Below are positions 1-64,000 of a stretch of DNA of 64,000 bases, in pieces. The DNA comes from Methanofollis aquaemaris (lineage in GTDB: Archaea; Halobacteriota; Methanomicrobia; Methanomicrobiales; Methanofollaceae). How positions within the stretch are numbered: position 1 is the first letter of the stretch; each line of letters starts with the position of its first letter. A program made the position numbers and the translations under genes. The stretch lies in assembly GCF_017357525.1 (NCBI RefSeq), contig NZ_CP036172.1, positions 620,001 to 684,000 on the forward strand, written 5' to 3'. The notes beneath the pieces were generated by a model. That model did no database searches. It had not been told where the DNA came from and was given only the letters and a program-made list of their open reading frames with translations.

Positions 1-1
1 G

Positions 2-91
2 CATGCTCACAAAGAGTTTGTAGAAGATGGGGATCTGGAGGGTGAGGCTCCTCCCCTGTGTGCCGGACCTGGCCATGCCGTCCATGGGTGA
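2..91 (+). CDS. Possible 3' end of a gene entering from the left
   Basis: Reading from base 2 gives 29 codons before TGA at 89-91. The peptide is acidic and ends in a histidine/glycine-rich tail (GHAVHG). Composition looks like a real C-terminus, but it is too short to identify and the upstream part lies outside the window. It could be a chance open stretch. Confidence 0.22.
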   Translation, partial: HAHKEFVEDGDLEGEAPPLCAGPGHAVHG

Positions 92-296
92 TTATTCTAC
101 AGGTTAGAATTTAAACTTTATGAATTGAGTTATCTACCCTGGGCGTATTCAAAACTAAATTGAAAATAATTTTCAGGCGCCCCGGAGCATTCCCGGACTG
201 ATTGGCATGGAAATAAGAGATCATAAAAAGAGGTCCGGCAGAATTCCCATTCTGGAGTGCTGATGACAGTCTCCTCTTTCGAGATCTTCTCATTTG

Positions 297-330
297 CCTT
301 CCCGGCCATGATCTCGGGGGAAACGAGCGC
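297..330 (-). repeat. Fragment of the dispersed intergenic repeat
   Basis: The stretch beginning GCCTTCCCGG, preceded by GAGATCTTCTCATTT, resembles the arm of the long hairpin seen in full on the same strand at 16363-16431, where GAGAGATCTTCT precedes it. Only one arm is kept. The rest of 92-415 is AT-rich in places (100-170) and shows no gene. Confidence 0.4.
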
Positions 331-415
331 CGGTGAGTTCGAGAAAATCTGTGATTCCAGATAGGGTTCCAGGTAATGCCCCGGAATAAAACCGAAAATC
401 TATTGCTGAACATTT

Positions 416-720
416 GACTCCGATGAATCAGGCATGAGCCGGGAGCACGCCTCAGGCATGCCGCATGAATACTCTTTCCGAGTGGAACTTTCGAGTGCGG
501 AAGGATTTTTTATCGGCTCTGTTGAACCCCCAATTCCTCTTCTCCTGGCCTTGAGGGTGACAGGAACCGGGCACTTCGCGCCCCCCGGCGAGAGAGAGAG
601 CAGGGTGAAGTTTCTCGATTTTCTGTGGGCGCGGCACGTCTGATCGACGTGCCTTCCCACACGCTCGCACCGGGGGCGCTGCCTACGGACCCCCGGGATT
701 GCGATAGGGGGCGGGAAGGC
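416..720 (+). repeat. Dispersed intergenic repeat, copy A
   Basis: This is closely related to copy F (25568-25860). It starts GACTCCGATGAATCAGGCAT, carries a conserved GCACGCCTCAGGCAT segment, has an internal GGCTCTGTTGAA motif at 515 and ends in the long hairpin 651-720. The hairpin arms are GCCTTCCC and GGGAAGGC and enclose a GC-rich core. Open frames across it follow the repeat, not genes. No gene is seen in 721-855. Confidence 0.7.
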
Positions 721-855
721 AGAGGGTGTTCCCGTCCTCTGCCGATTCGTCATACAGGAGCGGGGGTGTGTTCAGCCTCCAATGTTCACTCCTGAAGAGA
801 AATTTTACAAAACTACCGGGTCCGTACACAGCCAGAAAAAAAAGAAATACGGAGA

Positions 856-3090
856 TCACTCAGTGGCAGCGTTCTCCGGGTTCGAACGCCAGGAACGCCC
901 CACCAGGGAGAGGACTGCGGGCATCACGATGATCGCACCCAGCAGCGAGAACCCGACCGTGATCACGGTGACGACTCCGAAGTTCTGGATGATATTGAAG
1001 GTGGAGAGGATCAGTGCCGAGAAACCGAAGACCGTCGTCATCCCCGAGACCGTGATCGCCGTCCCGATCTGGGAGACGGCCTGCTGGATCGCGTCATAGA
1101 CCCCGGTCCCCTTCTCGCGCTCTTCGTAGAACCGCTCCATGATCAGGATGGTGTACTCCGACGCCACCCCGATGGTCATCGAGCCCAGGACCGCGGTGAG
1201 CGGGGTGTAGTCGATCCCGAGGATGTACATGATCAGCCCGTTCCACCCGACAATCATCATGATCGGGATGAGCGGGGAGGCCGCCTTCCCGATCTTGCGG
1301 TATATCAGGAAGAGGAAACCGAGGATGAGCCCGAAACCGAGGAGCGTCATCTGGGTCTTGCCCTTGGCGATATCGTCGATGAGCGCCGTGAAGAGTTCGA
1401 GGGTGCCGGTGGGGTCGGCGACGATCCCGGCCGGCGGTTTATCCCAGACGATGTCCTGGCGGACCTTGTTGATGAAACTCTCCGCCTGTTCCATCTCCAT
1501 GTCGGTCAGGGAGAACTGGATGACCGTCTCCATGTTCCCGCGTAGATACTTCGCCTTCTCAGCCTCCGGGATCCGGTTCAGCACCATGGCGACCTCGGCA
1601 TCGGTGCCGGGCAGAACGCCTTTGTTGTACTGCTGGATCAGACTGACGATGCTGGTCGCGCCGGTGATCTCGGCATTCTCCTTCACCTCGGATTGCGAGA
1701 ACCTCTCGATCCATTCCAGACTGTCCAGACTGATGACGTCGTCGCCCCTGATATAGATGGGCAGGGTCTGGGTCGAACCCATCGTGCGCGTGATCTTCTT
1801 GAGGTCGACGACCGCGGGCATATCCGAGGGGACGAAGGTCTGCTCGTCGGTGCTGATCTTGATCTCGCCGTCCATCTCGACCCCGACGAATGCGATGAGG
1901 CCGAGGATGAGGAGGATGGGGACCGGATTCTTTGCAATCTTCACGGCCAGGTTGCCGAGGAAGGTGTTATACGCATCCATCCTCCCACTCGCGGCGGCTT
2001 CGACCTCTTTCTTGGGACGATACTTGATGAGCACCCCGAAGGTCGGGACGATGATGAGAGCCGCAAGATAACACATCACCACCCCGATGACACAGACCAG
2101 ACCGAAACTCTGCACCATCGGGACCGGAGAGATCCGCATCGCAATAAAACCCATCGAGGTTGCGATCATCGCATACAGGACCGAGGGGCCGGTCTTCGTG
2201 ATGGTGGTGACCACCGACTCGTCCACCGCGGCCCGCCGCCGCTCCTCCTCAAACCGGGAATGGAACTGGATCGCATAGTCGATCCCGATACCGATGAGCA
2301 CCGGGAAGGCGCCCATCGTCGCAATGTTGATCTTGATCCCGGTCAGGCCCATCAACCCGAAGGTGAGGATGAGGCCGGTGGCCACGATGAAGACCGGGAG
2401 GAAACGGTACCTCACATGGGAGAAGAGAAGGCCGACGGCAAGGATCATCAGGAGCATCGCCGCACCGATGAGGACACCCATCGAAGAACCCATCTCTTCT
2501 TTCATCTGCTGGGCAAAGGCGGGGTCGCCGCTGACCGTCACCTCGACACCCGGCGGCGGGTTGGAGATGGCCACCGCCGAGTCGATGGCATTGAGAACAT
2601 TCTCCCTGACATCGGAGGAGACGCCGGGTTCAAGGGTGATGATCCCGATGGTCATCATGTTGGAGGGGACGTAGCGGTCCATGATCTCCTGGGGCACCCT
2701 GGCCCTGGCCTGCTGCACCTCGCCGTCCGAACGGGGCAGGACGCCTCCGTTGACCTGTTTGACCAGGTCGACGATGCTCCGGGTCGAACTGACATAGCGC
2801 TCGTCCCCGATGTCCTCCTGGAGGGTGTCCAGGTATTCGAGAACCTGGGGGTTGAGCACGTTGTCGGTCTCGACCAGCAGCATGATGCTGTCTGACTTGA
2901 ACGAGTCGGCGTACTTGTCGTAGAGCATCCCGCGGGTCGTGGACTTGTCCAGGTAAGTGTCCGACCCGGTCTCCATCGAGATGAGGCTCATCCCGTAGAA
3001 GGCGACGAGGAGGAGCATCACGAAGAGGCCGGCGACCGTGGCGGGGTGTTTATTGATGGTTTCTGCGATTGTCTGATACGGGGACTTCAC
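856..3090 (-). CDS. RND superfamily exporter (HAE3/MMPL-like)
   Basis: This 744-residue integral membrane protein has the duplicated RND architecture. There is one helix near residues 18-38, an extracytoplasmic loop of about 160 residues, then five helices, and the whole pattern repeats from about residue 387. The first half keeps the intramembrane acidic motif GIGIDYAIQ, and the second has GVASEYTIL at the equivalent place. Archaeal members are proton-driven exporters of lipids or hydrophobic compounds; the substrate here cannot be inferred. The start is GTG with GGAGGT six bases upstream; an upstream ATG is out of frame and runs into a stop. The gene is isolated, with repeat copies A and B on either side. 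Confidence 0.9.
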   Translation of the reverse strand: MKSPYQTIAETINKHPATVAGLFVMLLLVAFYGMSLISMETGSDTYLDKSTTRGMLYDKYADSFKSDSIMLLVETDNVLNPQVLEYLDTLQEDIGDERYVSSTRSIVDLVKQVNGGVLPRSDGEVQQARARVPQEIMDRYVPSNMMTIGIITLEPGVSSDVRENVLNAIDSAVAISNPPPGVEVTVSGDPAFAQQMKEEMGSSMGVLIGAAMLLMILAVGLLFSHVRYRFLPVFIVATGLILTFGLMGLTGIKINIATMGAFPVLIGIGIDYAIQFHSRFEEERRRAAVDESVVTTITKTGPSVLYAMIATSMGFIAMRISPVPMVQSFGLVCVIGVVMCYLAALIIVPTFGVLIKYRPKKEVEAAASGRMDAYNTFLGNLAVKIAKNPVPILLILGLIAFVGVEMDGEIKISTDEQTFVPSDMPAVVDLKKITRTMGSTQTLPIYIRGDDVISLDSLEWIERFSQSEVKENAEITGATSIVSLIQQYNKGVLPGTDAEVAMVLNRIPEAEKAKYLRGNMETVIQFSLTDMEMEQAESFINKVRQDIVWDKPPAGIVADPTGTLELFTALIDDIAKGKTQMTLLGFGLILGFLFLIYRKIGKAASPLIPIMMIVGWNGLIMYILGIDYTPLTAVLGSMTIGVASEYTILIMERFYEEREKGTGVYDAIQQAVSQIGTAITVSGMTTVFGFSALILSTFNIIQNFGVVTVITVGFSLLGAIIVMPAVLSLVGRSWRSNPENAATE

Positions 3091-3290
3091 ACCTCGACCT
3101 CCATATTAACTCACTATGTCTGCTCCGGAGATGCATAAACTATTTGTTGCGATTGAGACAACAAATCTCGCGAAAGGGAAGGTGCCGGATGAACGCGAGA
3201 ACGTAGGACACGGGGCGGGGGGCCTCCCATTTCAGGATTCAGAGTTCCGTTAAGAGCCCCGTGCTCCTGTCGGCGTGAGATTGAAAAGTC

Positions 3291-3582
3291 GGCTCTGTAG
3301 AATTTTGCATGAGGCGAGAGCACGCCTCAGGCATACGCGATGAACATTTCTCGTCGCTTGATCGTTCTCTTTTCAAGACAGAAGAATCGGTGGGGGTCTT
3401 GTTCCATCGCCGCCCCCCCTATCTTCGTCGTGGGGGGGTCCGGGAGGTGCAACCCCCTGGCGCGAGACGGCAGGGAAGACTCTTCAATTGAGGGCGGCAC
3501 GTTGGATCATCACGCCTTCCCACATCTTCACGCCGGGGGCTCTGCCCCCGGACACCCATGACGAAGATAGGGCGAGGAAGGC
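3291..3582 (+). repeat. Dispersed intergenic repeat, copy B
   Basis: The copy begins GGCTCTGTAGAA and has a subterminal hairpin (TGAGGCG at 3310-3316, CGCCTCA at 3323-3329). A C/G-run palindrome lies around 3408-3465 and the long hairpin GCCTTCCC...GAGGAAGGC at 3514-3582. It shares long near-identical stretches with copy C, for example TTTCTCGTCGCTTGATCG. No matching right inverted terminus was found. The rest of 3091-3702 has no convincing gene. Confidence 0.75.
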
Positions 3583-3702
3583 GGAGGATAAAATCATTCA
3601 AAGGGGGTATTTTTTCTCTACGTATCTCCCTTGAGGGCTACTGAAGAGGGCAAGTCATCATACAAAACCCTCACGGTCGCGAGTTTCGGGATGACTCCGG
3701 CG

Positions 3703-4620
3703 TCAAACCTCTGCCCGGAGCACAATATTTCCATATTCTACAGAGGTTTCACCACTATTAACGATCATACCATCCTTTTCTATGTTGACAGACAGCGGTT
3801 CATCGTCATCGCCGGTTTTCCGAACACTCAGGCGGATCGTTCCGCTCACATCCCCTGGATAATATGTCTCATCCTCTCCGAATCCCTCGATAGAGGTGTA
3901 ATTCCCATCAACGTCATACCGGCCCTTCCATCTCTCTTCTGAGGATACCGATATTTTTACCCCGCTTCTGAAGATGAGATCAGGTTCCAAAACGTATGAA
4001 ACCGAGACAGAACCGTTCGGTTCGGACGTGCTGTTTACGGCAAGATCCCTGAAATGAGCATCATGGATGCCGATGGTCAGGGAATTATTTGAAGTATCCA
4101 GTTTCCGTGCTCCCATCCGCACGGACAGATCACTTGAATTATAGAAATATGTCTGCCACCCGGTCCCGTTCACCGAGCGTGTTCCTTCCTCGGAAGGGAT
4201 CTCCGCCTCCCATGGCCCCTCATACCACACATTCAAGAGATATTCTTTCGGACCGTCGGTATGAGATTTCAACTCATATCGGCCGGTCGGAATATTGCAG
4301 GAGAAAACAACCATCCCATTCGGCACCGAGGTGTTCCCTTCCACAAGCAATTTTTCTCCGCGATAGAGGGAGACCACCATTCTATCCGCAGAACTATCCG
4401 TCTTATAGAACGTACATGCAACATCACCGGGATCTGTTCCAAGCGGGACGGTCGCAGGGCCTTCCCCGGAGAGGTAAACGGTTTCGCCATGGTCAGGGAC
4501 GCAGGACCCGTTCCACGATCCCTCCGTCACGACGTTGATCTCGACAGATTCCGAGAGACACCCGGAGATCAAAAGCACCGATAGAAGGAGCAATGTCAAT
4601 GATATGACTTTGAATCTCAT
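3703..4620 (-). CDS. Secreted lipoprotein of unknown function
   Basis: This is a predicted lipoprotein of 305 residues. Its signal peptide begins MRFKVISLTLLLLSVLLIS and is followed by a lipobox cysteine (ISGC). The mature part is rich in beta-strand-like sequence, with repeats of the form 'NGSVSVSY' and several N-x-S/T sequons, and suggests stacked extracellular beta domains. I recognise no family. An in-frame ATG at 4653 would add 11 residues, but a TATA-like box directly upstream of it (about 4655-4668) would place transcription initiation near 4636, so the ATG at 4620 is preferred. It is a single gene with its own promoter. Confidence 0.7.
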   Translation of the reverse strand: MRFKVISLTLLLLSVLLISGCLSESVEINVVTEGSWNGSCVPDHGETVYLSGEGPATVPLGTDPGDVACTFYKTDSSADRMVVSLYRGEKLLVEGNTSVPNGMVVFSCNIPTGRYELKSHTDGPKEYLLNVWYEGPWEAEIPSEEGTRSVNGTGWQTYFYNSSDLSVRMGARKLDTSNNSLTIGIHDAHFRDLAVNSTSEPNGSVSVSYVLEPDLIFRSGVKISVSSEERWKGRYDVDGNYTSIEGFGEDETYYPGDVSGTIRLSVRKTGDDDEPLSVNIEKDGMIVNSGETSVEYGNIVLRAEV

Positions 4621-4654
4621 TGATTTCACATCGGAGACACAACAGATAATCATT

Positions 4655-4668
4655 TGTATATTTTATTG
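4655..4668 (-). promoter_or_regulatory. TATA-like box for the lipoprotein gene
   Basis: On the minus strand the sequence reads CAATAAAATATAC. An archaeal TATA box here, with initiation about 25 bases downstream, gives a short leader before the ATG at 4620. It was recognised by eye only. Confidence 0.4.
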
Positions 4669-4722
4669 AATATGACCAGGAGAAATCCCTCAGACCGATC
4701 CCAGTACTATCTCTCATTTTTC

Positions 4723-4996
4723 GGCTCTGTTGAATCTAGACATGAACGTGGGGTTCAAGCATACGGGATGAAAATTTCTCGCCGCTTGATCGCTCTCTTT
4801 TCAAGACAGAAGAACTGGTGGAGACCTCACTCCATCGCCGCCCCTGCCTATCTTCGGTTCGTGGGGGGTCCGGGGGGCACCGCCCCCCGGTGCGAGACGG
4901 CGGTGAAGGTTCGACGATGGGGGGCGGCCGATCAGATCGACGTGCCTTCCCACACCACCATGCCGGGGGCGCTGCCCCCGGACCCCCCGGGAAGGC
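4723..4996 (+). repeat. Dispersed intergenic repeat, copy C
   Basis: The copy begins GGCTCTGTTGAATC and matches copy B through the TTGATCG / TTCAAGACAGAAGAA region. It ends in a shortened hairpin (4944-4996) in which the segment between CCCCCCGG and GAAGGC is deleted compared with the other copies. The conserved GATCAGATCGACGTGCC stretch just before the hairpin is also found in copy E. Confidence 0.75.
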
Positions 4997-5039
4997 GAAA
5001 TGATGACCGAGAAGGGGGTGGCCAACCCGCGGCACAAAC

Positions 5040-5353
5040 ATGTGGGAACGCGGCGGATCAGAAGTGCCGCCCCACCTGAAGGGTTCTCATCTACCGTCTC
5101 ATAGCAGGTGGAGACTCGAAGACCTTCGGCCTTCTTGAACCCGCTGGCGCTCTCCCCCACGGCGAAGATGGATGGGGGGCAGTGATTGTACAGTGTCCAC
5201 CCCCGCGGCACTTTCGTGAGGAGAAGGATCAAGGTTGATTCCACAGGTCCGGCATGCGAGTGATGACTCGCCATCAGGACATTTTGGGATATTTTCATTG
5301 AGAGGAGTTATGCAGTTGGAACACTCGATCACGGAGGATACCCTCTCTTTCAA
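5040..5353 (-). pseudogene. Possible decayed small zinc-ribbon gene
   Basis: Just downstream of tRNA-Leu on the same strand, a frame starting at 5353 encodes a zinc-ribbon-like pattern (CSNC, a single C, then CRTCG) in its first 40 residues. It then turns into low-quality arginine-rich sequence. A second frame picks up plausible protein sequence (VPRGWTLYNHCPPSIF...), consistent with one gene broken by a frameshift near 5225. The evidence is weak; it may simply be non-coding. Confidence 0.22.
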
Positions 5354-5372
5354 AAAACATCACAAAAGGAAG

Positions 5373-5457
5373 TGCGAGGGGAGCGATTCGAACGCTCGAA
5401 CTCCTGCGAGATTAGGCCCTGAACCTAACGCCTTTGACCTGGCTCGGCAACCCTCGC
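5373..5457 (-). tRNA. tRNA-Leu (CAG anticodon)
   Basis: This is a class II tRNA of 85 bases. The acceptor stem is GCGAGGG paired with CCCTCGC, with discriminator A at 5373. The anticodon stem TTAGG/CCTAA encloses the loop TTCAGGG with anticodon CAG (codon CUG). There is a long leucine-type variable arm and a T arm containing GTTCGAATC. CCA is not encoded. No intron is visible in the anticodon loop. Confidence 0.95.
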
Positions 5458-5480
5458 GTTATTACCTGTTGTCGCTCCTC

Positions 5481-5500
5481 GAAAATAAAGATATTGGCCA
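5481..5500 (-). promoter_or_regulatory. TATA-like promoter of tRNA-Leu
   Basis: The minus strand carries an AT-rich box, AATATCTTTATTTTC, centred about 30 bases upstream of the tRNA 5' end. This is the usual spacing for an archaeal promoter with initiation at or near the mature 5' end. Confidence 0.55.
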
Positions 5501-5670
5501 GAAGGCCTCTCCGACCCGGCACAAGACCCCCAAACACCGGAGAGAGGAGGAGATGATCGAGGCGTGCATGCCGGAGAGCGTCAGACGCGCCCCGGGAGAG
5601 AACCGGGCTCCGGGATCTGTCAGATTATGCGCCAATAGCGGGAGCACGCAACGTATCATAAAGATTTCCA

Positions 5671-5683
5671 GTTAGTATTATAG
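5671..5683 (+). promoter_or_regulatory. TATA-like box upstream of tbp
   Basis: The sequence GTTAGTATTATAG ends 25 bases before the ATG at 5708. Initiation about 25 bases downstream of the box would fall at about 5703-5708, so the tbp mRNA may be leaderless or nearly so. A second TATA-like string (CATATATAAT) overlaps the start codon itself. Confidence 0.4.
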
Positions 5684-5707
5684 TGCGAGGGGATGCACCC
5701 ATATATA

Positions 5708-6262
5708 ATGGATGATTCAAGGTACGAGTCACTGAAGATCGAAAATATCGTTGCATCTGGTGTCATCGCTGATTCCATAGATTTAGGCGACGTTTCTCAG
5801 AAGATCCCCAACTGTGAACTGAACACCAAACGATTCCCCGGCGCGGTCTACCGGATCACCAAGCCAAAGATCGCATCCCTGATCTTCTCCTCAGGCAAGG
5901 TCGTCCTGACCGGGATCCGGAACAAGCAGGACCTCTACGACGGGCTCAACATCATCGTCTCCTCCCTCAAGGAAGCGGGAGTCGACACCTACGACGAGCC
6001 CCAGGTCGGGATCACCAACATCGTCTGTTCGTACGACATCGGCAGGTACATCAACCTCAACAAGGTCGTCATCACCCTCAACCTTGAGAACATCGAGTAC
6101 GAACCCGAACAGTTCCCGGGGCTTGTCTACCGCATCAAAGACCCCAAGATTGTGGCTCTCCTCTTCTCGTCAGGAAAGATCATCCTCACCGGCGGGAAAA
6201 ACCTCGAAGACATCAAGCGCGGCCTCGACTTCCTCGAGCAGAAGCTCGAGAGCATTATGTGA
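5708..6262 (+). CDS. tbp: TATA-box-binding protein (TBP)
   Basis: This is the general transcription factor that binds promoter TATA boxes and recruits TFB and RNA polymerase. The 184-residue product has the two direct repeats of the TBP saddle. Repeat one carries FPGAVYRITKPKIASLIFSSG and a KVVLTG strand; repeat two carries FPGLVYRIKDPKIVALLFSSG and KIILTG. Length matches archaeal TBPs. An ATG 15 bases upstream (5693) is in frame, but the promoter position and usual N-terminus favour 5708. The lhr-like helicase gene is convergent, ending 7 bases beyond the tbp stop. Confidence 0.93.
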   Translation: MDDSRYESLKIENIVASGVIADSIDLGDVSQKIPNCELNTKRFPGAVYRITKPKIASLIFSSGKVVLTGIRNKQDLYDGLNIIVSSLKEAGVDTYDEPQVGITNIVCSYDIGRYINLNKVVITLNLENIEYEPEQFPGLVYRIKDPKIVALLFSSGKIILTGGKNLEDIKRGLDFLEQKLESIM

Positions 6263-6269
6263 AGGCCGG

Positions 6270-9014
6270 TCACCAGAATCTGCGGGTGAGGACATAGTTC
6301 CTCTCCGCCTTCAATATTCCCCGGTAAAAACTCTCTTCGTCCCGTGACTGCGCAAGGATCCGTGCAGCGGTCTCGGGACCGACACCCCGCGCGGCGAGGG
6401 CGACGACGGCCGGTTTCCCATAGGAGAGGACGAGGTTTGCGTTCTGCAAAAATCGCTTCTCGGCCGCCCGCTCTTCCGCACTCTTTTTCTTTTTCTTCAT
6501 GGCGCGGGTCACTTCCTCTTCCCAGGGTTTGAGGGCGGCGACGAGGCGGGCCGAACACTTCGGGCACTGCGGCGTCTCGGCCACCCGCTCGACGCGCGTC
6601 CTGCTCGTCCACGCCCTGCAGTGCATGCAGAAGAGGACGACTCCGTCGCCGGCAAGACGGCGCTTGAGCGTCGAGATGACGGCGTGGTCGATGGACGGAG
6701 GCGGGATGAGATCGCGCGACGAGGAGAGTCCCTCGGCCCCGATCGCCGACAACCTCCCGATCTCGACGCCGATCTCGCCTGCCTGCACCGCCCTGAAGAC
6801 CCCGGCGGCCTTCCCGACGTCCATGTACGCCCTGAAGAGTTCGGCATAGGCCTCGTCGGCGACGACCGTGTCGTTGAAGGTCTCCAGCAACCGGTGAAGA
6901 CTGAACTTCTCGTAATCGGCGTCGGCGTCGATGGCCCCGAACTTCTTGGCCACCTGAACAAGTTTCCACTTGAAGAGCGCCGTGTGCCGCAGGGCGAGGC
7001 GGAGGATCCCCTCCACATGCGCCGGGTCGGTGGCAAGGAGGAGGTCGCGGACCTCGGCGGCCCGCACTCCCTTCGGCAACCTGAGCACTGTTCTATATGC
7101 CCCGGCCTCGGTCCCGACCGAAGTGCCGGTCCGTGCCGAGATGAGGACCGAGAGCACCCTCGCGATCGCCTCGTTCGCCCGGTGCCCGGCGCAGATGTTG
7201 CAGACCACGCCCTCGTCCGAGTCCTCGACGGTGATGAGACGGTCGGTCGGGACCGGCGCCCCGCTTGTGTCCATCCGCACAAACATCTCGCCGGCAAAGG
7301 CGATCGCGTCGGCGTCCGGGGTGTAGGCCGCAAGGTCACGCGTCCGCCGCAAGGCCCCCACCTCCTGCGCCACCTCGTACGGCACCGGGATCTGCTCGCC
7401 CTCCCATGAAGGAAGTTCGCCCTTCGCCTCCCGCGCCGGTTCGACGGTGAGTTTCCCCTCCTCGAACTCGAGCACCCGCCAGAGTTCGCCCCTCGTGATG
7501 AAGACCGCGCCGGTGTGGATGGAACTGACCACAAACGACTCATCCAGTGTCCCGACCGTCCGCCTCGCGACGATGTCGAAGACCGGCACTTTCCGCTCGT
7601 CATGGATCATCGAGAGGTTGGAGAAGAGGTACCGGCGGGCGCGGCCGGTGGTGACCACCCGCGTCGCCGGGCCTTCGCCTTCCAATCTGATCAGGCGGTG
7701 GTCGACCATCTGCCGGCAGACCCTCTCCAGAAGCGGGCCCGCGTCTTCGAAACATCCCGAGCGTTCGACGACCGCCAGGATCTTTTCCATGGGCACCTCG
7801 CCGTACTCCACCGCCATCGCGTCGACGGCATTCGCGAGGACGTCGGCGGCATTGGTGTACGGCTCGACCTCCTCCACCGCGCCGGCCCGCGCCCGGCGGA
7901 TGAGCACGAGGGATTCCAGGAGATCGTCGAACCCGGTGGCGATGACCGTGCCGCGGGAAACGGCGTGGAGCTGGTGGCCGGCGCGGCCGACCCGCTGGAC
8001 AAGTCTTGCCACTTCCCTGGGGCTCCCGAACTGGAGCACATGGGCGATGTGCCCGATATCGATCCCGAGTTCCATCGAGGAGGTGCAGATGAGCGCCCGC
8101 ACCTCTCCGACCCTGAACCGGTCCTCGGCATCGATCCGCACCTCCTTCGAGAGCGAACCATGATGGACCTCGACGTCCCCGCGCTCGTGGAGGGCGTGGC
8201 CCAGCGCCTCGGCGGTCACCCTCGTGTTCACAAAGACCAGCGACGAAGACTCGGCCCCGACCATCTCCTCGACGCACTTCGCCTGTTCCTCAAACTCGCC
8301 GGCGCAGCACCGCACCCCGAGATCGAGGTGCGCGGCGACCGGCACCTCCACCAGGGTGAAGGGCCGCGCCCCGCAGAGGAAGCGCCCGATCTCGTCAGGG
8401 TTCCCGACGGTGGCCGAGAGCCCGATCCGCTGGAACTCGCCGGCGTACTCCTGGAGACGTTCCAGGGCCACGGCGAGCTGGGCACCCCGCTTGTTCCCGG
8501 CAAGTTCGTGGACCTCGTCGACGACGACGTGGGTGATCTGTTCGAGATGTTTTCTGAGCCGCTTGCCCATGAAGAGGGCCTGCACCGTCTCCGGCGTGGT
8601 GATGAGGAGGTCGGGCGGGTGGAGGGCCTGTTTTCTCCTCTCATTCTGCGGGGTGTCGCCGTGGCGCACCCCGACGGTGAGCCCTAACCGCTCGCACCAC
8701 CAGGTGAGGCGGCCCAGGATGTCGCGGTTGAGGGCGCGCAAGGGGGTGATGTACAGCGCCCTGAAGCCCGGCCCAGGTGTGGACAAAAGTGTGTTGAAGA
8801 CCGGGAACATCGCGCTCTCGGTCTTCCCGGTCCCGGTCGGGGCGATGAGCACCAGGTGCTCGCCGGCAAGGAGCGGCGGGATCGCCCCTGCCTGCGCCTC
8901 GGAGAGTTCTTCAAATCCCCGCTCCTCGATGAGCGCCCGCACCTCCGGTCGGAGGCGTTCAAGCACGGCGCTGTTCTCTGATCTCCCCGAAAGTTCCGAT
9001 ATATGTCCCGTCAC
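6270..9014 (-). CDS. Lhr-like DEAD/DEAH-box ATP-dependent helicase
   Basis: This is a large superfamily 2 helicase of about 914 residues. Visible motifs in order are the Q-like region (GFEELSEAQAGAIPPLL), Walker A (APTGTGKTES), DEVH (VVVDEVHELAG), LSATVGNP, the helicase C-domain STSSMELGIDIGH and the arginine-finger motif QRVGRAGHQ. A winged-helix and Lhr-specific region follow, then a zinc-finger pair (CMHC...CPKC) near the C-terminus. Lhr-type enzymes translocate 3'-5' and are linked to DNA repair and replication restart. The preferred start is GTG at 9014 with GAGGT eight bases upstream, overlapping the phosphoesterase gene by 56 bases; an ATG at 9032 is the alternative. It is the third gene of a DNA-metabolism operon. 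Confidence 0.9.
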   Translation of the reverse strand: MTGHISELSGRSENSAVLERLRPEVRALIEERGFEELSEAQAGAIPPLLAGEHLVLIAPTGTGKTESAMFPVFNTLLSTPGPGFRALYITPLRALNRDILGRLTWWCERLGLTVGVRHGDTPQNERRKQALHPPDLLITTPETVQALFMGKRLRKHLEQITHVVVDEVHELAGNKRGAQLAVALERLQEYAGEFQRIGLSATVGNPDEIGRFLCGARPFTLVEVPVAAHLDLGVRCCAGEFEEQAKCVEEMVGAESSSLVFVNTRVTAEALGHALHERGDVEVHHGSLSKEVRIDAEDRFRVGEVRALICTSSMELGIDIGHIAHVLQFGSPREVARLVQRVGRAGHQLHAVSRGTVIATGFDDLLESLVLIRRARAGAVEEVEPYTNAADVLANAVDAMAVEYGEVPMEKILAVVERSGCFEDAGPLLERVCRQMVDHRLIRLEGEGPATRVVTTGRARRYLFSNLSMIHDERKVPVFDIVARRTVGTLDESFVVSSIHTGAVFITRGELWRVLEFEEGKLTVEPAREAKGELPSWEGEQIPVPYEVAQEVGALRRTRDLAAYTPDADAIAFAGEMFVRMDTSGAPVPTDRLITVEDSDEGVVCNICAGHRANEAIARVLSVLISARTGTSVGTEAGAYRTVLRLPKGVRAAEVRDLLLATDPAHVEGILRLALRHTALFKWKLVQVAKKFGAIDADADYEKFSLHRLLETFNDTVVADEAYAELFRAYMDVGKAAGVFRAVQAGEIGVEIGRLSAIGAEGLSSSRDLIPPPSIDHAVISTLKRRLAGDGVVLFCMHCRAWTSRTRVERVAETPQCPKCSARLVAALKPWEEEVTRAMKKKKKSAEERAAEKRFLQNANLVLSYGKPAVVALAARGVGPETAARILAQSRDEESFYRGILKAERNYVLTRRFW

Positions 9015-9690
9015 GCAACCATACCTCGGCATGTTCTTCATCGATGCACCGCGCCAGCGGGCCGAGCCCGCTCTCCGGGAGGTCGAGGACGTCCACGCCT
9101 CCCGCAAACTCGCAGGACGCCGGGACCGCGAGGAGACGCGTCCCCTCGTACTCGCCGGTGAGCGGGGTGTACAGGTAGGCCGGTTCGGCCCGCAGCGAAC
9201 ACCCCACCTCGTCGCAGAGCGTCACCGCCGGGTGGAGGTGGCCGGCCACCACCAGACCACCGCGGAGGGCGGGCGCCGGGTGGCTGTGGCCGTGGAGATA
9301 CCCGACCCCGTCGACGACCGTCCCGTCCGCGGGGAGGAGTTCGTCCTCCTCCAGGAACCTGGCGATCCCGCCGTCATGGTTGCCGGGCACGACCCTGAGC
9401 GGGGCCAGCGCCCGCACCGCCTCGAAGACTTTCGGGAGTTCGGCGAACTCCTGCCTGCTCGTCAGCGGGACCGAATGTTTCACGTCGCCGAGGAGGAGCA
9501 CGAGGTCGGGGCTCGTTTCCTCGATGGCGGCGATGAGTCTCGCGGCCCGCGCGCGGCTCCTGCTCTGCACATGCACGCCCGCCCTCGCAAGCCCCGACTC
9601 GATCCCGAAATGGAGGTCGGCGACGACGAGCACCCGCCGGCGCCCCTCGACGAGGAGGGCCGGGAGGTCGGGGAGAAAACGCGGCCGCAT
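8959..9690 (-). CDS. Calcineurin-like metallophosphoesterase (COG1407-type)
   Basis: A soluble phosphoesterase of 243 residues with the full two-metal motif set: VADLHFG (D-x-H), LLGDVKH, GNHDGG, GHSHP and GHLHP. The family accompanies archaeal DNA-repair genes; its natural substrate is not known, though nuclease or phosphodiesterase activity is plausible. The start codon ATG at 9690 overlaps the stop of the upstream RPA-associated gene (TGATG), and the 3' end overlaps the helicase gene, so the three genes are translationally coupled. No signal peptide is present, so it acts in the cytoplasm. Confidence 0.88.
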   Translation of the reverse strand: MRPRFLPDLPALLVEGRRRVLVVADLHFGIESGLARAGVHVQSRSRARAARLIAAIEETSPDLVLLLGDVKHSVPLTSRQEFAELPKVFEAVRALAPLRVVPGNHDGGIARFLEEDELLPADGTVVDGVGYLHGHSHPAPALRGGLVVAGHLHPAVTLCDEVGCSLRAEPAYLYTPLTGEYEGTRLLAVPASCEFAGGVDVLDLPESGLGPLARCIDEEHAEVWLRDGTYIGTFGEIREQRRA

Positions 9691-10454
9691 CAGATCAGCC
9701 TGACCTGCCCGGTCGAGGGCATGTAGCACTCGCCCTCCGCCATCAGCGCCTCGATCGCCGCTTCGACGTCGGCCTCCCCGATGCCTCGTTCCACGGCCGC
9801 CGCGACCAGGTCGGCCTCCGCGGCACGTCGTCCCGGCGCCTCTTCGAGAAGCGAGATGACGAGGGCGCGGGCGTCGAGGGGCGCTGCCCCGGCTTCGTCA
9901 CCCTCATGCACTGTTGCAAGAGCGTCCCTGACCATCTGCACAAACTCAGAGAGCGCGTCGGGCGTCAGGTCATAGCGTTCGACCGCAGCGTTCGCATCGG
10001 GGTCGTCCCCCTCGCCGCAGAGGACGGCCAGCACCGCCTCGGCCCTGGAGATGGTCAGGTCCGCGGTCCGCAGCACCCAGGTGTCGCGCACCTGGCGAGC
10101 GGCCAGCACCACGGTCTCGGGCACCAGACACGGTCCCTCCTCCTCCTGCACCGGCCTCCCGGTCACCGCCACAAAGGCCGGGACGTCCATCGCCTGCAGA
10201 GCGGCCGCCGCTTCCGACTCCCGCCACCCCGCAGAGAGGAGGAGCGTCCCGGTCGGGTCGGCCACCCTCGCACAGACCCGCCCCTCCCCGGTCCAGACGG
10301 CGGTGAGGGCACCGGCAAAGAAGACCCGCCGCCCGCACGCACCGGTCGGAGAGAGAAAAGTCCCGCCCTCGAAAAACCGCGTCCTCGCGATTTCTCCGGC
10401 GAAGAGGCGTACGGCCGGCTCGAGTCCGCCAGTCGGCCTGCTCCGCTCATCCAT
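9690..10454 (-). CDS. RPA-associated OB-fold protein (COG3390-type)
   Basis: A 254-residue protein that looks like the RPA32/RPA-associated family working with archaeal single-strand DNA-binding proteins. The N-terminal ~130 residues have an OB-fold pattern (RVFFAGALTAVW, ARVADPTGTLLL, AFVAVTGRPV). The C-terminal ~80 residues look like a winged helix (DARALVISLLEE, DLVAAAVERGIGEADVEAAIEALMAEGECYMP), the usual protein-interaction module. It is first in the operon with the metallophosphoesterase and Lhr-like helicase, and divergent from rfcS across a 78-bp gap. The partner RPA large subunit is not in this window. Confidence 0.8.
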   Translation of the reverse strand: MDERSRPTGGLEPAVRLFAGEIARTRFFEGGTFLSPTGACGRRVFFAGALTAVWTGEGRVCARVADPTGTLLLSAGWRESEAAAALQAMDVPAFVAVTGRPVQEEEGPCLVPETVVLAARQVRDTWVLRTADLTISRAEAVLAVLCGEGDDPDANAAVERYDLTPDALSEFVQMVRDALATVHEGDEAGAAPLDARALVISLLEEAPGRRAAEADLVAAAVERGIGEADVEAAIEALMAEGECYMPSTGQVRLI

Positions 10455-10532
10455 GGAATAATCGTGTACTCCCTCCGGTAATAAAGATCAGGATGAGAGC
10501 ATTATTCTTGGGGGGAAGACAATGACTCTGTA

Positions 10533-11501
10533 ATGGAGGGCAACAGCACCATCTGGATCGAGAAGTACCGTCCACACACCCTCGCAGATATGGTGGGCCA
10601 GACGGAGATTGTCGAGCGGCTCAAGTCATATGTCCGGAGCGGCGACCTCCCCCACCTGCTCTTCACCGGCACGGCCGGGGTCGGCAAGACCACCGCGGCG
10701 GTGGCCCTCGCAAAGGAGTTCTTCGGCGAGACCTGGCAGATGAACTTCCGGGAGTTGAACGCCTCCGACGAACGGGGGATCGACGTCGTGCGCAACCAGA
10801 TCAAACAGTTTGCCCGGACCTCACCCCTCGGCGGCGCGACCTTCAAGATCCTCTTCCTGGACGAGGCCGACGCCCTCACCAACGACGCTCAGGCGGCGCT
10901 GCGGCGGACGATGGAGAACTACGCGATGACCTGCCGGTTCATCCTCTCCTGCAACTATTCCTCCAAGATCATCGACCCCATCCAGAGCAGGTGCGCCATC
11001 TACCGGTTCAAACCCCTCGACGAAAGCGCGATCGCCGAGCAGGTGCGGCGGGTTGCGGAGACCGAGGGGATCACGATCTCGGATCCGGCCATCCTCGCGA
11101 TCGCCGACATCGCCGAGGGCGACATGAGAAAGGCGCTCAACGCCCTCCAGGGCGCGGCGATCCTCTCCAAAGAAATCGACGAGACGATGATCTACGAGAC
11201 CACCTCCACCGCCCGCCCGGAAGAGATCGCAGAACTCCTCGATTTCTCGATGGCAGGCGACTTTGCAGGGGCACAGGGCGCGCTCAGGTACCTGATGCGC
11301 GACCGCGGGATCGCACCCAACGAACTGATCAACCAGTGCTTCAGGACCGTCGTCAGGAGCGAGATCTCGACCGCCCTCAAGGTCGCCTACATCGACCACC
11401 TCGGCGAGGCCGACTTCAGGATCTCCGAAGGGGCCGACGCTGAGATCCAGATGGAAGCCCTCATCGCCCTTTTCGTCCTCTCTGCGCAGAAACAGGCGTA
11501 G
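10533..11501 (+). CDS. rfcS: Replication factor C small subunit
   Basis: This is the clamp-loader ATPase that opens PCNA and places it on primer-template DNA. The protein has 322 residues, Walker [10 protein letters not shown] (about residues 47-55), Walker [10 protein letters not shown], sensor-1 CNYSSKII and the SRC motif (QSRCAIYRF) that carries the arginine finger. The C-terminal collar helices complete the normal family length. The start is ATG at 10533. It is followed after 39 bases by mcm, so clamp loader and replicative helicase are probably co-transcribed. The large subunit rfcL is not in the window. Confidence 0.95.
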
Positions 11502-11540
11502 AGAGGCAGACAACCCACTCCCCCACCACAGAGGAGGTAC

Positions 11541-13664
11541 ATGGCAGCAAGAGAGAATGCAGACGTGACCGACGTTGTCGCCGACTGGGAGAAGTTCCTC
11601 AAGCGACAGTACAACAAGAAAGAGCGGGTCGAACTCGCCAAGGAGTTCCCGCACAAGCGGTCTCTCTACATCGACTACCGGAACCTCGAGGCCTTCGGGC
11701 GACGAGGACTGACCCTCGCCGACCAGCTCGTCGAGAAGCCCGAGAAGGTGATGGCCGACGTCAAGGACGCCCTGGTCCGTCTCGGGATCATCACGGAGAA
11801 AGACCGCAGACGAGTCCATATCAGGTTCACCAACCTGACCAGGAAGACGAAGATCCGGGACATCAGGTCCAACCAGATCAACACCTTCGTCGCCGTCGAG
11901 GGGATCCTCAGGAAGACCACCGAGGTCAGGCCCAGGATCACCGCCGCGGTCTTCAAGTGTCTGGAGTGCGGGACGATCACTCCGCCATATCCGCAGAGTT
12001 ATGGGAAATACCAGGAACCCTTCCGGGTGTGTGCGCAGTGCCAGAAGAAGACGCCGCTCGAACTCGTCCCCGAACACTCCACCTTCGTCGACGCCCAGAA
12101 ACTGCGGATCCAGGAGTCGCCCGAAGGACTGCGGGGCGGCGAACAGCCCCAGACCATCGACGTCGACGTCACCGACGACCTCACCGGTTCGTCGGCCCCC
12201 GGCGACCGCGTGGTGATCAACGGGATCCTCCGTTCGTTCCAGCGGGTGAACGGCGGGACCAAGTCCACGCTCTTCGACATCTATGTCGAGTGCAACGCCA
12301 TCGAGGTGGCCGAGAAAGAGTTCGAGGAGGTGAACATCTCCGAGGAGGACGAGGCGGCGATCCAGGAACTCTCCCATGACGAAAAGATCTACTCCAAGAT
12401 CGCCCGGTCCATCGCCCCGACGATCTACGGCAACACCGATGTGAAGGAGGCGGTGGCCCTCCAACTCTTCGGCGGGATCCCGAAAGAGATGCCCGACGGT
12501 TCGCGCCTGAGAGGCGACATCCACATGCTTCTGGTCGGCGATCCGGGTATCGCAAAGTCTCAACTTCTCCGCTATATCGTGCAGCTCTCCCCCCGCGGGA
12601 TCTATACCTCGGGCAAGTCCTCCACCTCGGCCGGGTTGACCGCGACGGCGGTGAAGGACGAGTTCGGCGACGGGCGCTGGACCCTGGAGGCCGGTGCCCT
12701 CGTCCTCGCCGACATGGGTATGGCGGCCGTCGATGAACTGGACAAGATGGACAAAGAGGACCGGAGCGCCCTGCACGAGGCGATGGAACAGCAGACGGTG
12801 TCCATCGCCAAGGCAGGGATCACCGCCACGCTGAAGTCGCGCTGCGCCCTCCTCGGTGCGGCCAACCCGAAGATGGGCCGTTTCGACGAGTACGCACCCA
12901 TCGCCGAGCAGATCAACATGCCTCCGTCCCTCCTCTCGCGTTTCGACCTCATCTTCATCATGACCGACAAACCCGACTCGGCGCGGGACATGGCCATCGC
13001 CGAGCACATCCTCAAGTCCCACTCGGTCGGCGAACTGATCGAGAAGAAGAAGCGGATGCCGGTCGAGGGCGTGGACGACGCATACATCGAGCAGCAACTC
13101 AAACCGGTCACTCCCGACATCGACCCGCTCCTCTTCAGGAAGTACATCGCGTATGCCAAGCGGACCTGTTTCCCGACGATCGTCCCCGAGGCGCGAGACG
13201 CCCTGCGAGACTACTATCTCAAACTCAGGGATCTCGCCGACACCAACAAACCGGTGCCGGTGACGGCGCGACAGCTCGAAGCCCTGGTCCGTCTGGGCGA
13301 GGCAAGTGCGCGGATCCGGCTCTCCCAGACGGTCGATCTTGGTGATGCCGAGCGTGTGATCAAGATCGTCGACACCTGCCTGCGGCAGGTGGCCTACGAC
13401 GCCGAGTCGGGCACCTTTGATATCGACAAGTGGACGACCGGGATCTCGAAGCAGCAGCGCGACATTGTGCGGACCGTGAAGGAAGTGATCAGAGATGTCG
13501 GCGGCGAGGACGGGTCGGCGAACCTCGAACAGGTGATCGAGGAGATGCTCAAACAGGGCTTTACGAAGGAGAAGATCGAGGCGGCGGTCAAGATGCTCAG
13601 GAACCAGGGCGAGGTGGTCGAGACGCGGCCGGGGATCGTGCGGTTGCTGGAGCGTGACTACTGA
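11541..13664 (+). CDS. mcm: MCM replicative DNA helicase, copy 1
   Basis: A 707-residue minichromosome maintenance helicase. It has the N-terminal A domain, a zinc ribbon (CLEC near residue 140, CAQC near 164) and an OB-fold hairpin region. The AAA+ core carries Walker A GDPGIAKSQ near residue 333, Walker B/pre-sensor LVLADMGMAAVDELDK, sensor GAANPKMGRF and arginine finger LLSRFDLIF. A C-terminal winged helix (EQVIEEMLKQGFTKEKIE) completes the fold. All catalytic residues are present. A strong ribosome site (GAGGAGG) precedes ATG. Its stop overlaps the start of a second, full-length mcm gene. Confidence 0.96.
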   Translation: MAARENADVTDVVADWEKFLKRQYNKKERVELAKEFPHKRSLYIDYRNLEAFGRRGLTLADQLVEKPEKVMADVKDALVRLGIITEKDRRRVHIRFTNLTRKTKIRDIRSNQINTFVAVEGILRKTTEVRPRITAAVFKCLECGTITPPYPQSYGKYQEPFRVCAQCQKKTPLELVPEHSTFVDAQKLRIQESPEGLRGGEQPQTIDVDVTDDLTGSSAPGDRVVINGILRSFQRVNGGTKSTLFDIYVECNAIEVAEKEFEEVNISEEDEAAIQELSHDEKIYSKIARSIAPTIYGNTDVKEAVALQLFGGIPKEMPDGSRLRGDIHMLLVGDPGIAKSQLLRYIVQLSPRGIYTSGKSSTSAGLTATAVKDEFGDGRWTLEAGALVLADMGMAAVDELDKMDKEDRSALHEAMEQQTVSIAKAGITATLKSRCALLGAANPKMGRFDEYAPIAEQINMPPSLLSRFDLIFIMTDKPDSARDMAIAEHILKSHSVGELIEKKKRMPVEGVDDAYIEQQLKPVTPDIDPLLFRKYIAYAKRTCFPTIVPEARDALRDYYLKLRDLADTNKPVPVTARQLEALVRLGEASARIRLSQTVDLGDAERVIKIVDTCLRQVAYDAESGTFDIDKWTTGISKQQRDIVRTVKEVIRDVGGEDGSANLEQVIEEMLKQGFTKEKIEAAVKMLRNQGEVVETRPGIVRLLERDY

Positions 13665-15757
13665 TGGCCGACGAGATCACCGACGTGGTCGGGGAGTGGG
13701 TGGCCTTCCTCTCCAGGTACTGCAAGCGGGAGGTCGCCGAGGTCGAACGGGAGTTCCCGTTCAAGCGCTCGCTGTACATCGACTACCAGACCCTGCAGGC
13801 CTCGGGCGCCTCCGGACTGCGTCTGGCCGACGAGGTGATCGAGAAGCCGGGCAAGGCGATCGGGGATATCCGCGACGCCCTGCGCCAGATGACCGTCATC
13901 GATGAGGAGAAGATCAGGAAGGTCAACATCCGCTTCCACCACATCGAGCGGGTCACCGGGATCAGGGACATCAGGGCCTATCATATCGCCCGCTTCGTCT
14001 CGGTCCAGGGGATCATCAGGAAGACCACCGATGTCCGCCCCAGGATCATCGAGGCCTTCTTCCAGTGTCCGGGGTGCGGGACCGAGACGAGGATACGGCA
14101 GGGTCTCGGGCAGTTCGAGGAGCCCGACGAGTGCTCGAACCCCGAGTGCAAACGCAAAAAACTGAAGCTCGTCCCGACGCGGTCGCGTTTCGTCGACTCG
14201 CAGAAGGTGCGGGTCCAGGAGTCACCCGAAGGCTTGCGGGGCGGCGAGCGGCCGCAGACCCTCGACGTGGAGGTGGCCGACGATCTCACCGGTTCGGTCG
14301 CCCCCGGCGACCGGGTGGTCTTCAACGGGATCCTCCGCTCGAAACAGCGGGTGAACTATGGGACGAAGTCCACGCTCTTCGACCTCTACCTGGAATGTTC
14401 CTCAGTGGAGGCGCCTGAGAAGGAGTTCGAGGAGGTGAACATCTCAGAGGAGGACGAGGCTGAGATCAGATCGCTCTCCGAAGACCCAGAATTGTACCGG
14501 AAGATCACCGCCTCGATCGCCCCCTCCATCTACGGGAACACCGAGGTGAAGGAGGCGATCGCCCTCCAGCTCTTCGGTGGGGTGGCCAAGGATCTGCCAG
14601 ACGGTTCGCGCCTGCGCGGCGACATCCACATGCTCCTGGTCGGCGACCCGGGCATCGCCAAGTCCCAGATGCTCAGGTATGTCGTCAAACTCTCGCCGCG
14701 GGGGATCTATACCTCGGGCAAGTCCTCCACCTCGGCAGGGCTGACGGCGACCGCGGTGAAGGACGACTTCGGGGACGGCAGTTGGACCCTTGAGGCGGGT
14801 GCCCTCGTCCTTGCCGACATGGGCGTCGCAGCCGTCGACGAGATGGACAAGATGGCGAAGGAGGACCGCAGCGCCCTCCACGAGGCGATGGAGCAGCAGA
14901 CGATCTCGGTGGCCAAGGCCGGGATCACGGCGACGCTCCGCTCGCGCTGCGCCCTCCTCGGCGCGGCCAACCCCAAACTCGGGCGGTTCGATGCCTACGC
15001 ACCCATCGCCGAACAGATCAATATGCCCCCCTCGCTCCTCTCCAGGTTCGACCTCATCTTCATCCTGACCGACAAACCTGACGAGAAGCGGGACTCGGCG
15101 ATCGCCAACCACATCGTCTCTGCCCACCGGGTGGGCGAGTTGATCATGCAGCAGCAGACCGGCCCGGTCTCCCCGGACCACGCCGACCTCCTGGCCGCGG
15201 AGAGCGTCACCGTCGACCCGCCCATCCCGCCCGAGGTGCTCCGCAAGTATGTCGCCTACTCGAAACGGCATATCACGCCCCTCATCACCGACGAGGCAAA
15301 GGAGATCCTCATCGCCTACTATCTCAAACTCCGTCACCTGGCCGACGAGAACAAACCGGTGCCGGTGACGGCGCGACAACTCGAAGCCCTCGTCCGCCTC
15401 GGCGAGGCGAGCGCACGCATCCGGCTCTCACGCACCGTCGAGCCCGCGGACGCCGAGCGGGTCGTCAAGATCGTCGACCTCTGTCTCCGGCAGGTCGCCT
15501 ATGACGCCGAGACCGGCACCCTGGACATCGACAAGTGGGCGAGCGGGATCACCAAGAAGAAACGCGATCTCATCCGCACGATCAAAGACACGATCAAAGA
15601 ACTCAGCGGCGAGGACGGCACGGCCAGGACCGCCGAGGTGATCGAGGCGCTGGCCAGCGAGGGCTTCGACCGCGAGGAGGTCGAGGAGCAACTGGAGAAG
15701 ATGTTCCGCTTCGGTCAGGCGATGCAGCCGAGGCGGGGGATTGTACGGTTGATCTGA
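13664..15757 (+). CDS. mcm: MCM replicative DNA helicase, copy 2
   Basis: A second intact MCM of 697 residues, starting one base inside the first (TGATGG junction). It is closely similar to copy 1 throughout the AAA+ core, with identical Walker A (GDPGIAKSQ), SGKSSTSAGLTATAVKD, ALHEAMEQQT and LLSRFDLIF motifs. It differs in the zinc ribbon (CPGC near residue 135, CSNPEC near 156), the insert around residues 480-525 (QQQTGPVSPDHADLLAAESV) and the C-terminal winged helix. Both copies should be active ATPases. Homohexamers, or one mixed hexamer, are both possible; the tandem arrangement points to a local duplication. Confidence 0.95.
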   Translation: MADEITDVVGEWVAFLSRYCKREVAEVEREFPFKRSLYIDYQTLQASGASGLRLADEVIEKPGKAIGDIRDALRQMTVIDEEKIRKVNIRFHHIERVTGIRDIRAYHIARFVSVQGIIRKTTDVRPRIIEAFFQCPGCGTETRIRQGLGQFEEPDECSNPECKRKKLKLVPTRSRFVDSQKVRVQESPEGLRGGERPQTLDVEVADDLTGSVAPGDRVVFNGILRSKQRVNYGTKSTLFDLYLECSSVEAPEKEFEEVNISEEDEAEIRSLSEDPELYRKITASIAPSIYGNTEVKEAIALQLFGGVAKDLPDGSRLRGDIHMLLVGDPGIAKSQMLRYVVKLSPRGIYTSGKSSTSAGLTATAVKDDFGDGSWTLEAGALVLADMGVAAVDEMDKMAKEDRSALHEAMEQQTISVAKAGITATLRSRCALLGAANPKLGRFDAYAPIAEQINMPPSLLSRFDLIFILTDKPDEKRDSAIANHIVSAHRVGELIMQQQTGPVSPDHADLLAAESVTVDPPIPPEVLRKYVAYSKRHITPLITDEAKEILIAYYLKLRHLADENKPVPVTARQLEALVRLGEASARIRLSRTVEPADAERVVKIVDLCLRQVAYDAETGTLDIDKWASGITKKKRDLIRTIKDTIKELSGEDGTARTAEVIEALASEGFDREEVEEQLEKMFRFGQAMQPRRGIVRLI

Positions 15758-15780
15758 GGATCAACGGTTTCTCTTTTTTC

Positions 15781-16023
15781 GGCTCTGTAGAAAACATCCT
15801 TTTTCATCACCTCAACCCCCCTTTGAACTGAATCTATCGCCTTCCCTCATGCTTATGCCGAGGGGCTCCGCCCCCGATACCCCCATAATGAAGATTGGGG
15901 TGGAGGGTGGAGAAATGACTATGAAAGGGGGTTGCAGTCCACCGCCTATCGCTCACGCGGGGGTTCTCGGGGAGCGGCAAGCCCCTCGTCGAAGAGAAAC
16001 ATCAAGATGTTTTCTACAAAGCC
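15781..16023. mobile_element. MITE-like element with 18-bp terminal inverted repeats
   Basis: The left end GGCTCTGTAGAAAACATC (15781-15798) is matched, at 17 of 18 positions after reverse complementing, by 16006-16023. The 243-bp interior is a degenerate copy of the dispersed repeat, including the GCCTTCCC hairpin arm near 15840, and encodes no protein. The flanks are T-runs on both sides, so a target duplication cannot be read with confidence. It lies directly behind mcm copy 2. Confidence 0.75.
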
Positions 16024-16039
16024 CATTTTTTCCAATATG

Positions 16040-16651
16040 GGCTCTGTAGAAAACCTCACCTTTTCTTGGTTCGAGTATGATTCAACCGCCTTCCCCCATG
16101 CTCACGCCGGGGGCAATGCCCCCGGACCCCCGGGACGAAGATAGGGCCGGGAAGGCATCATCAATGATCATGAAGAGAGGATTGCCGTCCCCCGCCTATC
16201 TTCGCGTGGGGGGACCGGGGGGCGGCTAGCCCCCCGCAGAGATAACCACCTAGAGGAATTACCATGAAAATGATCCTGAAAATCGTCTCTCCAGGTTTGC
16301 ATGATGGATTGAATTCTCCAAACTCCTTCATGTGTGATACGCAGATGACAGAGAGATCTTCTGCCTTCCCGGCCCCATCTTCATCCCGGGGATCCGGGGG
16401 CAGCGCCCCCGGCACGAGGGTGCGGGAAGGCACGTCGATCAGATCGGCCGCCCCCATCGCAGACTCTTCACCGCCCTCTCGCGCCGGGGGGTTGCACCCC
16501 CCGGACCCCCACGGCGAGGATAGGTGGGGGCGGCGATGGAACAAGATCCCTATCGGTTCTTCAGTCTTGAAAAAGAGAGATCAAGCGATGAGAAATTTTC
16601 ATCCCGTATGCCTGAGGCGTGCTCTTGCCTCATGCTCGATTCTACAGAGCT
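16040..16651. mobile_element. Non-autonomous transposable element with 8-bp target duplication
   Basis: The element starts GGCTCTGTAGAA and ends with the inverse TTCTACAGAGCT. The bases directly outside both ends are the same octamer, CCAATATG (16032-16039 and 16652-16659), which is what an insertion leaves behind. Inside are two repeat units in opposite orientation, each with the long hairpin (16088-16156 and 16363-16431). No transposase is encoded. The terminal GGCTCTGT and 8-bp duplication are reminiscent of IS6-family elements, but that assignment is from memory. The 219 bases after it, up to 16870, show no other gene. Confidence 0.8.
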
Positions 16652-16870
16652 CCAATATGTAGAGATTGAGCTCACAAGCCACATATACAAATGGAATTAT
16701 ACTACCTATCGTGGACGCCTGAACAGACGTCCTACAGGGGGTCGGGCATCCTTGATCGGTGTACACGCCCGGCCCCTTGTGACTTCTAGAAGGCCAATCG
16801 GGTTGTTGGTTTTCATCAGAGATGGCCGTTGCGATCCTCCGCCTTCCTGGAGAAATAGGGAGGACATCAG

Positions 16871-18592
16871 ATGAACAGAAGGACCAGGATGTGGTCATTC
16901 TCCATATTCATGATACTGTTGCTGGTGAGTATGGTGACAGGAGCAAGTGCAGATTCTCTTTCAGAATCTCCAGACGACAAACAGATTTTTGAAGAAAAAG
17001 CCCTCAAAGTGGTTTCTGAAAGGGGTGCTATTCCCATAGAACAACTGGAGATCCGTCATTCGACGGTAGCGCAGTCTCCTCTCACCGGTGAAAAAATCTA
17101 CTCATTTAAGATGAGGGATACGCAGTCCGGGACGTATTATTCAATCAGTCTGGACGAGAATCTGAATGCCGTGGATCTCGATCGGGTTGCAGAAACCGAT
17201 CATGCAGAGGATCTGGATCGATATGGAAAGTTCTCTCCGGATCTATACAAAAAATTCCTGACAGCAGACCCGGATGAGAATATATCCGTATGGATCTGGA
17301 TGACCGAACCGGAGAACATGCTTGAGATCGAAAGAGACACGAGCGACGAAAGAGAAAAAGAATTGCGCGCGTCCCGAATTGAAATGTATCTCTCGCATGA
17401 AAAGCCGGTGATCGATCGTCTCAGGGCGGAGGGGATCGAGATCACCTACGCCAGCAAACTCTCTCCGTCGATCTTTGCCGACCTGCCTCCTGATATGATA
17501 CTCGAACTGAGCACAAGACCTGATATCATATCGATCGCCCCCTCGGGATCGGGTGAAGTCGAAAGAGAGGCAGAGGAACCGGCGGTGAATGCACCCGATG
17601 TCAGGAGTCGAGGATGGTGCTCCAACACCACATCGAGGTTCGATGTCGACGACCATGCGATATGGCCAGCGGGGTTGCACGCCCTTATCAACCGGATCAG
17701 GGCAGTGCAAACGGGATTTTCACCGCCGGAAAACCTCTCCGCAACTCCCCCTCTCCCTCTTGAAACTCCTCCGTCCCCTACTCCCACACTCCACGACGAC
17801 CGTGGCGTCAGGGTGTTCACCGATCACGAGTCGTACTATATCGGCGGCATCGTGACATTCGGGATCGAGAATAACGGACATAAAAATATCGAGTTCCTGT
17901 ACGGTGCCCCCGCCGGCGCCCAGATAAAACAGAACGGCACCTGGATCAGTTTCAGGGCATTTGGCGTGAATATGGGGCCGACAGAAAATATCTGGTCTGT
18001 TCATCCCGGCGAAACGAAAACGTTCATGTGGGATACCAGTAAAGGCTGCCGGATCGCCGACAAAAAGATGACAACCCCACCCCCTGGTCAGTACAGAATC
18101 GTCTTTCACGGGGGTTTTGCATCCGATGAGTTTACCCTCATGGAGAGGCCAGAAGGCGAACCTGAGATGTACAACATATCCACCTTCTCAGACGGTTCCC
18201 ACCTGGAGATCGTCACCGATGAAACATCGTACTCTGCCGGGGACGTCGTCACGTTCCAGGTCATAAACAATGGTGCTGAAGAAAGTCGTTTTCCTTCAAA
18301 CACCCCTCTCGAAATCCAGACGAAGAAAAACGGCAACTGGGCCCCTGCCGATATTCTCCCCTGCACAGACTATCATATAATGGCTAAAGGATGGAATCTT
18401 CAACCAGGTGAGAAGAAAACGTACTGGTGGGACACAGGCGGCACAAAATGCGAATCCAGGTTAGAGGAGAACATGACCACACCTCCGGGGATATACCGGA
18501 TTGTCCTCAGGTTCGGTACCTACAAAGGCCCCATCGAGTTCGTATCCGGGGAGTTCACCATTCAAGAGGAGATCCGAACAGGAGATCTATGA
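16871..18592 (+). CDS. Secreted protein with subtilase-propeptide-like and two BsuPI-like domains
   Basis: A 573-residue exported protein with a signal peptide ending near residue 27. Residues about 110-225 (KPVIDRLRAEGIEITYASKL...ELSTRPDIISIAP) look like the I9 inhibitor/propeptide of subtilisin-type proteases, but no catalytic Asp/His/Ser domain follows. Instead a low-complexity Pro-rich linker leads to two repeats of about 120 residues, near 315-425 and 445-565. Both have the pattern 'SYYxGxxVTFxIxNNG ... PGExKTFMWDT ... PPGxYRIVF', resembling the BsuPI proteinase-inhibitor fold. An extracellular protease inhibitor, or a relic of a secreted protease, are the two readings. The next gene overlaps its stop (ATGA). 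Confidence 0.7.
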   Translation: MNRRTRMWSFSIFMILLLVSMVTGASADSLSESPDDKQIFEEKALKVVSERGAIPIEQLEIRHSTVAQSPLTGEKIYSFKMRDTQSGTYYSISLDENLNAVDLDRVAETDHAEDLDRYGKFSPDLYKKFLTADPDENISVWIWMTEPENMLEIERDTSDEREKELRASRIEMYLSHEKPVIDRLRAEGIEITYASKLSPSIFADLPPDMILELSTRPDIISIAPSGSGEVEREAEEPAVNAPDVRSRGWCSNTTSRFDVDDHAIWPAGLHALINRIRAVQTGFSPPENLSATPPLPLETPPSPTPTLHDDRGVRVFTDHESYYIGGIVTFGIENNGHKNIEFLYGAPAGAQIKQNGTWISFRAFGVNMGPTENIWSVHPGETKTFMWDTSKGCRIADKKMTTPPPGQYRIVFHGGFASDEFTLMERPEGEPEMYNISTFSDGSHLEIVTDETSYSAGDVVTFQVINNGAEESRFPSNTPLEIQTKKNGNWAPADILPCTDYHIMAKGWNLQPGEKKTYWWDTGGTKCESRLEENMTTPPGIYRIVLRFGTYKGPIEFVSGEFTIQEEIRTGDL

Positions 18593-19177
18593 GAGGACGG
18601 CGAGAAAATACAAAACCTATCACTTCTACTACTATTTCTGATTCTGATCTCAGTCGTAGGGTGCTGTGTCGAGGAGGAGACGGAGACGATCTCTCCTCCT
18701 GCAACCACCCCCGAACCGGCATCGACCGCGGAAGAACAGTACGGCATCGATCTCTCCACGATCCCTGTGGACACTCCCGAACTTATCACGACAAACGGAT
18801 CCTCTATCGCCGGGATCGCGCTTCACGACAAAAGAGCACAGGAACTGATCAGGCGCGGTGGAATTCCGGAAAAAATTGCGGTGATATTTCATTCATGTCC
18901 GCGAGATGATCCCTGCTGCGATCGAGATCCGAAACTCTTCATCAGGTACCGGGACATCCTCTTCGCCTTCACCGTCGATGAACAGGCCGGAGAAGTACGA
19001 GGCGGAGGTGCGGAGGTACCGAACTCTCCGGATCGGAACAAACCCTACCCGACCTATTGTAAAATCAGGGATAATGCCAACCGTACAGATTCCGTTTATC
19101 TGGGCAATGACCTGATGATGAAATATGACGACACGTCATTCCTCTTCTTCAACGAATCGTTTGAGCGGGTACCGTGA
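18589..19177 (+). CDS. Lipoprotein gene with an apparent one-base frameshift at its start
   Basis: An ATG overlapping the previous stop (ATGA at 18589) begins MRGRRE, then a one-base shift in the run GAAAA (18604-18608) is needed to enter the frame encoding a signal peptide (LSLLLLFLILISVVG) with lipobox cysteine. That frame continues without a stop to 19177, giving about 195 residues. Without the shift the first normal start is GTG at 18767, which would lose the signal peptide and yield 136 residues. The mature part holds CPRDDPCCDRDPKLF and a mostly polar C-terminus; no family is recognised. It may be a real mutation or a sequencing error. Confidence 0.6.
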
Positions 19178-19819
19178 ACAGAAGAGATACCACGAGAAAA
19201 AAAAACTCGTTCGCCATTCTTCTGGTGCTTACCGTCCTGCGGTGAGCATCTCCGCGACGAAGTGCCAAAATGATCGGTTCTCAGGAGCATCGAAGCGATC
19301 GGTGAGAAGTTCTCTTCACCCCGGCGCACCGATCCGGGAAGGCACGGGATCAATCCTCACATCTTTTTCCTGGAGAGAAGAACTCATAAGCAAACACTAT
19401 ATTCGATGATCATCATACTGACCTCCATAGACCCCTGAACAACAGTCCCACCGCATGCCGACGAGGAAATGCATCGCCGTCTTGTTTGCACCTGTGCACC
19501 GGATTACACCGATTTTGCACTCCGCCAATGCCATCGAATAAGAGATCTTTTGAGCCCTATTCATCCATCAAAGCATATTAACCGGGATTTGATCCTCATG
19601 TGCACCCGGATCCCGATCGCACGCACACCCTCACAGAGACCCCGACCGATCGAGCGTGTCGGGTGCTCCCTCAATCCGGTGCAATCTAGTACTATAGGAG
19701 AGAGAGATCTCTCTCCTCTCTCTAGAATAGGTACTCTAAGCCCGTTCCTCCGTCCGCTTTCATTGCACTTTTCCGGTGCAACTTCGGTGCAACCAGGGTG
19801 CAAACGTGCAACCGCCACC
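19178..19819. other. Intergenic region rich in TGCA hexamers
   Basis: This lies between two convergent genes. Ten TTGCAC, GTGCAC or GTGCAA hexamers occur between 19486 and 19811 (starts at 19486, 19494, 19515, 19600, 19679, 19763, 19776, 19787, 19798 and 19806). The four at 19776-19806 are same-strand copies spaced 11, 11 and 8 bases apart. No coding potential is convincing. Confidence 0.5.
19697..19716. other. Perfect 8-bp stem-loop between convergent genes
   Basis: GGAGAGAG (19697-19704) pairs perfectly with CTCTCTCC (19709-19716) around a four-base loop. Its location between the ends of two convergent transcripts fits an RNA 3'-end or transcript-stabilising structure, but archaeal terminators do not need hairpins, so the role is open. 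Confidence 0.4.
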
Positions 19820-20614
19820 CTAATACCCGGTCGCATAATACCACCCGCCCTCTTCCCTGATATGCACCGGCACATCGAAGAGCCCGCCGATCACCCCGTC
19901 GGTCAGCACCTCCTCCTTCGGACCGTCCCCATATACCCGCCCGTCCTTCATCATGACCACCCGTGAGATCTCGGGGATGATGTCGTGGAGATTGTGGGTG
20001 ACCAGGATCACGCCGGTGCCCGAGCAGGCGATCTTTCGCAGCACCGAGCGGAAAGAATGGAGAGCGTGGAGGTCGAGGCCTGCGGTGGGTTCGTCGAGGA
20101 TGAGTGCTGTCGGGTCATGGACCAGCGCCCGCCCGATCAGGAAACGCCGCGCCTCGCCGGTGGACATCTCCGTCATGGGACGGTTGCCGAGGTGCTCGAC
20201 CTCCAGGAACCCGAGGACTTCGTCGGCCCGCTCCTCCATCGCGGCGGTGACCTCGTGATGGTAGAGCCCGACGCTGGCGAAGAACCCGGAGAGGACCACC
20301 TCGCGCCCGGTGATCTTCCGGGAAAAAGTGAACTGCAGGTCGGGCGATACGATGCCGAGCATGGAGCGAAGTCCGCTCACGTCCCATACTTCCTGCCCGA
20401 GGATTTTGAATCGCCGACCCTCCTGCATCAACGGATAATACTCGCGGGTGATCGTCCTGATCAGCGACGACTTCCCCGCACCGTTCGGCCCGAGGACCGC
20501 AAGGTGCTCGCCGGCACCGACCGTGAGGGAGAGGGAGTCGAGGACTTTTTTGTCCCCTCTCATCACGGTGAGGTCGGCAAAGTTCAGCAACGGCGGCGAG
20601 TGCGGGGCCTTCAT
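19820..20614 (-). CDS. Orphan ABC transporter ATP-binding protein (COG1119/ModF-like)
   Basis: A 264-residue ABC ATPase with Walker A GPNGAGKSS, Q-loop region (GIVSPDLQFTF), signature MSTGEARRFL, Walker B ALILDEPTAGLD and switch histidine VTHNLHD. The signature MSTGE, in place of LSGGQ, and the overall spacing fit the COG1119 group that includes ModF-type proteins. No permease or binding protein is next to it, so its partner cannot be named; the group also contains soluble non-transport ATPases. It is divergent from the methyltransferase gene. Confidence 0.85.
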   Translation of the reverse strand: MKAPHSPPLLNFADLTVMRGDKKVLDSLSLTVGAGEHLAVLGPNGAGKSSLIRTITREYYPLMQEGRRFKILGQEVWDVSGLRSMLGIVSPDLQFTFSRKITGREVVLSGFFASVGLYHHEVTAAMEERADEVLGFLEVEHLGNRPMTEMSTGEARRFLIGRALVHDPTALILDEPTAGLDLHALHSFRSVLRKIACSGTGVILVTHNLHDIIPEISRVVMMKDGRVYGDGPKEEVLTDGVIGGLFDVPVHIREEGGWYYATGY

Positions 20615-20715
20615 GATACTCTGATCTCAGGTCTGTCCTGATACCCGTTGCGGTGGCGGGTACGCACCCTCACCGCAGGACTCAAGCCTCCTCACATCCT
20701 ATGATATTATATAAC

Positions 20716-21300
20716 ATGTCCCTCTTCTCACGCTCCCCCGACGACCAGGTCTACCAGCCCGCGGAGGACACCTTCCTCCTGCGTGACGCCGCCCTCGACG
20801 AAGTGCGGCCCGACGACCGCGTCCTCGAAGTGGGGTGCGGGAGCGGGACGGTGATCGCCGCCCTCAGGGAGCGGGCCGCCGCTGTCGTCGCCACCGACAT
20901 CAACCCCCATGCGGTCGGGGCCGGGCAGTCCCTCGGCGTCGAGACAGTGCGCACCGACCTCTTCGCGGGTTTGAAGGGGCCCTTCGACCTCGTCCTCTTC
21001 AATCCCCCCTACCTCCCGACCCTGCCGGAGGAGCGGATCGACGACTGGCTGGAGTATGCGCTGGACGGCGGCCCGACCGGACGGGTAACCATCGAGCGGT
21101 TTGCCGAAGAGGTCGGGCGGGTGCTCGCCCCCTACGGAAGGATCCTCCTCCTCATCTCCTCGCTCACCGGGCCCGACGAGGTGAGGCAACTCTTCGCGGA
21201 CCTCGGCTACACCGTACTCCTTGTCGCACGCGAGGAGGTCGAGGGGGAAGAACTGCTGGTGCTGCGGATCAGCCGAGACCTCTGCACCTGCCGTGCGTGA
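20716..21300 (+). CDS. HemK/PrmC-like class I methyltransferase
   Basis: A 194-residue SAM-dependent methyltransferase. It has the N-terminal signature VYQPAEDTFLL, the SAM-binding motif VLEVGCGSG, acidic motif II (ATDINPHAV) and catalytic NPPY (LFNPPYLPT). This architecture matches the archaeal/eukaryotic Mtq2 (HEMK2) group, which methylates glutamine in the GGQ motif of release factor aRF1; that substrate is inferred from family. In-frame ATGs at 20701 and earlier are possible, but MSLFSRSPDDQVYQPAED is the usual family N-terminus. A strong TATA-like string (ATATTATATAAC) lies immediately upstream of this ATG. Confidence 0.87.
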   Translation: MSLFSRSPDDQVYQPAEDTFLLRDAALDEVRPDDRVLEVGCGSGTVIAALRERAAAVVATDINPHAVGAGQSLGVETVRTDLFAGLKGPFDLVLFNPPYLPTLPEERIDDWLEYALDGGPTGRVTIERFAEEVGRVLAPYGRILLLISSLTGPDEVRQLFADLGYTVLLVAREEVEGEELLVLRISRDLCTCRA

Positions 21301-21305
21301 CCGGG

Positions 21306-22175
21306 TCAGTGAGAGGCGTCAGGCTGTCCTGGCTGAGTCAGCCCATCCTCAGCACCACTCACATACTCCTCCTCGCTCCCTGGCTGATCGTCGATGCACC
21401 GCCCACAGTGCGGGCAGATACGCTTTTTCTCATGCCGGTTTTTGATCTCGTCACCGAAGGCCGAGGCAAGGATCCCGGCCGGGAGCGCGAACATCCCGAT
21501 CCCCAGGATCGCGATAAAACCGCCGAGGAGTTTGCCGAACGGGGTGATCGGGTAGACGTCCCCATACCCGACGGTGGTGAGCGTCGCCACCGCCCACCAC
21601 ATCGCCATCGGGATGCTGGAGAAGGCCTCGGGCTGGGCATTATGCTCGACACAATACATCACGGTCGAGGTGAGGACAAGGAGGACGACGAGGACAAATC
21701 CGACAACGACGAGTGCCTCCTTCTCAGCCTTAACGACCCGCTCAAGCATTTTGAGAGCCTCGGAATACCGATAGAGTTTGAAGAGCCGAAAGACTCTGAG
21801 CAGGCGCAGCATCCGCAGTACCCTGAGGTCGAGAGGGATGATCATCGGCAGATAGAAGGGCAGGATGGCGACGAGATCGATGATCGCCATGGGGGACGCG
21901 GCAAAACGCACCCGGCCACCCGGACCCACAAACCCGGGGTTGCAGGGCGCCGTCCAGAGGCGGAGGGCGTACTCCGCCGTGAAGATCGCAACCGAGAAGA
22001 TCTCGAACCAGTCGAAGAAGAACTGATACCTCAGATAGAGGAACGCATCGGTTCCCAGGACGACGGCGGCCACGTTGGCGACGATGAGGGCGACGATAAA
22101 AGTGTTGAACACCTTACCCGCCGTACCTCCTTCGTCGGTCCCTTCAAGGATGTTATAAAGTCGGTACCTGGACAT
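21306..22175 (-). CDS. Voltage-gated potassium channel (Kv/KvAP-like)
   Basis: A 289-residue six-helix cation channel. S1 to S3 lie at about residues 22-110. S4 is an arginine ladder (RVLRMLRLLRVFRLFKLYRY), S5 follows at about 150-172, and the pore loop has the K+ selectivity filter TTVGYGD, followed by S6 (LLGGFIAILGIGMFALPAGIL). After S6 comes a CPHCGRC metal-binding-like knuckle and a short acidic tail of about 30 residues, which is not standard for the family. It convergently faces the methyltransferase gene with a 5-base gap. Confidence 0.9.
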   Translation of the reverse strand: MSRYRLYNILEGTDEGGTAGKVFNTFIVALIVANVAAVVLGTDAFLYLRYQFFFDWFEIFSVAIFTAEYALRLWTAPCNPGFVGPGGRVRFAASPMAIIDLVAILPFYLPMIIPLDLRVLRMLRLLRVFRLFKLYRYSEALKMLERVVKAEKEALVVVGFVLVVLLVLTSTVMYCVEHNAQPEAFSSIPMAMWWAVATLTTVGYGDVYPITPFGKLLGGFIAILGIGMFALPAGILASAFGDEIKNRHEKKRICPHCGRCIDDQPGSEEEYVSGAEDGLTQPGQPDASH

Positions 22176-22273
22176 ATCCTGCAGTACCAGTCCACGTTCA
22201 TCAAAAAGGGATTTGTGATCTCGATCAGGGAGGGCGACGACCCGGAAGGGAGAAGAAAACTTCTCTCCGACCC

Positions 22274-22555
22274 TCAGGCTCCCATCACTGTCAGCATCCT
22301 GCGAAGGATCCCGACGAGATAATTCAGCGCGATGAAGACGAGAAGGAGGAACCCGATGATCTTGATCCAGCGGTAGACCGAACCCGATTTTTCCGCCCCG
22401 GCCCCATCTTCCTCAGACAGCGGCGGAAGTTCCTCATCCGACTCGACGACAAAGGAACCGGTGTACCCGCACCGCTTGCACCGGTACCTCGTGCCTGCAT
22501 ACCCCCCGAGCACCTGGTAGAGGTCGGTGCTCCCGCACTTCGGACACCTGAGCAT
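22274..22555 (-). CDS. Small zinc-ribbon membrane protein
   Basis: A 93-residue protein: an N-terminal zinc ribbon (CPKC near residue 4, CKRC near 26), an acidic linker rich in E, and one transmembrane helix (IIGFLLLVFIALNYLVGIL) near residues 67-85. The topology suggests a cytoplasmic zinc ribbon tethered to the membrane. No specific function is known to me. It lies upstream of the channel gene on the same strand and is divergent from leuC. Confidence 0.8.
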   Translation of the reverse strand: MLRCPKCGSTDLYQVLGGYAGTRYRCKRCGYTGSFVVESDEELPPLSEEDGAGAEKSGSVYRWIKIIGFLLLVFIALNYLVGILRRMLTVMGA

Positions 22556-22639
22556 GGAAGCACCTCACCCCCTACCGCCATCAATCTTCCGTCGCCCAAA
22601 GGTTGAAACCCCCACAGAAACCATGAAGGGTGATCATCC

Positions 22640-23893
22640 ATGGGTGCGACGCTTGTCGAGAAGATCTTCTCCTCCCGGTGCGACCGGGGGGTACGGGCAG
22701 GCGAGGTGGTGATGGCCCCGGTGGACCGGGCAATGGTCCACGACATCACCGGCCCCCTCGCCGTCAGAGTGTTCAAAGAGATGGATGGAGAGCAGGTCTT
22801 CGATCCGGCACGGATCGTGATGCTCTTCGACCACCAGGTTCCGGCCGACTCAGTTCCGGCGGCCGAGAACCAGCAGTTCATGCGGGAGTTCGCCCGCGAG
22901 CAGGAGATCCACAACTACGACCTTCGCGAGGGCGTCTGTCACCAGGTGCTCATGGAGAAGGGACATGCCGCTCCGGGAGAGATCATTGTCGGTTCGGACT
23001 CGCACACCTGCACCTACGGAGCCGCAGGAGCGTTTGCGACCGGCATCGGGTCGACCGACATGGGCTTCGTCCTCAAGTTCGGCGCCCTCTACTTCAGAGT
23101 GCCCGAATCGATCGAGGTCACAGTGAGCGGCACCTTCGCCCCCCGCGTCGGGGCAAAAGATCTCATCCTCTCCATCGCCGGCGACATCGGCGCGGGCGGC
23201 GCCACCTACCAGGCGCTTGAATTCTGCGGAGAGACCATCGAGACGATGCCGATGACTGGACGGATGACCTGCTGCAACATGGCCATCGAGATGGGCGCAA
23301 AGGCAGGTATCGTCCCACCCGACGCCGTCACCAGGGAATACGTGCAGGCCAGGCGGCCCGGTGCGGAGATCGCCGACCTCGCCCCCGACCGGGACGCCGT
23401 CTATGCCGACCGCCGCGCATACGACGTCACCGATCTCGTCCCGCAGGTCGCGGTCCCCCACAATGTGGACCATGTCGTCGACGTCGGCGAGGTCGCCGGG
23501 ACTCACATCGACCAGGTCTTCATCGGTTCGTGCACGAACGGTCGGTATGAGGACTTCGTCGAGGCCGCCGAAGTGCTCGGCGACCGGAAATTCTCCGACG
23601 ACATACGGGTGATCGTCGTCCCGGCCTCGAAGGAAGAGTACCTCAAGACCCTCAGGGCCGGACTGATCGAAAAATTCGTCGAAGCGGGTGCGCTTGTCGA
23701 GGCGCCGTGCTGCGGCCCGTGCATGGGCGGGGCCTTCGGGCTCCTCGCCCCCGGCGAGGTCTCGCTCTCCACCTCGAACCGCAACTTCAGGGGACGGCAG
23801 GGGAGCACCGAGGCGGAGGTCTACCTCTGCTCGCCGGCGACAGCGGCGGCGAGCGCGATCACCGGCGCGATCACCGACCCGAGGGAGTTGTGA
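22640..23893 (+). CDS. leuC: 3-isopropylmalate dehydratase large subunit (aconitase family)
   Basis: This is the large subunit of an aconitase-type hydro-lyase that isomerises 2-isopropylmalate to 3-isopropylmalate in leucine synthesis. It has 417 residues, carries the substrate loop GSDSHTCTYG and the iron-sulfur cysteines (IGSCTNGRYED, then CCGPCMGG near the C-terminus). Archaeal members of this subfamily also include homoaconitase (coenzyme B synthesis), and the two are hard to separate by eye. Together with leuD and leuB directly downstream this forms a three-gene operon; leuD starts only a few bases after the stop. Confidence 0.88.
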   Translation: MGATLVEKIFSSRCDRGVRAGEVVMAPVDRAMVHDITGPLAVRVFKEMDGEQVFDPARIVMLFDHQVPADSVPAAENQQFMREFAREQEIHNYDLREGVCHQVLMEKGHAAPGEIIVGSDSHTCTYGAAGAFATGIGSTDMGFVLKFGALYFRVPESIEVTVSGTFAPRVGAKDLILSIAGDIGAGGATYQALEFCGETIETMPMTGRMTCCNMAIEMGAKAGIVPPDAVTREYVQARRPGAEIADLAPDRDAVYADRRAYDVTDLVPQVAVPHNVDHVVDVGEVAGTHIDQVFIGSCTNGRYEDFVEAAEVLGDRKFSDDIRVIVVPASKEEYLKTLRAGLIEKFVEAGALVEAPCCGPCMGGAFGLLAPGEVSLSTSNRNFRGRQGSTEAEVYLCSPATAAASAITGAITDPREL

Positions 23894-23895
23894 AA

Positions 23896-24393
23896 ATGCG
23901 GATCTGGAAATTCGGCGACGACATCGATACTGACGCAATCATCCCGGGGCGGTTCCTCACCGAGTACGAACCCGAAAAACTCGCGGTGCATCTCTTCGAA
24001 GGGACGAGGGACGACTGCAGAACCGGGGTGCAGCCCGGCGACATCATCGTCGCGGGCAAGAACTTCGGCTGCGGCTCCTCCCGCGAGCACGCCCCTCTCG
24101 CCCTCCTCGGCGCGGGGGTGAAGATCGTCGTGGCCGAGTCCTTTGCCAGGATCTTCTACCGCAATGCGGTGAACACCGGGCTCCTCCCCCTGGTCTGTCC
24201 TGACACCGGCGGGCTCGAAGAAGGGCACGAGGCGACGGTCGACATAGACAATGGTGTGTTGACGTCCGACGGCGTCGCCTACCCCATCGAACCGGTGCCG
24301 CCCTTCATGCAGGCGATCATCGATGCCGGCGGACTGGTCGAATATGCAAAAGAGATGAAGGAGGTGGAATTATGTACAGGGTCGCAGCGATAG
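23896..24393 (+). CDS. leuD: 3-isopropylmalate dehydratase small subunit
   Basis: The swivel-domain partner of LeuC, 165 residues, with the conserved [13 protein letters not shown] start and the [14 protein letters not shown] motif. The loop after the isoleucine-proline motif, which sets substrate specificity in this family, reads FLTEYEP here, unlike the YLRT loop I recall for methanogen homoaconitase; this favours isopropylmalate, tentatively. The start is ATG at 23896 with GAGGGA about 8 bases upstream; a GTG two codons earlier sits too close to it. The 3' end overlaps leuB by 22 bases, so translation is likely coupled. Confidence 0.88.
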
Positions 24394-25484
24394 GCGGCGA
24401 CGGCATCGGCCCCGAGATCCTCGACGAGGGCAAAAAAGTCCTCGATGCCGCGGGGGAGCGGTACGGTTTCGATATCGACTGGACCGACTTCGATATCGGG
24501 GCCGAGCGGTACCTGGAGACCGGCGTGCTGGTCACCGAGGAGGAACTCAAAGAAATCTCCGGATACCCGGCGATCTATTTCGGGTCCATCGGCGACGAGC
24601 GCGTGAAGCCCGGCATCCTGGAGAAGGGGATCCTCCTCAAGATGCGGTTCTCCTTCGACGAGTACGTGAACCTCAGGCCGATCCGTCTCCTGCACGGGAT
24701 CCAGAGCCCGCTCGTCGGCAAGGGGCCTGAAGACATCGACTTCGTCGTGGTGCGCGAGAACACCGAGGACTTCTATGTCGGGATCGGGTCGCGCTTCAGG
24801 CAGAGTGAGAAAAAGGAACTCGAGGTCGTCAGGGACCTGTACTCGGTGAAGTTCGGTCTCGACGTCGAGAGCGACGCCGAGGAGATCGCCTACCAGATCG
24901 GCGTCCTCTCCCGCGAGGGCTGCCGGCGGGTGATGGAGTACGCCTTCGACCTCGCCGAACGGCGGCAGCGACGGGTGGCTTCGGTCGACAAGGCGAACGT
25001 CCTCTCCGATGTCTACGGGCTCTGGCGGGAGGTCTTCTCCGAGGTCGAGGGGCGCCACCCCGGCGTGGCGACCGAGCTCACCTTCGTCGACGCCGTGACG
25101 ATGTGGTTTGTCAAGAACCCGGAGTGGTTCGATGTCGTGGTCACCCCGAACATGTTCGGCGACATCGTCACCGATCTCGGAGCGATGATCCAGGGCGGTC
25201 TCGGCCTCGCGCCGGGCGGGAACATCAACCCGACGGGCACTTCGATGTTCGAGCCCATCCATGGTTCGGCCCCGAAGTACCGGGGCCTCGGCGTCGCCAA
25301 CCCCATCGCCACCATCTGGGCGGGCGCCCTCCTCCTCGACTATCTCGGCGAGCACGAGGCAGCGGAGGGGGTCGTGGAGGCGATCGAGGGGACGATCCGG
25401 GACGGCGTGGTGACCCGCGACCTCGGCGGCGCGGCAAAGACTGCAGACGTCGGCGACCACGTCGCGGCGCTGTTGCGGGGATAA
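24372..25484 (+). CDS. leuB: 3-isopropylmalate dehydrogenase
   Basis: An NAD-dependent beta-decarboxylating dehydrogenase of 370 residues that oxidises 3-isopropylmalate in leucine synthesis. Visible motifs are the N-terminal [10 protein letters not shown], the substrate-binding arginine region VNLRPIRLL and [11 protein letters not shown], the catalytic lysine region VDKANVL, the metal-binding aspartates ([19 protein letters not shown]) and HGSAPKYRG. It starts inside the end of leuD. The paralogous homoisocitrate dehydrogenase (AksF, coenzyme B pathway) has a similar sequence, so assignment rests on context as well. Confidence 0.85.
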
Positions 25485-25567
25485 CACAACCTTTTCTTTC
25501 GGGAATGGTGTCCCGGCGTTCCGGAGCCTTATTCCCGGTCATCACTCAAATGTTTGATACTTTTTTC

Positions 25568-25860
25568 GACTCTGTTGAATCAGGCATCAGCCGGGAACGC
25601 GCTTCAGGCATACCGCATGAACATTGTTCTGAGCGACACTTCTGAGTGTGGAAGGATCGACACTGTTGAAGCCCTCAGTTCCTCTTCTCCTGGCCTTGAG
25701 GATACCGGGAACCGAGCACTTCGCCCCCCCCGGCGCGAGAAAACAGTTAGCATTCCTCATCCTTCTGGGGGGTGGCCCGTCTGAACGAAGTGCCTTCCCC
25801 AATACTCGCGCCGGGGGCGCTGCCCCCGGACCCCCGAGATGAAGATCGGGCCGGGAAGGC
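25568..25860 (+). repeat. Dispersed intergenic repeat, copy F
   Basis: The copy begins GACTCTGTTGAATCAGGCAT and closely follows copy A (416-720) throughout, with the same CTCTTCTCCTGGCCTTGAGG segment. It ends in the long hairpin at 25792-25860, whose core GCCGGGGGC/GCCCCCGG is perfect. The rest of 25485-26003 shows no gene; 25861-26003 has no clear features. Confidence 0.75.
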
Positions 25861-26003
25861 AGAGAGATGGCGGTGAATTGGTATCGAACCAGGGCGACTG
25901 TTCAAGCCCTGGATACTTTTGGGATATACTCTTCGTGAGAGAGGCCAGAGATCTCTATTGTTCAGGCACATTCTCGTGGCGACCTTTTGTTCTTGACTCG
26001 CCA

Positions 26004-27176
26004 CTATTCATCGTAGTGCTTCTTGAGGAACCGTCGCACCACACCCGACTCCAGCCAGCACTGGTCAAGGTCGGTGACGAGGGCGTCGATCTCACGAGCA
26101 TGCCGGATCACCTGCTCGGAGAACTCATTGTCACCTATCTCGGCAAGCCCGACAATGACCGAGAGAGGGTTTCTGATCCGATCATTGAGCGAGGCGAGTT
26201 GTGCGAAATTCCGATCGATCTGATCGAGCGCCTCCTTCCTGAGAACCTCCATCTTTCGGCGCTCGCTGATGTCCAGAAGAGAGAGCAGATACAGAGGCCG
26301 TTCCGAAATCTTCCCCACGGTCAGGAGCACCTCGACCTCCTTCCCGTCGACCCGCCGGAGTACGACCTCATACTGGTCAGGGGCGGACGCGAGATCCTCC
26401 TTCCTGCATCGGTGGAACTCATCAAGCACCTGCTGCCGGTCAGGATCGACAAATGAAGTCCAGCGCCGCCCTTTCAGAAGACGCGGATCTTCCCCGAGAA
26501 TTTCTCCAAACCGTGTATTGGCATGGACCAGGAACCCGTCGTCCATGACCACCGCCATTGCCGTTCCGGTGTGCTCGAATGCCGTCCTGAGAATATCTTC
26601 CGAGCGCTTCAGTCGTTCTTCGACCTTTATCCTATCTCTGGCCTCAACCGCAGACCGATGGGAAAGGGTCAGACCATATGAGAGTAAACGCGCAAGGACA
26701 CGGTAACTCTTCCTGGCCTGTTCGACCTCCTCTTCAGGGAGTATCGGCACCTCCATCAGAGCATCGGTGTATTCTCGAACCGGATACCCATAACGCTGTG
26801 CCATGGCCAGAAAATAGCCTGACTTCTGTTCCTCTTCAGAGCGGAAAAACGGCGGCCCGAGGAGGGTCGCCACATGCCTCTCCCTGAGAACGATCGGGAC
26901 GGCAACCCGCCAGAGGCGATGAGGACAGAGAAACACAAAAGAATTCCTTGATGAAGCATAGGTGCCGATCCCGGTCATGCATGTCCTGCACGCCCGCCCG
27001 CTCGCCGTATGCTTCCTGTGAAAATCCGAGCAGATTCGCATCTCCCCGACAGAGACACACTCATGACCCTCAAGCGTGACGATGCTGGACCTGACTCCGA
27101 GGAGTTCGCTGACCTCATTGAGTGTGCGGTACAGCCGGGAGAGTTCAGGAGTTTCGTCAACAAGAGGATCTCTCAT
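26004..27176 (-). CDS. PocR-PAS signalling protein lacking a kinase ATPase domain
   Basis: A cytoplasmic sensor of 390 residues. Residues about 10-170 form a PocR-like ligand-binding domain with the cysteines of CRTCMTG and an FLCPHRLWRVAVPI segment. A PAS domain follows at about 195-305 (ILRTAFEHTGTAMAVV ... LLTVGKISERPLYLLSLLDISERR). The last 80 residues look like a histidine-kinase dimerisation helix (LNDRIRNPLSVIVGLAE), but the phosphoacceptor histidine position is not histidine, and the protein stops without any HATPase domain. It cannot be a classical kinase. A role as a sensor adaptor or a partner of another kinase is possible. Confidence 0.8.
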   Translation of the reverse strand: MRDPLVDETPELSRLYRTLNEVSELLGVRSSIVTLEGHECVSVGEMRICSDFHRKHTASGRACRTCMTGIGTYASSRNSFVFLCPHRLWRVAVPIVLRERHVATLLGPPFFRSEEEQKSGYFLAMAQRYGYPVREYTDALMEVPILPEEEVEQARKSYRVLARLLSYGLTLSHRSAVEARDRIKVEERLKRSEDILRTAFEHTGTAMAVVMDDGFLVHANTRFGEILGEDPRLLKGRRWTSFVDPDRQQVLDEFHRCRKEDLASAPDQYEVVLRRVDGKEVEVLLTVGKISERPLYLLSLLDISERRKMEVLRKEALDQIDRNFAQLASLNDRIRNPLSVIVGLAEIGDNEFSEQVIRHAREIDALVTDLDQCWLESGVVRRFLKKHYDE

Positions 27177-27363
27177 ACTCGATCAAATCCCGGCTTCTCT
27201 GAGGAACGTGCCAGGTCTTATCTTCTGGTTATGATGATAAGGCAATATAATCATTCCCTGAATCCATATAGATTTTTTGAATATTTCAATTATTTTACAT
27301 GATAGATCGAACAAAAAGGAATAGAATTATAGCAATTTGCCATACTTTCGCGTTCTATCGTGC

Positions 27364-28359
27364 TCAAAGGGGCGAGGGCCACCCCTCACCAGGGCCTTCC
27401 GAGAACCGGACAATCATATAGTCCATGAACTCGCGGGCAAGGTTGGGGTGAGGGGCAGTGTTCGGGACCGTCGCCGCATAGACGATGGGGTTGCCGACCC
27501 GCTCGCTCCCGATGGAACCGAACCGCTGAAAACCAAGTTTGACCACGGCCTTCTCATAGTCATCTGCATATGCCGCCGAACTGAGATCGATCTCAGTCGG
27601 CAGAGTGACATACTGCAGGCCATGCCCCTCGGCGACGCTCAGGTACTCGAAGGCATAGTCCACCCCGCCGGCGTCCAGGAGAGAGAGAAGATAGATGCTC
27701 CCGTCCCGCACCCGCACCATCTCGCCCTCGGCCTTGAGCACCTCGGGGAGCGTGATCACGGTGACGGACCCTTCCTGAGAAACCTCCAGCGCCGGTTTGA
27801 GATGGTCGCCAAGGATGGCGTCGTAGATAGAGTCGTTGCCATAGTAGTCTTCGGCAAGCGTCGTCACCATCAGCGAACGGTAGCCTGCGGCGTCGAGCAT
27901 GGGGTTTGAGATCCCGACGACGACGTCTGGTCTGGCAAGCACCTCATACCAGTTCTCTGAAGTGATCTCATCGGCATACAGACTGTGGTTGGTGTAGGCG
28001 ACGACCATCTGGTTGGTGGCGAAGGGGGTGTACGAGTCGGTGTAGTTCCCTTCCCCCTCCTTCATCGATCGGTACATCATGTCGGGGATGAGGGCCTCGT
28101 CTGCGACCACCACCACATCGATGTCACGGTGGAGGTCGGTCACCTGCCTCACGCACTGGATGGAACCGTGCCCCTCGATCTGGACGTCCACACCGGGGTG
28201 GGACGCCTCAAACCCGACCTCCACCTCTTCCATGGGGAGAAGAAGACTCCCGGCCGGGACGACCCGGAGGGTGGTGGGCGTGTTGTCGCCACCGGTGCAC
28301 CCGGCAGCAACGGCAAAGACCGCTACAAGGGCGAGGAGAACGAGGGGGGTGCCCCTCAT
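27364..28359 (-). CDS. wtpA: WtpA-like tungstate/molybdate ABC transporter binding protein
   Basis: An extracytoplasmic lipoprotein receptor of 331 residues with signal peptide and lipobox (AVAAGCTG). The WtpA pattern is clear: RVVPAGSLLLPMEEV, FEASHPGVDV, GSIQCVRQVTDL, ATNQMVVAYT, NWYEVLARP and GYRSL. The acidic residues I associate with octahedral oxyanion coordination in this family, the D in SNPMLDAAG and the E in YAFEYLS, are kept. Permease and ATPase genes are absent from the window. Its start (ATG at 28359) overlaps the preceding gene's stop, so it is the last gene of a six-gene operon of surface proteins with molybdopterin-binding-like folds. Confidence 0.85.
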   Translation of the reverse strand: MRGTPLVLLALVAVFAVAAGCTGGDNTPTTLRVVPAGSLLLPMEEVEVGFEASHPGVDVQIEGHGSIQCVRQVTDLHRDIDVVVVADEALIPDMMYRSMKEGEGNYTDSYTPFATNQMVVAYTNHSLYADEITSENWYEVLARPDVVVGISNPMLDAAGYRSLMVTTLAEDYYGNDSIYDAILGDHLKPALEVSQEGSVTVITLPEVLKAEGEMVRVRDGSIYLLSLLDAGGVDYAFEYLSVAEGHGLQYVTLPTEIDLSSAAYADDYEKAVVKLGFQRFGSIGSERVGNPIVYAATVPNTAPHPNLAREFMDYMIVRFSEGPGEGWPSPL

Positions 28360-28940
28360 GAGCGTTCCACCTCGATCCGGTCCACCCACTTCACCCAAGC
28401 GCTCCCCTCGGTGATGGTGCTCGGTTCATCGGTGCCGACCACCATCCTGAGCGGCCCGCCGTCCCCGTCAGGGATCGCCGTCCCGTTGAACTCGTAGGCG
28501 AGGACCAGGGTAAGATCTGGTGAGGGTTTTTCCTTGAGGTTCTCGTCGAAGGTCACAAAACCCTTCCCGGCCACCTGTTCGTCATCGAAGACCCAGTAGT
28601 AACCGTCAGGTGCCGATATTCCGACCTGATCGCCTTCTCCAAACCCGCCGACCAGATCGAACAGCGTTGTGAGAGATACGCCCTTCACCGTGTACGGCCC
28701 GTACTTGATCCCGACCGTGGAAACTGCATAGCCATAACCCTCCCAGGCAGGAAGCGCCTTGATCTCAGAGAAGGAGAGCACCTTTTCCTGGGTGCCGTCC
28801 GTGACCGTGAGATTCCAGGCGACATCTTCTCCCGCCTGAGCGGCGGGATCGGTACTCCCGGTGGTTCCAGTACACCCACAGGCGGCCGCAGCGCAGATGA
28901 GGGCGAAGACGACCAGGAACCGGACGAAACGAGCCTTCAT
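28356..28940 (-). CDS. Lipoprotein with molybdopterin-oxidoreductase-like (sulfite-oxidase-fold) domain
   Basis: A 194-residue lipoprotein (MKARF start, lipobox AACGC) with a single domain resembling the sulfite-oxidase molybdopterin-binding fold (PF00174-like). Segments VLSFSEIKALPAWEG, GPYTVKGVSLTTLFDLVGG, DQVGISAPDGYYWVF and GGPLRMVVG follow that pattern. The cysteine that ligates molybdenum in true sulfite oxidases is not evident. It sits between another surface protein and wtpA, overlapping both by 4 bases (ATGA). A cofactor- or ligand-binding role without redox chemistry is inferred. Confidence 0.75.
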   Translation of the reverse strand: MKARFVRFLVVFALICAAAACGCTGTTGSTDPAAQAGEDVAWNLTVTDGTQEKVLSFSEIKALPAWEGYGYAVSTVGIKYGPYTVKGVSLTTLFDLVGGFGEGDQVGISAPDGYYWVFDDEQVAGKGFVTFDENLKEKPSPDLTLVLAYEFNGTAIPDGDGGPLRMVVGTDEPSTITEGSAWVKWVDRIEVERS

Positions 28941-29788
28941 CCCCGCATCCTCCATGCAAACCCGGCAAGACCAAGCCCGGCCAGCAGTCCGAGAATCGGA
29001 GCAGGGCTCTGGGCAGTCTTTGCGGCCGTCGGAACCTCTGTCGTCTCAACCGCAGCAGATCCCTGGAGTGACTTGACCGGGACATTCTTCACTCCATTAT
29101 ATCCTCCTTCATAGACCCGCACCTCATCGATCCACTTTACAGTGTAGCCTGAGGTCGAGGGATAGAGGTCGTTAAAGAGATGGAGACGTTCAGGCGGGAA
29201 GCACTCGCGCATATCCTGGTTCCCGAAGACATGCTTGCCCTCCGGGTTGGTGGAGTCGTCGGCAAAGAAAACCAGGCGCATGCCGGCATGATAGTCAGGG
29301 GGGTACCCGACGCCCTGCCGCTCGCCGACAGTTGCGTCCTCGCCATTGTACCAGCAGATACCGATCGGTCCCTGGCGCGGCGCGGGTTCATAGACATTCT
29401 GATACCCAAACTCGATATGATACCCGTCGCCCGCCTTGATCATCACCTCGTCACCGGGCGCCATCCCGCCGACCAGGTCGCAGAGGTCGGCGACATTTGT
29501 GCCCTTCACCGCGCCGCGGTCCTTGAAGTTGGCGGTCTCGTTCCTGTCCCACTGGGCCTCTTTGTCCTCGGCAAAGACCGGGCCCTGGTGGTAGTAATGC
29601 GTCACCCCGTCCCCGAGCACCGGGAGGTTTTTCTCCATCCACTGGTAGTCGACTGTCGTCTCGTTGAGCACCGTGGTGCCGTCGTCTGCAAGTTTTACCA
29701 CATGCACCGAGTCTGTCGATGCGGCCTGCACCCCTGCGAAACATGCACAGAGGAGCAGAATCAGAAATACACTTTTTGTTCTGTTCAT
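28937..29788 (-). CDS. Surface protein with molybdopterin-like domain and C-terminal sorting-type anchor
   Basis: A 283-residue exported protein. The signal peptide is about residues 1-22. A domain of about 200 residues begins HVVKLADDGTTVLNETTVDYQWM, contains GAVKGTNVADLCDLVGGM and AGDGYHIEFGYQNVYEPAPRQG, and ends with HVFGNQDMRECFP. This module recurs in the genes at 31055, 34074 and, twice, 34928, and looks related to the sulfite-oxidase-like fold. A Thr/Ala linker leads to SPAPILGLLAGLGLAGFAWRMRG, a helix plus basic tail typical of a protein-sorting signal. It lies four bases after the phosphatase gene, with AGGTGA before its ATG. Confidence 0.75.
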   Translation of the reverse strand: MNRTKSVFLILLLCACFAGVQAASTDSVHVVKLADDGTTVLNETTVDYQWMEKNLPVLGDGVTHYYHQGPVFAEDKEAQWDRNETANFKDRGAVKGTNVADLCDLVGGMAPGDEVMIKAGDGYHIEFGYQNVYEPAPRQGPIGICWYNGEDATVGERQGVGYPPDYHAGMRLVFFADDSTNPEGKHVFGNQDMRECFPPERLHLFNDLYPSTSGYTVKWIDEVRVYEGGYNGVKNVPVKSLQGSAAVETTEVPTAAKTAQSPAPILGLLAGLGLAGFAWRMRG

Positions 29789-29792
29789 ACAA

Positions 29793-31058
29793 TCACCTTT
29801 CTTTTCTCAGCCACAGAGCGGCGATACCGGCCGCTGCACATGCGCAGAAGGGAGAGAGTGGTGCCTGTGCGGCATCTTCTCCCGCTCTCTGCGGCGTCAT
29901 CTCAACCCTCTCGAATGTGCTGTTCGGGGGGTAGAGATACACGACCTCCCTGCTATCCTCGGAGAGTCTGGCCACCGGTATCACCTCGGCCGTGACACGA
30001 TCTGCGGTCACCTGAACTCGCAGGTAGGCGAGGGTGTGCTCAAGGCCGTTAGCGTACCCGACCATCTTCTCCTCCGCAAGGGGGTAGAGCGCCTCCCCGC
30101 CGCAGGGGATCACAAAGTATTCTGTCCCATTCACCTCGTAGTGCTCGTAAGCATGGACATGCCCGCTGAAGACTCCGGCGACACCGTGGCGCTCGAAGAG
30201 CGGGGCCCAGGATTCGCGCAGGGTGCGGTCCCCGCCCCAGTGCCGTTCATTGGATGAGAATATTGGATGGTGGAAGGCAGCAAAGGCCCACTGATTTCCT
30301 GCGCCGGCAAGATCCTCTTCCAGCCATGCGGTCTCTTCGTCAAGCCGTCCTTTTGCCCAGTCATTGGAATCGAGGACAGCGATGTGAGCCTGGCCGCATT
30401 CAAAAGAGTACCACTCAGGCACCCCGAAGGTCTCGTAGTACACCGAGCGGTTCCCCTCATGGTTGCCGAGGGCCGGGTAGATCGTAGTGTTTGCAAGCAT
30501 CCGCCGCCCGGATGCAAAGAACTGATCCCATTCGTCGAGGTCGTGGCCGAAGGTGACGAAGTCACCGCAGTGGAGGACAAAGGAGAGGTTCTTCTCCTCT
30601 GCAATCCGGTCGGCAACGAGTTTGTGCCGCTCAAGTGGGGTGAAATACGGGGCCTGGCCCCTCGTGTCGCTATAGACCACAAAGGTGCACGGCCCATCTC
30701 CAAAGGTTCTGAACCGGCAGTCCGGGCTGGTCACCTCGTCTGTTCTCACTACATAGTGGTAGACCATCCCTGGTGTGAGATTGGTGAGGGTGATATGGTG
30801 AAGGGGAGCTTCTTCCAGGCTGGTCACCTCAACGGTATACTCTCCTTTCAGGAAGGCCGCTTCGTCGGCGTACGCCACCGCACCCCCGGTCGGCTCGACG
30901 GTCTTCCATGATATGACCGCCGAAGTCTCGTCGGTCCCGGTGACATACGGCCCCCAGAGGAGATCAGTCCCTGCGGCCGCGGCTGCAGCAGGGAGAAGAA
31001 GCATGGCAAGAAAGAGCCATGCTCCGAGATACCTGCGATCTGGTTTCACGCGGCTCAC
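29793..31058 (-). CDS. Exported purple-acid-phosphatase-like metallophosphatase
   Basis: A 421-residue secreted phosphoesterase. A signal peptide (residues 1-29) is followed by a fibronectin-like domain (GPYVTGTDETSAVISWKT...) and a calcineurin-like metallophosphatase with motifs YSDTRG, HCGDFV, GNHEG, FHHP and GHVHAYEHY. A C-terminal hydrophobic stretch ending in LWLRKER, preceded by AQAPLSPF, looks like a sorting or anchoring signal. The start is GTG at 31058 (GTGA overlapping the stop of the preceding gene), so it is translationally coupled within the wtpA operon. Removing phosphate from an external substrate or cofactor before uptake is inference. Confidence 0.85.
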   Translation of the reverse strand: MSRVKPDRRYLGAWLFLAMLLLPAAAAAAGTDLLWGPYVTGTDETSAVISWKTVEPTGGAVAYADEAAFLKGEYTVEVTSLEEAPLHHITLTNLTPGMVYHYVVRTDEVTSPDCRFRTFGDGPCTFVVYSDTRGQAPYFTPLERHKLVADRIAEEKNLSFVLHCGDFVTFGHDLDEWDQFFASGRRMLANTTIYPALGNHEGNRSVYYETFGVPEWYSFECGQAHIAVLDSNDWAKGRLDEETAWLEEDLAGAGNQWAFAAFHHPIFSSNERHWGGDRTLRESWAPLFERHGVAGVFSGHVHAYEHYEVNGTEYFVIPCGGEALYPLAEEKMVGYANGLEHTLAYLRVQVTADRVTAEVIPVARLSEDSREVVYLYPPNSTFERVEMTPQRAGEDAAQAPLSPFCACAAAGIAALWLRKER

Positions 31059-34000
31059 TTTCTCAGCCTGACCTCGCAGGTGACCATCCGGTCAGGGACG
31101 ACCATCACGTCCTCGACAGTCTTTGAATCCGAGCGCCCGACCACCTTGACTGTGTACTTCCCAAGGTCCATGCCAGTGAAAAGGTGCGGGGTAACTTCCC
31201 CGGTGTTCGCCCCGTAGAGGTAGATCTTCGCCCCCGCTGGCGTGCTGTTCACGTACAGGGCGCCGTGGGCATAGGTCTCCAGATTGAATGTGACAGAGCG
31301 ATCGTCCGTCCCTTTCGGAATATGAACCTCTTCCTCCTTCGGGAGATAACCGGGCTTTGTGACCATCACGCCATGACAGCCATACGAGATATTTTCAAGG
31401 AGGTACGGGGTCGCATGTCCGGTTTCGAAGCCGTCGATGAAGATCTCGGCGCCGGACGGTTTAGAATCGACCTTGAACGTGGTGAGGCCGGGCATTTCAT
31501 TGAGAGATACCGTCTCACCGTCTCCAGCATATCCCGGGACCGGGATCGAGAAATAGGCACCATCATGGTAAAACGAGGCAAATGCATTGAGCACCGGCAC
31601 CTTCACTTTTGCAGGCATCTTCTTGCCGGTGGGATGCCCGTTGACCGCACAGTACTCACCCTTGAAGGTGGAGGCATCGAGGGTGACCGTCCGTGTCATA
31701 GACTGTTCATAACGGTCAAAATAGACCGGGACGATCGTGCCGGGGGTCACCCAGACCTCTCGGGTGTCTACTTTATAAGAAGCCTTGTCTTTTTTGACCT
31801 TCACCTTGTGCCGCCCCTCTTTGAGGCCATTGACCACCTGTGGGGTCGTACCCTCGATCTTTTTGCTGTCGATATAGATCGTAGCCCCACCGTCGGTGGC
31901 GTCCACATAGATCCCGCCTGAATCCAGGTCGGTTCCCTGAGCGGTGAGGAGTTCCAGACAGGCAGGGTCGACATTGATATTCGATCTGGCGGATTCGAGA
32001 GCAACGGTCACGTCGGTCTCTTCGGTGAGGTCGAAGGTGGTCGCATAGGGCCGATAACCCTCAAGGACCAACTCCAGAGAGTGGGCGCCGGTGGGGAGGG
32101 CCTCAAGCCTGGCCGGCGTGATCATCCCGAGGTACTCCCCGTCAAGTACGACCTGCGCCCCGGCCGGGTAGGTGATGATGTTGAGGGGTGCATTCTCGGG
32201 GAGGGAAGGTGTGGGTGTCGAGACTGGTTCTATGACCGGCGCCGGTGTAAGTGAAGGGGATGCGGTCACCGCTGCCGTCGGTGCCGGGAAGAGGGAGCCA
32301 ATGAGCGGGATACCGTGCAGCCAGCCAAGAAGGCCTGACCAGAAGCTCCCCTCCTGTGCGGTGTCAACATCGACTTTCCCATCATCAGAAAGGGTGGTGG
32401 GCGGAGGAGACGAAGTGGTCTGGAGAGTGGGGGGCGCCGTTGTCTGCATGGTCGTCGGTTCGGGGGTCGGTTCAGCATCGCGGGTTCCGACGATCAGGAC
32501 GGCGAGGCGGTTCTCCAGATAGTCCCCGCGCTCGTCATAAGATACACTGGAGACCGCAAGCGTGTTCCCGCTCGGTCTGAGATAGGAGGTCACTTCCGCC
32601 TCTCCGATCGAGATCGCCTTCTCACCGCCGTCAAGGAGGTTCATCCACTCCCCGTCATGGAAGGTGAGGCAGTTGGTGTAGGTATCGTTCCCGGAAGCCC
32701 CGGTCACGACCGAGAAGACCCTGGCATCGATCTCTCCGTCTCGCATAACTTCGTCAGGGAACTCGGCCGTGCTGGTGGCGCCCTCTTCATCGACGCCGGC
32801 AGAGGGATCGGCCTCGATGGCGTCCGCACCTTCGGCCACCCAGTACGAGATGCTGGTACGATCGTCCCTGACGACCGCAAAGAGCACCCCGCCGTAGAGG
32901 GTGAGTGAAGTCTCTTCAGGGCCGTTATTTTTCACATCGAGTGAGAGATTGCCCTCTGGAACAGAGGCCTTGAGGTCATAACACCAGGTCTCGACTGCCG
33001 GATCGTCGCCGTCCGGGCCGAGGTCGGCATAGTACTCCGAGAGGCCGAGTTGCTGCGAGTTCAGAAGAGTGGAGATGTCTTCCCGCTTCGCATCGTCCTT
33101 TGCGGTGTTGTTGGTGCCGAAAAGGTACAGGCAGGCGCTCTCGACGTTCTCAAGCCCCGTGGTGTTGAGCGAGAAGTGGGCGGTCTCTCCGGCCGCGATC
33201 GTCTGTGCCTCGCCACCGGTCTGGATGAGAGATACCGATCCGTTCACCGTCCCATGAAGGGTCCGGGTGAGTGCTGCGCCCTCAAGGCCGCGGGGCTTGG
33301 AAGACCCGCCGTCACCACCAGAGGAGGAACCACCCTGGTCGGGGTCGATCTCGCTGTGGATGATGATCCGGTCGACATGGTAGACCGAGTTGCCGCTTGC
33401 CGAGGGATACTGATTGTTAAAGAAATACCAGTACTCCTCATCCCAGGACTCGTGCATGTCCCAGTTGCCCCAGACGTGCTTCCCGGCATCGTTCGTGGTC
33501 TCGGCGAGGAAATAGAGGCGCATCCCTTCGGTGAATCCTTCGTCGATGTAGCCGGTGTCCTTGCCATGGTACCAGGCGATCACCATTTTCCCCTGTCGGG
33601 GATTGGGAGCATAGATGTACTCAGCCGGCCATGTCTTGTACATCCCGTCGCAGGCCTTGATCTCGACCATCTCTCCCTCTGCCGCCCCACCGACGAGGTC
33701 GCAGAGATCTTTGACGTCGGTGCCCATGAACTCGCCATGGTCCTTGTACTCGAGGTTGACGTCCTCGGTCGGGTTCCAGTAGTCGTAATCCTGGCCAGGA
33801 TGTTCCTTCTCCCAGGCGCCCTCAAAGATCGGGCCCTGGTTGTAGTACATCGTCTCGCCGTCCCCCTGGACATCAAGGTTATCTCTCATCCATTCCCAGG
33901 TGATGGACTTCTGGTCGAGGATGGTCTTGTCGTCACTCGCCAGTTTGGTGATGGTCAGTTCGGTCGTCGGCGCTGCTGAGACCGGAACGGCGATCGACGC

Positions 34001-34066
34001 GATCAGAAGAAGAAAGAGTGCGGTGACGACCAGGAGTCCGGTCGCCGCCCTGTGCATTCCTTTCAT
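31055..34066 (-). CDS. Large surface protein: molybdopterin-like + DUF3344-like + four PEGA domains
   Basis: An exported protein of about 1003 residues. After the signal peptide comes the recurring 'VKLADDGT / YxWM' module (about 30-245), a Gly/Ser linker, then a DUF3344-like region (about 262-545; VESACLYLFGTNN ... LYGGVLFAVV ... YWVAEGADAIE). A Pro/Thr linker with a short hydrophobic patch follows, and four PEGA-type beta domains fill the remaining 380 residues (PAGAQVVLDGEYLGMITP, SGAEIFIDGFETGHATP, AGAKIYLYGANTGEVTP and a divergent DGGATIYIDSKKIEGTTP). No C-terminal anchor is seen. The start is ATG at 34066; a TTG at 34072 has better ribosome-site spacing (GAGGAG five bases upstream) and is a fair alternative. 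Confidence 0.78.
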   Translation of the reverse strand: MKGMHRAATGLLVVTALFLLLIASIAVPVSAAPTTELTITKLASDDKTILDQKSITWEWMRDNLDVQGDGETMYYNQGPIFEGAWEKEHPGQDYDYWNPTEDVNLEYKDHGEFMGTDVKDLCDLVGGAAEGEMVEIKACDGMYKTWPAEYIYAPNPRQGKMVIAWYHGKDTGYIDEGFTEGMRLYFLAETTNDAGKHVWGNWDMHESWDEEYWYFFNNQYPSASGNSVYHVDRIIIHSEIDPDQGGSSSGGDGGSSKPRGLEGAALTRTLHGTVNGSVSLIQTGGEAQTIAAGETAHFSLNTTGLENVESACLYLFGTNNTAKDDAKREDISTLLNSQQLGLSEYYADLGPDGDDPAVETWCYDLKASVPEGNLSLDVKNNGPEETSLTLYGGVLFAVVRDDRTSISYWVAEGADAIEADPSAGVDEEGATSTAEFPDEVMRDGEIDARVFSVVTGASGNDTYTNCLTFHDGEWMNLLDGGEKAISIGEAEVTSYLRPSGNTLAVSSVSYDERGDYLENRLAVLIVGTRDAEPTPEPTTMQTTAPPTLQTTSSPPPTTLSDDGKVDVDTAQEGSFWSGLLGWLHGIPLIGSLFPAPTAAVTASPSLTPAPVIEPVSTPTPSLPENAPLNIITYPAGAQVVLDGEYLGMITPARLEALPTGAHSLELVLEGYRPYATTFDLTEETDVTVALESARSNINVDPACLELLTAQGTDLDSGGIYVDATDGGATIYIDSKKIEGTTPQVVNGLKEGRHKVKVKKDKASYKVDTREVWVTPGTIVPVYFDRYEQSMTRTVTLDASTFKGEYCAVNGHPTGKKMPAKVKVPVLNAFASFYHDGAYFSIPVPGYAGDGETVSLNEMPGLTTFKVDSKPSGAEIFIDGFETGHATPYLLENISYGCHGVMVTKPGYLPKEEEVHIPKGTDDRSVTFNLETYAHGALYVNSTPAGAKIYLYGANTGEVTPHLFTGMDLGKYTVKVVGRSDSKTVEDVMVVPDRMVTCEVRLRK

Positions 34067-34073
34067 AGCCAAC

Positions 34074-34880
34074 TCATCTCCTCAGGGCGGCGACGGCACA
34101 GATGGCCAGAAGTCCGGCCAGCGGACCGAGAGGCGATCGGGAGGACGTCGTCGGGACACTCCCGGTGTCGCTGCCGGTGTCGTGTGCGGTGATCGCAAGT
34201 TCGTTCACATGCTTGACCGAGAGCCCGCTCGTCGAGGGCCAATCTCCTCCGAAGAGATGCCACTCGTCCTCGGGGAGAGTCTCTTTCATATCGTTGTCCC
34301 CAAAGACGTGCCAGCCCCAGGGATTGACCGAGTCGTCGGCAAAGAAGATCAGGCGCATGCCGTCATAGTAGCCAGGGGCATAACCAGATCCCTGTGGATC
34401 GCCGGTGAGGGAGTCCTCGCCTACATACCAGGCGATCCCCATGGTTCCCTTTCTGGCTTCCTCACCATAAACGCTCTCATAGGAGAATTTCTTGTAGAAA
34501 CCGTCCTCAGCCTCCACCTTCAGAGTGTCGCCAGGGGTCATGCCGCCCACCAGGTCACAGAGATCACTGACCGCGGTCCCTTTGACCGCACCATAATCTC
34601 TTGTGTCGACGTTCTGGTATTCAGCAGGGTCCCATCTGTCGGACTCGTTGAAGGTCGGGCCCTGGTGATAGTAATGCGTCACCCCGTCCCCGAGAACAGG
34701 AAGATTCTCCTCCATCCAAGTATAATCGACAGTCCGCTCATCAAGGATCGTTGTCCCGTCTGAGGCATACTTGACGACATGCACCTCGGTCGTCGCCGCG
34801 GCCGCCGGTATCATGAACACCATCAAAAGCAGCAATCCGGCGACTTTCAATACGCCATGCTCTCTCATTGTGTCATTCAA
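34074..34880 (-). CDS. Surface protein with molybdopterin-like domain and sorting-type anchor
   Basis: A 268-residue paralogue of the 28937-29788 protein: signal peptide, then the module starting HVVKYASDGTTILDERTVDYTWM through GAVKGTAVSDLCDLVGGM and MRLIFFADDS. A short Ser/Thr linker ends in SSRSPLGPLAGLLAICAVAALRR. The identical stretches LPVLGDGVTHYYHQGP and STSG show recent common origin. It is first of the six-gene operon ending in wtpA; AAGGAG lies five bases before ATG 34880. An internal ATG four codons later is the alternative start. Only 47 bases separate it from the end of the giant gene upstream. Confidence 0.75.
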   Translation of the reverse strand: MNDTMREHGVLKVAGLLLLMVFMIPAAAATTEVHVVKYASDGTTILDERTVDYTWMEENLPVLGDGVTHYYHQGPTFNESDRWDPAEYQNVDTRDYGAVKGTAVSDLCDLVGGMTPGDTLKVEAEDGFYKKFSYESVYGEEARKGTMGIAWYVGEDSLTGDPQGSGYAPGYYDGMRLIFFADDSVNPWGWHVFGDNDMKETLPEDEWHLFGGDWPSTSGLSVKHVNELAITAHDTGSDTGSVPTTSSRSPLGPLAGLLAICAVAALRR

Positions 34881-34927
34881 CTCCTTTTAATATGCGAGAG
34901 AAATTCATTTTGCATAAAAAGAGGGTA

Positions 34928-37900
34928 TTATTTTCTCCTGAGAATCAGGAGCGCACCGAGCGCGATGAGCGACAGACCCCAGAAGACCGGGGTCTTCTTC
35001 GGGGTGGTGACCGGCACGGTCGTCTCGATCGTCTCGATCGTCTCGGTCGTCTGGGTCGCAGGCTCAGTCGGGGTCTCGACCGGCGCCTCGACTGACGGGT
35101 GGGTCACCTCAGGTCCGGCGGACCCACCCTTCACGGTGGCGATGGCGAAGTACGAGAAGCCCGGAGATTCGGCGTGGTAGAGGGCCTTGCCGCCTTCTTC
35201 GCCGAGGAACTCGGTCTCAAGGTGCTTCCAGGCACCATCGACGTATCGCAACATTGCGATGTCGCCTGTGCCGACACCCTGGCTTGCAAGCCAGCCCGAA
35301 GGTACGGCAAATTCGATGGTGACCCCTTCGAGGGCGGCCGGATCGGCCCGGTACAGGGTGATCTCCTCGAGTTCATAGACCTGGCCCTCGGGGGTCTGGG
35401 CGTCACCCGGGAGGGAGGCTTTCTTCACCGTGACCAGAAGGTCAGAGACCTGGTCGTAGGCGCCGAGCGTGATCTTTGAGATCGCGGTCTCGCCCACCAG
35501 GAAGGTCTTCTTCTCACCGGCCTGGAGAGAACCGGCAAAGGCCGAGACTGCTGAGGAACTGCCGGATGATGAGGAACCGCCTGAGATCGGTTTGGGCGTT
35601 GCAACGCCGCCGACCGCGAAGAATGAAAATCCTGGCGTGGTCGCTGTGTAATACGCAGCACCATCGCGGTTCTCCAGGTGGGTGGTGGGGAGCTGCTGCC
35701 AGGCGTCGCCATGGTACCGGTAGAGTACTACGTCGGCCGGGGCGAGTCCCTGAGCGGAGAGCCAGGTCAGCGGGACTGAGAACCGAATCTCGGCACCATC
35801 GATGTCGTCGGAAGCTGTACCGAAGGCCGAGATCTGCAGGGTCTGATAGAGTCTCTCCACCGGTGCCTTCACTTCAGGCGGAAGATCGGCGCTCCCGACC
35901 GAAAGAACAAAGTCAGGGACATCTTTCCCTACGGTGACGTTGATCCGGAAGACCGGGGAATTATTAACGGTCATGTTGACGGCTTCGCCCTTCTTGACCG
36001 GCCCGAGATCGGTGAACTCGGTATCGAGGTTAAGTCTGATCCGCTCGACGCCGTCGACCTGCATCTCAGAGGTTACATTGGCACCGACAAGGACCAGCGG
36101 CCACTGGACCCCCTTCTCGTTCAGGACTTTTCCATCCAGAGTATTTGCGATGATGTAGTCCCTGCTATCGATGATATCGCGGCTTGAAAGTGTTTTGACC
36201 GAACCGTCGCGGCCGACGATGTCGATGGTGTATCCTTTCAGGGCGAGTTCACGGTCGAAAGCCTTTCCAGAATGTTCATTTGCATCGTCTACCCAGCCGC
36301 AGAGGAAGTACAGCGGCATGCCGCCCCAACGGTTGCCCTGAGCATCGACATACTCGGCCTTGTGGTTTGCACCCATGGTGCAGGTCAGCGCGCTCTCGAA
36401 GAATCCCTTGCTGATGTCTCTCGTGATCGCACCTTCAAGGCTCAGGTTCCAGGGTTCCTCGGCGACGGAGTAGATCCTGATCTCGCTGATCCACTTCGGC
36501 GAGATACCTCCACAGGAGGGGTACCGGATGCCGTCGGCAGAGTAGTAGTGCCAGTAGGCCTCGTCCATGCTCTCGTGCATGTCCCATTGGCCGAAGACGT
36601 GGTCCTCAGGGGTGTAGAAGAGCCGATAGCCCTCGACATAGTCAGGGACATAGCCCTGCCTCTCGGTCCACCAGACGAGGACCGCATCGCCCTGTCTGGG
36701 GTTGGGATCGTAGATGTTCTTCCAGCCGAGTTTGGTCTCCCAGCCGTCTTTTGCGATGAAGGAGATCTCGGTGCCCTTGGGCATGCCGCCGACAAGGTCG
36801 ACAAGGTCACGCACGGCGGTGCCCTTGATGACATCCTCGATCTTCGGCGGATCGAGGGCCTTGTTCTCCTCGGGGTTCCAGAGGTCGTTGGGGTCGAAGG
36901 TGACGCCCTGGAACTTGTACGGCTGGTCGTCTCCATGGACCTCAAGGTGGTCCTTCATCCAGCGGTAGTCGACCGTCGTCTCGTTGAGAACCGTGACGCC
37001 GTCGGGAGCGAACTTGACAATCCGTACCGTGGGGACCTCGGCCGGCTTCTGGAACTCGGTCAGTTCGATGGAAGCGATGCTGCCGACACTGTTGCTACCG
37101 GCGACGTCGGCACCGACGAGCCTCAGGGGCCAGGGCGCCTTGTCTCCGTCGTTCGGGAGAGCGGTGCCGTTGAGTTTGTTTGCGACGATGTAGTTGTTGT
37201 TCCGTGCAATATCCTTGCTCAAGAACTCCTTGGAGTAGCCGTCCTTCGCGGTGACGATCACTTTGTAACCGTTATCGGCAACGAGGTCGTTGAAGCCGTT
37301 CTGGCCGTGCGGGACACGGTCGTCGACCCAGCCGCAGAGTTCCCAGAGGGCGATACCTTCCCAGCGCTCGCCGGTCTTCTGGTTGGTCCAGCTCACCTTG
37401 TGATGCGAGCAGGACGCGGCCTCTTCAAAGAACGCCTGGGTACAGGTGTAGTCGATCTTTCCCTTCAGGTCGAGGTTCCAGGAGCCTTCCGGCGCCGGGC
37501 CGGGGATGAGATCGACGAGGTCGATCTCGGCGACAGCCTTCACCGACTTGGGTACGCCGTCACCGACGAGTTTGAGCGGATATGACGTATCATTCGAGGG
37601 GATCGGCTGGCCGTCCACCAGGTTTGCAAGGATGTAGCCATTGCTGCGAGCGACCTGTTTGCTCCCGTATTCCTGCGACCATCCGTCTGATGCGATGACT
37701 CTGACAGTGTAGTTCGTCGCCGCCAGGGTGTCGTCGAAGGTCCAGTGGTCTTTGCTCTCGATGTCGTCGGAGACACCGAGGAAGTACCAGAGCGGCACGC
37801 CGCTCCAGACACGGTTCTTGTTGTCGGTATACTCGACACTGCCATGGCACCCGGATTCCTCGAACTCGGCCTGGGTGACGGTGTCGTTGACCGCACCGCA

Positions 37901-40312
37901 GACCTTCAGGGTCCAGCCCTCGTCGGGCCCGGGAAGGCCGACGAGTTCGATGGAGGCGATGGCGCCGACCAGTTGTCCGGCGTCGGCTGCGGAGCCCTTG
38001 ATCTGGAGCGGCCAGCAGGGTTTCTTCTTCTCGCCGATGGTCTCGGGGAGAGGTTCGCCGTTGAGGGTGTTTGAAACGATGAAACCGCTGTTATGAGCCA
38101 TATCGGCGCTCGGGATGTTGATCGAGTAGCCGTCCTCCGAGATGACTTTCACCGAGTAGCCTTCGGCAGCCAGTTCGTCGTTGAAGGTGTAGTGGCTGCC
38201 GCCCTCCTCGTCGTCGACCATGGCGACGAGCATCCAGAGGGGCATGCCGGCCCAGACGTCGCCGGTATCGGGATCGGTCCAGCTTGCCCTGTGGCTGGAC
38301 AGGCAGGCGATGCCTTTCTCGAATTCGGCCTTTGTGACGGTCGCGTCGCAGGCGCCCTTCAGGGAGAGAGTCCAGTCAGTGCCAGGCGACGGGGGGGTAC
38401 CGCCGTTGACGGTGATCGCAACCACGGCGGTCGCCGCTTCAGGGGAACCGTCGGGGCCGTAGTAGAAGATCACTTCGTCGCCGTCATGGAGCGGGTAGTT
38501 GGGGTAGCCTTCGGTCTCGTAACTATCCCAGTAGTCGAGCATCTTGCCGTTGACATAGCACTCCCAGCCCGCCTCATGCTTCACGAACTGGAAATCCGCG
38601 ATGGCGTCGAGGATGATCTTTTCGTACTTGACATTGGTGAGGTAGTCAAAGTTGCCGGCAATAGAGGCGGCGTGGAGAGCGCCGAACGGAGTGTAGTTGC
38701 CGACTTCATAGGTCTGACCTGCAGACTCCTGCGTGTAGGTGCCCTCGGTCAGGGTGACGCCACCGTTGAAGATGACCGTCTTGCCGGCGAAGGGATCTTC
38801 TCCCACCGCGACATCGATCAGAACCGCCGCGACTGCGTTCTCAGGGGTGACACCGTCGGGCCCATAGCAGAAGACGACTTTGTCCCCGTCCTTCAGCGGA
38901 TAGTTGGGATAGCCTTCCTCGGCATAATTGCCCCAGTAGGCGAGTTTCTTGCCGTTGACATAGCACTCCCAGCCCTGGACTTTCTTTTCAAACTGATATT
39001 TATCGATGGCATCGAGGACCAGTTTGTCCTGGTTGTTGTTCACGACATAGGTAAACCCGCCTTTCGTGGCCGCGGCGTCGAGCGCACCGAATGGCGTGAG
39101 CGTGTTCACCACATGGGCTTCGCCGGCAACGTCCAGGTTGAAGGTACCTTCAGTCAGGGTGACTCCGTCGTTGAAGATCTCGTCGGCCCTCTCTTCAGGT
39201 GGGGCGAGTTCGATCCTCGAGATCTCCTCGACGGCCCGCTGGGTGCCGTCGACACCGGTCCCCTGCAAGTAGAGGGGGAAGAAGACGCGGTCGATATACG
39301 TGCTCTGGTTGATCTCGATGTCATTGAAGGTGTTCCCGAGGACGTAGGTCTTCTTGCCGTCCGTCACTTCGGTAGAGTAGAAAGTGGAGACCTTATCCAC
39401 ACCCTTCTTCTTGCCGTAGACCGTGATCGTGTAGTTCTCCGCAGCGAGGGCCTCGTTCACGGTTGCGGGGTCGTCGTCGTCGGCCAGGGCGATGACCGCG
39501 GAGAGGTTGGCACCCTCAAGGAGGCCGTACTTGTTCGTCTGGAATGAACCCGGGTGCGCTGCGGCAAGGGAGATGAACTCGTCCCTGCTGAGGGTGCGGT
39601 TCGTCGAACCGTTCAAATAGATGGACCAGTCCGCGGCGGCGGGGTCGCGGCTCTGGACGACGATCCGGCTGACATATTTTGCGGCGAACCCTGTCGTCGA
39701 CGGGTGAGTGGAATCAGACCAGTGCCAGTACGTCTCAGGCAGGCACTCCTTCATGTCCTGGTTGCCGAAGACATGCTGCCCTGCTCCATTCGGGGTCTCG
39801 GCAAAGAAAGCGAGGCGCATGCCATCTGTGTACGATGGCACTTCCTGGCCATTGCACTCCCAGGCAACGACCATTTTACCTTGCCGTGGATCAGGGTTAT
39901 AGACACTCTCATAAGGAAAAGTCGGTGGTTTGTACTCATCTGAAGGGATGACGGTTACCGTGTCTCCTTCGTCCATCCCGACAACCTCACAGAGGTTTTT
40001 GAGGGCCGTTCCTTTCAGAGCACCCATATCCTTCAGATTGAGGGTTTCACTTGCATCCCACACATCGGCATCATTCACTATACCCTGAAGCCAGTAGTGA
40101 ATCGTGCCGTCTCCCTGGATCGGAAGATCTTCTCCACCTGCTTTCAATACATCGAGGCCGATCGATACATTTGCAATTTCTGTACCGTTTTCAGCCAGTT
40201 TTATAATAGTCACTTCGGTCGTGGGATCTGCCGCAGCCACGGGTGCGACAAGCATCCCTGCAACTGCAAAGACCAAGAGTGCCAGAATCATTAATCGGTT
40301 CTTCAAATTCAC
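34928..40312 (-). CDS. Giant mosaic surface protein with transcobalamin-like and molybdopterin-like domains
   Basis: A 1794-residue exported protein. Approximate order: signal peptide (1-27); YxWM module (30-225); sulfite-oxidase-like domain (230-370); two DUF4430/transcobalamin-C-like domains (380-505, 513-640; FNDGVTLTEGT ... WECYVNGK ... YPNYPLKDGDKVVF); three sulfite-oxidase-like repeats (646-1090; WxLxLKG ... W.G.PLWxLxxxVDD); a second YxWM module (1098-1285); a fifth sulfite-oxidase-like domain (1288-1425); two PGF-pre-PGF-like domains (1433-1720); a long Thr/Pro linker; and TPKKTPVFWGLSLIALGALL plus ILRRK. The start is GTG with GAGGTG upstream. No catalytic residues identified. A cofactor-binding surface scaffold is inferred. 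Confidence 0.8.
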   Translation of the reverse strand: MNLKNRLMILALLVFAVAGMLVAPVAAADPTTEVTIIKLAENGTEIANVSIGLDVLKAGGEDLPIQGDGTIHYWLQGIVNDADVWDASETLNLKDMGALKGTALKNLCEVVGMDEGDTVTVIPSDEYKPPTFPYESVYNPDPRQGKMVVAWECNGQEVPSYTDGMRLAFFAETPNGAGQHVFGNQDMKECLPETYWHWSDSTHPSTTGFAAKYVSRIVVQSRDPAAADWSIYLNGSTNRTLSRDEFISLAAAHPGSFQTNKYGLLEGANLSAVIALADDDDPATVNEALAAENYTITVYGKKKGVDKVSTFYSTEVTDGKKTYVLGNTFNDIEINQSTYIDRVFFPLYLQGTGVDGTQRAVEEISRIELAPPEERADEIFNDGVTLTEGTFNLDVAGEAHVVNTLTPFGALDAAATKGGFTYVVNNNQDKLVLDAIDKYQFEKKVQGWECYVNGKKLAYWGNYAEEGYPNYPLKDGDKVVFCYGPDGVTPENAVAAVLIDVAVGEDPFAGKTVIFNGGVTLTEGTYTQESAGQTYEVGNYTPFGALHAASIAGNFDYLTNVKYEKIILDAIADFQFVKHEAGWECYVNGKMLDYWDSYETEGYPNYPLHDGDEVIFYYGPDGSPEAATAVVAITVNGGTPPSPGTDWTLSLKGACDATVTKAEFEKGIACLSSHRASWTDPDTGDVWAGMPLWMLVAMVDDEEGGSHYTFNDELAAEGYSVKVISEDGYSINIPSADMAHNSGFIVSNTLNGEPLPETIGEKKKPCWPLQIKGSAADAGQLVGAIASIELVGLPGPDEGWTLKVCGAVNDTVTQAEFEESGCHGSVEYTDNKNRVWSGVPLWYFLGVSDDIESKDHWTFDDTLAATNYTVRVIASDGWSQEYGSKQVARSNGYILANLVDGQPIPSNDTSYPLKLVGDGVPKSVKAVAEIDLVDLIPGPAPEGSWNLDLKGKIDYTCTQAFFEEAASCSHHKVSWTNQKTGERWEGIALWELCGWVDDRVPHGQNGFNDLVADNGYKVIVTAKDGYSKEFLSKDIARNNNYIVANKLNGTALPNDGDKAPWPLRLVGADVAGSNSVGSIASIELTEFQKPAEVPTVRIVKFAPDGVTVLNETTVDYRWMKDHLEVHGDDQPYKFQGVTFDPNDLWNPEENKALDPPKIEDVIKGTAVRDLVDLVGGMPKGTEISFIAKDGWETKLGWKNIYDPNPRQGDAVLVWWTERQGYVPDYVEGYRLFYTPEDHVFGQWDMHESMDEAYWHYYSADGIRYPSCGGISPKWISEIRIYSVAEEPWNLSLEGAITRDISKGFFESALTCTMGANHKAEYVDAQGNRWGGMPLYFLCGWVDDANEHSGKAFDRELALKGYTIDIVGRDGSVKTLSSRDIIDSRDYIIANTLDGKVLNEKGVQWPLVLVGANVTSEMQVDGVERIRLNLDTEFTDLGPVKKGEAVNMTVNNSPVFRINVTVGKDVPDFVLSVGSADLPPEVKAPVERLYQTLQISAFGTASDDIDGAEIRFSVPLTWLSAQGLAPADVVLYRYHGDAWQQLPTTHLENRDGAAYYTATTPGFSFFAVGGVATPKPISGGSSSSGSSSAVSAFAGSLQAGEKKTFLVGETAISKITLGAYDQVSDLLVTVKKASLPGDAQTPEGQVYELEEITLYRADPAALEGVTIEFAVPSGWLASQGVGTGDIAMLRYVDGAWKHLETEFLGEEGGKALYHAESPGFSYFAIATVKGGSAGPEVTHPSVEAPVETPTEPATQTTETIETIETTVPVTTPKKTPVFWGLSLIALGALLILRRK

Positions 40313-40532
40313 ATACTCACCTCTTCATCAGGAGGGGGGTCTCCTTTCAAGTGATAAACACAATAAATCTCCCTTCGGAGGCATAAAAAGGATTACCAAA
40401 TTCAAAATATTAATTTAACATAGTTGACAAAAAATCTCAAAAAACCCATAATAATAGCAATTTCGAAAAAAAATCATAATTAACAACAATTAAACAAAAA
40501 AAAAGAATTTATATCAGATATTTAATCAAGAA
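40313..40532 (-). promoter_or_regulatory. AT-rich leader region of the 1794-residue surface gene
   Basis: This 220-base gap is far more AT-rich than the flanking genes, with A-runs at 40470-40510 and several TATA-like strings, for example ATTAATATTTTG on the minus strand near 40400 and TTTTTATGCC near 40385. It is the likely promoter of the downstream giant gene, but the exact box cannot be chosen by eye. Confidence 0.35.
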
Positions 40533-42779
40533 TCAGATCTTTTGTCTGATCAGTAATACCACACCGGCCGCAAAGAGAGATACGACCCATAACGGCGAAG
40601 ATTGCTGTGGAGTGGTGGCGGGCACCTCGTTTCCGGTCGACCCGGATGCCGCTCTCTCCTGCGCGACCTGCGCATCCCTACCTGGCACTCCGGCGATGGC
40701 AAAGATGGAGAGACCATCTGAAGATGCTGAGAACTCCTGGTAACCATCTCTCACCGATCCCGCATCGGTGGCGAGCGGTGTCCATGTGCTCCCAGTATAA
40801 CGCATCAGAGTAACATCGCGAGGCTCAAGGCCCTGTTCCTCCATCCAGGAGGGGGGGACGCGGAAGGTGACCACAAGTGATGTCGGGTCGGCCCTCGCAC
40901 CACTCAGACCGATGTCGAGATAGCGATAGACCGGGGCATCAGGGGCCTGCATCGTACCAGCAGTTTCCAGATCACGCACTTCAACATGGAAGGGGGTACG
41001 CTGCTCAGGGAGGGTCACCGAGACTTTCTTGACAATCGGATTGTCGGCGATGAAGGCCCGGGTCATCGGTGCAACTGATGATCCGGAATCTCCATCCCCG
41101 CTGCTCGGGGGAGTGCCGCTGATTGTGACCAGGACCGCGACCCTGCTTTCCAGCACCCCGCCGCTGGCGGCATCCTTCGTCGCCCGCAGCATGGCGATGT
41201 TCTCTCTGGGGAAGAGTACTGGCAGGACATCGAGATCTGCCGTCAACACGCTACCCTCGGCCCGCAGGGCGTCGGTCCACTCGCGGTCATTGAACCCGAG
41301 GATGCCGGCCGACCCAGTGCCCGTCACCAGGAGACGGGCGGCGGCAGTCTGATCGAGGTTGAGGGAATCGTCGAAGATAGCCCGACTCACAGCGTCGTCC
41401 TCAAAGACTCCTCCCTCTTCATCGATGGCAACGGCATCGCAACCGGCCACGACCTGCCAGATGATCTCAGGGAGGGCCGGGTCTTCACGCACCAGGAGAA
41501 GTGCACCGCCGTCGATGGTGCAGACTTCATCACCGGTCCCGGCGTTCTCGACGGTGACGGCAGAGTCACCCGACCTGATCCCTTCAAGCTTGAAGACGTA
41601 GGTCGCCGCCACCGGCGCGTCCTTCTTCCCTGCCCGGTCGGTGTAGGTCTCATCCGGCTCGACCGTCTTCCCGTCGATCCGGACGGTCAACTGCGGTTCG
41701 GTTCCGGTGCCATCTTCTCCTTTCTTCGAATCGCTCACAAAGAGATAGAAGACCGCAGTCTTGAGCGTCCCGGTGCCGTTCCCGGCGTTGAAGGTCAGGG
41801 TCGCGCGCTCGCCTGCCGCCAGGTTTCCACCGGTGCCGGCGACCGGCAGGAGAGAGACTGAGCCATGCAAACACTTGCCGGTGGGGGCTTCCATCTCGTT
41901 TCCGGAGAGACCAGAGGCATCCGATGTCCCGTCACTCCCCCCGTCAGGCGAGACATCGCCCGCGCCCGGAGGTGCCGTCCCGACGACGGAATATCCGCTG
42001 CTCCCTACCCCTGAGACCCGGTTGGTCCAGGAGATGCCCAGGCCCTGGTTGGACTGGTTGCACCAGCCATAGGAGTTGAAGGAGGCATAGGTGGGGAGGT
42101 TCTCGAACTCGTACTCGATTTTTACGGCGCCGTTGTCTCTCAGGTTCTCGATCAGAGAGTTTTCACCAAGTGTCCCGGCATGGAGGTCGATATAGACGGT
42201 GTGGAAGGGGTTTGAACCGTCGGAGACGTCCTGGCCGTAATAGATCGGATATGCCCCCGGTTGATTGTTCCCGGCGGGTTTCCAGGTCTGCGGGCTGTAC
42301 ACAAAGTTGTCCTTCGTGATCGTCCCCTCATACGTGCCGTCGACATACTCAACCTCGTCTGCTGCGGGTGGTGCGTTCACCACCGGCGTCGGGGTCCACT
42401 GGTAGCCGCTCGCCCGGATATGGAGGGCAAAGTCGTCGGGAATAGTGCCGTTGATCGCGATCATCAGGATCATGTCGTCGGTGAACCCTCTCCCACCGGT
42501 GTTGGTGAGATAGAATATACCCGACTGTTCTTCGGTGGTCGTCACCTGTCCGTACGGTTCGCTCTCCGGGTCAGTGCTGATGTGGAGAGCGTTGAGCCCG
42601 CCGCCCTCGAACTTGAAGAATTTGGTCAGCCCGTCGGAGAGTTGCAGGTCGAAATTGCTGGTGCCCGGCATCGTGATCCCACCCACATCGTCGGCCGCAA
42701 CCGGAACGGCGCAGGCGGCGAGCAGGAGGATCACCAGTGCAAGAAGTGATCTTCCCATTTTTTTTCCGATATCATTCAT
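40533..42779 (-). CDS. Surface protein: LHI domain + DUF3344-like + PGF-pre-PGF-like
   Basis: A 748-residue exported protein. The signal peptide (1-29) is followed by one complete copy of the uncharacterised LHI domain (about 33-268): an alpha half with GGGLNALHISTDPE, GQVTTTEEQSGIFYLTNTGG and a beta half with DNFVYSPQTWKP, FENLPTYASFNSYGWC, SNQGLGISWTNR and SSGYSVVG. Residues about 300-560 are DUF3344-like (LKTAVFYLFVSDS ... GGALLLVRED), and 580-695 PGF-pre-PGF-like (VTFRVPPSWMEEQGLEPRDVTLMRY...). The C-terminus, TPQQSSPLWVVSLFAAGVVL then LIRQKI, is a sorting-type tail. Confidence 0.78.
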   Translation of the reverse strand: MNDIGKKMGRSLLALVILLLAACAVPVAADDVGGITMPGTSNFDLQLSDGLTKFFKFEGGGLNALHISTDPESEPYGQVTTTEEQSGIFYLTNTGGRGFTDDMILMIAINGTIPDDFALHIRASGYQWTPTPVVNAPPAADEVEYVDGTYEGTITKDNFVYSPQTWKPAGNNQPGAYPIYYGQDVSDGSNPFHTVYIDLHAGTLGENSLIENLRDNGAVKIEYEFENLPTYASFNSYGWCNQSNQGLGISWTNRVSGVGSSGYSVVGTAPPGAGDVSPDGGSDGTSDASGLSGNEMEAPTGKCLHGSVSLLPVAGTGGNLAAGERATLTFNAGNGTGTLKTAVFYLFVSDSKKGEDGTGTEPQLTVRIDGKTVEPDETYTDRAGKKDAPVAATYVFKLEGIRSGDSAVTVENAGTGDEVCTIDGGALLLVREDPALPEIIWQVVAGCDAVAIDEEGGVFEDDAVSRAIFDDSLNLDQTAAARLLVTGTGSAGILGFNDREWTDALRAEGSVLTADLDVLPVLFPRENIAMLRATKDAASGGVLESRVAVLVTISGTPPSSGDGDSGSSVAPMTRAFIADNPIVKKVSVTLPEQRTPFHVEVRDLETAGTMQAPDAPVYRYLDIGLSGARADPTSLVVTFRVPPSWMEEQGLEPRDVTLMRYTGSTWTPLATDAGSVRDGYQEFSASSDGLSIFAIAGVPGRDAQVAQERAASGSTGNEVPATTPQQSSPLWVVSLFAAGVVLLIRQKI

Positions 42780-42916
42780 CGTATTCCCACCATTGAAAGA
42801 AAGAGGGTTCAGGATATGTTCCTCTATCTTCTTCTCGACAGATGAAATTTGTTTTTTGATAAAAGTTTATTAGATCCGATTAACTGCACCGGAGCGCACA
42901 AAAAAAAAAGAAAGAT

Positions 42917-45900
42917 TCAGTCCCTCTTCAGGAGGAAGAGGGCGCCGATAGCGACGATGGAGAGGAACCAGGGGATCGGCGACTTCTGCGTCGGCGCCGC
43001 GGTCGCCGGGGCAGTCGTCTCCTCGACGGCCGGTGCTGGTGCATCGGTCACGACGGGGGTCGGCGTGACCGTCTCCCCGGCCTGCCCGGCGGCAGAGGTC
43101 GTCTCACCGCTCGCGATCGCGAAGTACGAGAACCCGGAGGCCTCGGCCGAGTACAGGGCCAGGCCGTTCTCTTCCTTCACGAACGTGGTCTTGAGCGGTT
43201 TCCAGGCTCCGTCCTCGTACTGGAGGAGGACGATGTTGGCGGTGGAGAGGCCGTGCGCCTTGAGCCAGGTCGTCGGCACCGCGAACTCGAGGGTCACTCC
43301 GGCGATGGCCGCGGGATCGGTGTGGTACAGGCTGGCGTCAATGAGTTGATAGGTCTGACTCTCCGGCTTCGGGACGTCCTTCGGGAGAGACGCCTTCTTC
43401 ACCGTCACCAGCATGTCGTTGATCGAGTCATATGCCTCGACTGTGATCCTGCTGATCGCTGTCTTGCTCACCGCGAAGGTCTGCGACTCGCCTGCGGGGA
43501 GGGAACCCGAGATCGAGGTGACGTCGGAACTCCCACTTCCACCAGAGGAGGAAGAGGACGAGCCAACCGGTTCCCCGCCACTGGAGGTTGCTGATACCGC
43601 GGTCAGACCAAAGATCGAGAGGCCCTTCGGCGAGAAGGCCTCGAAGACCATATTCCCGTCGGCGTCGGTGCCGACAAGGACGGTCTTCAGGACTTCCTTG
43701 GTGCCGTCCTCAGCGGACCTGATGATCCTGACCGCGTCGACGCCACCGTGGGCGTCGACCCACGCCGGGCTCACGGTCATGGTGATCGTGGCGTCGGCGA
43801 TGTCCTGGCCATTTGCAAGGTTCGTCTTCACGATGTTCATCGTGTAGGCGACCGCGTCCACCTTCAGTCCGTCGCTGCTGGCAGCGAGCTGGAATGCAGA
43901 CTGTGCATCGGTCGACGCGTTTCTGGTGATGGTGGTGCGGAGTTCTGCACCCTCGGGGAGGTTGGTCAGGTTTGCCGCAATGGATCCGGTGACGACTCCG
44001 GCGGCCCCTGCATCGAGGTCTATGGGATTCGTATCGAGCCTGATCCCATCAAGAGCGCCTTCCACCGTGGTACCACTGACAGAAGTGTTGCCCGTGGTCG
44101 TGATGGTGAGGTTGAAGGTGTCCCTTCTGATCTTGATCTCGTTTCCTGAGACTGTGACCCCATCGATTGAAGTGTCGACGGAGATGTTCTTCTTGCCGTC
44201 GCCACCGTTCTTGACCGTGCATCCGGGAACGTCAAGAACCGACTTCTCGGTCTTCTGATCCTCCTGAGGAGCAAGTGCCCATCCGAGCACTGAATACCCA
44301 CTCATCTCTGGCCTGCAGAGATCGTTTGTCCACGCCACCATGGTCTTCCCATTGTTGGAGTTTGCACAGTAGGCGTACGCATTGAAGGCAGCACGGTTTT
44401 CGAGGTTCTCGATGGTGTACTCGACCCTGACCGCCCCGCTGTCATTCAGGCCGGGAATGCCGCTGCCCGAACCGAGCACGCCGGCGTTCAGGTCGATGAA
44501 CATGAACCTGAAGGTGTCTTCGGTGTCGGTCATGTTCTGCCCGGCAAAGACCGGGTAGTCGGGGTTCCCGCAGGGCCTCCAGATCTGTGGGCCATAGATG
44601 AAGTCATTCACGGTGAAGGTTTCATCCAGCGAGCAGAGGTTGTAGGTGATCTCGTCGGCCAGGGGTGCTTTGTTCGACCGTTCCGGCGACATGTCAGGAG
44701 TCCAGGAGTATCCGCTCGCCTTTACACGGACGGTAAGATCCTGCGGGACGGTCCCGTTCACGGCGAGCATCAGGATAATATCGTCATCGTATCCCTTGCC
44801 ACCGGTGTCGGTCACATAGAATACTCCGGACTGTGTGTCCGTGACGGTTACCTGACCGCCGGCAACATTCGGGTCGGTGCTGATGTGGAGAGCGTTGAGG
44901 CCGCGATTCTCTCCTGCGAACCTGATATTGTAACAGGTGTTGTCGTAGTAGCCCTTGAAATCATTGAACCTGACGCCGGCGTCGTTCGCCACCGTCACGT
45001 AGATGTTGTTGTAGTCTGAGAGGACGCCGCCTCCGGGCATCACCGTCACCATGGCGATTCCCGGCATGCCGCCGCTCGTTGCGGTCACATAGGTCCTGCC
45101 CGGAGTGTGGGCCGAGAAGACACCATGGTCATTGACAGTTCCGACGGTCTCGTTGCTGCTCGACCAGGCAAACGAGACGCCTGCAACCCTTGCACCGGTC
45201 TCATTGTAGCGGGCTGCGGTGAAGGTCTGCCTGCCGCCGTCGTTCACCAGGGAGATGCACGGGGTGACGGACACTGAAGAGCGGTCGCTTCCGGTGGCAT
45301 ATACCACAACAGGCAGGGCAAGGGGATAGTTCTCGATGTTTGCCGGGGTGATCGCATAGGCGGTATCGACGATACCGTTCCCATCCGTGTCCGTAACTCT
45401 GGGGGTGTCCCAGTAGTTCCCGACGATGCCAGTGTAGACCTTTCCGTTGTAGAAATACTCCACCGGAGCGGAGGACTGCCAGACTTGCGCAATGTCGCCG
45501 AAGATGGTGCCTTTATTGTTGATGAATTCGTTGAGGAAGAACACGTTGTCCTTCGTCGTGTCGCCTGCGATGTAAAAAGCATTTATGGATGAATTTACGA
45601 TGCAATTGGAGGAGAATACGTTGTTCATGGGGCCACCCACACGACCGCCGGTATAACCTGCCATCAGGCCGATTCCCCTACCGTACGCGTCGATAGTGTT
45701 CCCGGTAAAGGTGTTCCCCTCGGATACGCCATTCAGATAGATCCCATACAGTCCGGAAACTGAGCCGCCGATCAGCACGTTGTCTGCCACCGTCGTCTCC
45801 GTGATCCCATCCAGCCTCATGGCGGAAGTCCTGGCGCCCGAGATTACATTCTCCCGGATGAGGTTGCCCTTTGCGGAGAGCGAGATCCCCGTGGCGCAGC

Positions 45901-48709
45901 CCTTTTTCTCAGCAGTGCTAGAGATGGTGTTGCCGACGACCGTGGTGTTTTCACAGGGGTTCCTGGCGTACACCCCATTGTTACAGTCGGTAAATGTATT
46001 CTCCCTGATGGTGCTGTTGGGAGAGTCTTCCATGTAGATGCCGGCATAGCCGTTCTGATCAAAGACGTTGCCGGCGATCACGGTCTTCTCTGCACCGAGA
46101 AGGGCGATGCCCCACTTGCTTATCCCCATGACATTGTTCGTGAGGGTGCAGTGGTCGGCGCCATTGAGTTTGATCGAAGCATAGTTCCGACCGGGCCCTG
46201 TTTGTCCACCTTCGATGGTGAAGCCCTCGATGGTCACGCCGTCCACCGTGACGGTGAACACGTCTTGCAGGGGGGTGGGGGCATGGACGACGGTCCCTTC
46301 AGGGCCGTGCTCGGACCGGATCGTCAGGAATTTGTTGACGGTCACGCTCTCGTTGTAGGTCCCGTTTTTCACGACGATATTGTCGTAGTCGTACACTCCG
46401 TCTACCGCCGCCTGGATGGTGGTGAAGTCGCCGCTCCCCGAGGGATCAACATACCTGACCGCCGGTTCATGGGAGGCCGGGATGACGCGGACGGTTGCCG
46501 AACCGGTCACGCCTTTGTCGGATGCCGTGACCGTCGTCGTTCCTTCCTTTATGGCATTGAAGGTGCCGTTCTCGTCCACCGTACCGACGGTCTCGTTGCT
46601 GCTTGTCCAGGTGTAGACAGAGGTCGGCATGGTGTTGCCATACTGATCGAGGGTTGCTGCGCTGAACGTACCGGTCCGGCCTTCCTTCAGCACGAGCAGT
46701 GACGGCGTGATCGTGACCTTCGCCGGCCTGGGGAGATCGAGCTGGATCTTCTTTACGATGGCGTACTGTGAGTAACCGTCCTGGATGACGATCGGCCAGT
46801 ATGTGCCAGGACGGATCTCCTTCCCGTCGAGTTTGTTGGCGACGACAGGAACAGAGTCTCCGCCGAGTTTGTCACTAAAAATATCGACGGTGCGGTCCCG
46901 TCCTCTTTTCTCATAGGTGATGGTGACCTTGTAGTTCTTTGATGCAAGTGTCTCGTTCAGCGTTGCCGGGTCATCATCGTCGATCAGGCCGACCAGCGAG
47001 GAGAGAGACGTCCCTTCCCAGAAATTCCCTGATGAAGTGCATGACGCCGGGTTTTCTGTCGAGATGTCGATGAATCCGGACCTGTTGACGGTCTCGATAC
47101 CGGCGCCTTCGAGGGTGAGTGTCCAGTCGGGTGCGGTCTGCACGGTGACGTTCACGGTGTCCGAAACTCCGCCGAATGCCGCCTTCACAGAGGTTTTGCC
47201 CGCGGCCAGAGCCGTAAAGAGGCCGTCCTCATCGACAGTTCCGACGGTTTCGTTGCTGCTTGTCCATGTGAGTTTGAGACCGTCCATCTCTGCGCCCGAG
47301 GCATCGACGGCAGTTGCGGTGAACTGCACGGCCTCATCAGGATAGAGAGATGAGAGTTCATGGGGGTCGAGCGTAATTGAAGTCGGCGGGGGTGTCTTCA
47401 TCACGCTGACGAGAGTCTCTGCAACGATGGCGCCACTCTTCGCGGTGATCGTGGTCTCGCCTTCGACATGGGCTCTAAAGAGCCCCGCGGTATCGATGGT
47501 ACCGACGGTCTCGTTGCTGCTCGACCAGACGACCTCAGCACCCGGGATCGGTCTGCCGTCGGCATCGGAAGCACTTGCACTGAACTGCAGGGTCTTGTCG
47601 ATGATGACGGTCGGGGACTGCGGGGTGATGACGATCGATGCCACTTCAGGGGTATCTTCAGTAACAGTAACCTCTGCGGTAGCGGTCGCGTCCCCGCCTG
47701 CAACGGTAACGGTTGTCGTCCCCGCAGCATTCGCAGTGAAGAGGCCGGTATGAGCATCAACGGTCCCAACGGTCTCGTTGCTGCTCGACCAGAGGAGCGA
47801 TGCACCGGGCATCACCTGGTTGTTCTGGTCATATGCAGTAGCATTGAACTGCAGGGTTTCGCCGGTCCCGAGGACCACGGAGGTAGGGGCGAGTGTCAGA
47901 GCGGTCACAACCCGCGGGATGCCCCGCACCGTATAGCCGCTGCTCCCGACTCCGGTTACACAATTCGTCCAGGAGATGCCGTCGTCCTGATTGGAGGCCT
48001 TGCAGTAGCCATAAATGTCGAAGGCCGCAAAGGTTTCCAGGTTCTCGAAGGTGTAGTCGACCCTGGCCGCGCCGAGGTCGGTCGTGTTCGAGTCGCCAGA
48101 GATGTGCCCCACACCGAGGTCGACGAACATGAGCCTGAAGGTGTTCTCAGTGTCGCTCATGTCCTGGCCATCGAAGATAGGATAATTGTCAGGTTTGGGG
48201 GAGGGTCTCCAGAGTTGTGGACCATAGATGAAGTCATCCCTGGTGAAGGTCTCGTCCACCGCCCCTTCGACATACTCCTTGTCATCAAGAGAACCGGGTG
48301 ACCAGCGGTAGCCGCTCGACGTGATGTGAACAGCAAAGTCGTCGGGGATCGTCCCATTCACCGCAAGCAGGAGGACGACTTCGTCGTTGTACCCTCTGCC
48401 TCCGGTGTTCGTGAAGTAGATGGTGCCGGACTGGTCTGGCGAGTTCGTGACCTGACCTTTCCTTACTTCAGGGTCGGTAGTGACGTGCATGGCGTTGAGG
48501 CCGCCGCCGTCGCACTTGATGTAGTAGGTGTCGTTCCCGAAGGTGTCGAATCGTGCACCTCCGTCGTTTGCGACCTGCACATGGATGTGCCGGTAGTCGG
48601 GCAGCGGTTCGGCCGCTGCCGGTGTGATCACAAGAGCAATCAGGAGGACGAGCATCGCCGCAGCGATGAGCGTTCCCACTGACCTCATGCATTTTCGTTG
48701 GTCAACCAC
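42917..48709 (-). CDS. Giant surface protein: two LHI domains, five Ig-like domains and a beta-helix
   Basis: An exported protein of 1930 residues. Approximate order: signal peptide; LHI domain 1 (35-258); three bacterial Ig-like (BIG2-type) domains, each with SSNETVGT (268-520); sulfite-oxidase-like domain (525-655); BIG2 (660-740); right-handed beta-helix of the NosD/CASH type (750-1130; DFTTIQAAVDG, then repeated 'N.I...G..L' turns); BIG2 (1135-1220); LHI domain 2 (1225-1480); a PGF-pre-PGF-like pair (1485-1860); an Ala/Thr/Pro linker; and TQKSPIPWFLSIVAIGALF with tail LLKRD. The start is GTG at 48709, with GGAG nine bases upstream. Likely an S-layer-associated adhesin or binding protein. 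Confidence 0.78.
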   Translation of the reverse strand: MVDQRKCMRSVGTLIAAAMLVLLIALVITPAAAEPLPDYRHIHVQVANDGGARFDTFGNDTYYIKCDGGGLNAMHVTTDPEVRKGQVTNSPDQSGTIYFTNTGGRGYNDEVVLLLAVNGTIPDDFAVHITSSGYRWSPGSLDDKEYVEGAVDETFTRDDFIYGPQLWRPSPKPDNYPIFDGQDMSDTENTFRLMFVDLGVGHISGDSNTTDLGAARVDYTFENLETFAAFDIYGYCKASNQDDGISWTNCVTGVGSSGYTVRGIPRVVTALTLAPTSVVLGTGETLQFNATAYDQNNQVMPGASLLWSSSNETVGTVDAHTGLFTANAAGTTTVTVAGGDATATAEVTVTEDTPEVASIVITPQSPTVIIDKTLQFSASASDADGRPIPGAEVVWSSSNETVGTIDTAGLFRAHVEGETTITAKSGAIVAETLVSVMKTPPPTSITLDPHELSSLYPDEAVQFTATAVDASGAEMDGLKLTWTSSNETVGTVDEDGLFTALAAGKTSVKAAFGGVSDTVNVTVQTAPDWTLTLEGAGIETVNRSGFIDISTENPASCTSSGNFWEGTSLSSLVGLIDDDDPATLNETLASKNYKVTITYEKRGRDRTVDIFSDKLGGDSVPVVANKLDGKEIRPGTYWPIVIQDGYSQYAIVKKIQLDLPRPAKVTITPSLLVLKEGRTGTFSAATLDQYGNTMPTSVYTWTSSNETVGTVDENGTFNAIKEGTTTVTASDKGVTGSATVRVIPASHEPAVRYVDPSGSGDFTTIQAAVDGVYDYDNIVVKNGTYNESVTVNKFLTIRSEHGPEGTVVHAPTPLQDVFTVTVDGVTIEGFTIEGGQTGPGRNYASIKLNGADHCTLTNNVMGISKWGIALLGAEKTVIAGNVFDQNGYAGIYMEDSPNSTIRENTFTDCNNGVYARNPCENTTVVGNTISSTAEKKGCATGISLSAKGNLIRENVISGARTSAMRLDGITETTVADNVLIGGSVSGLYGIYLNGVSEGNTFTGNTIDAYGRGIGLMAGYTGGRVGGPMNNVFSSNCIVNSSINAFYIAGDTTKDNVFFLNEFINNKGTIFGDIAQVWQSSAPVEYFYNGKVYTGIVGNYWDTPRVTDTDGNGIVDTAYAITPANIENYPLALPVVVYATGSDRSSVSVTPCISLVNDGGRQTFTAARYNETGARVAGVSFAWSSSNETVGTVNDHGVFSAHTPGRTYVTATSGGMPGIAMVTVMPGGGVLSDYNNIYVTVANDAGVRFNDFKGYYDNTCYNIRFAGENRGLNALHISTDPNVAGGQVTVTDTQSGVFYVTDTGGKGYDDDIILMLAVNGTVPQDLTVRVKASGYSWTPDMSPERSNKAPLADEITYNLCSLDETFTVNDFIYGPQIWRPCGNPDYPVFAGQNMTDTEDTFRFMFIDLNAGVLGSGSGIPGLNDSGAVRVEYTIENLENRAAFNAYAYCANSNNGKTMVAWTNDLCRPEMSGYSVLGWALAPQEDQKTEKSVLDVPGCTVKNGGDGKKNISVDTSIDGVTVSGNEIKIRRDTFNLTITTTGNTSVSGTTVEGALDGIRLDTNPIDLDAGAAGVVTGSIAANLTNLPEGAELRTTITRNASTDAQSAFQLAASSDGLKVDAVAYTMNIVKTNLANGQDIADATITMTVSPAWVDAHGGVDAVRIIRSAEDGTKEVLKTVLVGTDADGNMVFEAFSPKGLSIFGLTAVSATSSGGEPVGSSSSSSGGSGSSDVTSISGSLPAGESQTFAVSKTAISRITVEAYDSINDMLVTVKKASLPKDVPKPESQTYQLIDASLYHTDPAAIAGVTLEFAVPTTWLKAHGLSTANIVLLQYEDGAWKPLKTTFVKEENGLALYSAEASGFSYFAIASGETTSAAGQAGETVTPTPVVTDAPAPAVEETTAPATAAPTQKSPIPWFLSIVAIGALFLLKRD

Positions 48710-48750
48710 GTAAAATCACTCCGCATAGTAGATAGGATCATAAAAACGGC

Positions 48751-48760
48751 AATATTATAG
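48751..48760 (-). promoter_or_regulatory. TATA-like box for the 1930-residue surface gene
   Basis: The minus strand reads CTATAATATT about 46 bases upstream of the GTG start, which would give a leader of roughly 20 bases containing the GGAG ribosome site. Nearby GGGC...GCCC inverted bases (48770-48784) may form a small hairpin. The assignment is by eye. Confidence 0.35.
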
Positions 48761-48884
48761 CCATTTTTGGGCAAAGTTAGCCCTTAAATTATAGTTCAAT
48801 GCTCGATCAATTAGTTTTTGCCATTTTGAGCACAAAGTTAAATGAACCAAATTAACCCGAAGAGAAATAGGGAGATTGGAGTTT

Positions 48885-51800
48885 TCACGCCTTTTTCAGG
48901 ATGAAAACAACTCCAATCGCCACAAGAGAGAGTACCCAGAAGACCGGCGACTTCTGCGTCGGCGCCGCGGTCGCCGGGGCAGTCGTCTCCTCGACCGTTG
49001 CAGGTGCATCGGTCACGACGGGGGTCGGCGTGACCGTCTCACCGGCCTGCCCGGCGGCAGAGATGATCTCACCGGTCGCGATTGCGAAGTACGAGAACCC
49101 GGAGGCCTCGGCCGAGTACAGGGCCAGGCCGTTCTCTTCCTTCACGAACGTGGTCTTGAGTGGTTTCCAGGCTCCGTCCTCGTACTGGAGGAGGACAATA
49201 TTGTCAGTGGAGAGGCCGTGCTCCTTGAGCCAGGTCGTCGGCACCGCGAACTCGAAGGTCACCTCGGCGATCGCGGAGGGGTCGGCCCGGTGGAGAGCGG
49301 TCTCAACGATCTCGAAGGTCGTCTGGCCGGGGGCATCCATGCCCTTCGAGAGAGAGGTCTTCTTCACCGTCACCAGGAGGTCGCCGATCTCGTCATATGC
49401 GTCGACGGTGATCCTGCGAACCGCCGTCTTGCTCACCACAAAGGTCTGCGACTCCCCGGCAGGGATGGAGCCCGAGATCGCGGCGACGTTGGAACTGCTA
49501 CTCCCGCCGCCGGAGGAAGAGTGCGATGCAGGCGGTTCGGCGGACTTCGTGACCGCGGTCAGACCAAAGACCGAGAGACCCTTCGGCGAGAAGGCCTCGA
49601 AGACCATATTCCCGTCTACGTCGGTGCCGACAAGGACCGTTTTCAGGACTTCCTTGGTGCCGTCCTCCGCGGACCTGATGATCCTGACCGCGTCGACGCC
49701 GCCGTGCGCATCGACCCATGCCGGGCTCACGGCCATGGTGATCGTGGCGTTCGCGATGTCCTGACCGTTCGCGAGGTTGGTCTTCTTGATGTTCATCGTG
49801 TAGGCAATGGCGCCGAGGTTCAGGCCGTCGGTGGTGGCTGCGAGCTGGAAGGCGCTCCGCGCGTCGGCTGAGATGTTCTGGGAGACCGTGGTCTCAAGGG
49901 CGGCGCCCGCGGGGATGCCGGTGAGGTTCGCGCCGATCGAGGCAGAAACCGTGCCGACGGTGTCGAGGGTAGTGGTGATGGGGTTGGTCTCCAGGGCGAT
50001 GCCGGTGACGGTACCGTTCACGGTGCCGTTCACAACCGTGGGAGCGCCCTCGGTCTCGATGGTGAGGCTGAAGGTATCCTCATCGATCTGGATGGTGTTA
50101 CCGGAGACGGTGGCGTTGGTGGCGGTGGTGTTAATCCTGACCTCGTGCGTGCCGTCGCCGATCTCCGTGATGTTACAACCCGGAACGTCGAGCGACGAGT
50201 CCTTCGTCTGGTCGCCGTGCGGCGGGGTCACCGTGACCATGGCGGTGCTGAACACGCCGTTGGCAGAGGCAGTAACCGTCGTCGTGCCGGCCTTGTGGGC
50301 GATGAAGACGCCGGTGGCGTTCACCGTGCCCACGGTGGTATCGGACGACGTCCACCCGAAGGTGAGGGGCAACATTTCAGCGCCGTTGTCGTCATAGGCA
50401 GTGGTGGTGAACGTCAGAATGTCGCCAGGAGCAAGTGAAGAAGTCTGCGGCGTAAGGACGATCGAGGCCGGGGCGAGAATGACGCCATCCTTCCAGGGGC
50501 CACAAAGGGGATAATTGTCGATCTGTGACGGCGACGACGAGATGACGAAAGGTTCGTCGCCGATACCGTCGTAATTCGAGTCATTACAGGTAAAGGATGG
50601 GCCCCAGAAGTTTCCGAGGTACGAGGGCCGTGCTTCACCGTGGACCATATAGTTCACCGGTTCGGTGGAGTTCCACTGCCAGGATGCAGCAGGTTGATTG
50701 GCTATCAATTCAAGTGTGGATCGGGTGTTGAACGTGTTGAGGTATGCAGTGTTTGAACCACCTTTCCTGATGAAGAAGGCGTATTGTCCACCCGTGAACG
50801 TGTTGGACACGAAGAGGTTGTCAGTGGCGTAATATGGCACAATGCCGCCAACGCTGAGATTTCTGAACTGGTTTTCTGAGATAATATTCGATTCCGACCG
50901 ATAAAGGTACAGGCCATAGCAGCTGGGATCATGGATCTCGTTCCTTGTTATAGTGTTCTCTGTGGCATACGTGATGCAGATCGGACTTAGTGCATCTGTT
51001 GCATCGGTGATGTTGTAGAGAACATTGTTGGAGATCGTGTTCCCGCTTGCTCCCCTGCCGTTTTTGTCCCATAAGGACACCTGACCATCCAACCTGATCC
51101 CTCTGGCGTACACATCATGAACGGTGTTCCCGCTGATGGTTGAGTTGTGTGCTTTTCTGATGCAAATGCCTAAATAGTCGTCGAAAACCTCATTTCCTGC
51201 AACAGTTAGGTTATCGCATTCATAGGAATAGATGGCATTTCGCCAGTTCCACATATCGATACTGGGATCATCATTTGGGTTGGGAGTTGTCCCGGTGAGA
51301 GAGAATCCCTCGACGGTGACATTATCCGATTTTATTGTGACGATGTTACCGGTCGGATCCGCCGGCCGGATGATCGTCGATGACGGCCCGTTCATCGATC
51401 CAAGATGCACCGACCGGTCGACGACGACATTTTCAACATAGGTGCCGTCCCTGACGATGATGCGATCGCCATCGAACGCTGCGTCGACCGCCGCCTGGAT
51501 GGTGGTGAAATCTCCTCCGCCGGAGGCATCGACAGACAAGGTGACCGGGCCCTCTGGGTGGACCGTGATGGTGGTGTTGCCTTTCACGGTGCCATTTGAG
51601 GCGGTGACCACCGTTTTGCCGGCGGTAAGGGCGGTGAAGTAGCTGGTGGCGTTCACCATACCGACCGTCTCGTTGCTGCTCGTCCAGGCGAAGACGACCC
51701 CTTCCATCTGGTTTCCGTACTGGTCGATGGCCGTTGCAGTGAGCGAAAGTCCATTCCCTTTGAGGACTGTGGGCGCCTCCGGTACAAGAGAAATAGTGGT

Positions 51801-54800
51801 GAGTCTGGGTGCGGTGTTTTCAGTGATCGCATAGAGATTCCTGTCAGTCGATCCGACGTAGATCGTGCCGTCGGCGCCGATCGCCGGAGCGTTGAAGAAC
51901 CGCGGGCTCACCGGGTCGAGAAAAGTCCACTTCAGGGTGCCGTCCTGACCAAAGGCGTAGAGATTCTTGTCATTTGAGGAAATATAGACAGTTCCCATTG
52001 CATCGACAACCGGCGCCGAAGCGATGGCGGCTCCAGTCGCGTACGACCACTTCAGAGTTCCGTCTGGGTTGAGAGCCGTGATGTTGAAATTTGCCGACCC
52101 TGCATAGATCATGCCATCTGATCCGATCGCCGGTGACGCAACGGAACCGCCGATTGCGTATGACCATTTCAGCGTGCCGTCAGGGTTCAGAGCGTAGAGA
52201 TTGCCGTCGTTCGATCCGACAATGATCGTACCGTCTGAGGCGATGGCCGGGGCTGCGTTGACCGCACCGCCAGTAGTGTACGACCACCTCAGGGTACCGT
52301 CAGGGTTGACGGCGTAAAGTTTCATGTCGGCAGAACCGGCGTAGATCGTGCCGTCAGAGTCGACTGCCGGAGCTGTGCTTACTGCTCCACCGGTGGTGTA
52401 CGACCATTTCAGCGTGCCGTCCGGGTTCACGGCGTAGATCTTCATGTCGGATGAGCCGGCATAGATCGTGCCGTCGGAACCGATCGCCGGGGCCGAGGAG
52501 ACGGCACCGCCGGGCGTAAACGTCCACTTAAGCGTGCCGTCGGGGCTCACGGCATAGATCTTCATGTCACGGCAGCCGAAGTAGACAGTGCCCTCGCTGT
52601 CGATCGCCGCCGCCGTATAGATCTGATGGCCGGCGGTATAGGACCACTTCAGCGTGCCGTCTGGGTTGACGGCGTGAAGACTCCTGTCCCTGGAGCCAAC
52701 ATAAATCGTTCCGTTCTGGTCGATCACTGGCTGGATCGTGAGGAAACCAGCCGTAGTGTACGACCATTTCTGCATCGGGTCGCTCGGTCCGGTATATGGG
52801 CTCTGTCCGGTATGCCTCAAGTCATGCCCTGCCATCGGCCATGCCGAGTCGGCAAGACCGCCGGAACGTTCGGTGACGGTCACCGCAGCGCTGCCCGAGA
52901 CCGCACCGTACGAAGCGGTGACGGTGGTCGTGCCAGCGGCGAGAGCAGCGAAGGTGCCGGTGGCGTCAACGGTGCCGACTGTCTCGTTGGAACTCGACCA
53001 GGTGAAGACGAGGCCGGTCATCTCATTCCCATCGGCATCGAAGGCGGTGGGGACGAACTGCTGATTTTCACCGACGGTGAGGGATGCCGCCGCCGGTGCT
53101 GCCTCGATGCGGGAAGGCTTCGGGCCGGGCCCTGCGCCGACGACCGAGTACCCGCTCATCGTTTTGTCAGGGGTGAGGGCATTGGACCACGCAACCATGT
53201 CATCGCCGTTGTTCGAGTTTTTGCAGTAGGCATAGACGCTGAAGGCCGCAAAAGTGTCGAGGTTCTCGAAGGTGTAGTTGATCCGCACCGCACCCCGGTT
53301 CTCCAGGTCGGCGTTCGGTCGGAGTACGCCGGCATTCAGGTCGATGAACATCAGATGGAAGGTGTTCTCCTTGTCCTCCAGATCTTGCCCGGCATAGAGG
53401 GGATAATCACACTCGTTCCCGGTCGGTTTCCAGATCTGCGGGCCGTAGATGAAGTCCTCCGTGGTGAAGACCTCGTCAAGGGCCGAAGACTGGTAGGTGA
53501 CCGTGTCGAGGGGCGGGGCCTGGTTGCACTCCGGGTTCGGGGTCCAGGTGTAGCCGTCCGCTTTCACACGGAGCCTGAGGTCTTCGGGGATGCTGCCGTT
53601 CACGGCGACCAGCAGGATGATCTCGTCTTCGTATCCCTTGCCCCCGGAATCAGTCGCATAGAAGGTGCCGCTCTGGTTCTCCGTCACGGTCACCTGCCCG
53701 AAGTTTACCGCAGGGTCGGTGGAGATGTGGAGGGCATTGAGGCCGCGGTTGATTCCTTCGAACCTGATGTTGTAGGTCTGGTTGCCGAAGGCGTCGTACT
53801 TCACGCCGGCGTCGTTGGCGACTTTGAAGAAGATGTGGTTGTAGTCGGGAAGGGGCTCTGGCCCGCTGGGCGCCGCGGTGACGGTCACTTCAGCCGTACC
53901 TTTGACGGTGCCGTTTGCCGCGGTGATCGTGGTCGTGCCCGCGGCGACGGCGGTGAAGGAACCGGTTTCGTTCACGGTGCAGACCGTCTCGTTGCTGCTC
54001 GACCACACAAAGGTCACGCCGTCCATCGGTCGGTCTCTCTGGTCGAGAGCGGTGGCGGTGAACTGCATCGAGGTGCCGATCCCGACGTCAGCGCTCGCGG
54101 GAGTGACATTGATCGAGGTCAGGACCGGGAGGACGCCGATAACGGCATAACCGGACGATCCTGTTGCGCTCAGGCGGTTGGTCCAGCGGACGCCCTGTCC
54201 TTGGTTCGAGGAGACCGTATAGACGTAGCCGTCGAACGCGGCGAAGGTCTCCAGGTTTTCGAAGGAATACTCGATCCTGATCGCACCGTTGTCGGTGATC
54301 GACTGTTCAGAGAAGTCTGGCTGGGATAGCGTGTTCGCACCGAGGATACCTGCGTTCAGGTCGATGAACATGATCGAGAAAGTGTTCCCCGTATCCGCCA
54401 TGTCCTGCCCGTCGAAGATCGGGTAATCGACCGCCGCGGCGGGTCTCCAGATCTGCGGACCGTAGAGGAAGTCATCCTTTGTGAACGTCTCATCCAGTGC
54501 GTCAGGCACATAGGTGACGTTCTCGAATGTCGGATAGGTGCCCTTGAGTACAGGTGTCCACCGATAGCCGCTCGCCTTGATGCGAACCTGAAAGTCATCG
54601 GGAAGAGTGCCGTTGATCGCCAGCATCAGGATGCCGTCGTCGTCCCAGCCGCGGCCGCCGGTGTCGGTGAGATAGAAGACACCCGACTGGTCGTTACTGA
54701 AAGTGACCTGACCATTGGAGTTCGAGGCATCGGTCGTAATATGAAGAGCGTTCAGACCCTGTGTGTTACTCTGAGTTGGGCTGAAGAAATGATAGGTGTT

Positions 54801-54992
54801 GTTGCCGTAGTCGTTGAACCGGGCGTTTTCGTTGTTCGAGATCCGTAACAGCGTATCCTTGTTCGACGGCATAACCGTCGTACCGGTATCGGCCGCCGCC
54901 GGGACGATACTGATGATCATAAAGAGCAGGAGGAACGCTACGGCGATCCACCGCAGGTGCCCCCCCCCGCTTTCAGGATAATCTTTTCTCAT
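48885..54992 (-). CDS. Giant surface protein: two LHI domains, beta-propeller, beta-helix and Ig-like domains
   Basis: An exported protein of about 2035 residues. Approximate order: signal peptide; LHI domain 1 (30-280); BIG2 (287-370); LHI domain 2 (380-620); BIG2 (628-705); PQQ-type beta-propeller (710-1060) with eight blades marked by 'KWSYTTGG', preceded in seven by PDGTLKW or a variant; BIG2 (1063-1145); NosD/CASH beta-helix (1150-1495); BIG2 (1508-1585); PGF-pre-PGF-like pair (1600-1970); Ala/Thr linker; and TQKSPVFWVLSLVAIGVVF then ILKKA. The ATG at 54992 is preferred, because the GGAGGAG before it lies inside the longer frame that starts at 55010. Confidence 0.78.
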   Translation of the reverse strand: MRKDYPESGGGHLRWIAVAFLLLFMIISIVPAAADTGTTVMPSNKDTLLRISNNENARFNDYGNNTYHFFSPTQSNTQGLNALHITTDASNSNGQVTFSNDQSGVFYLTDTGGRGWDDDGILMLAINGTLPDDFQVRIKASGYRWTPVLKGTYPTFENVTYVPDALDETFTKDDFLYGPQIWRPAAAVDYPIFDGQDMADTGNTFSIMFIDLNAGILGANTLSQPDFSEQSITDNGAIRIEYSFENLETFAAFDGYVYTVSSNQGQGVRWTNRLSATGSSGYAVIGVLPVLTSINVTPASADVGIGTSMQFTATALDQRDRPMDGVTFVWSSSNETVCTVNETGSFTAVAAGTTTITAANGTVKGTAEVTVTAAPSGPEPLPDYNHIFFKVANDAGVKYDAFGNQTYNIRFEGINRGLNALHISTDPAVNFGQVTVTENQSGTFYATDSGGKGYEDEIILLVAVNGSIPEDLRLRVKADGYTWTPNPECNQAPPLDTVTYQSSALDEVFTTEDFIYGPQIWKPTGNECDYPLYAGQDLEDKENTFHLMFIDLNAGVLRPNADLENRGAVRINYTFENLDTFAAFSVYAYCKNSNNGDDMVAWSNALTPDKTMSGYSVVGAGPGPKPSRIEAAPAAASLTVGENQQFVPTAFDADGNEMTGLVFTWSSSNETVGTVDATGTFAALAAGTTTVTASYGAVSGSAAVTVTERSGGLADSAWPMAGHDLRHTGQSPYTGPSDPMQKWSYTTAGFLTIQPVIDQNGTIYVGSRDRSLHAVNPDGTLKWSYTAGHQIYTAAAIDSEGTVYFGCRDMKIYAVSPDGTLKWTFTPGGAVSSAPAIGSDGTIYAGSSDMKIYAVNPDGTLKWSYTTGGAVSTAPAVDSDGTIYAGSADMKLYAVNPDGTLRWSYTTGGAVNAAPAIASDGTIIVGSNDGNLYALNPDGTLKWSYAIGGSVASPAIGSDGMIYAGSANFNITALNPDGTLKWSYATGAAIASAPVVDAMGTVYISSNDKNLYAFGQDGTLKWTFLDPVSPRFFNAPAIGADGTIYVGSTDRNLYAITENTAPRLTTISLVPEAPTVLKGNGLSLTATAIDQYGNQMEGVVFAWTSSNETVGMVNATSYFTALTAGKTVVTASNGTVKGNTTITVHPEGPVTLSVDASGGGDFTTIQAAVDAAFDGDRIIVRDGTYVENVVVDRSVHLGSMNGPSSTIIRPADPTGNIVTIKSDNVTVEGFSLTGTTPNPNDDPSIDMWNWRNAIYSYECDNLTVAGNEVFDDYLGICIRKAHNSTISGNTVHDVYARGIRLDGQVSLWDKNGRGASGNTISNNVLYNITDATDALSPICITYATENTITRNEIHDPSCYGLYLYRSESNIISENQFRNLSVGGIVPYYATDNLFVSNTFTGGQYAFFIRKGGSNTAYLNTFNTRSTLELIANQPAASWQWNSTEPVNYMVHGEARPSYLGNFWGPSFTCNDSNYDGIGDEPFVISSSPSQIDNYPLCGPWKDGVILAPASIVLTPQTSSLAPGDILTFTTTAYDDNGAEMLPLTFGWTSSDTTVGTVNATGVFIAHKAGTTTVTASANGVFSTAMVTVTPPHGDQTKDSSLDVPGCNITEIGDGTHEVRINTTATNATVSGNTIQIDEDTFSLTIETEGAPTVVNGTVNGTVTGIALETNPITTTLDTVGTVSASIGANLTGIPAGAALETTVSQNISADARSAFQLAATTDGLNLGAIAYTMNIKKTNLANGQDIANATITMAVSPAWVDAHGGVDAVRIIRSAEDGTKEVLKTVLVGTDVDGNMVFEAFSPKGLSVFGLTAVTKSAEPPASHSSSGGGSSSSNVAAISGSIPAGESQTFVVSKTAVRRITVDAYDEIGDLLVTVKKTSLSKGMDAPGQTTFEIVETALHRADPSAIAEVTFEFAVPTTWLKEHGLSTDNIVLLQYEDGAWKPLKTTFVKEENGLALYSAEASGFSYFAIATGEIISAAGQAGETVTPTPVVTDAPATVEETTAPATAAPTQKSPVFWVLSLVAIGVVFILKKA

Positions 54993-55225
54993 ACGTGTGA
55001 CTCCTCCCATTTCAGGCTAAAAGAACGGACAATATGCGCGTTTTAGTTAATGCATTCTTTTTAATTGCCACGAATGGTTAATGATAATTTTATCGGGCGA
55101 TGTTGAAATAAATATGTTGCCATCTTTTCTCAAGTATAACAGATGCAATTAACAAATTGATGCGATGATACTCTTCCCAACGGATTGAAGAAGGATAAAA
55201 AAAGAAAAATCAGGGATTTACACGC

Positions 55226-56050
55226 TCAGAGGCTCACCGTATAGCCACTGCTGCCCGCATCCAAGACCCTGTTTGTCCAGGAGATCCCCTGGCCCTGATT
55301 GGAACTGAGGCACCAGGCATAGGCATTGAATGCACCAAATCCCGTGAAGTTTTCAAGGGTGTAGTCGACTTCCGCCATACCGCCACTGCTCAGGGAACTG
55401 TTTATCCCGAGTGCTCCGACGTTCAGATCGATGAACATCATTTTCATTTTGAAGGGATCGGTGGTTTGGGACATATCCTGCCCATAGAATAGCGGATAAT
55501 TGACGACGCTTGACATTTTATAGATCTGAGGACCGTACGAGAAATTCGCCGGGCCGAATGTATCATACAGTGCTGCAGGGACATAGGTAATATCATTGTT
55601 CGAGGGAGGGAGTTTGTTGGTGGTCGGCGTCCACTGGTATCCACTTGCATTGATAGTGAGAGTGAAGTCATCGTCAGAACTGTTTGTGGCAAACATCAGG
55701 ATGATATCGTCGTCATAGCCTCTGCCGCCAGTGTCAGAAACATAGAACGTCCCTTCGCAGAACCCATTATTTCCAGTAACACTGGTCGTCTGCCCATAAG
55801 GCAGAGAGGGATCGGTCGTGATGTGGAGAGCGTTGAGGCCGCCGCCATCGAACTTCATGTAATAGTTGTCCTCATAAAAGTCATAAAATCTCGTTCCATT
55901 GTCGTTTGCTACTGATATGTTGCAGTGTTTGTACGGCAGTGTAGTCAAAGCAGCCGCAGGTACGACCGTGATCGCAACCATCATCAGGACCATAGAAACC
56001 ACAAAAAGGCCCCTGATGCCAGAGTAACCGGTAATCTCTTTTTCTTTCAT
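55226..56050 (-). CDS. Secreted single LHI-domain protein
   Basis: A 274-residue protein: a signal peptide (about 1-34), then one complete LHI domain in the normal order. The alpha half contains DGGGLNALHITTDPS and GTFYVSDTGGRGYDDDIILMF; the beta half contains ANFSYGPQIYKM, YTLENFTGFGAFNAYAWC, SNQGQGISWTNR and SSGYTVSL, after which the protein stops. It has no anchor and is the minimal version of the domain, so it is useful for defining its limits. A ribosome site GGTGA precedes ATG. It is the most upstream gene of the island. Confidence 0.78.
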   Translation of the reverse strand: MKEKEITGYSGIRGLFVVSMVLMMVAITVVPAAALTTLPYKHCNISVANDNGTRFYDFYEDNYYMKFDGGGLNALHITTDPSLPYGQTTSVTGNNGFCEGTFYVSDTGGRGYDDDIILMFATNSSDDDFTLTINASGYQWTPTTNKLPPSNNDITYVPAALYDTFGPANFSYGPQIYKMSSVVNYPLFYGQDMSQTTDPFKMKMMFIDLNVGALGINSSLSSGGMAEVDYTLENFTGFGAFNAYAWCLSSNQGQGISWTNRVLDAGSSGYTVSL

Positions 56051-56772
56051 TGATTCACCATTCCGCTCCTTGATTCGATACTCCCGGCACAGGAGTATAC
56101 CTCTGTTGATTGACAGAGCGGATCAATCAACTACAATCATTTGATCGATCCCCTATAACATATATAATTTCTCAAATAACGCCCGCATTAAATTCTCTAT
56201 CTCAAAATGCCCGATTTAAAGGAATAAAACGAAATATACATCACCCAGGGGTTCCCATCAACGGGAACCGCCCCGGTGCGTACGTGCAGAAGAGTCTTTT
56301 TTCCGGAGGGGAAGGACAGGGGATGCCCCCAGGCGCAGATAATGGAGGGTCTTAACCTTGAGACCGGCCAGGACGATGATAGCAGTGCAAGGGTTCTCAT
56401 GTATGAAACCAGGATAATTCACCCAATTTCTACCTGGCCTGAATGATTCATGGAGTGTAGTCTGCCCCGGTCCCCTGTCCGGGATGTATCCCTCAAAGGT
56501 GTGTGGTCTGCCGATCTGTTCATGGACGTTGATTAACACAAAGCGTTAATCAAACAATTATGTTTGATGACCTTCGAGGAAATATATCTTTCGTTTTGTC
56601 CCTCACCGTGAGAAATTCCATTTAAAATCTTTCAAAATCGAAAAAATGAGTGAAATACGCTCACTTTCTCACCGGGAAAATGCAGGTCAACCACCAGACA
56701 TTAACTGAAGCGACGGATCAACATGATAATAACACTCCATACCGAAAAATATGACACCAAGGCTGTGGTCCT
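56051..56772. other. Intergenic region between surface island and moxR operon
   Basis: A 720-base divergent gap. No frame looks like a protein. It contains AT-rich stretches (56140-56220), a pair of palindromes at 56529-56567 (listed separately), TATA-like AATATATC near 56581 and AAAAATATG near 56740. One of the last two probably belongs to moxR, whose GTG start at 56773 has no clear ribosome site. Confidence 0.4.
56529..56567. promoter_or_regulatory. Twin perfect palindromes, candidate operator
   Basis: TTGATTAAC (56529-56537) and GTTAATCAA (56545-56553) are perfect 9-bp inverted repeats around 7 bases. Overlapping them, TCAAACA (56550-56556) and TGTTTGA (56561-56567) are perfect 7-bp inverted repeats around ATTA. 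This suggests a dimeric repressor or activator site in the divergent gap, upstream of a TATA-like box at 56581. Confidence 0.45.
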
Positions 56773-57767
56773 GTGCAGAATAACACAATACCGACAGAAG
56801 AAGGAAACGCTCAGATACAGGAGTGCAGAGACGCCCTTATACAGGTAAAAGAGGAAATGCAACGGGTGATCGTCGGGCAGGATGAGACGATCAGAGACCT
56901 CCTCACCGCCCTCGTCGCGGGGGGCAACGTCCTCCTCGAAGGGGTGCCGGGTCTGGCAAAGACCCTCACCGTCAGGACGCTCGCCGCCTGCACCGCATGC
57001 TCCTTCGCGCGCATCCAGTTCACGCCCGACCTCCTCCCCTCGGATATCACCGGCACGACTGTCTACCGCCAGCACGACGGCGTCTTCTCCCTGGTGAAGG
57101 GACCGGTCTTCCACAACATCGTCCTGGCAGACGAGATCAACCGCGCCCCGCCGAAGGTCCAGTCGGCCCTCCTCGAAGCGATGCAGGAGCGGCAGGTCAC
57201 CATCCAGGGCGAGACCTGTGTCCTCCCAGACCCGTTCTTCGTCCTGGCCACCCAGAACCCGATCGAGTCCGAAGGAACCTACCCCCTCCCCGAGGCCCAG
57301 ACCGATCGCTTCCTCTTCAAACTCATCATGGACTATCCTGGAGTGGAGGACGAGGTCGAGATCCTCGACCGGTTTGCCGCCAGGACCGAGGTCGCCCCTG
57401 CCTGTGTCCTCACCGTCCCCGAACTCCAGAACATTCAGGCCACCGCACGCGCCGTCCGCGCCGACCCGGCAGTGCGGGAGTACGCCACCAGGATCGTGGA
57501 CGCCACCCGGCACCCCGACATATATGCCCTCAAGACCGGCGAGTACATCGAGTGGGGCGCCTCGCCGCGCGCCACCATCTCCCTGGTGCTGGGGGCCAAG
57601 GCCCGCGCCCTCCTGGAGGGGCGCACCTACATCGTCCCCCACGACATCAAGGCCGTTGCCCACAACGCCCTGCGCCACCGCATCCTTCTCACCTACACCG
57701 CAGACGCCTGCGGCGTCAGGAGCGACGCGATCATCGACGAGGTGCTCGGTGTCGTCGAGGTGCCGTG

Positions 57768-57768
<1 letters not shown>
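56773..57768 (+). CDS. MoxR-family AAA+ ATPase
   Basis: A 331-residue AAA+ ATPase of the MoxR group: VIVGQDETI, Walker A LLEGVPGLAKT, FARIQFTPDLLPSDITG, Walker B VLADEINRAPPKVQSALLEAMQE and sensor FVLATQNPIESEGTYPLPEAQ(T)DRF. These enzymes act as chaperones with vWA proteins to mature or activate partner complexes, sometimes metal-cofactor enzymes. GTG is the predicted start at 56773; the next in-frame ATG would cut into the conserved helix. It is first of a four-gene operon with DUF58, vWA and BatD-like proteins. Confidence 0.92.
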
Positions 57769-58631
<863 letters not shown>

Positions 58632-59582
58632 GTGGCCGGATTCTCTCATCCCCTCTGGCTGCTCGGCCTCCTCGGCCTGCCTCTTCTGTATCTCCTCTAC
58701 CTCAGGGCAGAGAAGACACGGAAGAGAGAAGCACTACTCTTCTCCGGCGTGACCCTTGTCAGAGAAGCGATCGGGGAGACAAAACCTTCCAGACGACCGC
58801 AGGCTCTCTTCCTCCTCACCCTCCTTGCTATCGCCCTCCTGGTCACCGGCCTCGCCGGTCCCCACCTCCCGCTGGAAGGGATGCATGAAGGAGTCTCGGT
58901 GGTGCTCGCGATCGATACCTCGGGAAGCATGGCGGCGACCGACTACCCGCCAAACCGCCTCTCGTCTGCAAAGTCGGCCGCAGAAAAACTGCTCGACGGA
59001 CTGGAGAGCGAGGACTACGCGGGCGTCGTCATCTTCGAGAACGGTGCGATGAGCGCTGCCTACCTCTCACCCGACCACGAGCAGGTCATCGGAAAACTCC
59101 AGGCCATCAAACTCAGGGACGGCCCCACCGCCCTCGGCGACGGCCTCGCCCTCGCCGTGGACATGGCCGACGCCATCCCGAACCGGAAGAAGGTGGTCGT
59201 CATCCTCTCGGATGGGATGAACAATGCCGGCATCATCTCGCCGGCGCAGGCCGCCGGGTTTGCCGTGGAGCGGGGCGTCCGGGTCTACACCGTCGGCCTC
59301 GGGTCCGCAGGCCCGGTCGCCTTCGGGGCTGCGGAAGACGGATCCACTCAGTATGCCCGCCTCGACGAGAAGACGCTCAGGGAGGTGGCGGCGGCGACCG
59401 GCGGGAAATATTTCAGGTCGGTGGACGGCGACACCTTGCAGGAGATCTACGCCGCCCTGCCCGCCGAGATCGAGCGGGAACCCGAGGAGACCGATGTCGC
59501 CTGGGTCTTCTTCCTGACGGCCGTCATCGTTCTCCTCGCGGAATGCTGGCTGCGATATGGAAGGGGGCGGATCCTTCCATGA
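58632..59582 (+). CDS. vWA-domain membrane protein (BatA-like)
   Basis: A 316-residue membrane protein. Two N-terminal helices (about 7-25 and 58-76) precede a complete von Willebrand factor A domain with the MIDAS motif DTSGSM, the T of GPTALGDG and a downstream VILSDG; a C-terminal helix (VAWVFFLTAVIVLLAECW) closes the protein. The topology matches Bacteroides aerotolerance-type BatA: vWA domain between N- and C-terminal helices, with metal-dependent protein binding. It starts with GTG immediately after the DUF58 stop. Confidence 0.9.
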   Translation: MAGFSHPLWLLGLLGLPLLYLLYLRAEKTRKREALLFSGVTLVREAIGETKPSRRPQALFLLTLLAIALLVTGLAGPHLPLEGMHEGVSVVLAIDTSGSMAATDYPPNRLSSAKSAAEKLLDGLESEDYAGVVIFENGAMSAAYLSPDHEQVIGKLQAIKLRDGPTALGDGLALAVDMADAIPNRKKVVVILSDGMNNAGIISPAQAAGFAVERGVRVYTVGLGSAGPVAFGAAEDGSTQYARLDEKTLREVAAATGGKYFRSVDGDTLQEIYAALPAEIEREPEETDVAWVFFLTAVIVLLAECWLRYGRGRILP

Positions 59583-61039
59583 CCCGACAATTCATTCTCC
59601 TTCTTCTTATCCTCACCGCGATCATCGGGACCGGATGCGCAGGGGACATCTCTTTCTCGGCACCGCAGAGCGAGTACGTCTTCCAGATCGGAGAGACCGG
59701 AGAGATCACGCTGGACGTCGCCAACTCCCTGGGGGCCGAGGTGCCCGGCACCCTCACCCTGGCGCTGACCCCGAAAGATGGAACCGTCGGTGCCGGCCGG
59801 AGCCAGGTCAGGAGCATCAAGGTCGGGGCCGGGGAAAACACCCTCGCCGTCGCGCTCGGCACCTCCGACCTCCCCGCGACCTTCGGGCTCGTGGTCACCT
59901 TTGAGTACAACGGGAAGGCGGCACACCTCTCGGGGGTGACCATCCGCTTCGTCGAGGAGGTCACGGAAGAAGACACGCAGGCCGAGGAGGAGACAAAGGT
60001 GACCTCGGTCGAGACGGCGGCGCCGCAGTCCCAGGAAGGAACGAGCAGCAGCCGGACCGGTTCTTCGTCGGCGACCGACCGGATGGTCCAGGCCGGGCAG
60101 ATGCCGCAGGACGCCGACGCCCTCAGAGCAGGGATGGCGGAGGAGGACCGGGCGGTGCGGGAGGCGCGAGACGACCTCCTCGCCAGGGTGATGGCCGACC
60201 CGGTGGTCCTGCGTCTCGACCACCGGCTAAAGATCGACGGCTTCGAGAAGGCCGGACAGGACGCCGAGCCCGGGAGCGGAACATTCACCCTCACCTATCT
60301 GCGCGGCGAGGGCGAAGAGGCCAGGATCGACGGCGTGATGCACGACGACCTCGCCTATGCCTGCCTGGACTCGGCCGTCCCCATCCAGATCCCCGGCCTC
60401 GTGGCCGACAACCGGACCTTCCAGGAGTACGCCGGCCAGGTGACCGGCGAGGGATTGGTCCGCGGCAGGACGGTCATGAACCTCACCCAGGAGGATCAGT
60501 TTTATTCCTTCTCGTACGGCGAGGGGACGGCAGAGATCCGCACCTTCCTGAGAGGGGGCGCGATCAGAGAGGTGACTCTGGACTGGCAGATGAACTGGAT
60601 CCCGCTCATCGCCCTGATGGCCGGATGCACCCTGCTCCTGGTCCTGGCCTACGCCACCTACCGGCGACGGCAGGAAGAGGCGCCGCCTCTTCCCCCTCCT
60701 GAAGAGAAGCGCACCCCTGCTCCCGGGCCGTCCCCGGCAGAGATCCTCGCCAGGGCGGAAGCCGACTTCGAGGCCGGCGAGAGGGTGCAGGCCTACCGAG
60801 GTGCGGCGCGGGCTCTCAGAGAAGAGATCTCACTGACCTGCGGGGGGGGCACGGAACTCACCGACGAAGAGACGATCGCTCTCCTCGCTGACACGGATCG
60901 AAGAACAGCAACCGTCCATGAAATACTTTCAAGGTGCAGCAAAGTCTCTTTTGGAGGGGATTCTCCATATAAGGCTGATTTCATGACGATCGTGACGGAG
61001 ATCCGGGAGATCATCACGAATAAAGATGAATGTGTTTAA
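59579..61039 (+). CDS. BatD-like membrane lipoprotein
   Basis: A 486-residue protein. A signal peptide with lipobox (ILTAIIGTGC) is followed by an extracellular beta-rich half (YVFQIGETGEITLDVANSLG...). A membrane helix (WIPLIALMAGCTLLLVLAYATY) lies near residue 350, and a cytoplasmic helical tail of about 110 residues carries a Pro/Glu-rich linker. This architecture matches the BatD/oxygen-tolerance-type partner that usually completes moxR-vWA operons, though sequence similarity cannot be judged by eye. ATG 59579 overlaps the vWA gene's stop (ATGA). An ATG 12 codons upstream is less likely, as it lacks a signal-peptide start. Confidence 0.72.
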   Translation: MTRQFILLLLILTAIIGTGCAGDISFSAPQSEYVFQIGETGEITLDVANSLGAEVPGTLTLALTPKDGTVGAGRSQVRSIKVGAGENTLAVALGTSDLPATFGLVVTFEYNGKAAHLSGVTIRFVEEVTEEDTQAEEETKVTSVETAAPQSQEGTSSSRTGSSSATDRMVQAGQMPQDADALRAGMAEEDRAVREARDDLLARVMADPVVLRLDHRLKIDGFEKAGQDAEPGSGTFTLTYLRGEGEEARIDGVMHDDLAYACLDSAVPIQIPGLVADNRTFQEYAGQVTGEGLVRGRTVMNLTQEDQFYSFSYGEGTAEIRTFLRGGAIREVTLDWQMNWIPLIALMAGCTLLLVLAYATYRRRQEEAPPLPPPEEKRTPAPGPSPAEILARAEADFEAGERVQAYRGAARALREEISLTCGGGTELTDEETIALLADTDRRTATVHEILSRCSKVSFGGDSPYKADFMTIVTEIREIITNKDECV

Positions 61040-61120
61040 TAATTCTGTTTAACATTTTTCATCTCCCTAAACTTCAAAACCCGATGATTTCACTGATGAT
61101 TCTGAGATCAAATCCTGCAA

Positions 61121-61130
61121 CCTTATTATC
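61121..61130 (+). promoter_or_regulatory. TATA-like box before the TiaS-like/ECF operon
   Basis: CCTTATTATC lies about 31-40 bases upstream of the ATG at 61161, placing initiation near 61150. No consensus BRE is evident. It was read by eye only. Confidence 0.3.
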
Positions 61131-61160
61131 AACCTATACGAAAAAGTACACGAGATTTCA

Positions 61161-61865
61161 ATGACAGTCTACGTAGCCATGGACGATACCGACAACCTCA
61201 ACTCCCGCGGGACCGGGAGGCTCGCCAGGACCGTTGCAGCGGCCCTCGCCGGGGAGTACGAGGTCTTTGGCGTCACACGCCACCAACTCTTTGTCGACGA
61301 TGCGATCCCCTATACCTCGCACAACTCATGTGCCGTCATCCACCTCCCGCATGCCGAAATGCAGGACGTTCCTGCGATCTTCGAGATCGCAGAGACGATG
61401 ATGCTCGATGACTTCGTCGAGGGCAGCGACCCCGGCCTGGCCGTCGCCTCGGCCAGTCAGATCACGCCGGCCCTTCTCGCCTTCGGCAAGGACGCCAAGG
61501 GGAAGGTGCTCACCCAGGAGACGGCGCGAAGTCTTGCAAAGAACCTGGATATCATGCTCAAGGGTCTCGGCGGCACCGAGGACGGGGTCATCGGCTGCAT
61601 GGCCGGGATTGGGCTTGCCCGTGCCGGGAACGACGGACGGTTCCTCCAGGTCGGGCGGGTCAGGGAGATCACCGGAGTGTCCACCGCCGAAGAACTTCTT
61701 GAGGCCGGGATCGACGCCATCATCACCCGTGACGGCAGGCAGGTCACGAAAGGGATCATCGAGGCACCGGAAGGGAAATCGGTGAAGCCCTGCCCGATCG
61801 GAGGCTGGGTCGTCCTCATCGTCGATGAACAGGACGGACACATCATCCCTGTGAAAAGAGATTGA
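61161..61865 (+). CDS. TiaS-like single-domain protein
   Basis: A 234-residue soluble protein that resembles the N-terminal catalytic region of TiaS, the archaeal enzyme that attaches agmatine to cytidine 34 of tRNA-Ile2. It shares the N-terminal MDDTDNLNSRG motif, HQLFVDDAIPYTSHNS and GCMAGIGLARAG. Full TiaS is about 420 residues with OB-fold and zinc-ribbon domains; those are absent here, so tRNA modification is doubtful. It is the first gene of an operon with a secreted LHI-type protein and ECF transporter genes. A kinase- or ligase-like role on a small molecule imported by that transporter is inferred. Confidence 0.7.
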   Translation: MTVYVAMDDTDNLNSRGTGRLARTVAAALAGEYEVFGVTRHQLFVDDAIPYTSHNSCAVIHLPHAEMQDVPAIFEIAETMMLDDFVEGSDPGLAVASASQITPALLAFGKDAKGKVLTQETARSLAKNLDIMLKGLGGTEDGVIGCMAGIGLARAGNDGRFLQVGRVREITGVSTAEELLEAGIDAIITRDGRQVTKGIIEAPEGKSVKPCPIGGWVVLIVDEQDGHIIPVKRD

Positions 61866-61866
61866 G

Positions 61867-62658
61867 ATGGAATTTCGCACCAGAGTCGTCGTCGCCTTTG
61901 CGCTTCTCGTCGCGATCGCAGCAACGGCTCTGGCGGTCCAGATCTCTGCCGAGGGACTCTATGGCCCTGAAACCGGCCGCGAACCTCCGGTCAGTTCGGA
62001 CATGACCTTCTCGCGGGCCGACTTCCTCTACGGCCCGCAGGACTGGCGCCCGTACCTCACCCCCCTCTCCCTCAACACGCTCCCCGCCACCGGCGAGGAC
62101 GAGCAGTGGTATTTCATGCTCGTCAGACTCAACGAGACGCCGCAGGGCGGCAACCCGGCCCTGTATACTCTACGCTCGGTCGCCGTCGACTATGACTTCA
62201 AAGACCTCTCCGGGACTGCCGCCTTCTATCTGTACGGCAAAAGGGCCGGGAGCGGGAGGACATGGACCAGCAGACAGGAGGGATATGGAGCCTCCGGGCT
62301 CCTGGTCACGGGGACGGCCGCACCCGGCCGCGGGATGCCGCAGGCCTCCCCGTTCAAGCACACCGGCGAGTGGGTGGAGATGAGACTTGCCAACACCCAC
62401 GGCCTCGGCCCCGACGAAATCCCCACGGCGACCGTCGCCTTCTGGTTCCCGCAGAACAAAGTCGGGCAGGACGCCCTCCATATCACCACCGACCCAGCCC
62501 AACGCAAAGGCCAGGTCACCACCGACGCCGCCCCTTCGGGACGTTTCTTCATCACCCATACCGGGGGAAGCCAGGTCGGCGCTGTGTACCTCCTCGTCGC
62601 CGTGGACCGACCCCAACCCGACACCTTCTCACTCAGGCTCATGACGGAGGCGGTATGA
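61867..62658 (+). CDS. Secreted LHI-domain protein with circularly permuted halves
   Basis: A 263-residue exported protein (signal peptide about 1-28). It opens with what is the second half of the LHI domain elsewhere: FSRADFLYGPQDWRP, VDYDFKDLSGTAAFYLYG, TWTSRQ and YGASGLLVTG. The first half then follows: QDALHITTDPAQRKGQVTT, GRFFITHTGG and VYLLVAVDRPQPDTFSLRL. In the surface-island proteins the order is reversed. It has no anchor or sorting tail. The next gene, an ECF S component, starts four bases inside its end. Secreted capture of the transporter's ligand is inferred. Confidence 0.75.
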   Translation: MEFRTRVVVAFALLVAIAATALAVQISAEGLYGPETGREPPVSSDMTFSRADFLYGPQDWRPYLTPLSLNTLPATGEDEQWYFMLVRLNETPQGGNPALYTLRSVAVDYDFKDLSGTAAFYLYGKRAGSGRTWTSRQEGYGASGLLVTGTAAPGRGMPQASPFKHTGEWVEMRLANTHGLGPDEIPTATVAFWFPQNKVGQDALHITTDPAQRKGQVTTDAAPSGRFFITHTGGSQVGAVYLLVAVDRPQPDTFSLRLMTEAV

Positions 62659-63209
62659 TGACCAGAAAAGAACCCTATTTCTCCCCCTATGAGATCGCCG
62701 TCCTCTCGCTCTGCGGCGCACTCATCTTTGTCTCGAAGGTGCTGATCAAAGTCCCGCTCCACTCGCCCGGCCACTCCAGTCTCTTTGTGGTGATCCCCTT
62801 CCTCGTCGGCTGCGGCGTGGTACGGAAACCCGGAGCCGCGACCTATATCGGCCTGATCACCGGACTGCTCGCCTCCTTCTTCGGACTCGAAGCCCTCCAT
62901 CTCTTCGACGTCTTCAAGTACCTCGCCATGGGCCTGGTCATCGACGCCACCGCCCTGGTCTTCAACTTCAGGATGGACAACCCCGCCGTGGGCTTCATCG
63001 CCGGCGCCGCAGGGAGCATCGCAAAGATGGGGGTGAACTACAGCATCCACCTCCTCCTCGGCGTCCCGGCCACCTTCATCGTCCTCGGGGTCGGCGTGGC
63101 CTCGGTGACCCATCTCGTCTTTGGCGGGATCGGCGGGGTGATCGGCGCCCTTGTCATCGCCCGTCTCATCAGAGCAGGAGTGATCGCGGGTGCGCCCTCC
63201 TCATCCTGA
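62655..63209 (+). CDS. ECF transporter S (substrate-binding membrane) component
   Basis: A 184-residue integral membrane protein with about six helices, of the ECF S-component type. It resembles HMP/thiamine or metal/cofactor S components (PLHSPGHSSLFVVIPFLVGC, VVRKPGAATYIGLITGLLA, FKYLAMGLVIDATALVF, GGIGGVIGALVIARLI). The substrate cannot be read from the sequence. The start overlaps the permuted LHI gene (ATGATG), and the EcfA gene begins inside its 3' end. Confidence 0.82.
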   Translation: MMTRKEPYFSPYEIAVLSLCGALIFVSKVLIKVPLHSPGHSSLFVVIPFLVGCGVVRKPGAATYIGLITGLLASFFGLEALHLFDVFKYLAMGLVIDATALVFNFRMDNPAVGFIAGAAGSIAKMGVNYSIHLLLGVPATFIVLGVGVASVTHLVFGGIGGVIGALVIARLIRAGVIAGAPSSS

Positions 63210-64000
63210 CCCCATCATCGATATCCATAGCCTCTCATGCACCTACCGGGACCGGGGCACGGTCCTGAAAGACCTCGACCTCTCCATCAGAGAGGGAGAG
63301 TTCGTCCTCCTTACCGGCCCTTCGGGTGCAGGGAAGTCCACGCTTCTCAGGTGCATCAACGGACTCTTTCAGCACGACGGGATACAGGGCACGGCCAGCG
63401 GCGAGGTGCGGATCTGCGGGATGGACCCGGCCGACACCCGCGTCTGTGACCTTGCACGCCTGGTCGGCACCGTATTCCAGGATCCCGACCACCAACTCTT
63501 CTCCAGCGATGTCGAGAGTGAGATCGCCTTCGGCCTCGAGCAACTCGGAGTGGACCCCGCAAAGATGAGGGGGCGGATCGAGGAAGCGGCCGGAGTTGTC
63601 GGGATCGAGCACCTCATCCAGAGAGAGGTGAACGCCCTCTCCTGGGGAGAACGGCAGCGGGTCGCCATCGCATCGGTCATCGCGATGCACCCAAAAATTC
63701 TCCTCCTGGACGAACCGACCTCGGGGATCGACCAGAGCGGCGCCGGACACCTCGTCTCGGTTCTGAAGAGGTTGAACGAGGAGATCGGGCTGACGATCGT
63801 CGTCGCCGAACACCGGTACGAACATTTTTCCAGGGTATGTTCCAGGCTCGTTTCAATCCAGGACGGCACGGTTTGCTATGATGGTCTGCCGGTGAGACCG
63901 GACCTGCAGGTATCGGAGCGCGACCAGGGCTCAGCGACCGGAGCAGATGTGCCCGACCGACCGCCCCTCCTCTCCTTTGAAGGGATCGTCTACACCTATC
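63190..64000 (+). CDS. ECF transporter ATPase (EcfA/CbiO-like), cut by window end
   Basis: The 270 codons inside the window hold a complete first ABC domain: Walker A LTGPSGAGKST, VGTVFQDPDHQLFSSDV (ECF-type Q-loop), signature ALSWGERQR, Walker B ILLLDEPTSGID and H-loop VVAEHRYEH. After a linker the sequence begins a second domain (PPLLSFEGIVYTY) at the window edge, suggesting a fused double ATPase (EcfA-EcfA'). The start is GTG at 63190, with GGAG nine bases upstream, 20 bases inside the S-component gene. The EcfT gene would be expected downstream. Confidence 0.88.
   Translation, partial: MRPPHPDPIIDIHSLSCTYRDRGTVLKDLDLSIREGEFVLLTGPSGAGKSTLLRCINGLFQHDGIQGTASGEVRICGMDPADTRVCDLARLVGTVFQDPDHQLFSSDVESEIAFGLEQLGVDPAKMRGRIEEAAGVVGIEHLIQREVNALSWGERQRVAIASVIAMHPKILLLDEPTSGIDQSGAGHLVSVLKRLNEEIGLTIVVAEHRYEHFSRVCSRLVSIQDGTVCYDGLPVRPDLQVSERDQGSATGADVPDRPPLLSFEGIVYTY

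Follow-up and report, generated by a model that had tools for sequence, protein, structure and literature searches.

What does a tungstate/molybdate-type receptor do in one operon with surface proteins and an exported phosphatase? The enzyme that opens CO2 reduction in methanogens, formylmethanofuran dehydrogenase, needs tungsten (W) or molybdenum (Mo), and both metals can be scarce in sulfidic conditions. The Wtp transporters have been described as products of three genes. In the window that we analyzed, a 64,000-nucleotide stretch of the Methanofollis aquaemaris genome, a receptor gene of this type is the last of six closely packed genes, for which a first-pass annotation made from the sequence alone had proposed the scavenging of tungsto- or molybdopterin. 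We found no description of this cluster in the open-licence literature on W uptake in Methanomicrobiales, Methanofollis or Methanoculleus, on DUF3344/DUF4430 surface proteins or on exogenous Moco uptake.

Organization of the operon

The six genes abut on the minus strand from 27364 to 34868 (Table 1). All of those that the first-pass annotation had listed were present, with minor corrections of their starts: YxWMa begins at the ATG at 34868, which is preceded by AAGGAG, while the earlier start at 34880 is an upstream TTG. Read from YxWMa to WtpA, the junctions are a 7-nt gap, a 4-nt overlap, a 4-nt gap and two further 4-nt overlaps; the statement that most junctions are 4-base overlaps held for three of the five and failed for the two gaps. 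A seventh gene, BIG, ends 59 nt upstream of YxWMa, and this position is conserved in relatives. An Rfam scan of the window returned no RNA family, and a scan of the window for promoters and terminators, made with bacterial models that are not designed for archaea, stayed at about the chance level. The window contains neither wtpB nor wtpC, which the first-pass annotation had missed; both genes occur in the cassette of many relatives. A PocR-PAS-HisKA kinase gene adjoins the operon. We rejected this PocR-type kinase as a member of the system since it is near the operon only in the genus of the window and lies outside the conserved core.

Table 1. Genes of the operon and the adjoining surface-protein gene (positions within the window).
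Gene	Product	Position	Strand	Features
wtpA2	Tungstate/molybdate-type substrate-binding lipoprotein	27364..28359	-	331 aa; lipobox VAAGC; TIGR03730
LP	Sulfite-oxidase-fold lipoprotein	28356..28940	-	194 aa; PF00174; no Mo-ligating Cys
YxWMb	Exported YxWM protein, C-terminal anchor	28937..29788	-	283 aa; forms the core with LP and WtpA
PAP	Exported purple-acid-phosphatase-like metallophosphatase	29793..31058	-	421 aa; PF16656 and PF00149
	YxWM-DUF3344-PEGA(x4) surface protein	31055..34066	-	1003 aa; PEGA, DUF3344
YxWMa	Exported YxWM protein	34074..34868	-	264 aa; 50% identical to YxWMb
BIG	Surface protein	34928..40312	-	1,794 aa; PF00174-like/YxWM modules, two DUF4430, PGF-pre-PGF

Conservation of the gene order

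The order YxWMb-LP-WtpA was found at 29 loci in six families when 61 related genomes were compared. Conservation across Methanomicrobiales, which the first-pass annotation had named as a check, was also evident in a second set of 55 LP loci from named records of this order: a YxWM gene lay directly upstream of LP in 51/51 testable loci, and WtpA lay directly downstream in 51/53. WtpB directly followed WtpA in 15 of the 49 named loci with room for it. The full order PAP-YxWMb-LP-WtpA-WtpB-WtpC also occurs outside Methanomicrobiales (locus L145), where the phosphatase again belongs to the conserved cluster. Because the order recurs in the 29 loci, in the 55 named loci and outside Methanomicrobiales, the arrangement is not a matter of chance.

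The cassette WtpA is the sole WtpA of three relatives (G015, G018 and G056), each with wtpBC adjoining. A homolog of the MosB-like molybdenum-storage protein (2ogx_B, E 4e-64) is a neighbor in five loci. Mo-storage homologs were present in 27 of the 29 genomes with LP vs 15 of 32 others (p 9e-5, in a test that ignores relatedness). The wtpBC genes in the cassettes of relatives and the Mo-storage neighbor therefore point to a locus for W/Mo uptake, a link stronger than the first-pass annotation could know.

WtpA2 belongs to a separate clade of Wtp receptors

WtpA2 scored 333.5 bits against TIGR03730 (cut-off 242.75), which bore out its earlier identification as WtpA, and 302 against the stricter NF003196 model, below the cut-off of 355. 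The solved structures closest to it are the WtpA proteins MA_0280 and AF_0094. Asp160 of WtpA, a metal ligand that sets W selectivity (PMC10221389), is present in 86/86 cassette WtpAs, and the AGS/GS motifs are retained in WtpA2. The position of the second carboxylate ligand, Glu218, mapped on Pf numbering (PMC4139814), is Ser in all 86 cassette WtpAs, WtpA2 included; among the 18 non-cassette WtpAs examined it is Ser in 16 and Gly in 2. The idea that loss of the second carboxylate had given WtpA2 a new ligand was weakened, since the non-cassette WtpAs have no Glu218 either. The cassette WtpAs form one separate clade (support 1.0), 38-41% identical to the other WtpA. A second wtpABC operon is located in the same genome ~85 kb away (G000:C1:732-735k). 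From sequence, the operon is predicted to encode those components of a Wtp-type ABC importer for tungstate/molybdate that act outside the cytoplasm.

LP and the YxWM proteins

LP matched PF00174 at 39.9 bits (threshold 24), and 52/52 LP orthologs matched this family. The AF2 model of LP had a pLDDT of 94.6; Foldseek matched it to sulfite oxidase and PruR (E 4e-6), and all 28 PDB matches at E<=1e-3 had the sulfite-oxidase (SUOX) fold. These models place LP firmly in PF00174, with a confidently predicted sulfite-oxidase fold, as the first-pass annotation had expected. The LP column aligned to the Mo-ligating Cys is Ala, and LP has no Cys downstream of its lipobox. R130 and K149, both invariant in LP, are the equivalents of R288 and K301, two cofactor contacts of chicken sulfite oxidase.

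The two short YxWM proteins have no Pfam family: none was assigned to YxWMa or YxWMb, and nothing usable emerged among 51 YxWMb orthologs. A direct profile search of the PDB with YxWMb gave no match. The AF2 model of YxWMb (pTM 0.81, pLDDT 78) matched PruR best (E 4.9e-3, probability 0.99), and hhalign aligned YxWMb with LP at E 2e-9 across 40 columns. The earlier assignment of a sulfite-oxidase-like fold to the YxWM proteins stands in a reduced form; on these models they appear to be only distant relatives of that fold. YxWMb is strongly conserved, with 39 invariant residues among its 51 orthologs and a median identity across families of 61% vs 57% for WtpA.

PruR is also the closest stand-alone fold relative of LP. 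It is a periplasmic protein whose ligands are small reduced pterins, and its pocket is considered too small to take Moco (PMC13259868). D77 and Y79 of LP are invariant and align to PruR N102-D-Y104 as D-G-Y, and the invariant D101 and Y103 of YxWMb align to the same N/D-x-Y pterin motif; these alignments were made via a bacterial intermediate, a SUOX-like protein of pNGR234b. A search of S. meliloti pSymB recognized no PruR. W147 and W150, invariant in LP, and W199, almost invariant in YxWMb, are candidate counterparts of Trp160 at the pterin site of PruR. Given the missing Mo-ligating Cys and the small PruR pocket, the claim that the surface proteins hold molybdopterin as the enzymes do was not supported for LP or YxWM.

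The phosphatase and the large surface proteins

PAP matched kidney-bean purple acid phosphatase at E 9e-13 and keeps six of the seven metal ligands, the Fe(III)-binding Tyr being absent. The 1003-aa protein matched PEGA (E 9e-40, four copies) and DUF3344 (E 1e-27), and its YxWM module is ~42% identical to YxWMb. BIG has about seven PF00174-like/YxWM modules, a count read from the sequence; a search of the PDB with its PF00174 module gave no match. YxWM modules are not confined to Wtp loci: they are also found beside Peripla_BP_2 transporter and FmdE genes.

Discussion

The cassette resembles the WtpABC systems of Pyrococcus furiosus and Archaeoglobus in its curated WtpA family, its Asp ligand and, in many relatives, the WtpB and WtpC genes that come next. 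It differs from them in the two SUOX-fold proteins directly before wtpA, in the phosphatase and further YxWM proteins that are usually nearby and in the Ser at position 218, and the M. aquaemaris copy has no wtpBC. LP is like PruR of the PruR-DcpA/DTB signalling systems of Agrobacterium and Vibrio in being a small exported SUOX-fold domain without the Mo Cys but with the pterin motif, and PruR is the best-matching solved fold of its size. Unlike PruR, LP and YxWMb are lipoprotein or anchored and adjoin an ABC receptor rather than a c-di-GMP enzyme or kinase; the conserved core has no GGDEF/EAL or kinase gene. With sulfite oxidase and YedY, the PF00174 Moco enzymes, LP shares its fold, the GGPxR and VKW motifs and the Pfam model; it has neither the Mo-ligating Cys nor a dimerisation or haem domain, and an enzyme role is not expected. 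PAP is like purple acid phosphatases in its N-terminal and catalytic domains and its six metal ligands, but it departs from them in the Tyr and in being fused or adjacent to YxWM proteins.

We consider it probable that the locus is a Wtp uptake system extended by SUOX/PruR-fold surface proteins and an exported metallophosphatase. At the cell surface, the anchored YxWM proteins and LP would catch the scarce W/Mo, in the form of oxyanion or of a complex with a small pterin-like organic ligand, and would pass it to WtpA2. PAP may dephosphorylate the organic carrier or lessen competition by phosphate. WtpA2 would deliver the oxyanion to a WtpBC pump, cassette-encoded in many relatives; in M. aquaemaris we assume docking on another WtpBC, most likely that of the second wtpABC operon. 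A more specific version, in which the PruR-like proteins of methanogens and related archaea bind a complex of metal and pterin outside the cell (either a pterin metallophore or a product of cofactor breakdown), the phosphatase trims it and the dedicated WtpA imports the freed oxyanion, is at present doubtful.

Other readings account for part of these observations. Capture of oxyanion or a small pterin complex with hand-over to WtpA seems likelier than scavenging of intact tungsto- or molybdopterin, with the phosphatase processing phosphorylated forms. The sulfite-oxidase fold of LP, its invariant R130 and K149 and the phosphatase position conserved beyond the order favor the latter; it is nevertheless quite improbable because LP has no Mo-ligating Cys and PruR-type pockets are thought too small for Moco, and Wtp pumps carry oxyanions, so the metal would have to be released from the cofactor beforehand. 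Alternatively, the YxWM/PF00174 modules could be general structural domains of an S-layer-associated scaffold that serves several ABC receptors and has no specific ligand. Their presence in giant multi-domain surface proteins and beside Peripla_BP_2/FmdE genes fits this, but conservation of YxWMb above that of WtpA is unusual for a scaffold, and with the strict one-to-one order of YxWMb with LP and WtpA it makes the idea unlikely.

PruR acts through a partner protein on which it docks (PMC13259868). LP and YxWMb, which keep its pterin motif, could bind an extracellular reduced pterin and modulate WtpA/WtpBC or a sensor such as the adjoining kinase, with no capture of metal. We regard such gating as improbable: the cassette has no DcpA/DTB-type partner, the kinase is outside the conserved core and the numerous surface modules and the phosphatase would be left unexplained. 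Very improbable is a WtpA2 repurposed for a different ligand, be it some other oxyanion or an organic acid that carries phosphate. Its separate clade, the replaced Glu218 and the exported phosphatase would suit this role, whereas the other WtpA shows the same replacement, WtpA2 keeps Asp160 along with its AGS/GS motifs, MosB is a neighbor and the cassette protein is the sole WtpA adjoining wtpBC in some genomes.

The Wtp receptor appears to belong to a larger conserved system that also includes a phosphatase and surface proteins of a pterin-binding fold, which suggests a function for unannotated methanogen surface proteins (YxWM and, in part, DUF3344/PEGA). Since the system recurs across a whole methanogen order and beyond, the idea of a new route for metal capture can be tested, and the pterin route, if true, would be the first pterin-assisted metal uptake system.

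Operon organization and conservation of gene order

The six-gene coupled operon proposed in the first-pass annotation was upheld. Its minus-strand genes abut, and their order is conserved. They encode, in order, an exported YxWM protein (YxWMa), a YxWM-DUF3344-PEGA protein, an exported purple-acid-phosphatase-like protein (PAP), a second exported YxWM protein (YxWMb), a small sulfite-oxidase (SUOX)-fold lipoprotein (LP) and WtpA2; neighbouring genes are 7 nt apart at the first junction and 4 nt apart at the third, and overlap by 4 nt at the other three. Inspection by eye found a signal peptide or lipobox in all products and a C-terminal membrane segment at the end of most short ones, which suggests that they would act outside the membrane. 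WtpA2 is followed on its 3' side by a T-rich stretch, beyond which lies a PocR-PAS-HisKA gene. This gene is outside the conserved core; related genes occupy this position in the window's genus only. The upstream surface protein combines about seven SUOX-like modules and two DUF4430 (transcobalamin-like) domains in one chain.

Features of the operon region and related loci
Feature	Coordinates	Strand	Remark
Six-gene operon	window 34868-27364	minus	YxWMa to WtpA2
1,794-aa surface protein	window 34928-40312	minus	ends 59 nt upstream of operon
PocR-PAS-HisKA sensor gene	window 26004-27176		adjoins operon
Second YxWM locus, same genome (G000)	G000:C1:2550384-2564552 (L161:4384-18552)		1,186-aa and 404-aa YxWM proteins, 1,471-aa PAP-YxWM fusion
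Mo-storage homologues, same genome	G000:C1:1949131-1951074		two, adjacent
Non-cassette WtpA	L070:4110-5210		lacks Glu218
TupA-like/WtpA-like protein	L056:6392-8341		649 aa

A search of 61 Methanomicrobiales genomes gave LP matches in 30, one of which was discounted as a spurious N-terminal match. In every locus of the remaining 29 genomes YxWMb lay upstream and WtpA downstream of LP, mostly with 4-nt overlaps (wtpA was frame-shifted in one MAG). A scan of GTDB species genomes identified 55 LP loci, by title from Methanomicrobiales or close to them except for one MAG. Where the fetched stretch left room for the neighbour, YxWMb immediately preceded LP in 51/51 loci, WtpA immediately followed LP in 51/53 and WtpB came next after WtpA in 15/49. 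A PAP homologue lay inside the fetched stretch in 19 of the 32 loci having both flanks. The exception, L098 (JAAYPL010000194.1), is labelled as part of a Clostridiaceae MAG; this contig bears the archaeal cassette and was probably mis-binned. In a phylum-wide draw, 36 of 295 genomes had YxWM proteins, which outside the order occurred in only two families. There, one locus (L145) carried a complete PAP-YxWMb-LP-WtpA-WtpB-WtpC run on one strand, and two others (L143 and L146) near-complete runs; PAP kept its cassette position. The gene-order conservation that the first-pass annotation had asked about thus extends across and beyond the order and, because it is kept across deep branches, argues strongly that these genes would function jointly.

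SUOX fold of LP and possible SUOX fold of YxWMb

Domain, profile and model all agreed with the PF00174-like fold first proposed for LP. PF00174 was matched by 52/52 orthologues, a profile search found plant sulfite oxidase (E 1e-7), and the predicted structure (pLDDT 94.6) had 28 PDB matches at E<=1e-3, all of SUOX fold, with the periplasmic pterin-binding protein PruR the best in size (TM 0.72). The Mo-ligating Cys is missing from LP, with Ala in the aligned column. YxWMb, for which a Pfam search returned no family, is a distinct and strongly conserved protein (39 invariant residues across 51 sequences). Its model was moderate (pLDDT 78, pTM 0.81) with PruR structures as best PDB matches (E 5e-3, prob 0.99), and it has a 40-column segment in common with LP (E 2e-9).

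PruR is a SUOX-fold protein without the Mo Cys that binds reduced pterins in a pocket judged too small for the molybdenum cofactor; Tyr104 and Trp160 are noted at its pterin site, and Asn102 is replaced by Asp in some groups (PMC13259868). LP has the same fold and likewise no Mo-ligating Cys. Via a bacterial intermediate sequence, the D-G-Y of LP and YxWMb, with D and Y invariant in both, aligned with the N-D-Y of PruR. Since the intermediate itself has D-G-Y plus the Mo Cys, the motif would be a mark of the family of folds no less than of pterin binding, with which it is compatible without being proof of it. The original proposal that intact tungsto- or molybdopterin is scavenged is weakened by the absence of the Mo Cys from LP and by what is known of PruR; a pterin-linked uptake route is still conceivable.

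Link to tungsten and molybdenum

WtpA2 passed the TIGR03730 model, and the cassette WtpAs formed a single, fully supported clade separate from non-cassette WtpAs of the same genomes. In P. furiosus WtpA an Asp metal ligand sets tungsten selectivity and Glu218 is a second ligand (PMC10221389, PMC4139814). With columns assigned by P. furiosus numbering and residue spacing, all cassette WtpAs retained the Asp and had Ser at the Glu218 position, which was Ser or Gly in the 18 non-cassette WtpAs examined. The WtpAs of Methanosarcina, Methanocaldococcus and Archaeoglobus keep Glu. Within the order, the WtpAs examined have lost Glu218 whether or not they belong to a cassette, and W/Mo selectivity may differ. 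The cassette WtpA was the sole WtpA in three genomes, with wtpBC alongside; for cassette-linked permeases and ATPases WtpB and WtpC were the best-matching models, with scores under their cut-offs. In M. aquaemaris WtpBC lies within a second wtpABC operon ~85 kb away, and therefore presumably serves WtpA2. One locus (L056) encodes TupA-like and WtpA-like substrate-binding domains in a single chain, and another genome (G020) has a similar long frame.

A molybdenum storage protein homologue (best PDB match 2ogx_B, E 4e-64) neighbours the cassette in five loci, one outside the order. The family occurred in 42/61 genomes of the order, in 27/29 with LP versus 15/32 others (Fisher p 9e-5, relatedness ignored). 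The M. aquaemaris homologues matched only UMP-kinase-like models of NCBIfam, under cut-off. Together with the wtpBC in the cassettes of relatives, these neighbours make the tungstate/molybdate link stronger than was first seen.

PAP matched kidney-bean purple acid phosphatase (E 9e-13). Of the seven metal ligands of the plant enzyme it has six, the one lacking being the Fe(III)-binding Tyr; PAP is likely active as a phosphatase.

Proposed function

The main rival explanation treats YxWM modules as general scaffolds of the cell surface, given that Peripla_BP_2 transporters and an FmdE gene also have them as neighbours. The second YxWM locus of M. aquaemaris, which has a Peripla_BP_2 receptor and an FmdE protein close by, may point to another uptake system of this kind, for a metal or a cofactor. 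We favor the prediction that the surface proteins would capture tungsten or molybdenum, either free or together with a small organic ligand that might be a pterin, and would hand it over to WtpA2.

Follow-up and report, generated by a model that had tools for sequence, protein, structure and literature searches.

NEAT domains provide the haem relay of the Isd system (PMC4684392), and secreted NEAT proteins act in IsdX haem uptake (PMC2515342). The ECF importers for nickel and cobalt, CbiMNQO, NikMNQO and NikKMLQO, possess extra subunits (PMC2667541), and DUF3344 has been listed as an ambiguous adhesin-like cluster (PMC9210967).

Here we present the LHI domain, studied in a window of 64,000 nucleotides of the Methanofollis aquaemaris genome. 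It is a real, previously undescribed, all-beta, two-part domain family of archaeal extracytoplasmic proteins, with a circularly permuted sibling that is linked to a transporter of the ECF type. To our knowledge, no surface-to-ECF relay has been described in Archaea.

With NEAT and Isd (PMC4684392, PMC2515342) the likeness lies in the reuse of one small beta domain in stalked or anchored surface proteins, in secreted proteins and beside an ABC-type importer. LHI differs in being archaeal, with no sequence relation found (none of 79 LHI members matches the Pfam NEAT model), in the circular permutation of its transporter-side copy, and in its importer, which is of the ECF type, whereas the Isd importer is of the binding-protein ABC type. 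By analogy we infer a possible hand-over of ligand from surface LHI to the transporter; such a relay would be less necessary in S-layer archaea than in Gram-positives because there is no thick wall to cross.

With the nickel and cobalt importers the locus shares an S, A and T module together with an operon-encoded, membrane-anchored extracytoplasmic protein (PMC2667541). In contrast to them, the S component is of the YkoE type (PF09819), the extra subunit is an LHI domain, and a gene for a TiaS paralogue leads the operon. The permuted protein matches none of the CbiN, NikN, NikK and NikL families in Pfam and NCBIfam, and the likeness concerns the proposed role only. DUF3344 (PF11824) occurs in one LHI protein, but as a distinct domain at residues 338-551, downstream of LHI in the first protein (748 aa). 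It was therefore rejected as the identity of LHI, and no LHI member of the 79 matches its profile. DUF3344 is also present in another surface protein of the LHI gene cluster.

Features of the LHI domain

Six copies of the canonical LHI domain, each about 235 residues long, are spread over four genes on the minus strand between 40.5 and 56.1 kb (Table 1). An alignment and a profile search agree on these copies, genes and coordinates with the first-pass annotation, which had been made from the letters of the window without database searches. Most of the landmark motifs that it regarded as strict are kept in all copies, but GQVT reads GQTT in the 274-aa protein, and FENL and GSSGY vary. It had counted six copies in one place and seven in another; six are canonical, and a seventh exists, but circularly permuted and outside the range it had given.

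Table 1. Positions of LHI domains, their host genes and the divergent gene run within the window
Feature	Position	Strand	Remarks
748-aa surface protein	40533-42779	-	LHI, DUF3344, PGF-pre-PGF, C-terminal hydrophobic anchor
LHI domain, canonical order, in 748-aa protein	41961-42650	-	profile and alignment
1930-aa surface protein	42917-48709	-	two LHI, five Big_2, NosD beta-helix, PGF-pre-PGF, C-terminal anchor
LHI domain, first copy in 1930-aa protein	47912-48613	-	profile and alignment
LHI domain, second copy in 1930-aa protein	44267-45031	-	profile and alignment
2041-aa surface protein	48885-55010	-	two LHI, four Big_2, PQQ-type propeller, beta-helix, PGF-pre-PGF, C-terminal anchor
LHI domain, first copy in 2041-aa protein	54120-54884	-	profile and alignment
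LHI domain, second copy in 2041-aa protein	53121-53861	-	profile and alignment
274-aa protein	55226-56050	-	signal peptide and one LHI domain (55229-55948); without stalk or C-terminal anchor
MoxR AAA ATPase	56773-57768	+	starts the run divergent from the LHI genes: MoxR, DUF58, BatA (vWA), BatD-like membrane protein
DUF58/vWA protein	57765-58631	+	
BatA-type vWA membrane protein	58632-59582	+	
Membrane protein in BatD position, 498 aa	59543-61039	+	without confident family match
TiaS / methanogenesis marker 11 paralogue, 234 aa	61161-61865	+	kinase-like domain only
Circularly permuted LHI protein, 263 aa	61867-62658	+	N-terminal hydrophobic anchor, C-half (profile 112-238), N-half (profile 10-97)
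EcfS substrate-binding membrane component	62655-63209	+	Pfam PF09819 (ABC_cobalt/YkoE-type), 28.6 bits against a cut-off of 25.2
EcfAA' double ATPase, start	63190-64000	+	full length 484 aa, runs past the window; EcfT next

The signal peptide and anchors of the LHI proteins were assigned by eye. The other canonical copies in the window share 47-51% identity with the first, and 51 columns of the alignment are invariant. In the window's own 2.75-Mb genome the profile matched each copy at E 1e-109 or better, which excludes chance for the canonical copies, and two more were located elsewhere, at C1:1275287-1275982 and C1:1277524-1278237. Close named relatives are Methanofollis MAGs (L040, 88% identity), in line with a Methanofollis-like member of Methanomicrobiales. 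Other genomes, too, contain comparable single-domain LHI open frames, some 270-310 codons long. Readthrough of TGA in the single-domain gene was considered and ruled out; the TGA simply terminates the gene as its regular stop codon.

The domain had been called uncharacterised, and this view stands: none of the 79 members in the alignment matches a Pfam family above noise, an NCBIfam scan of the four LHI genes gave matches only outside the LHI domain, and a sequence search of the PDB gave no matching chain. The profile search found the family in further archaeal genomes, and AlphaFold2, with the LHI domain of the 274-aa protein as the first row of the input, yielded an all-beta model of the domain with a pLDDT of 95.4 and a pTM of 0.93. 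This model matches no known fold in Foldseek at E <= 0.001 or in VIA-align at Z >= 8. The best structural neighbour is AvmM (PDB 7fe0/7fe5; Foldseek E 1.2e-3), with a VIA-align Z of 7.8-7.9 over about 140 residues at 3.3-3.4 A, a range that the tool calls common; at 10-12% identity the match lies below the tool's threshold for a meaningful one, and no function is derived from it. Ig-like adhesins such as CfaE and FnBPA resemble the model weakly, no more than other folds do.

Circularly permuted copy

The whole-genome profile search also delivered two weak half-matches in swapped order in one small gene at 61,867-62,658, on the opposite strand. By profile-profile alignment its product is a circular permutant of the LHI domain. 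The permuted family gives two separate matches to the normal LHI profile (E 6.8e-35 and 3.9e-34), but a single alignment of 231 columns at E 2e-67 to the profile joined to itself; a column-shuffled control for the doubled profile reached E 0.0034 at best. The C-half precedes the N-half in all 32 non-redundant permuted proteins collected, and the predicted strands of a permuted model (pLDDT only 67) track the canonical strands in permuted order. The segment SGYxWTP...PP, which joins the two halves in canonical copies, is absent from nearly all permuted ones, as expected if the break lies there. The permuted protein is without a Pfam or NCBIfam match.

In a tree of 111 domains, for which the permuted sequences had been re-ordered, one branch (100/93) separates permuted from canonical domains in all bootstrap trees, and one permutation event, in either direction, therefore suffices. 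Kept in both forms are G37, H42, G52, G66, F68, T71, G74 and G75, the motif Y138-G-P-Q-x-W143-x-P145, and F172, Y196, F207, Y210, T225, N226, S234 and V238 (numbering of the 240-residue P0004 domain). A structural role is possible for many of these core residues; a putative binding site would most naturally involve H42 and the motifs YGPQxWxP and WTN.

ECF operon and gene neighborhood

The permuted gene is preceded by the TiaS paralogue and followed by EcfS in nearly every locus long enough to show its neighbours; in locus L068, where it lies near the locus end, only the upstream side is seen. This order spans Methanomicrobiales, Ca. Argoarchaeum (L051) and a genome outside the order (G257), and EcfAA' (a fused double ATPase) and EcfT come after EcfS where the locus is long enough. 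PF09819 matches EcfS in 19 of 20 members, and EcfA matches ABC_tran and also TIGR04520, the latter below its equivalog cut-off. The membrane protein downstream is EcfT-like and was named from position and sequence. Judged from their sequences, the S, A/A' and T components are encoded together as a complete ECF transporter operon.

The substrate was not named by riboswitch, ThiC or ComA searches. No riboswitch was found by Rfam in the window and five related loci, and a solved relative of EcfS was not found. Thiamine auxotrophy was rejected as the reason for a YkoE-type EcfS, since 132 of the 135 good genomes in the order encode ThiC, irrespective of whether they have the system. A lack of ComA-type coenzyme M synthesis was rejected as well, since ComA is absent in 135 of 135 genomes and does not discriminate. 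The phmmer matches of EcfS to PPR proteins cover a short stretch and look like chance. The YkoE-type family of EcfS weakly suggests a vitamin-sized ligand.

Distribution and linkage

Among 392 genomes of the phylum, 24 show a strong match (E < 1e-67) to this EcfS subfamily and all 24 have the permuted protein; the 25th match (G283, E 3e-11) is distant. Canonical LHI was found in 24 of the 392, in 23 cases together with the operon. Within the order, the permuted protein is encoded by 39 genomes, of which 37 have it in full length, one has a part of it at the start of a contig and one has it split over two frames; the canonical domain occurs in about 46 of 232. Genomes with canonical LHI and without the permuted gene are mostly fragmented or incomplete. 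An exception is G118 (99% complete), with canonical LHI and without the permuted protein and EcfS; the opposite case is G257, with the operon and without canonical LHI. A genome of the same genus as the window (G095) lacks both forms. No LHI was found in viruses and plasmids.

Both forms lie on one contig in 33 genomes, and the distance from the permuted gene to the nearest canonical copy is 1.9-11.0 kb in all of them, while chance placement would put about 9% within 20 kb per genome; because the genomes are related, these linkage and co-occurrence counts are not independent trials. The association of permuted LHI with the ECF transporter is strong. The adjacency of the genes may reflect co-inheritance of one genomic island, not one pathway.

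Proposed function

The first-pass annotation described LHI as a binding head on long stalks. This description fits three of the four genes, in which Big_2, beta-helix, propeller and PGF-pre-PGF modules follow LHI, but it leaves the anchorless secreted 274-aa copy unexplained and missed the permuted copy. The permuted copy inside the ECF operon points to ligand capture for uptake more than to simple adhesion. The best explanation as a whole, to which we assign a probability of about 45%, is that LHI is a ligand-binding domain whose permuted copy serves the ECF importer and whose surface copies share the ligand in a relay.

The N-terminal anchor would place the permuted protein on the outside of the membrane beside EcfS, the permuted gene would be co-transcribed with that of EcfS, and the protein would act as a substrate-capturing accessory subunit that feeds the importer; it is likely that it belongs functionally to the transporter. 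The canonical copies, stalked or secreted, would bind the ligand of the permuted protein as well, either handing it inward or enriching it at the cell; the chance that they do share this ligand is put a little short of even. Three export tiers exist in one genome, secreted single-domain, stalked anchored and membrane-anchored permuted. Tentatively, they could constitute a three-tier capture system made of one new domain and an ECF importer, in methanogens and one ethane-oxidiser relative, with the transporter-side member derived from a single ancient circular permutation.

The canonical domains might instead be adhesin heads for glycans or partner cells, with the permuted copy related by common ancestry only and its ECF role separate. 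The multi-domain stalks with their Big_2, beta-helix and propeller modules and the weak structural likeness to adhesins such as CfaE and FnBPA would suit such heads; the conserved anchorless single-domain copies, and the invariant H and YGPQxWxP core common to both forms, would be left unexplained. The copy number and sequence of LHI differ between close relatives, as those of adhesins do, and G118 carries LHI without the ECF operon, but neither the location of canonical copies at most 11 kb from the operon in all 33 genomes with both on one contig nor the joint presence and absence of LHI and operon is predicted, and we regard adhesion as unlikely.

MoxR-vWA systems are assembly chaperones. 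In many relatives the MoxR-DUF58-BatA run adjoins the locus, and this, with the PGF-pre-PGF and C-terminal anchors that mark surface proteins, would agree with LHI proteins that form or stabilise a surface coat, assembled or tethered by MoxR-DUF58-BatA and the permuted anchored copy, the ECF genes being adjacent for another reason. The run is not constant: G108 and G119 have the MoxR genes reversed, and none were found beside the operon in the G102, Argoarchaeum and G257 loci, whereas the TiaS paralogue, permuted LHI and EcfS stay together where visible, which makes a coat function improbable. That permuted LHI is a structural or gating ECF subunit binding no ligand, like CbiN in cobalt systems, with unrelated surface copies, would suit its strict position beside EcfS and the extra membrane-bound subunits CbiN, NikN and NikK/NikL of nickel and cobalt ECF systems (PMC2667541), but a subunit of that kind would have no need of an exported domain, some 230 residues long, with the conserved core of the surface copies, and this reading is very improbable.

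Methanomicrobiales possess many large surface proteins without an assigned role. With LHI, one repeated surface domain is now tied to a specific transporter operon, so that a function in uptake, with a named partner, can be put to the test; the surface-to-transporter relay itself is drawn by analogy. The family is in addition a clear natural example of circular permutation, inferred to have arisen once and preserved in dozens of species, with both forms in most genomes. Identification of the ligand would reveal how these archaea gather a scarce nutrient from their surroundings.

Distribution of canonical and permuted LHI genes

The permuted LHI can stand alone, since the genome carrying L128 (G257), which lies outside Methanomicrobiales, contains the complete ECF operon, permuted LHI included, and no canonical LHI protein. 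The reverse arrangement occurs in G118 (99% complete), where canonical LHI is present and the permuted protein and its EcfS are both absent; this is the sole clean exception. In G062, a member of Methanomicrobiales from a family other than that of M. aquaemaris, two permuted LHI genes are located on contig C15, at 98472 and 119661, an arrangement resembling a duplication of the operon. In the second LHI pair of M. aquaemaris, one member is a surface protein of 1739 aa and the other has a single domain and 312 aa; paired copies resembling these also occur in related genomes.

Features of the window and of compared loci
Feature	Locus	Position	Strand	Remark
Purple-acid-phosphatase-like metallophosphoesterase gene and adjoining surface-protein gene	window	29793-34072	-	
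PGF-pre-PGF surface protein, 1794 aa	window	34928-40312	-	
TiaS/methanogenesis-marker-11 paralogue	window	61161-61865	+	kinase-like domain only
Permuted LHI gene	L128 (G257:C1:58000-75000)	8396-9193	-	
Second LHI pair of M. aquaemaris	L129 (G000:C1:1270000-1285000)			far from ECF operon
Canonical LHI protein, 704 aa	L135 (G118)	8730-10844	-	

Other surface proteins

Repeated stretches of the 1794-aa protein match Oxidored_molyb (PF00174, 47.7 bits), a family that binds molybdopterin; a match to DUF4430 is borderline. Modules related to those of this protein are found singly at 34074-34880 and 28937-29788 of the window. The neighbor of the metallophosphoesterase gene encodes a 1005-aa surface protein with DUF3344 and PEGA repeats.

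TiaS paralogue

The TiaS/methanogenesis-marker-11 paralogue is strictly associated with the permuted-LHI ECF operon, and its substrate could be a clue to the compound moved by the ECF transporter.
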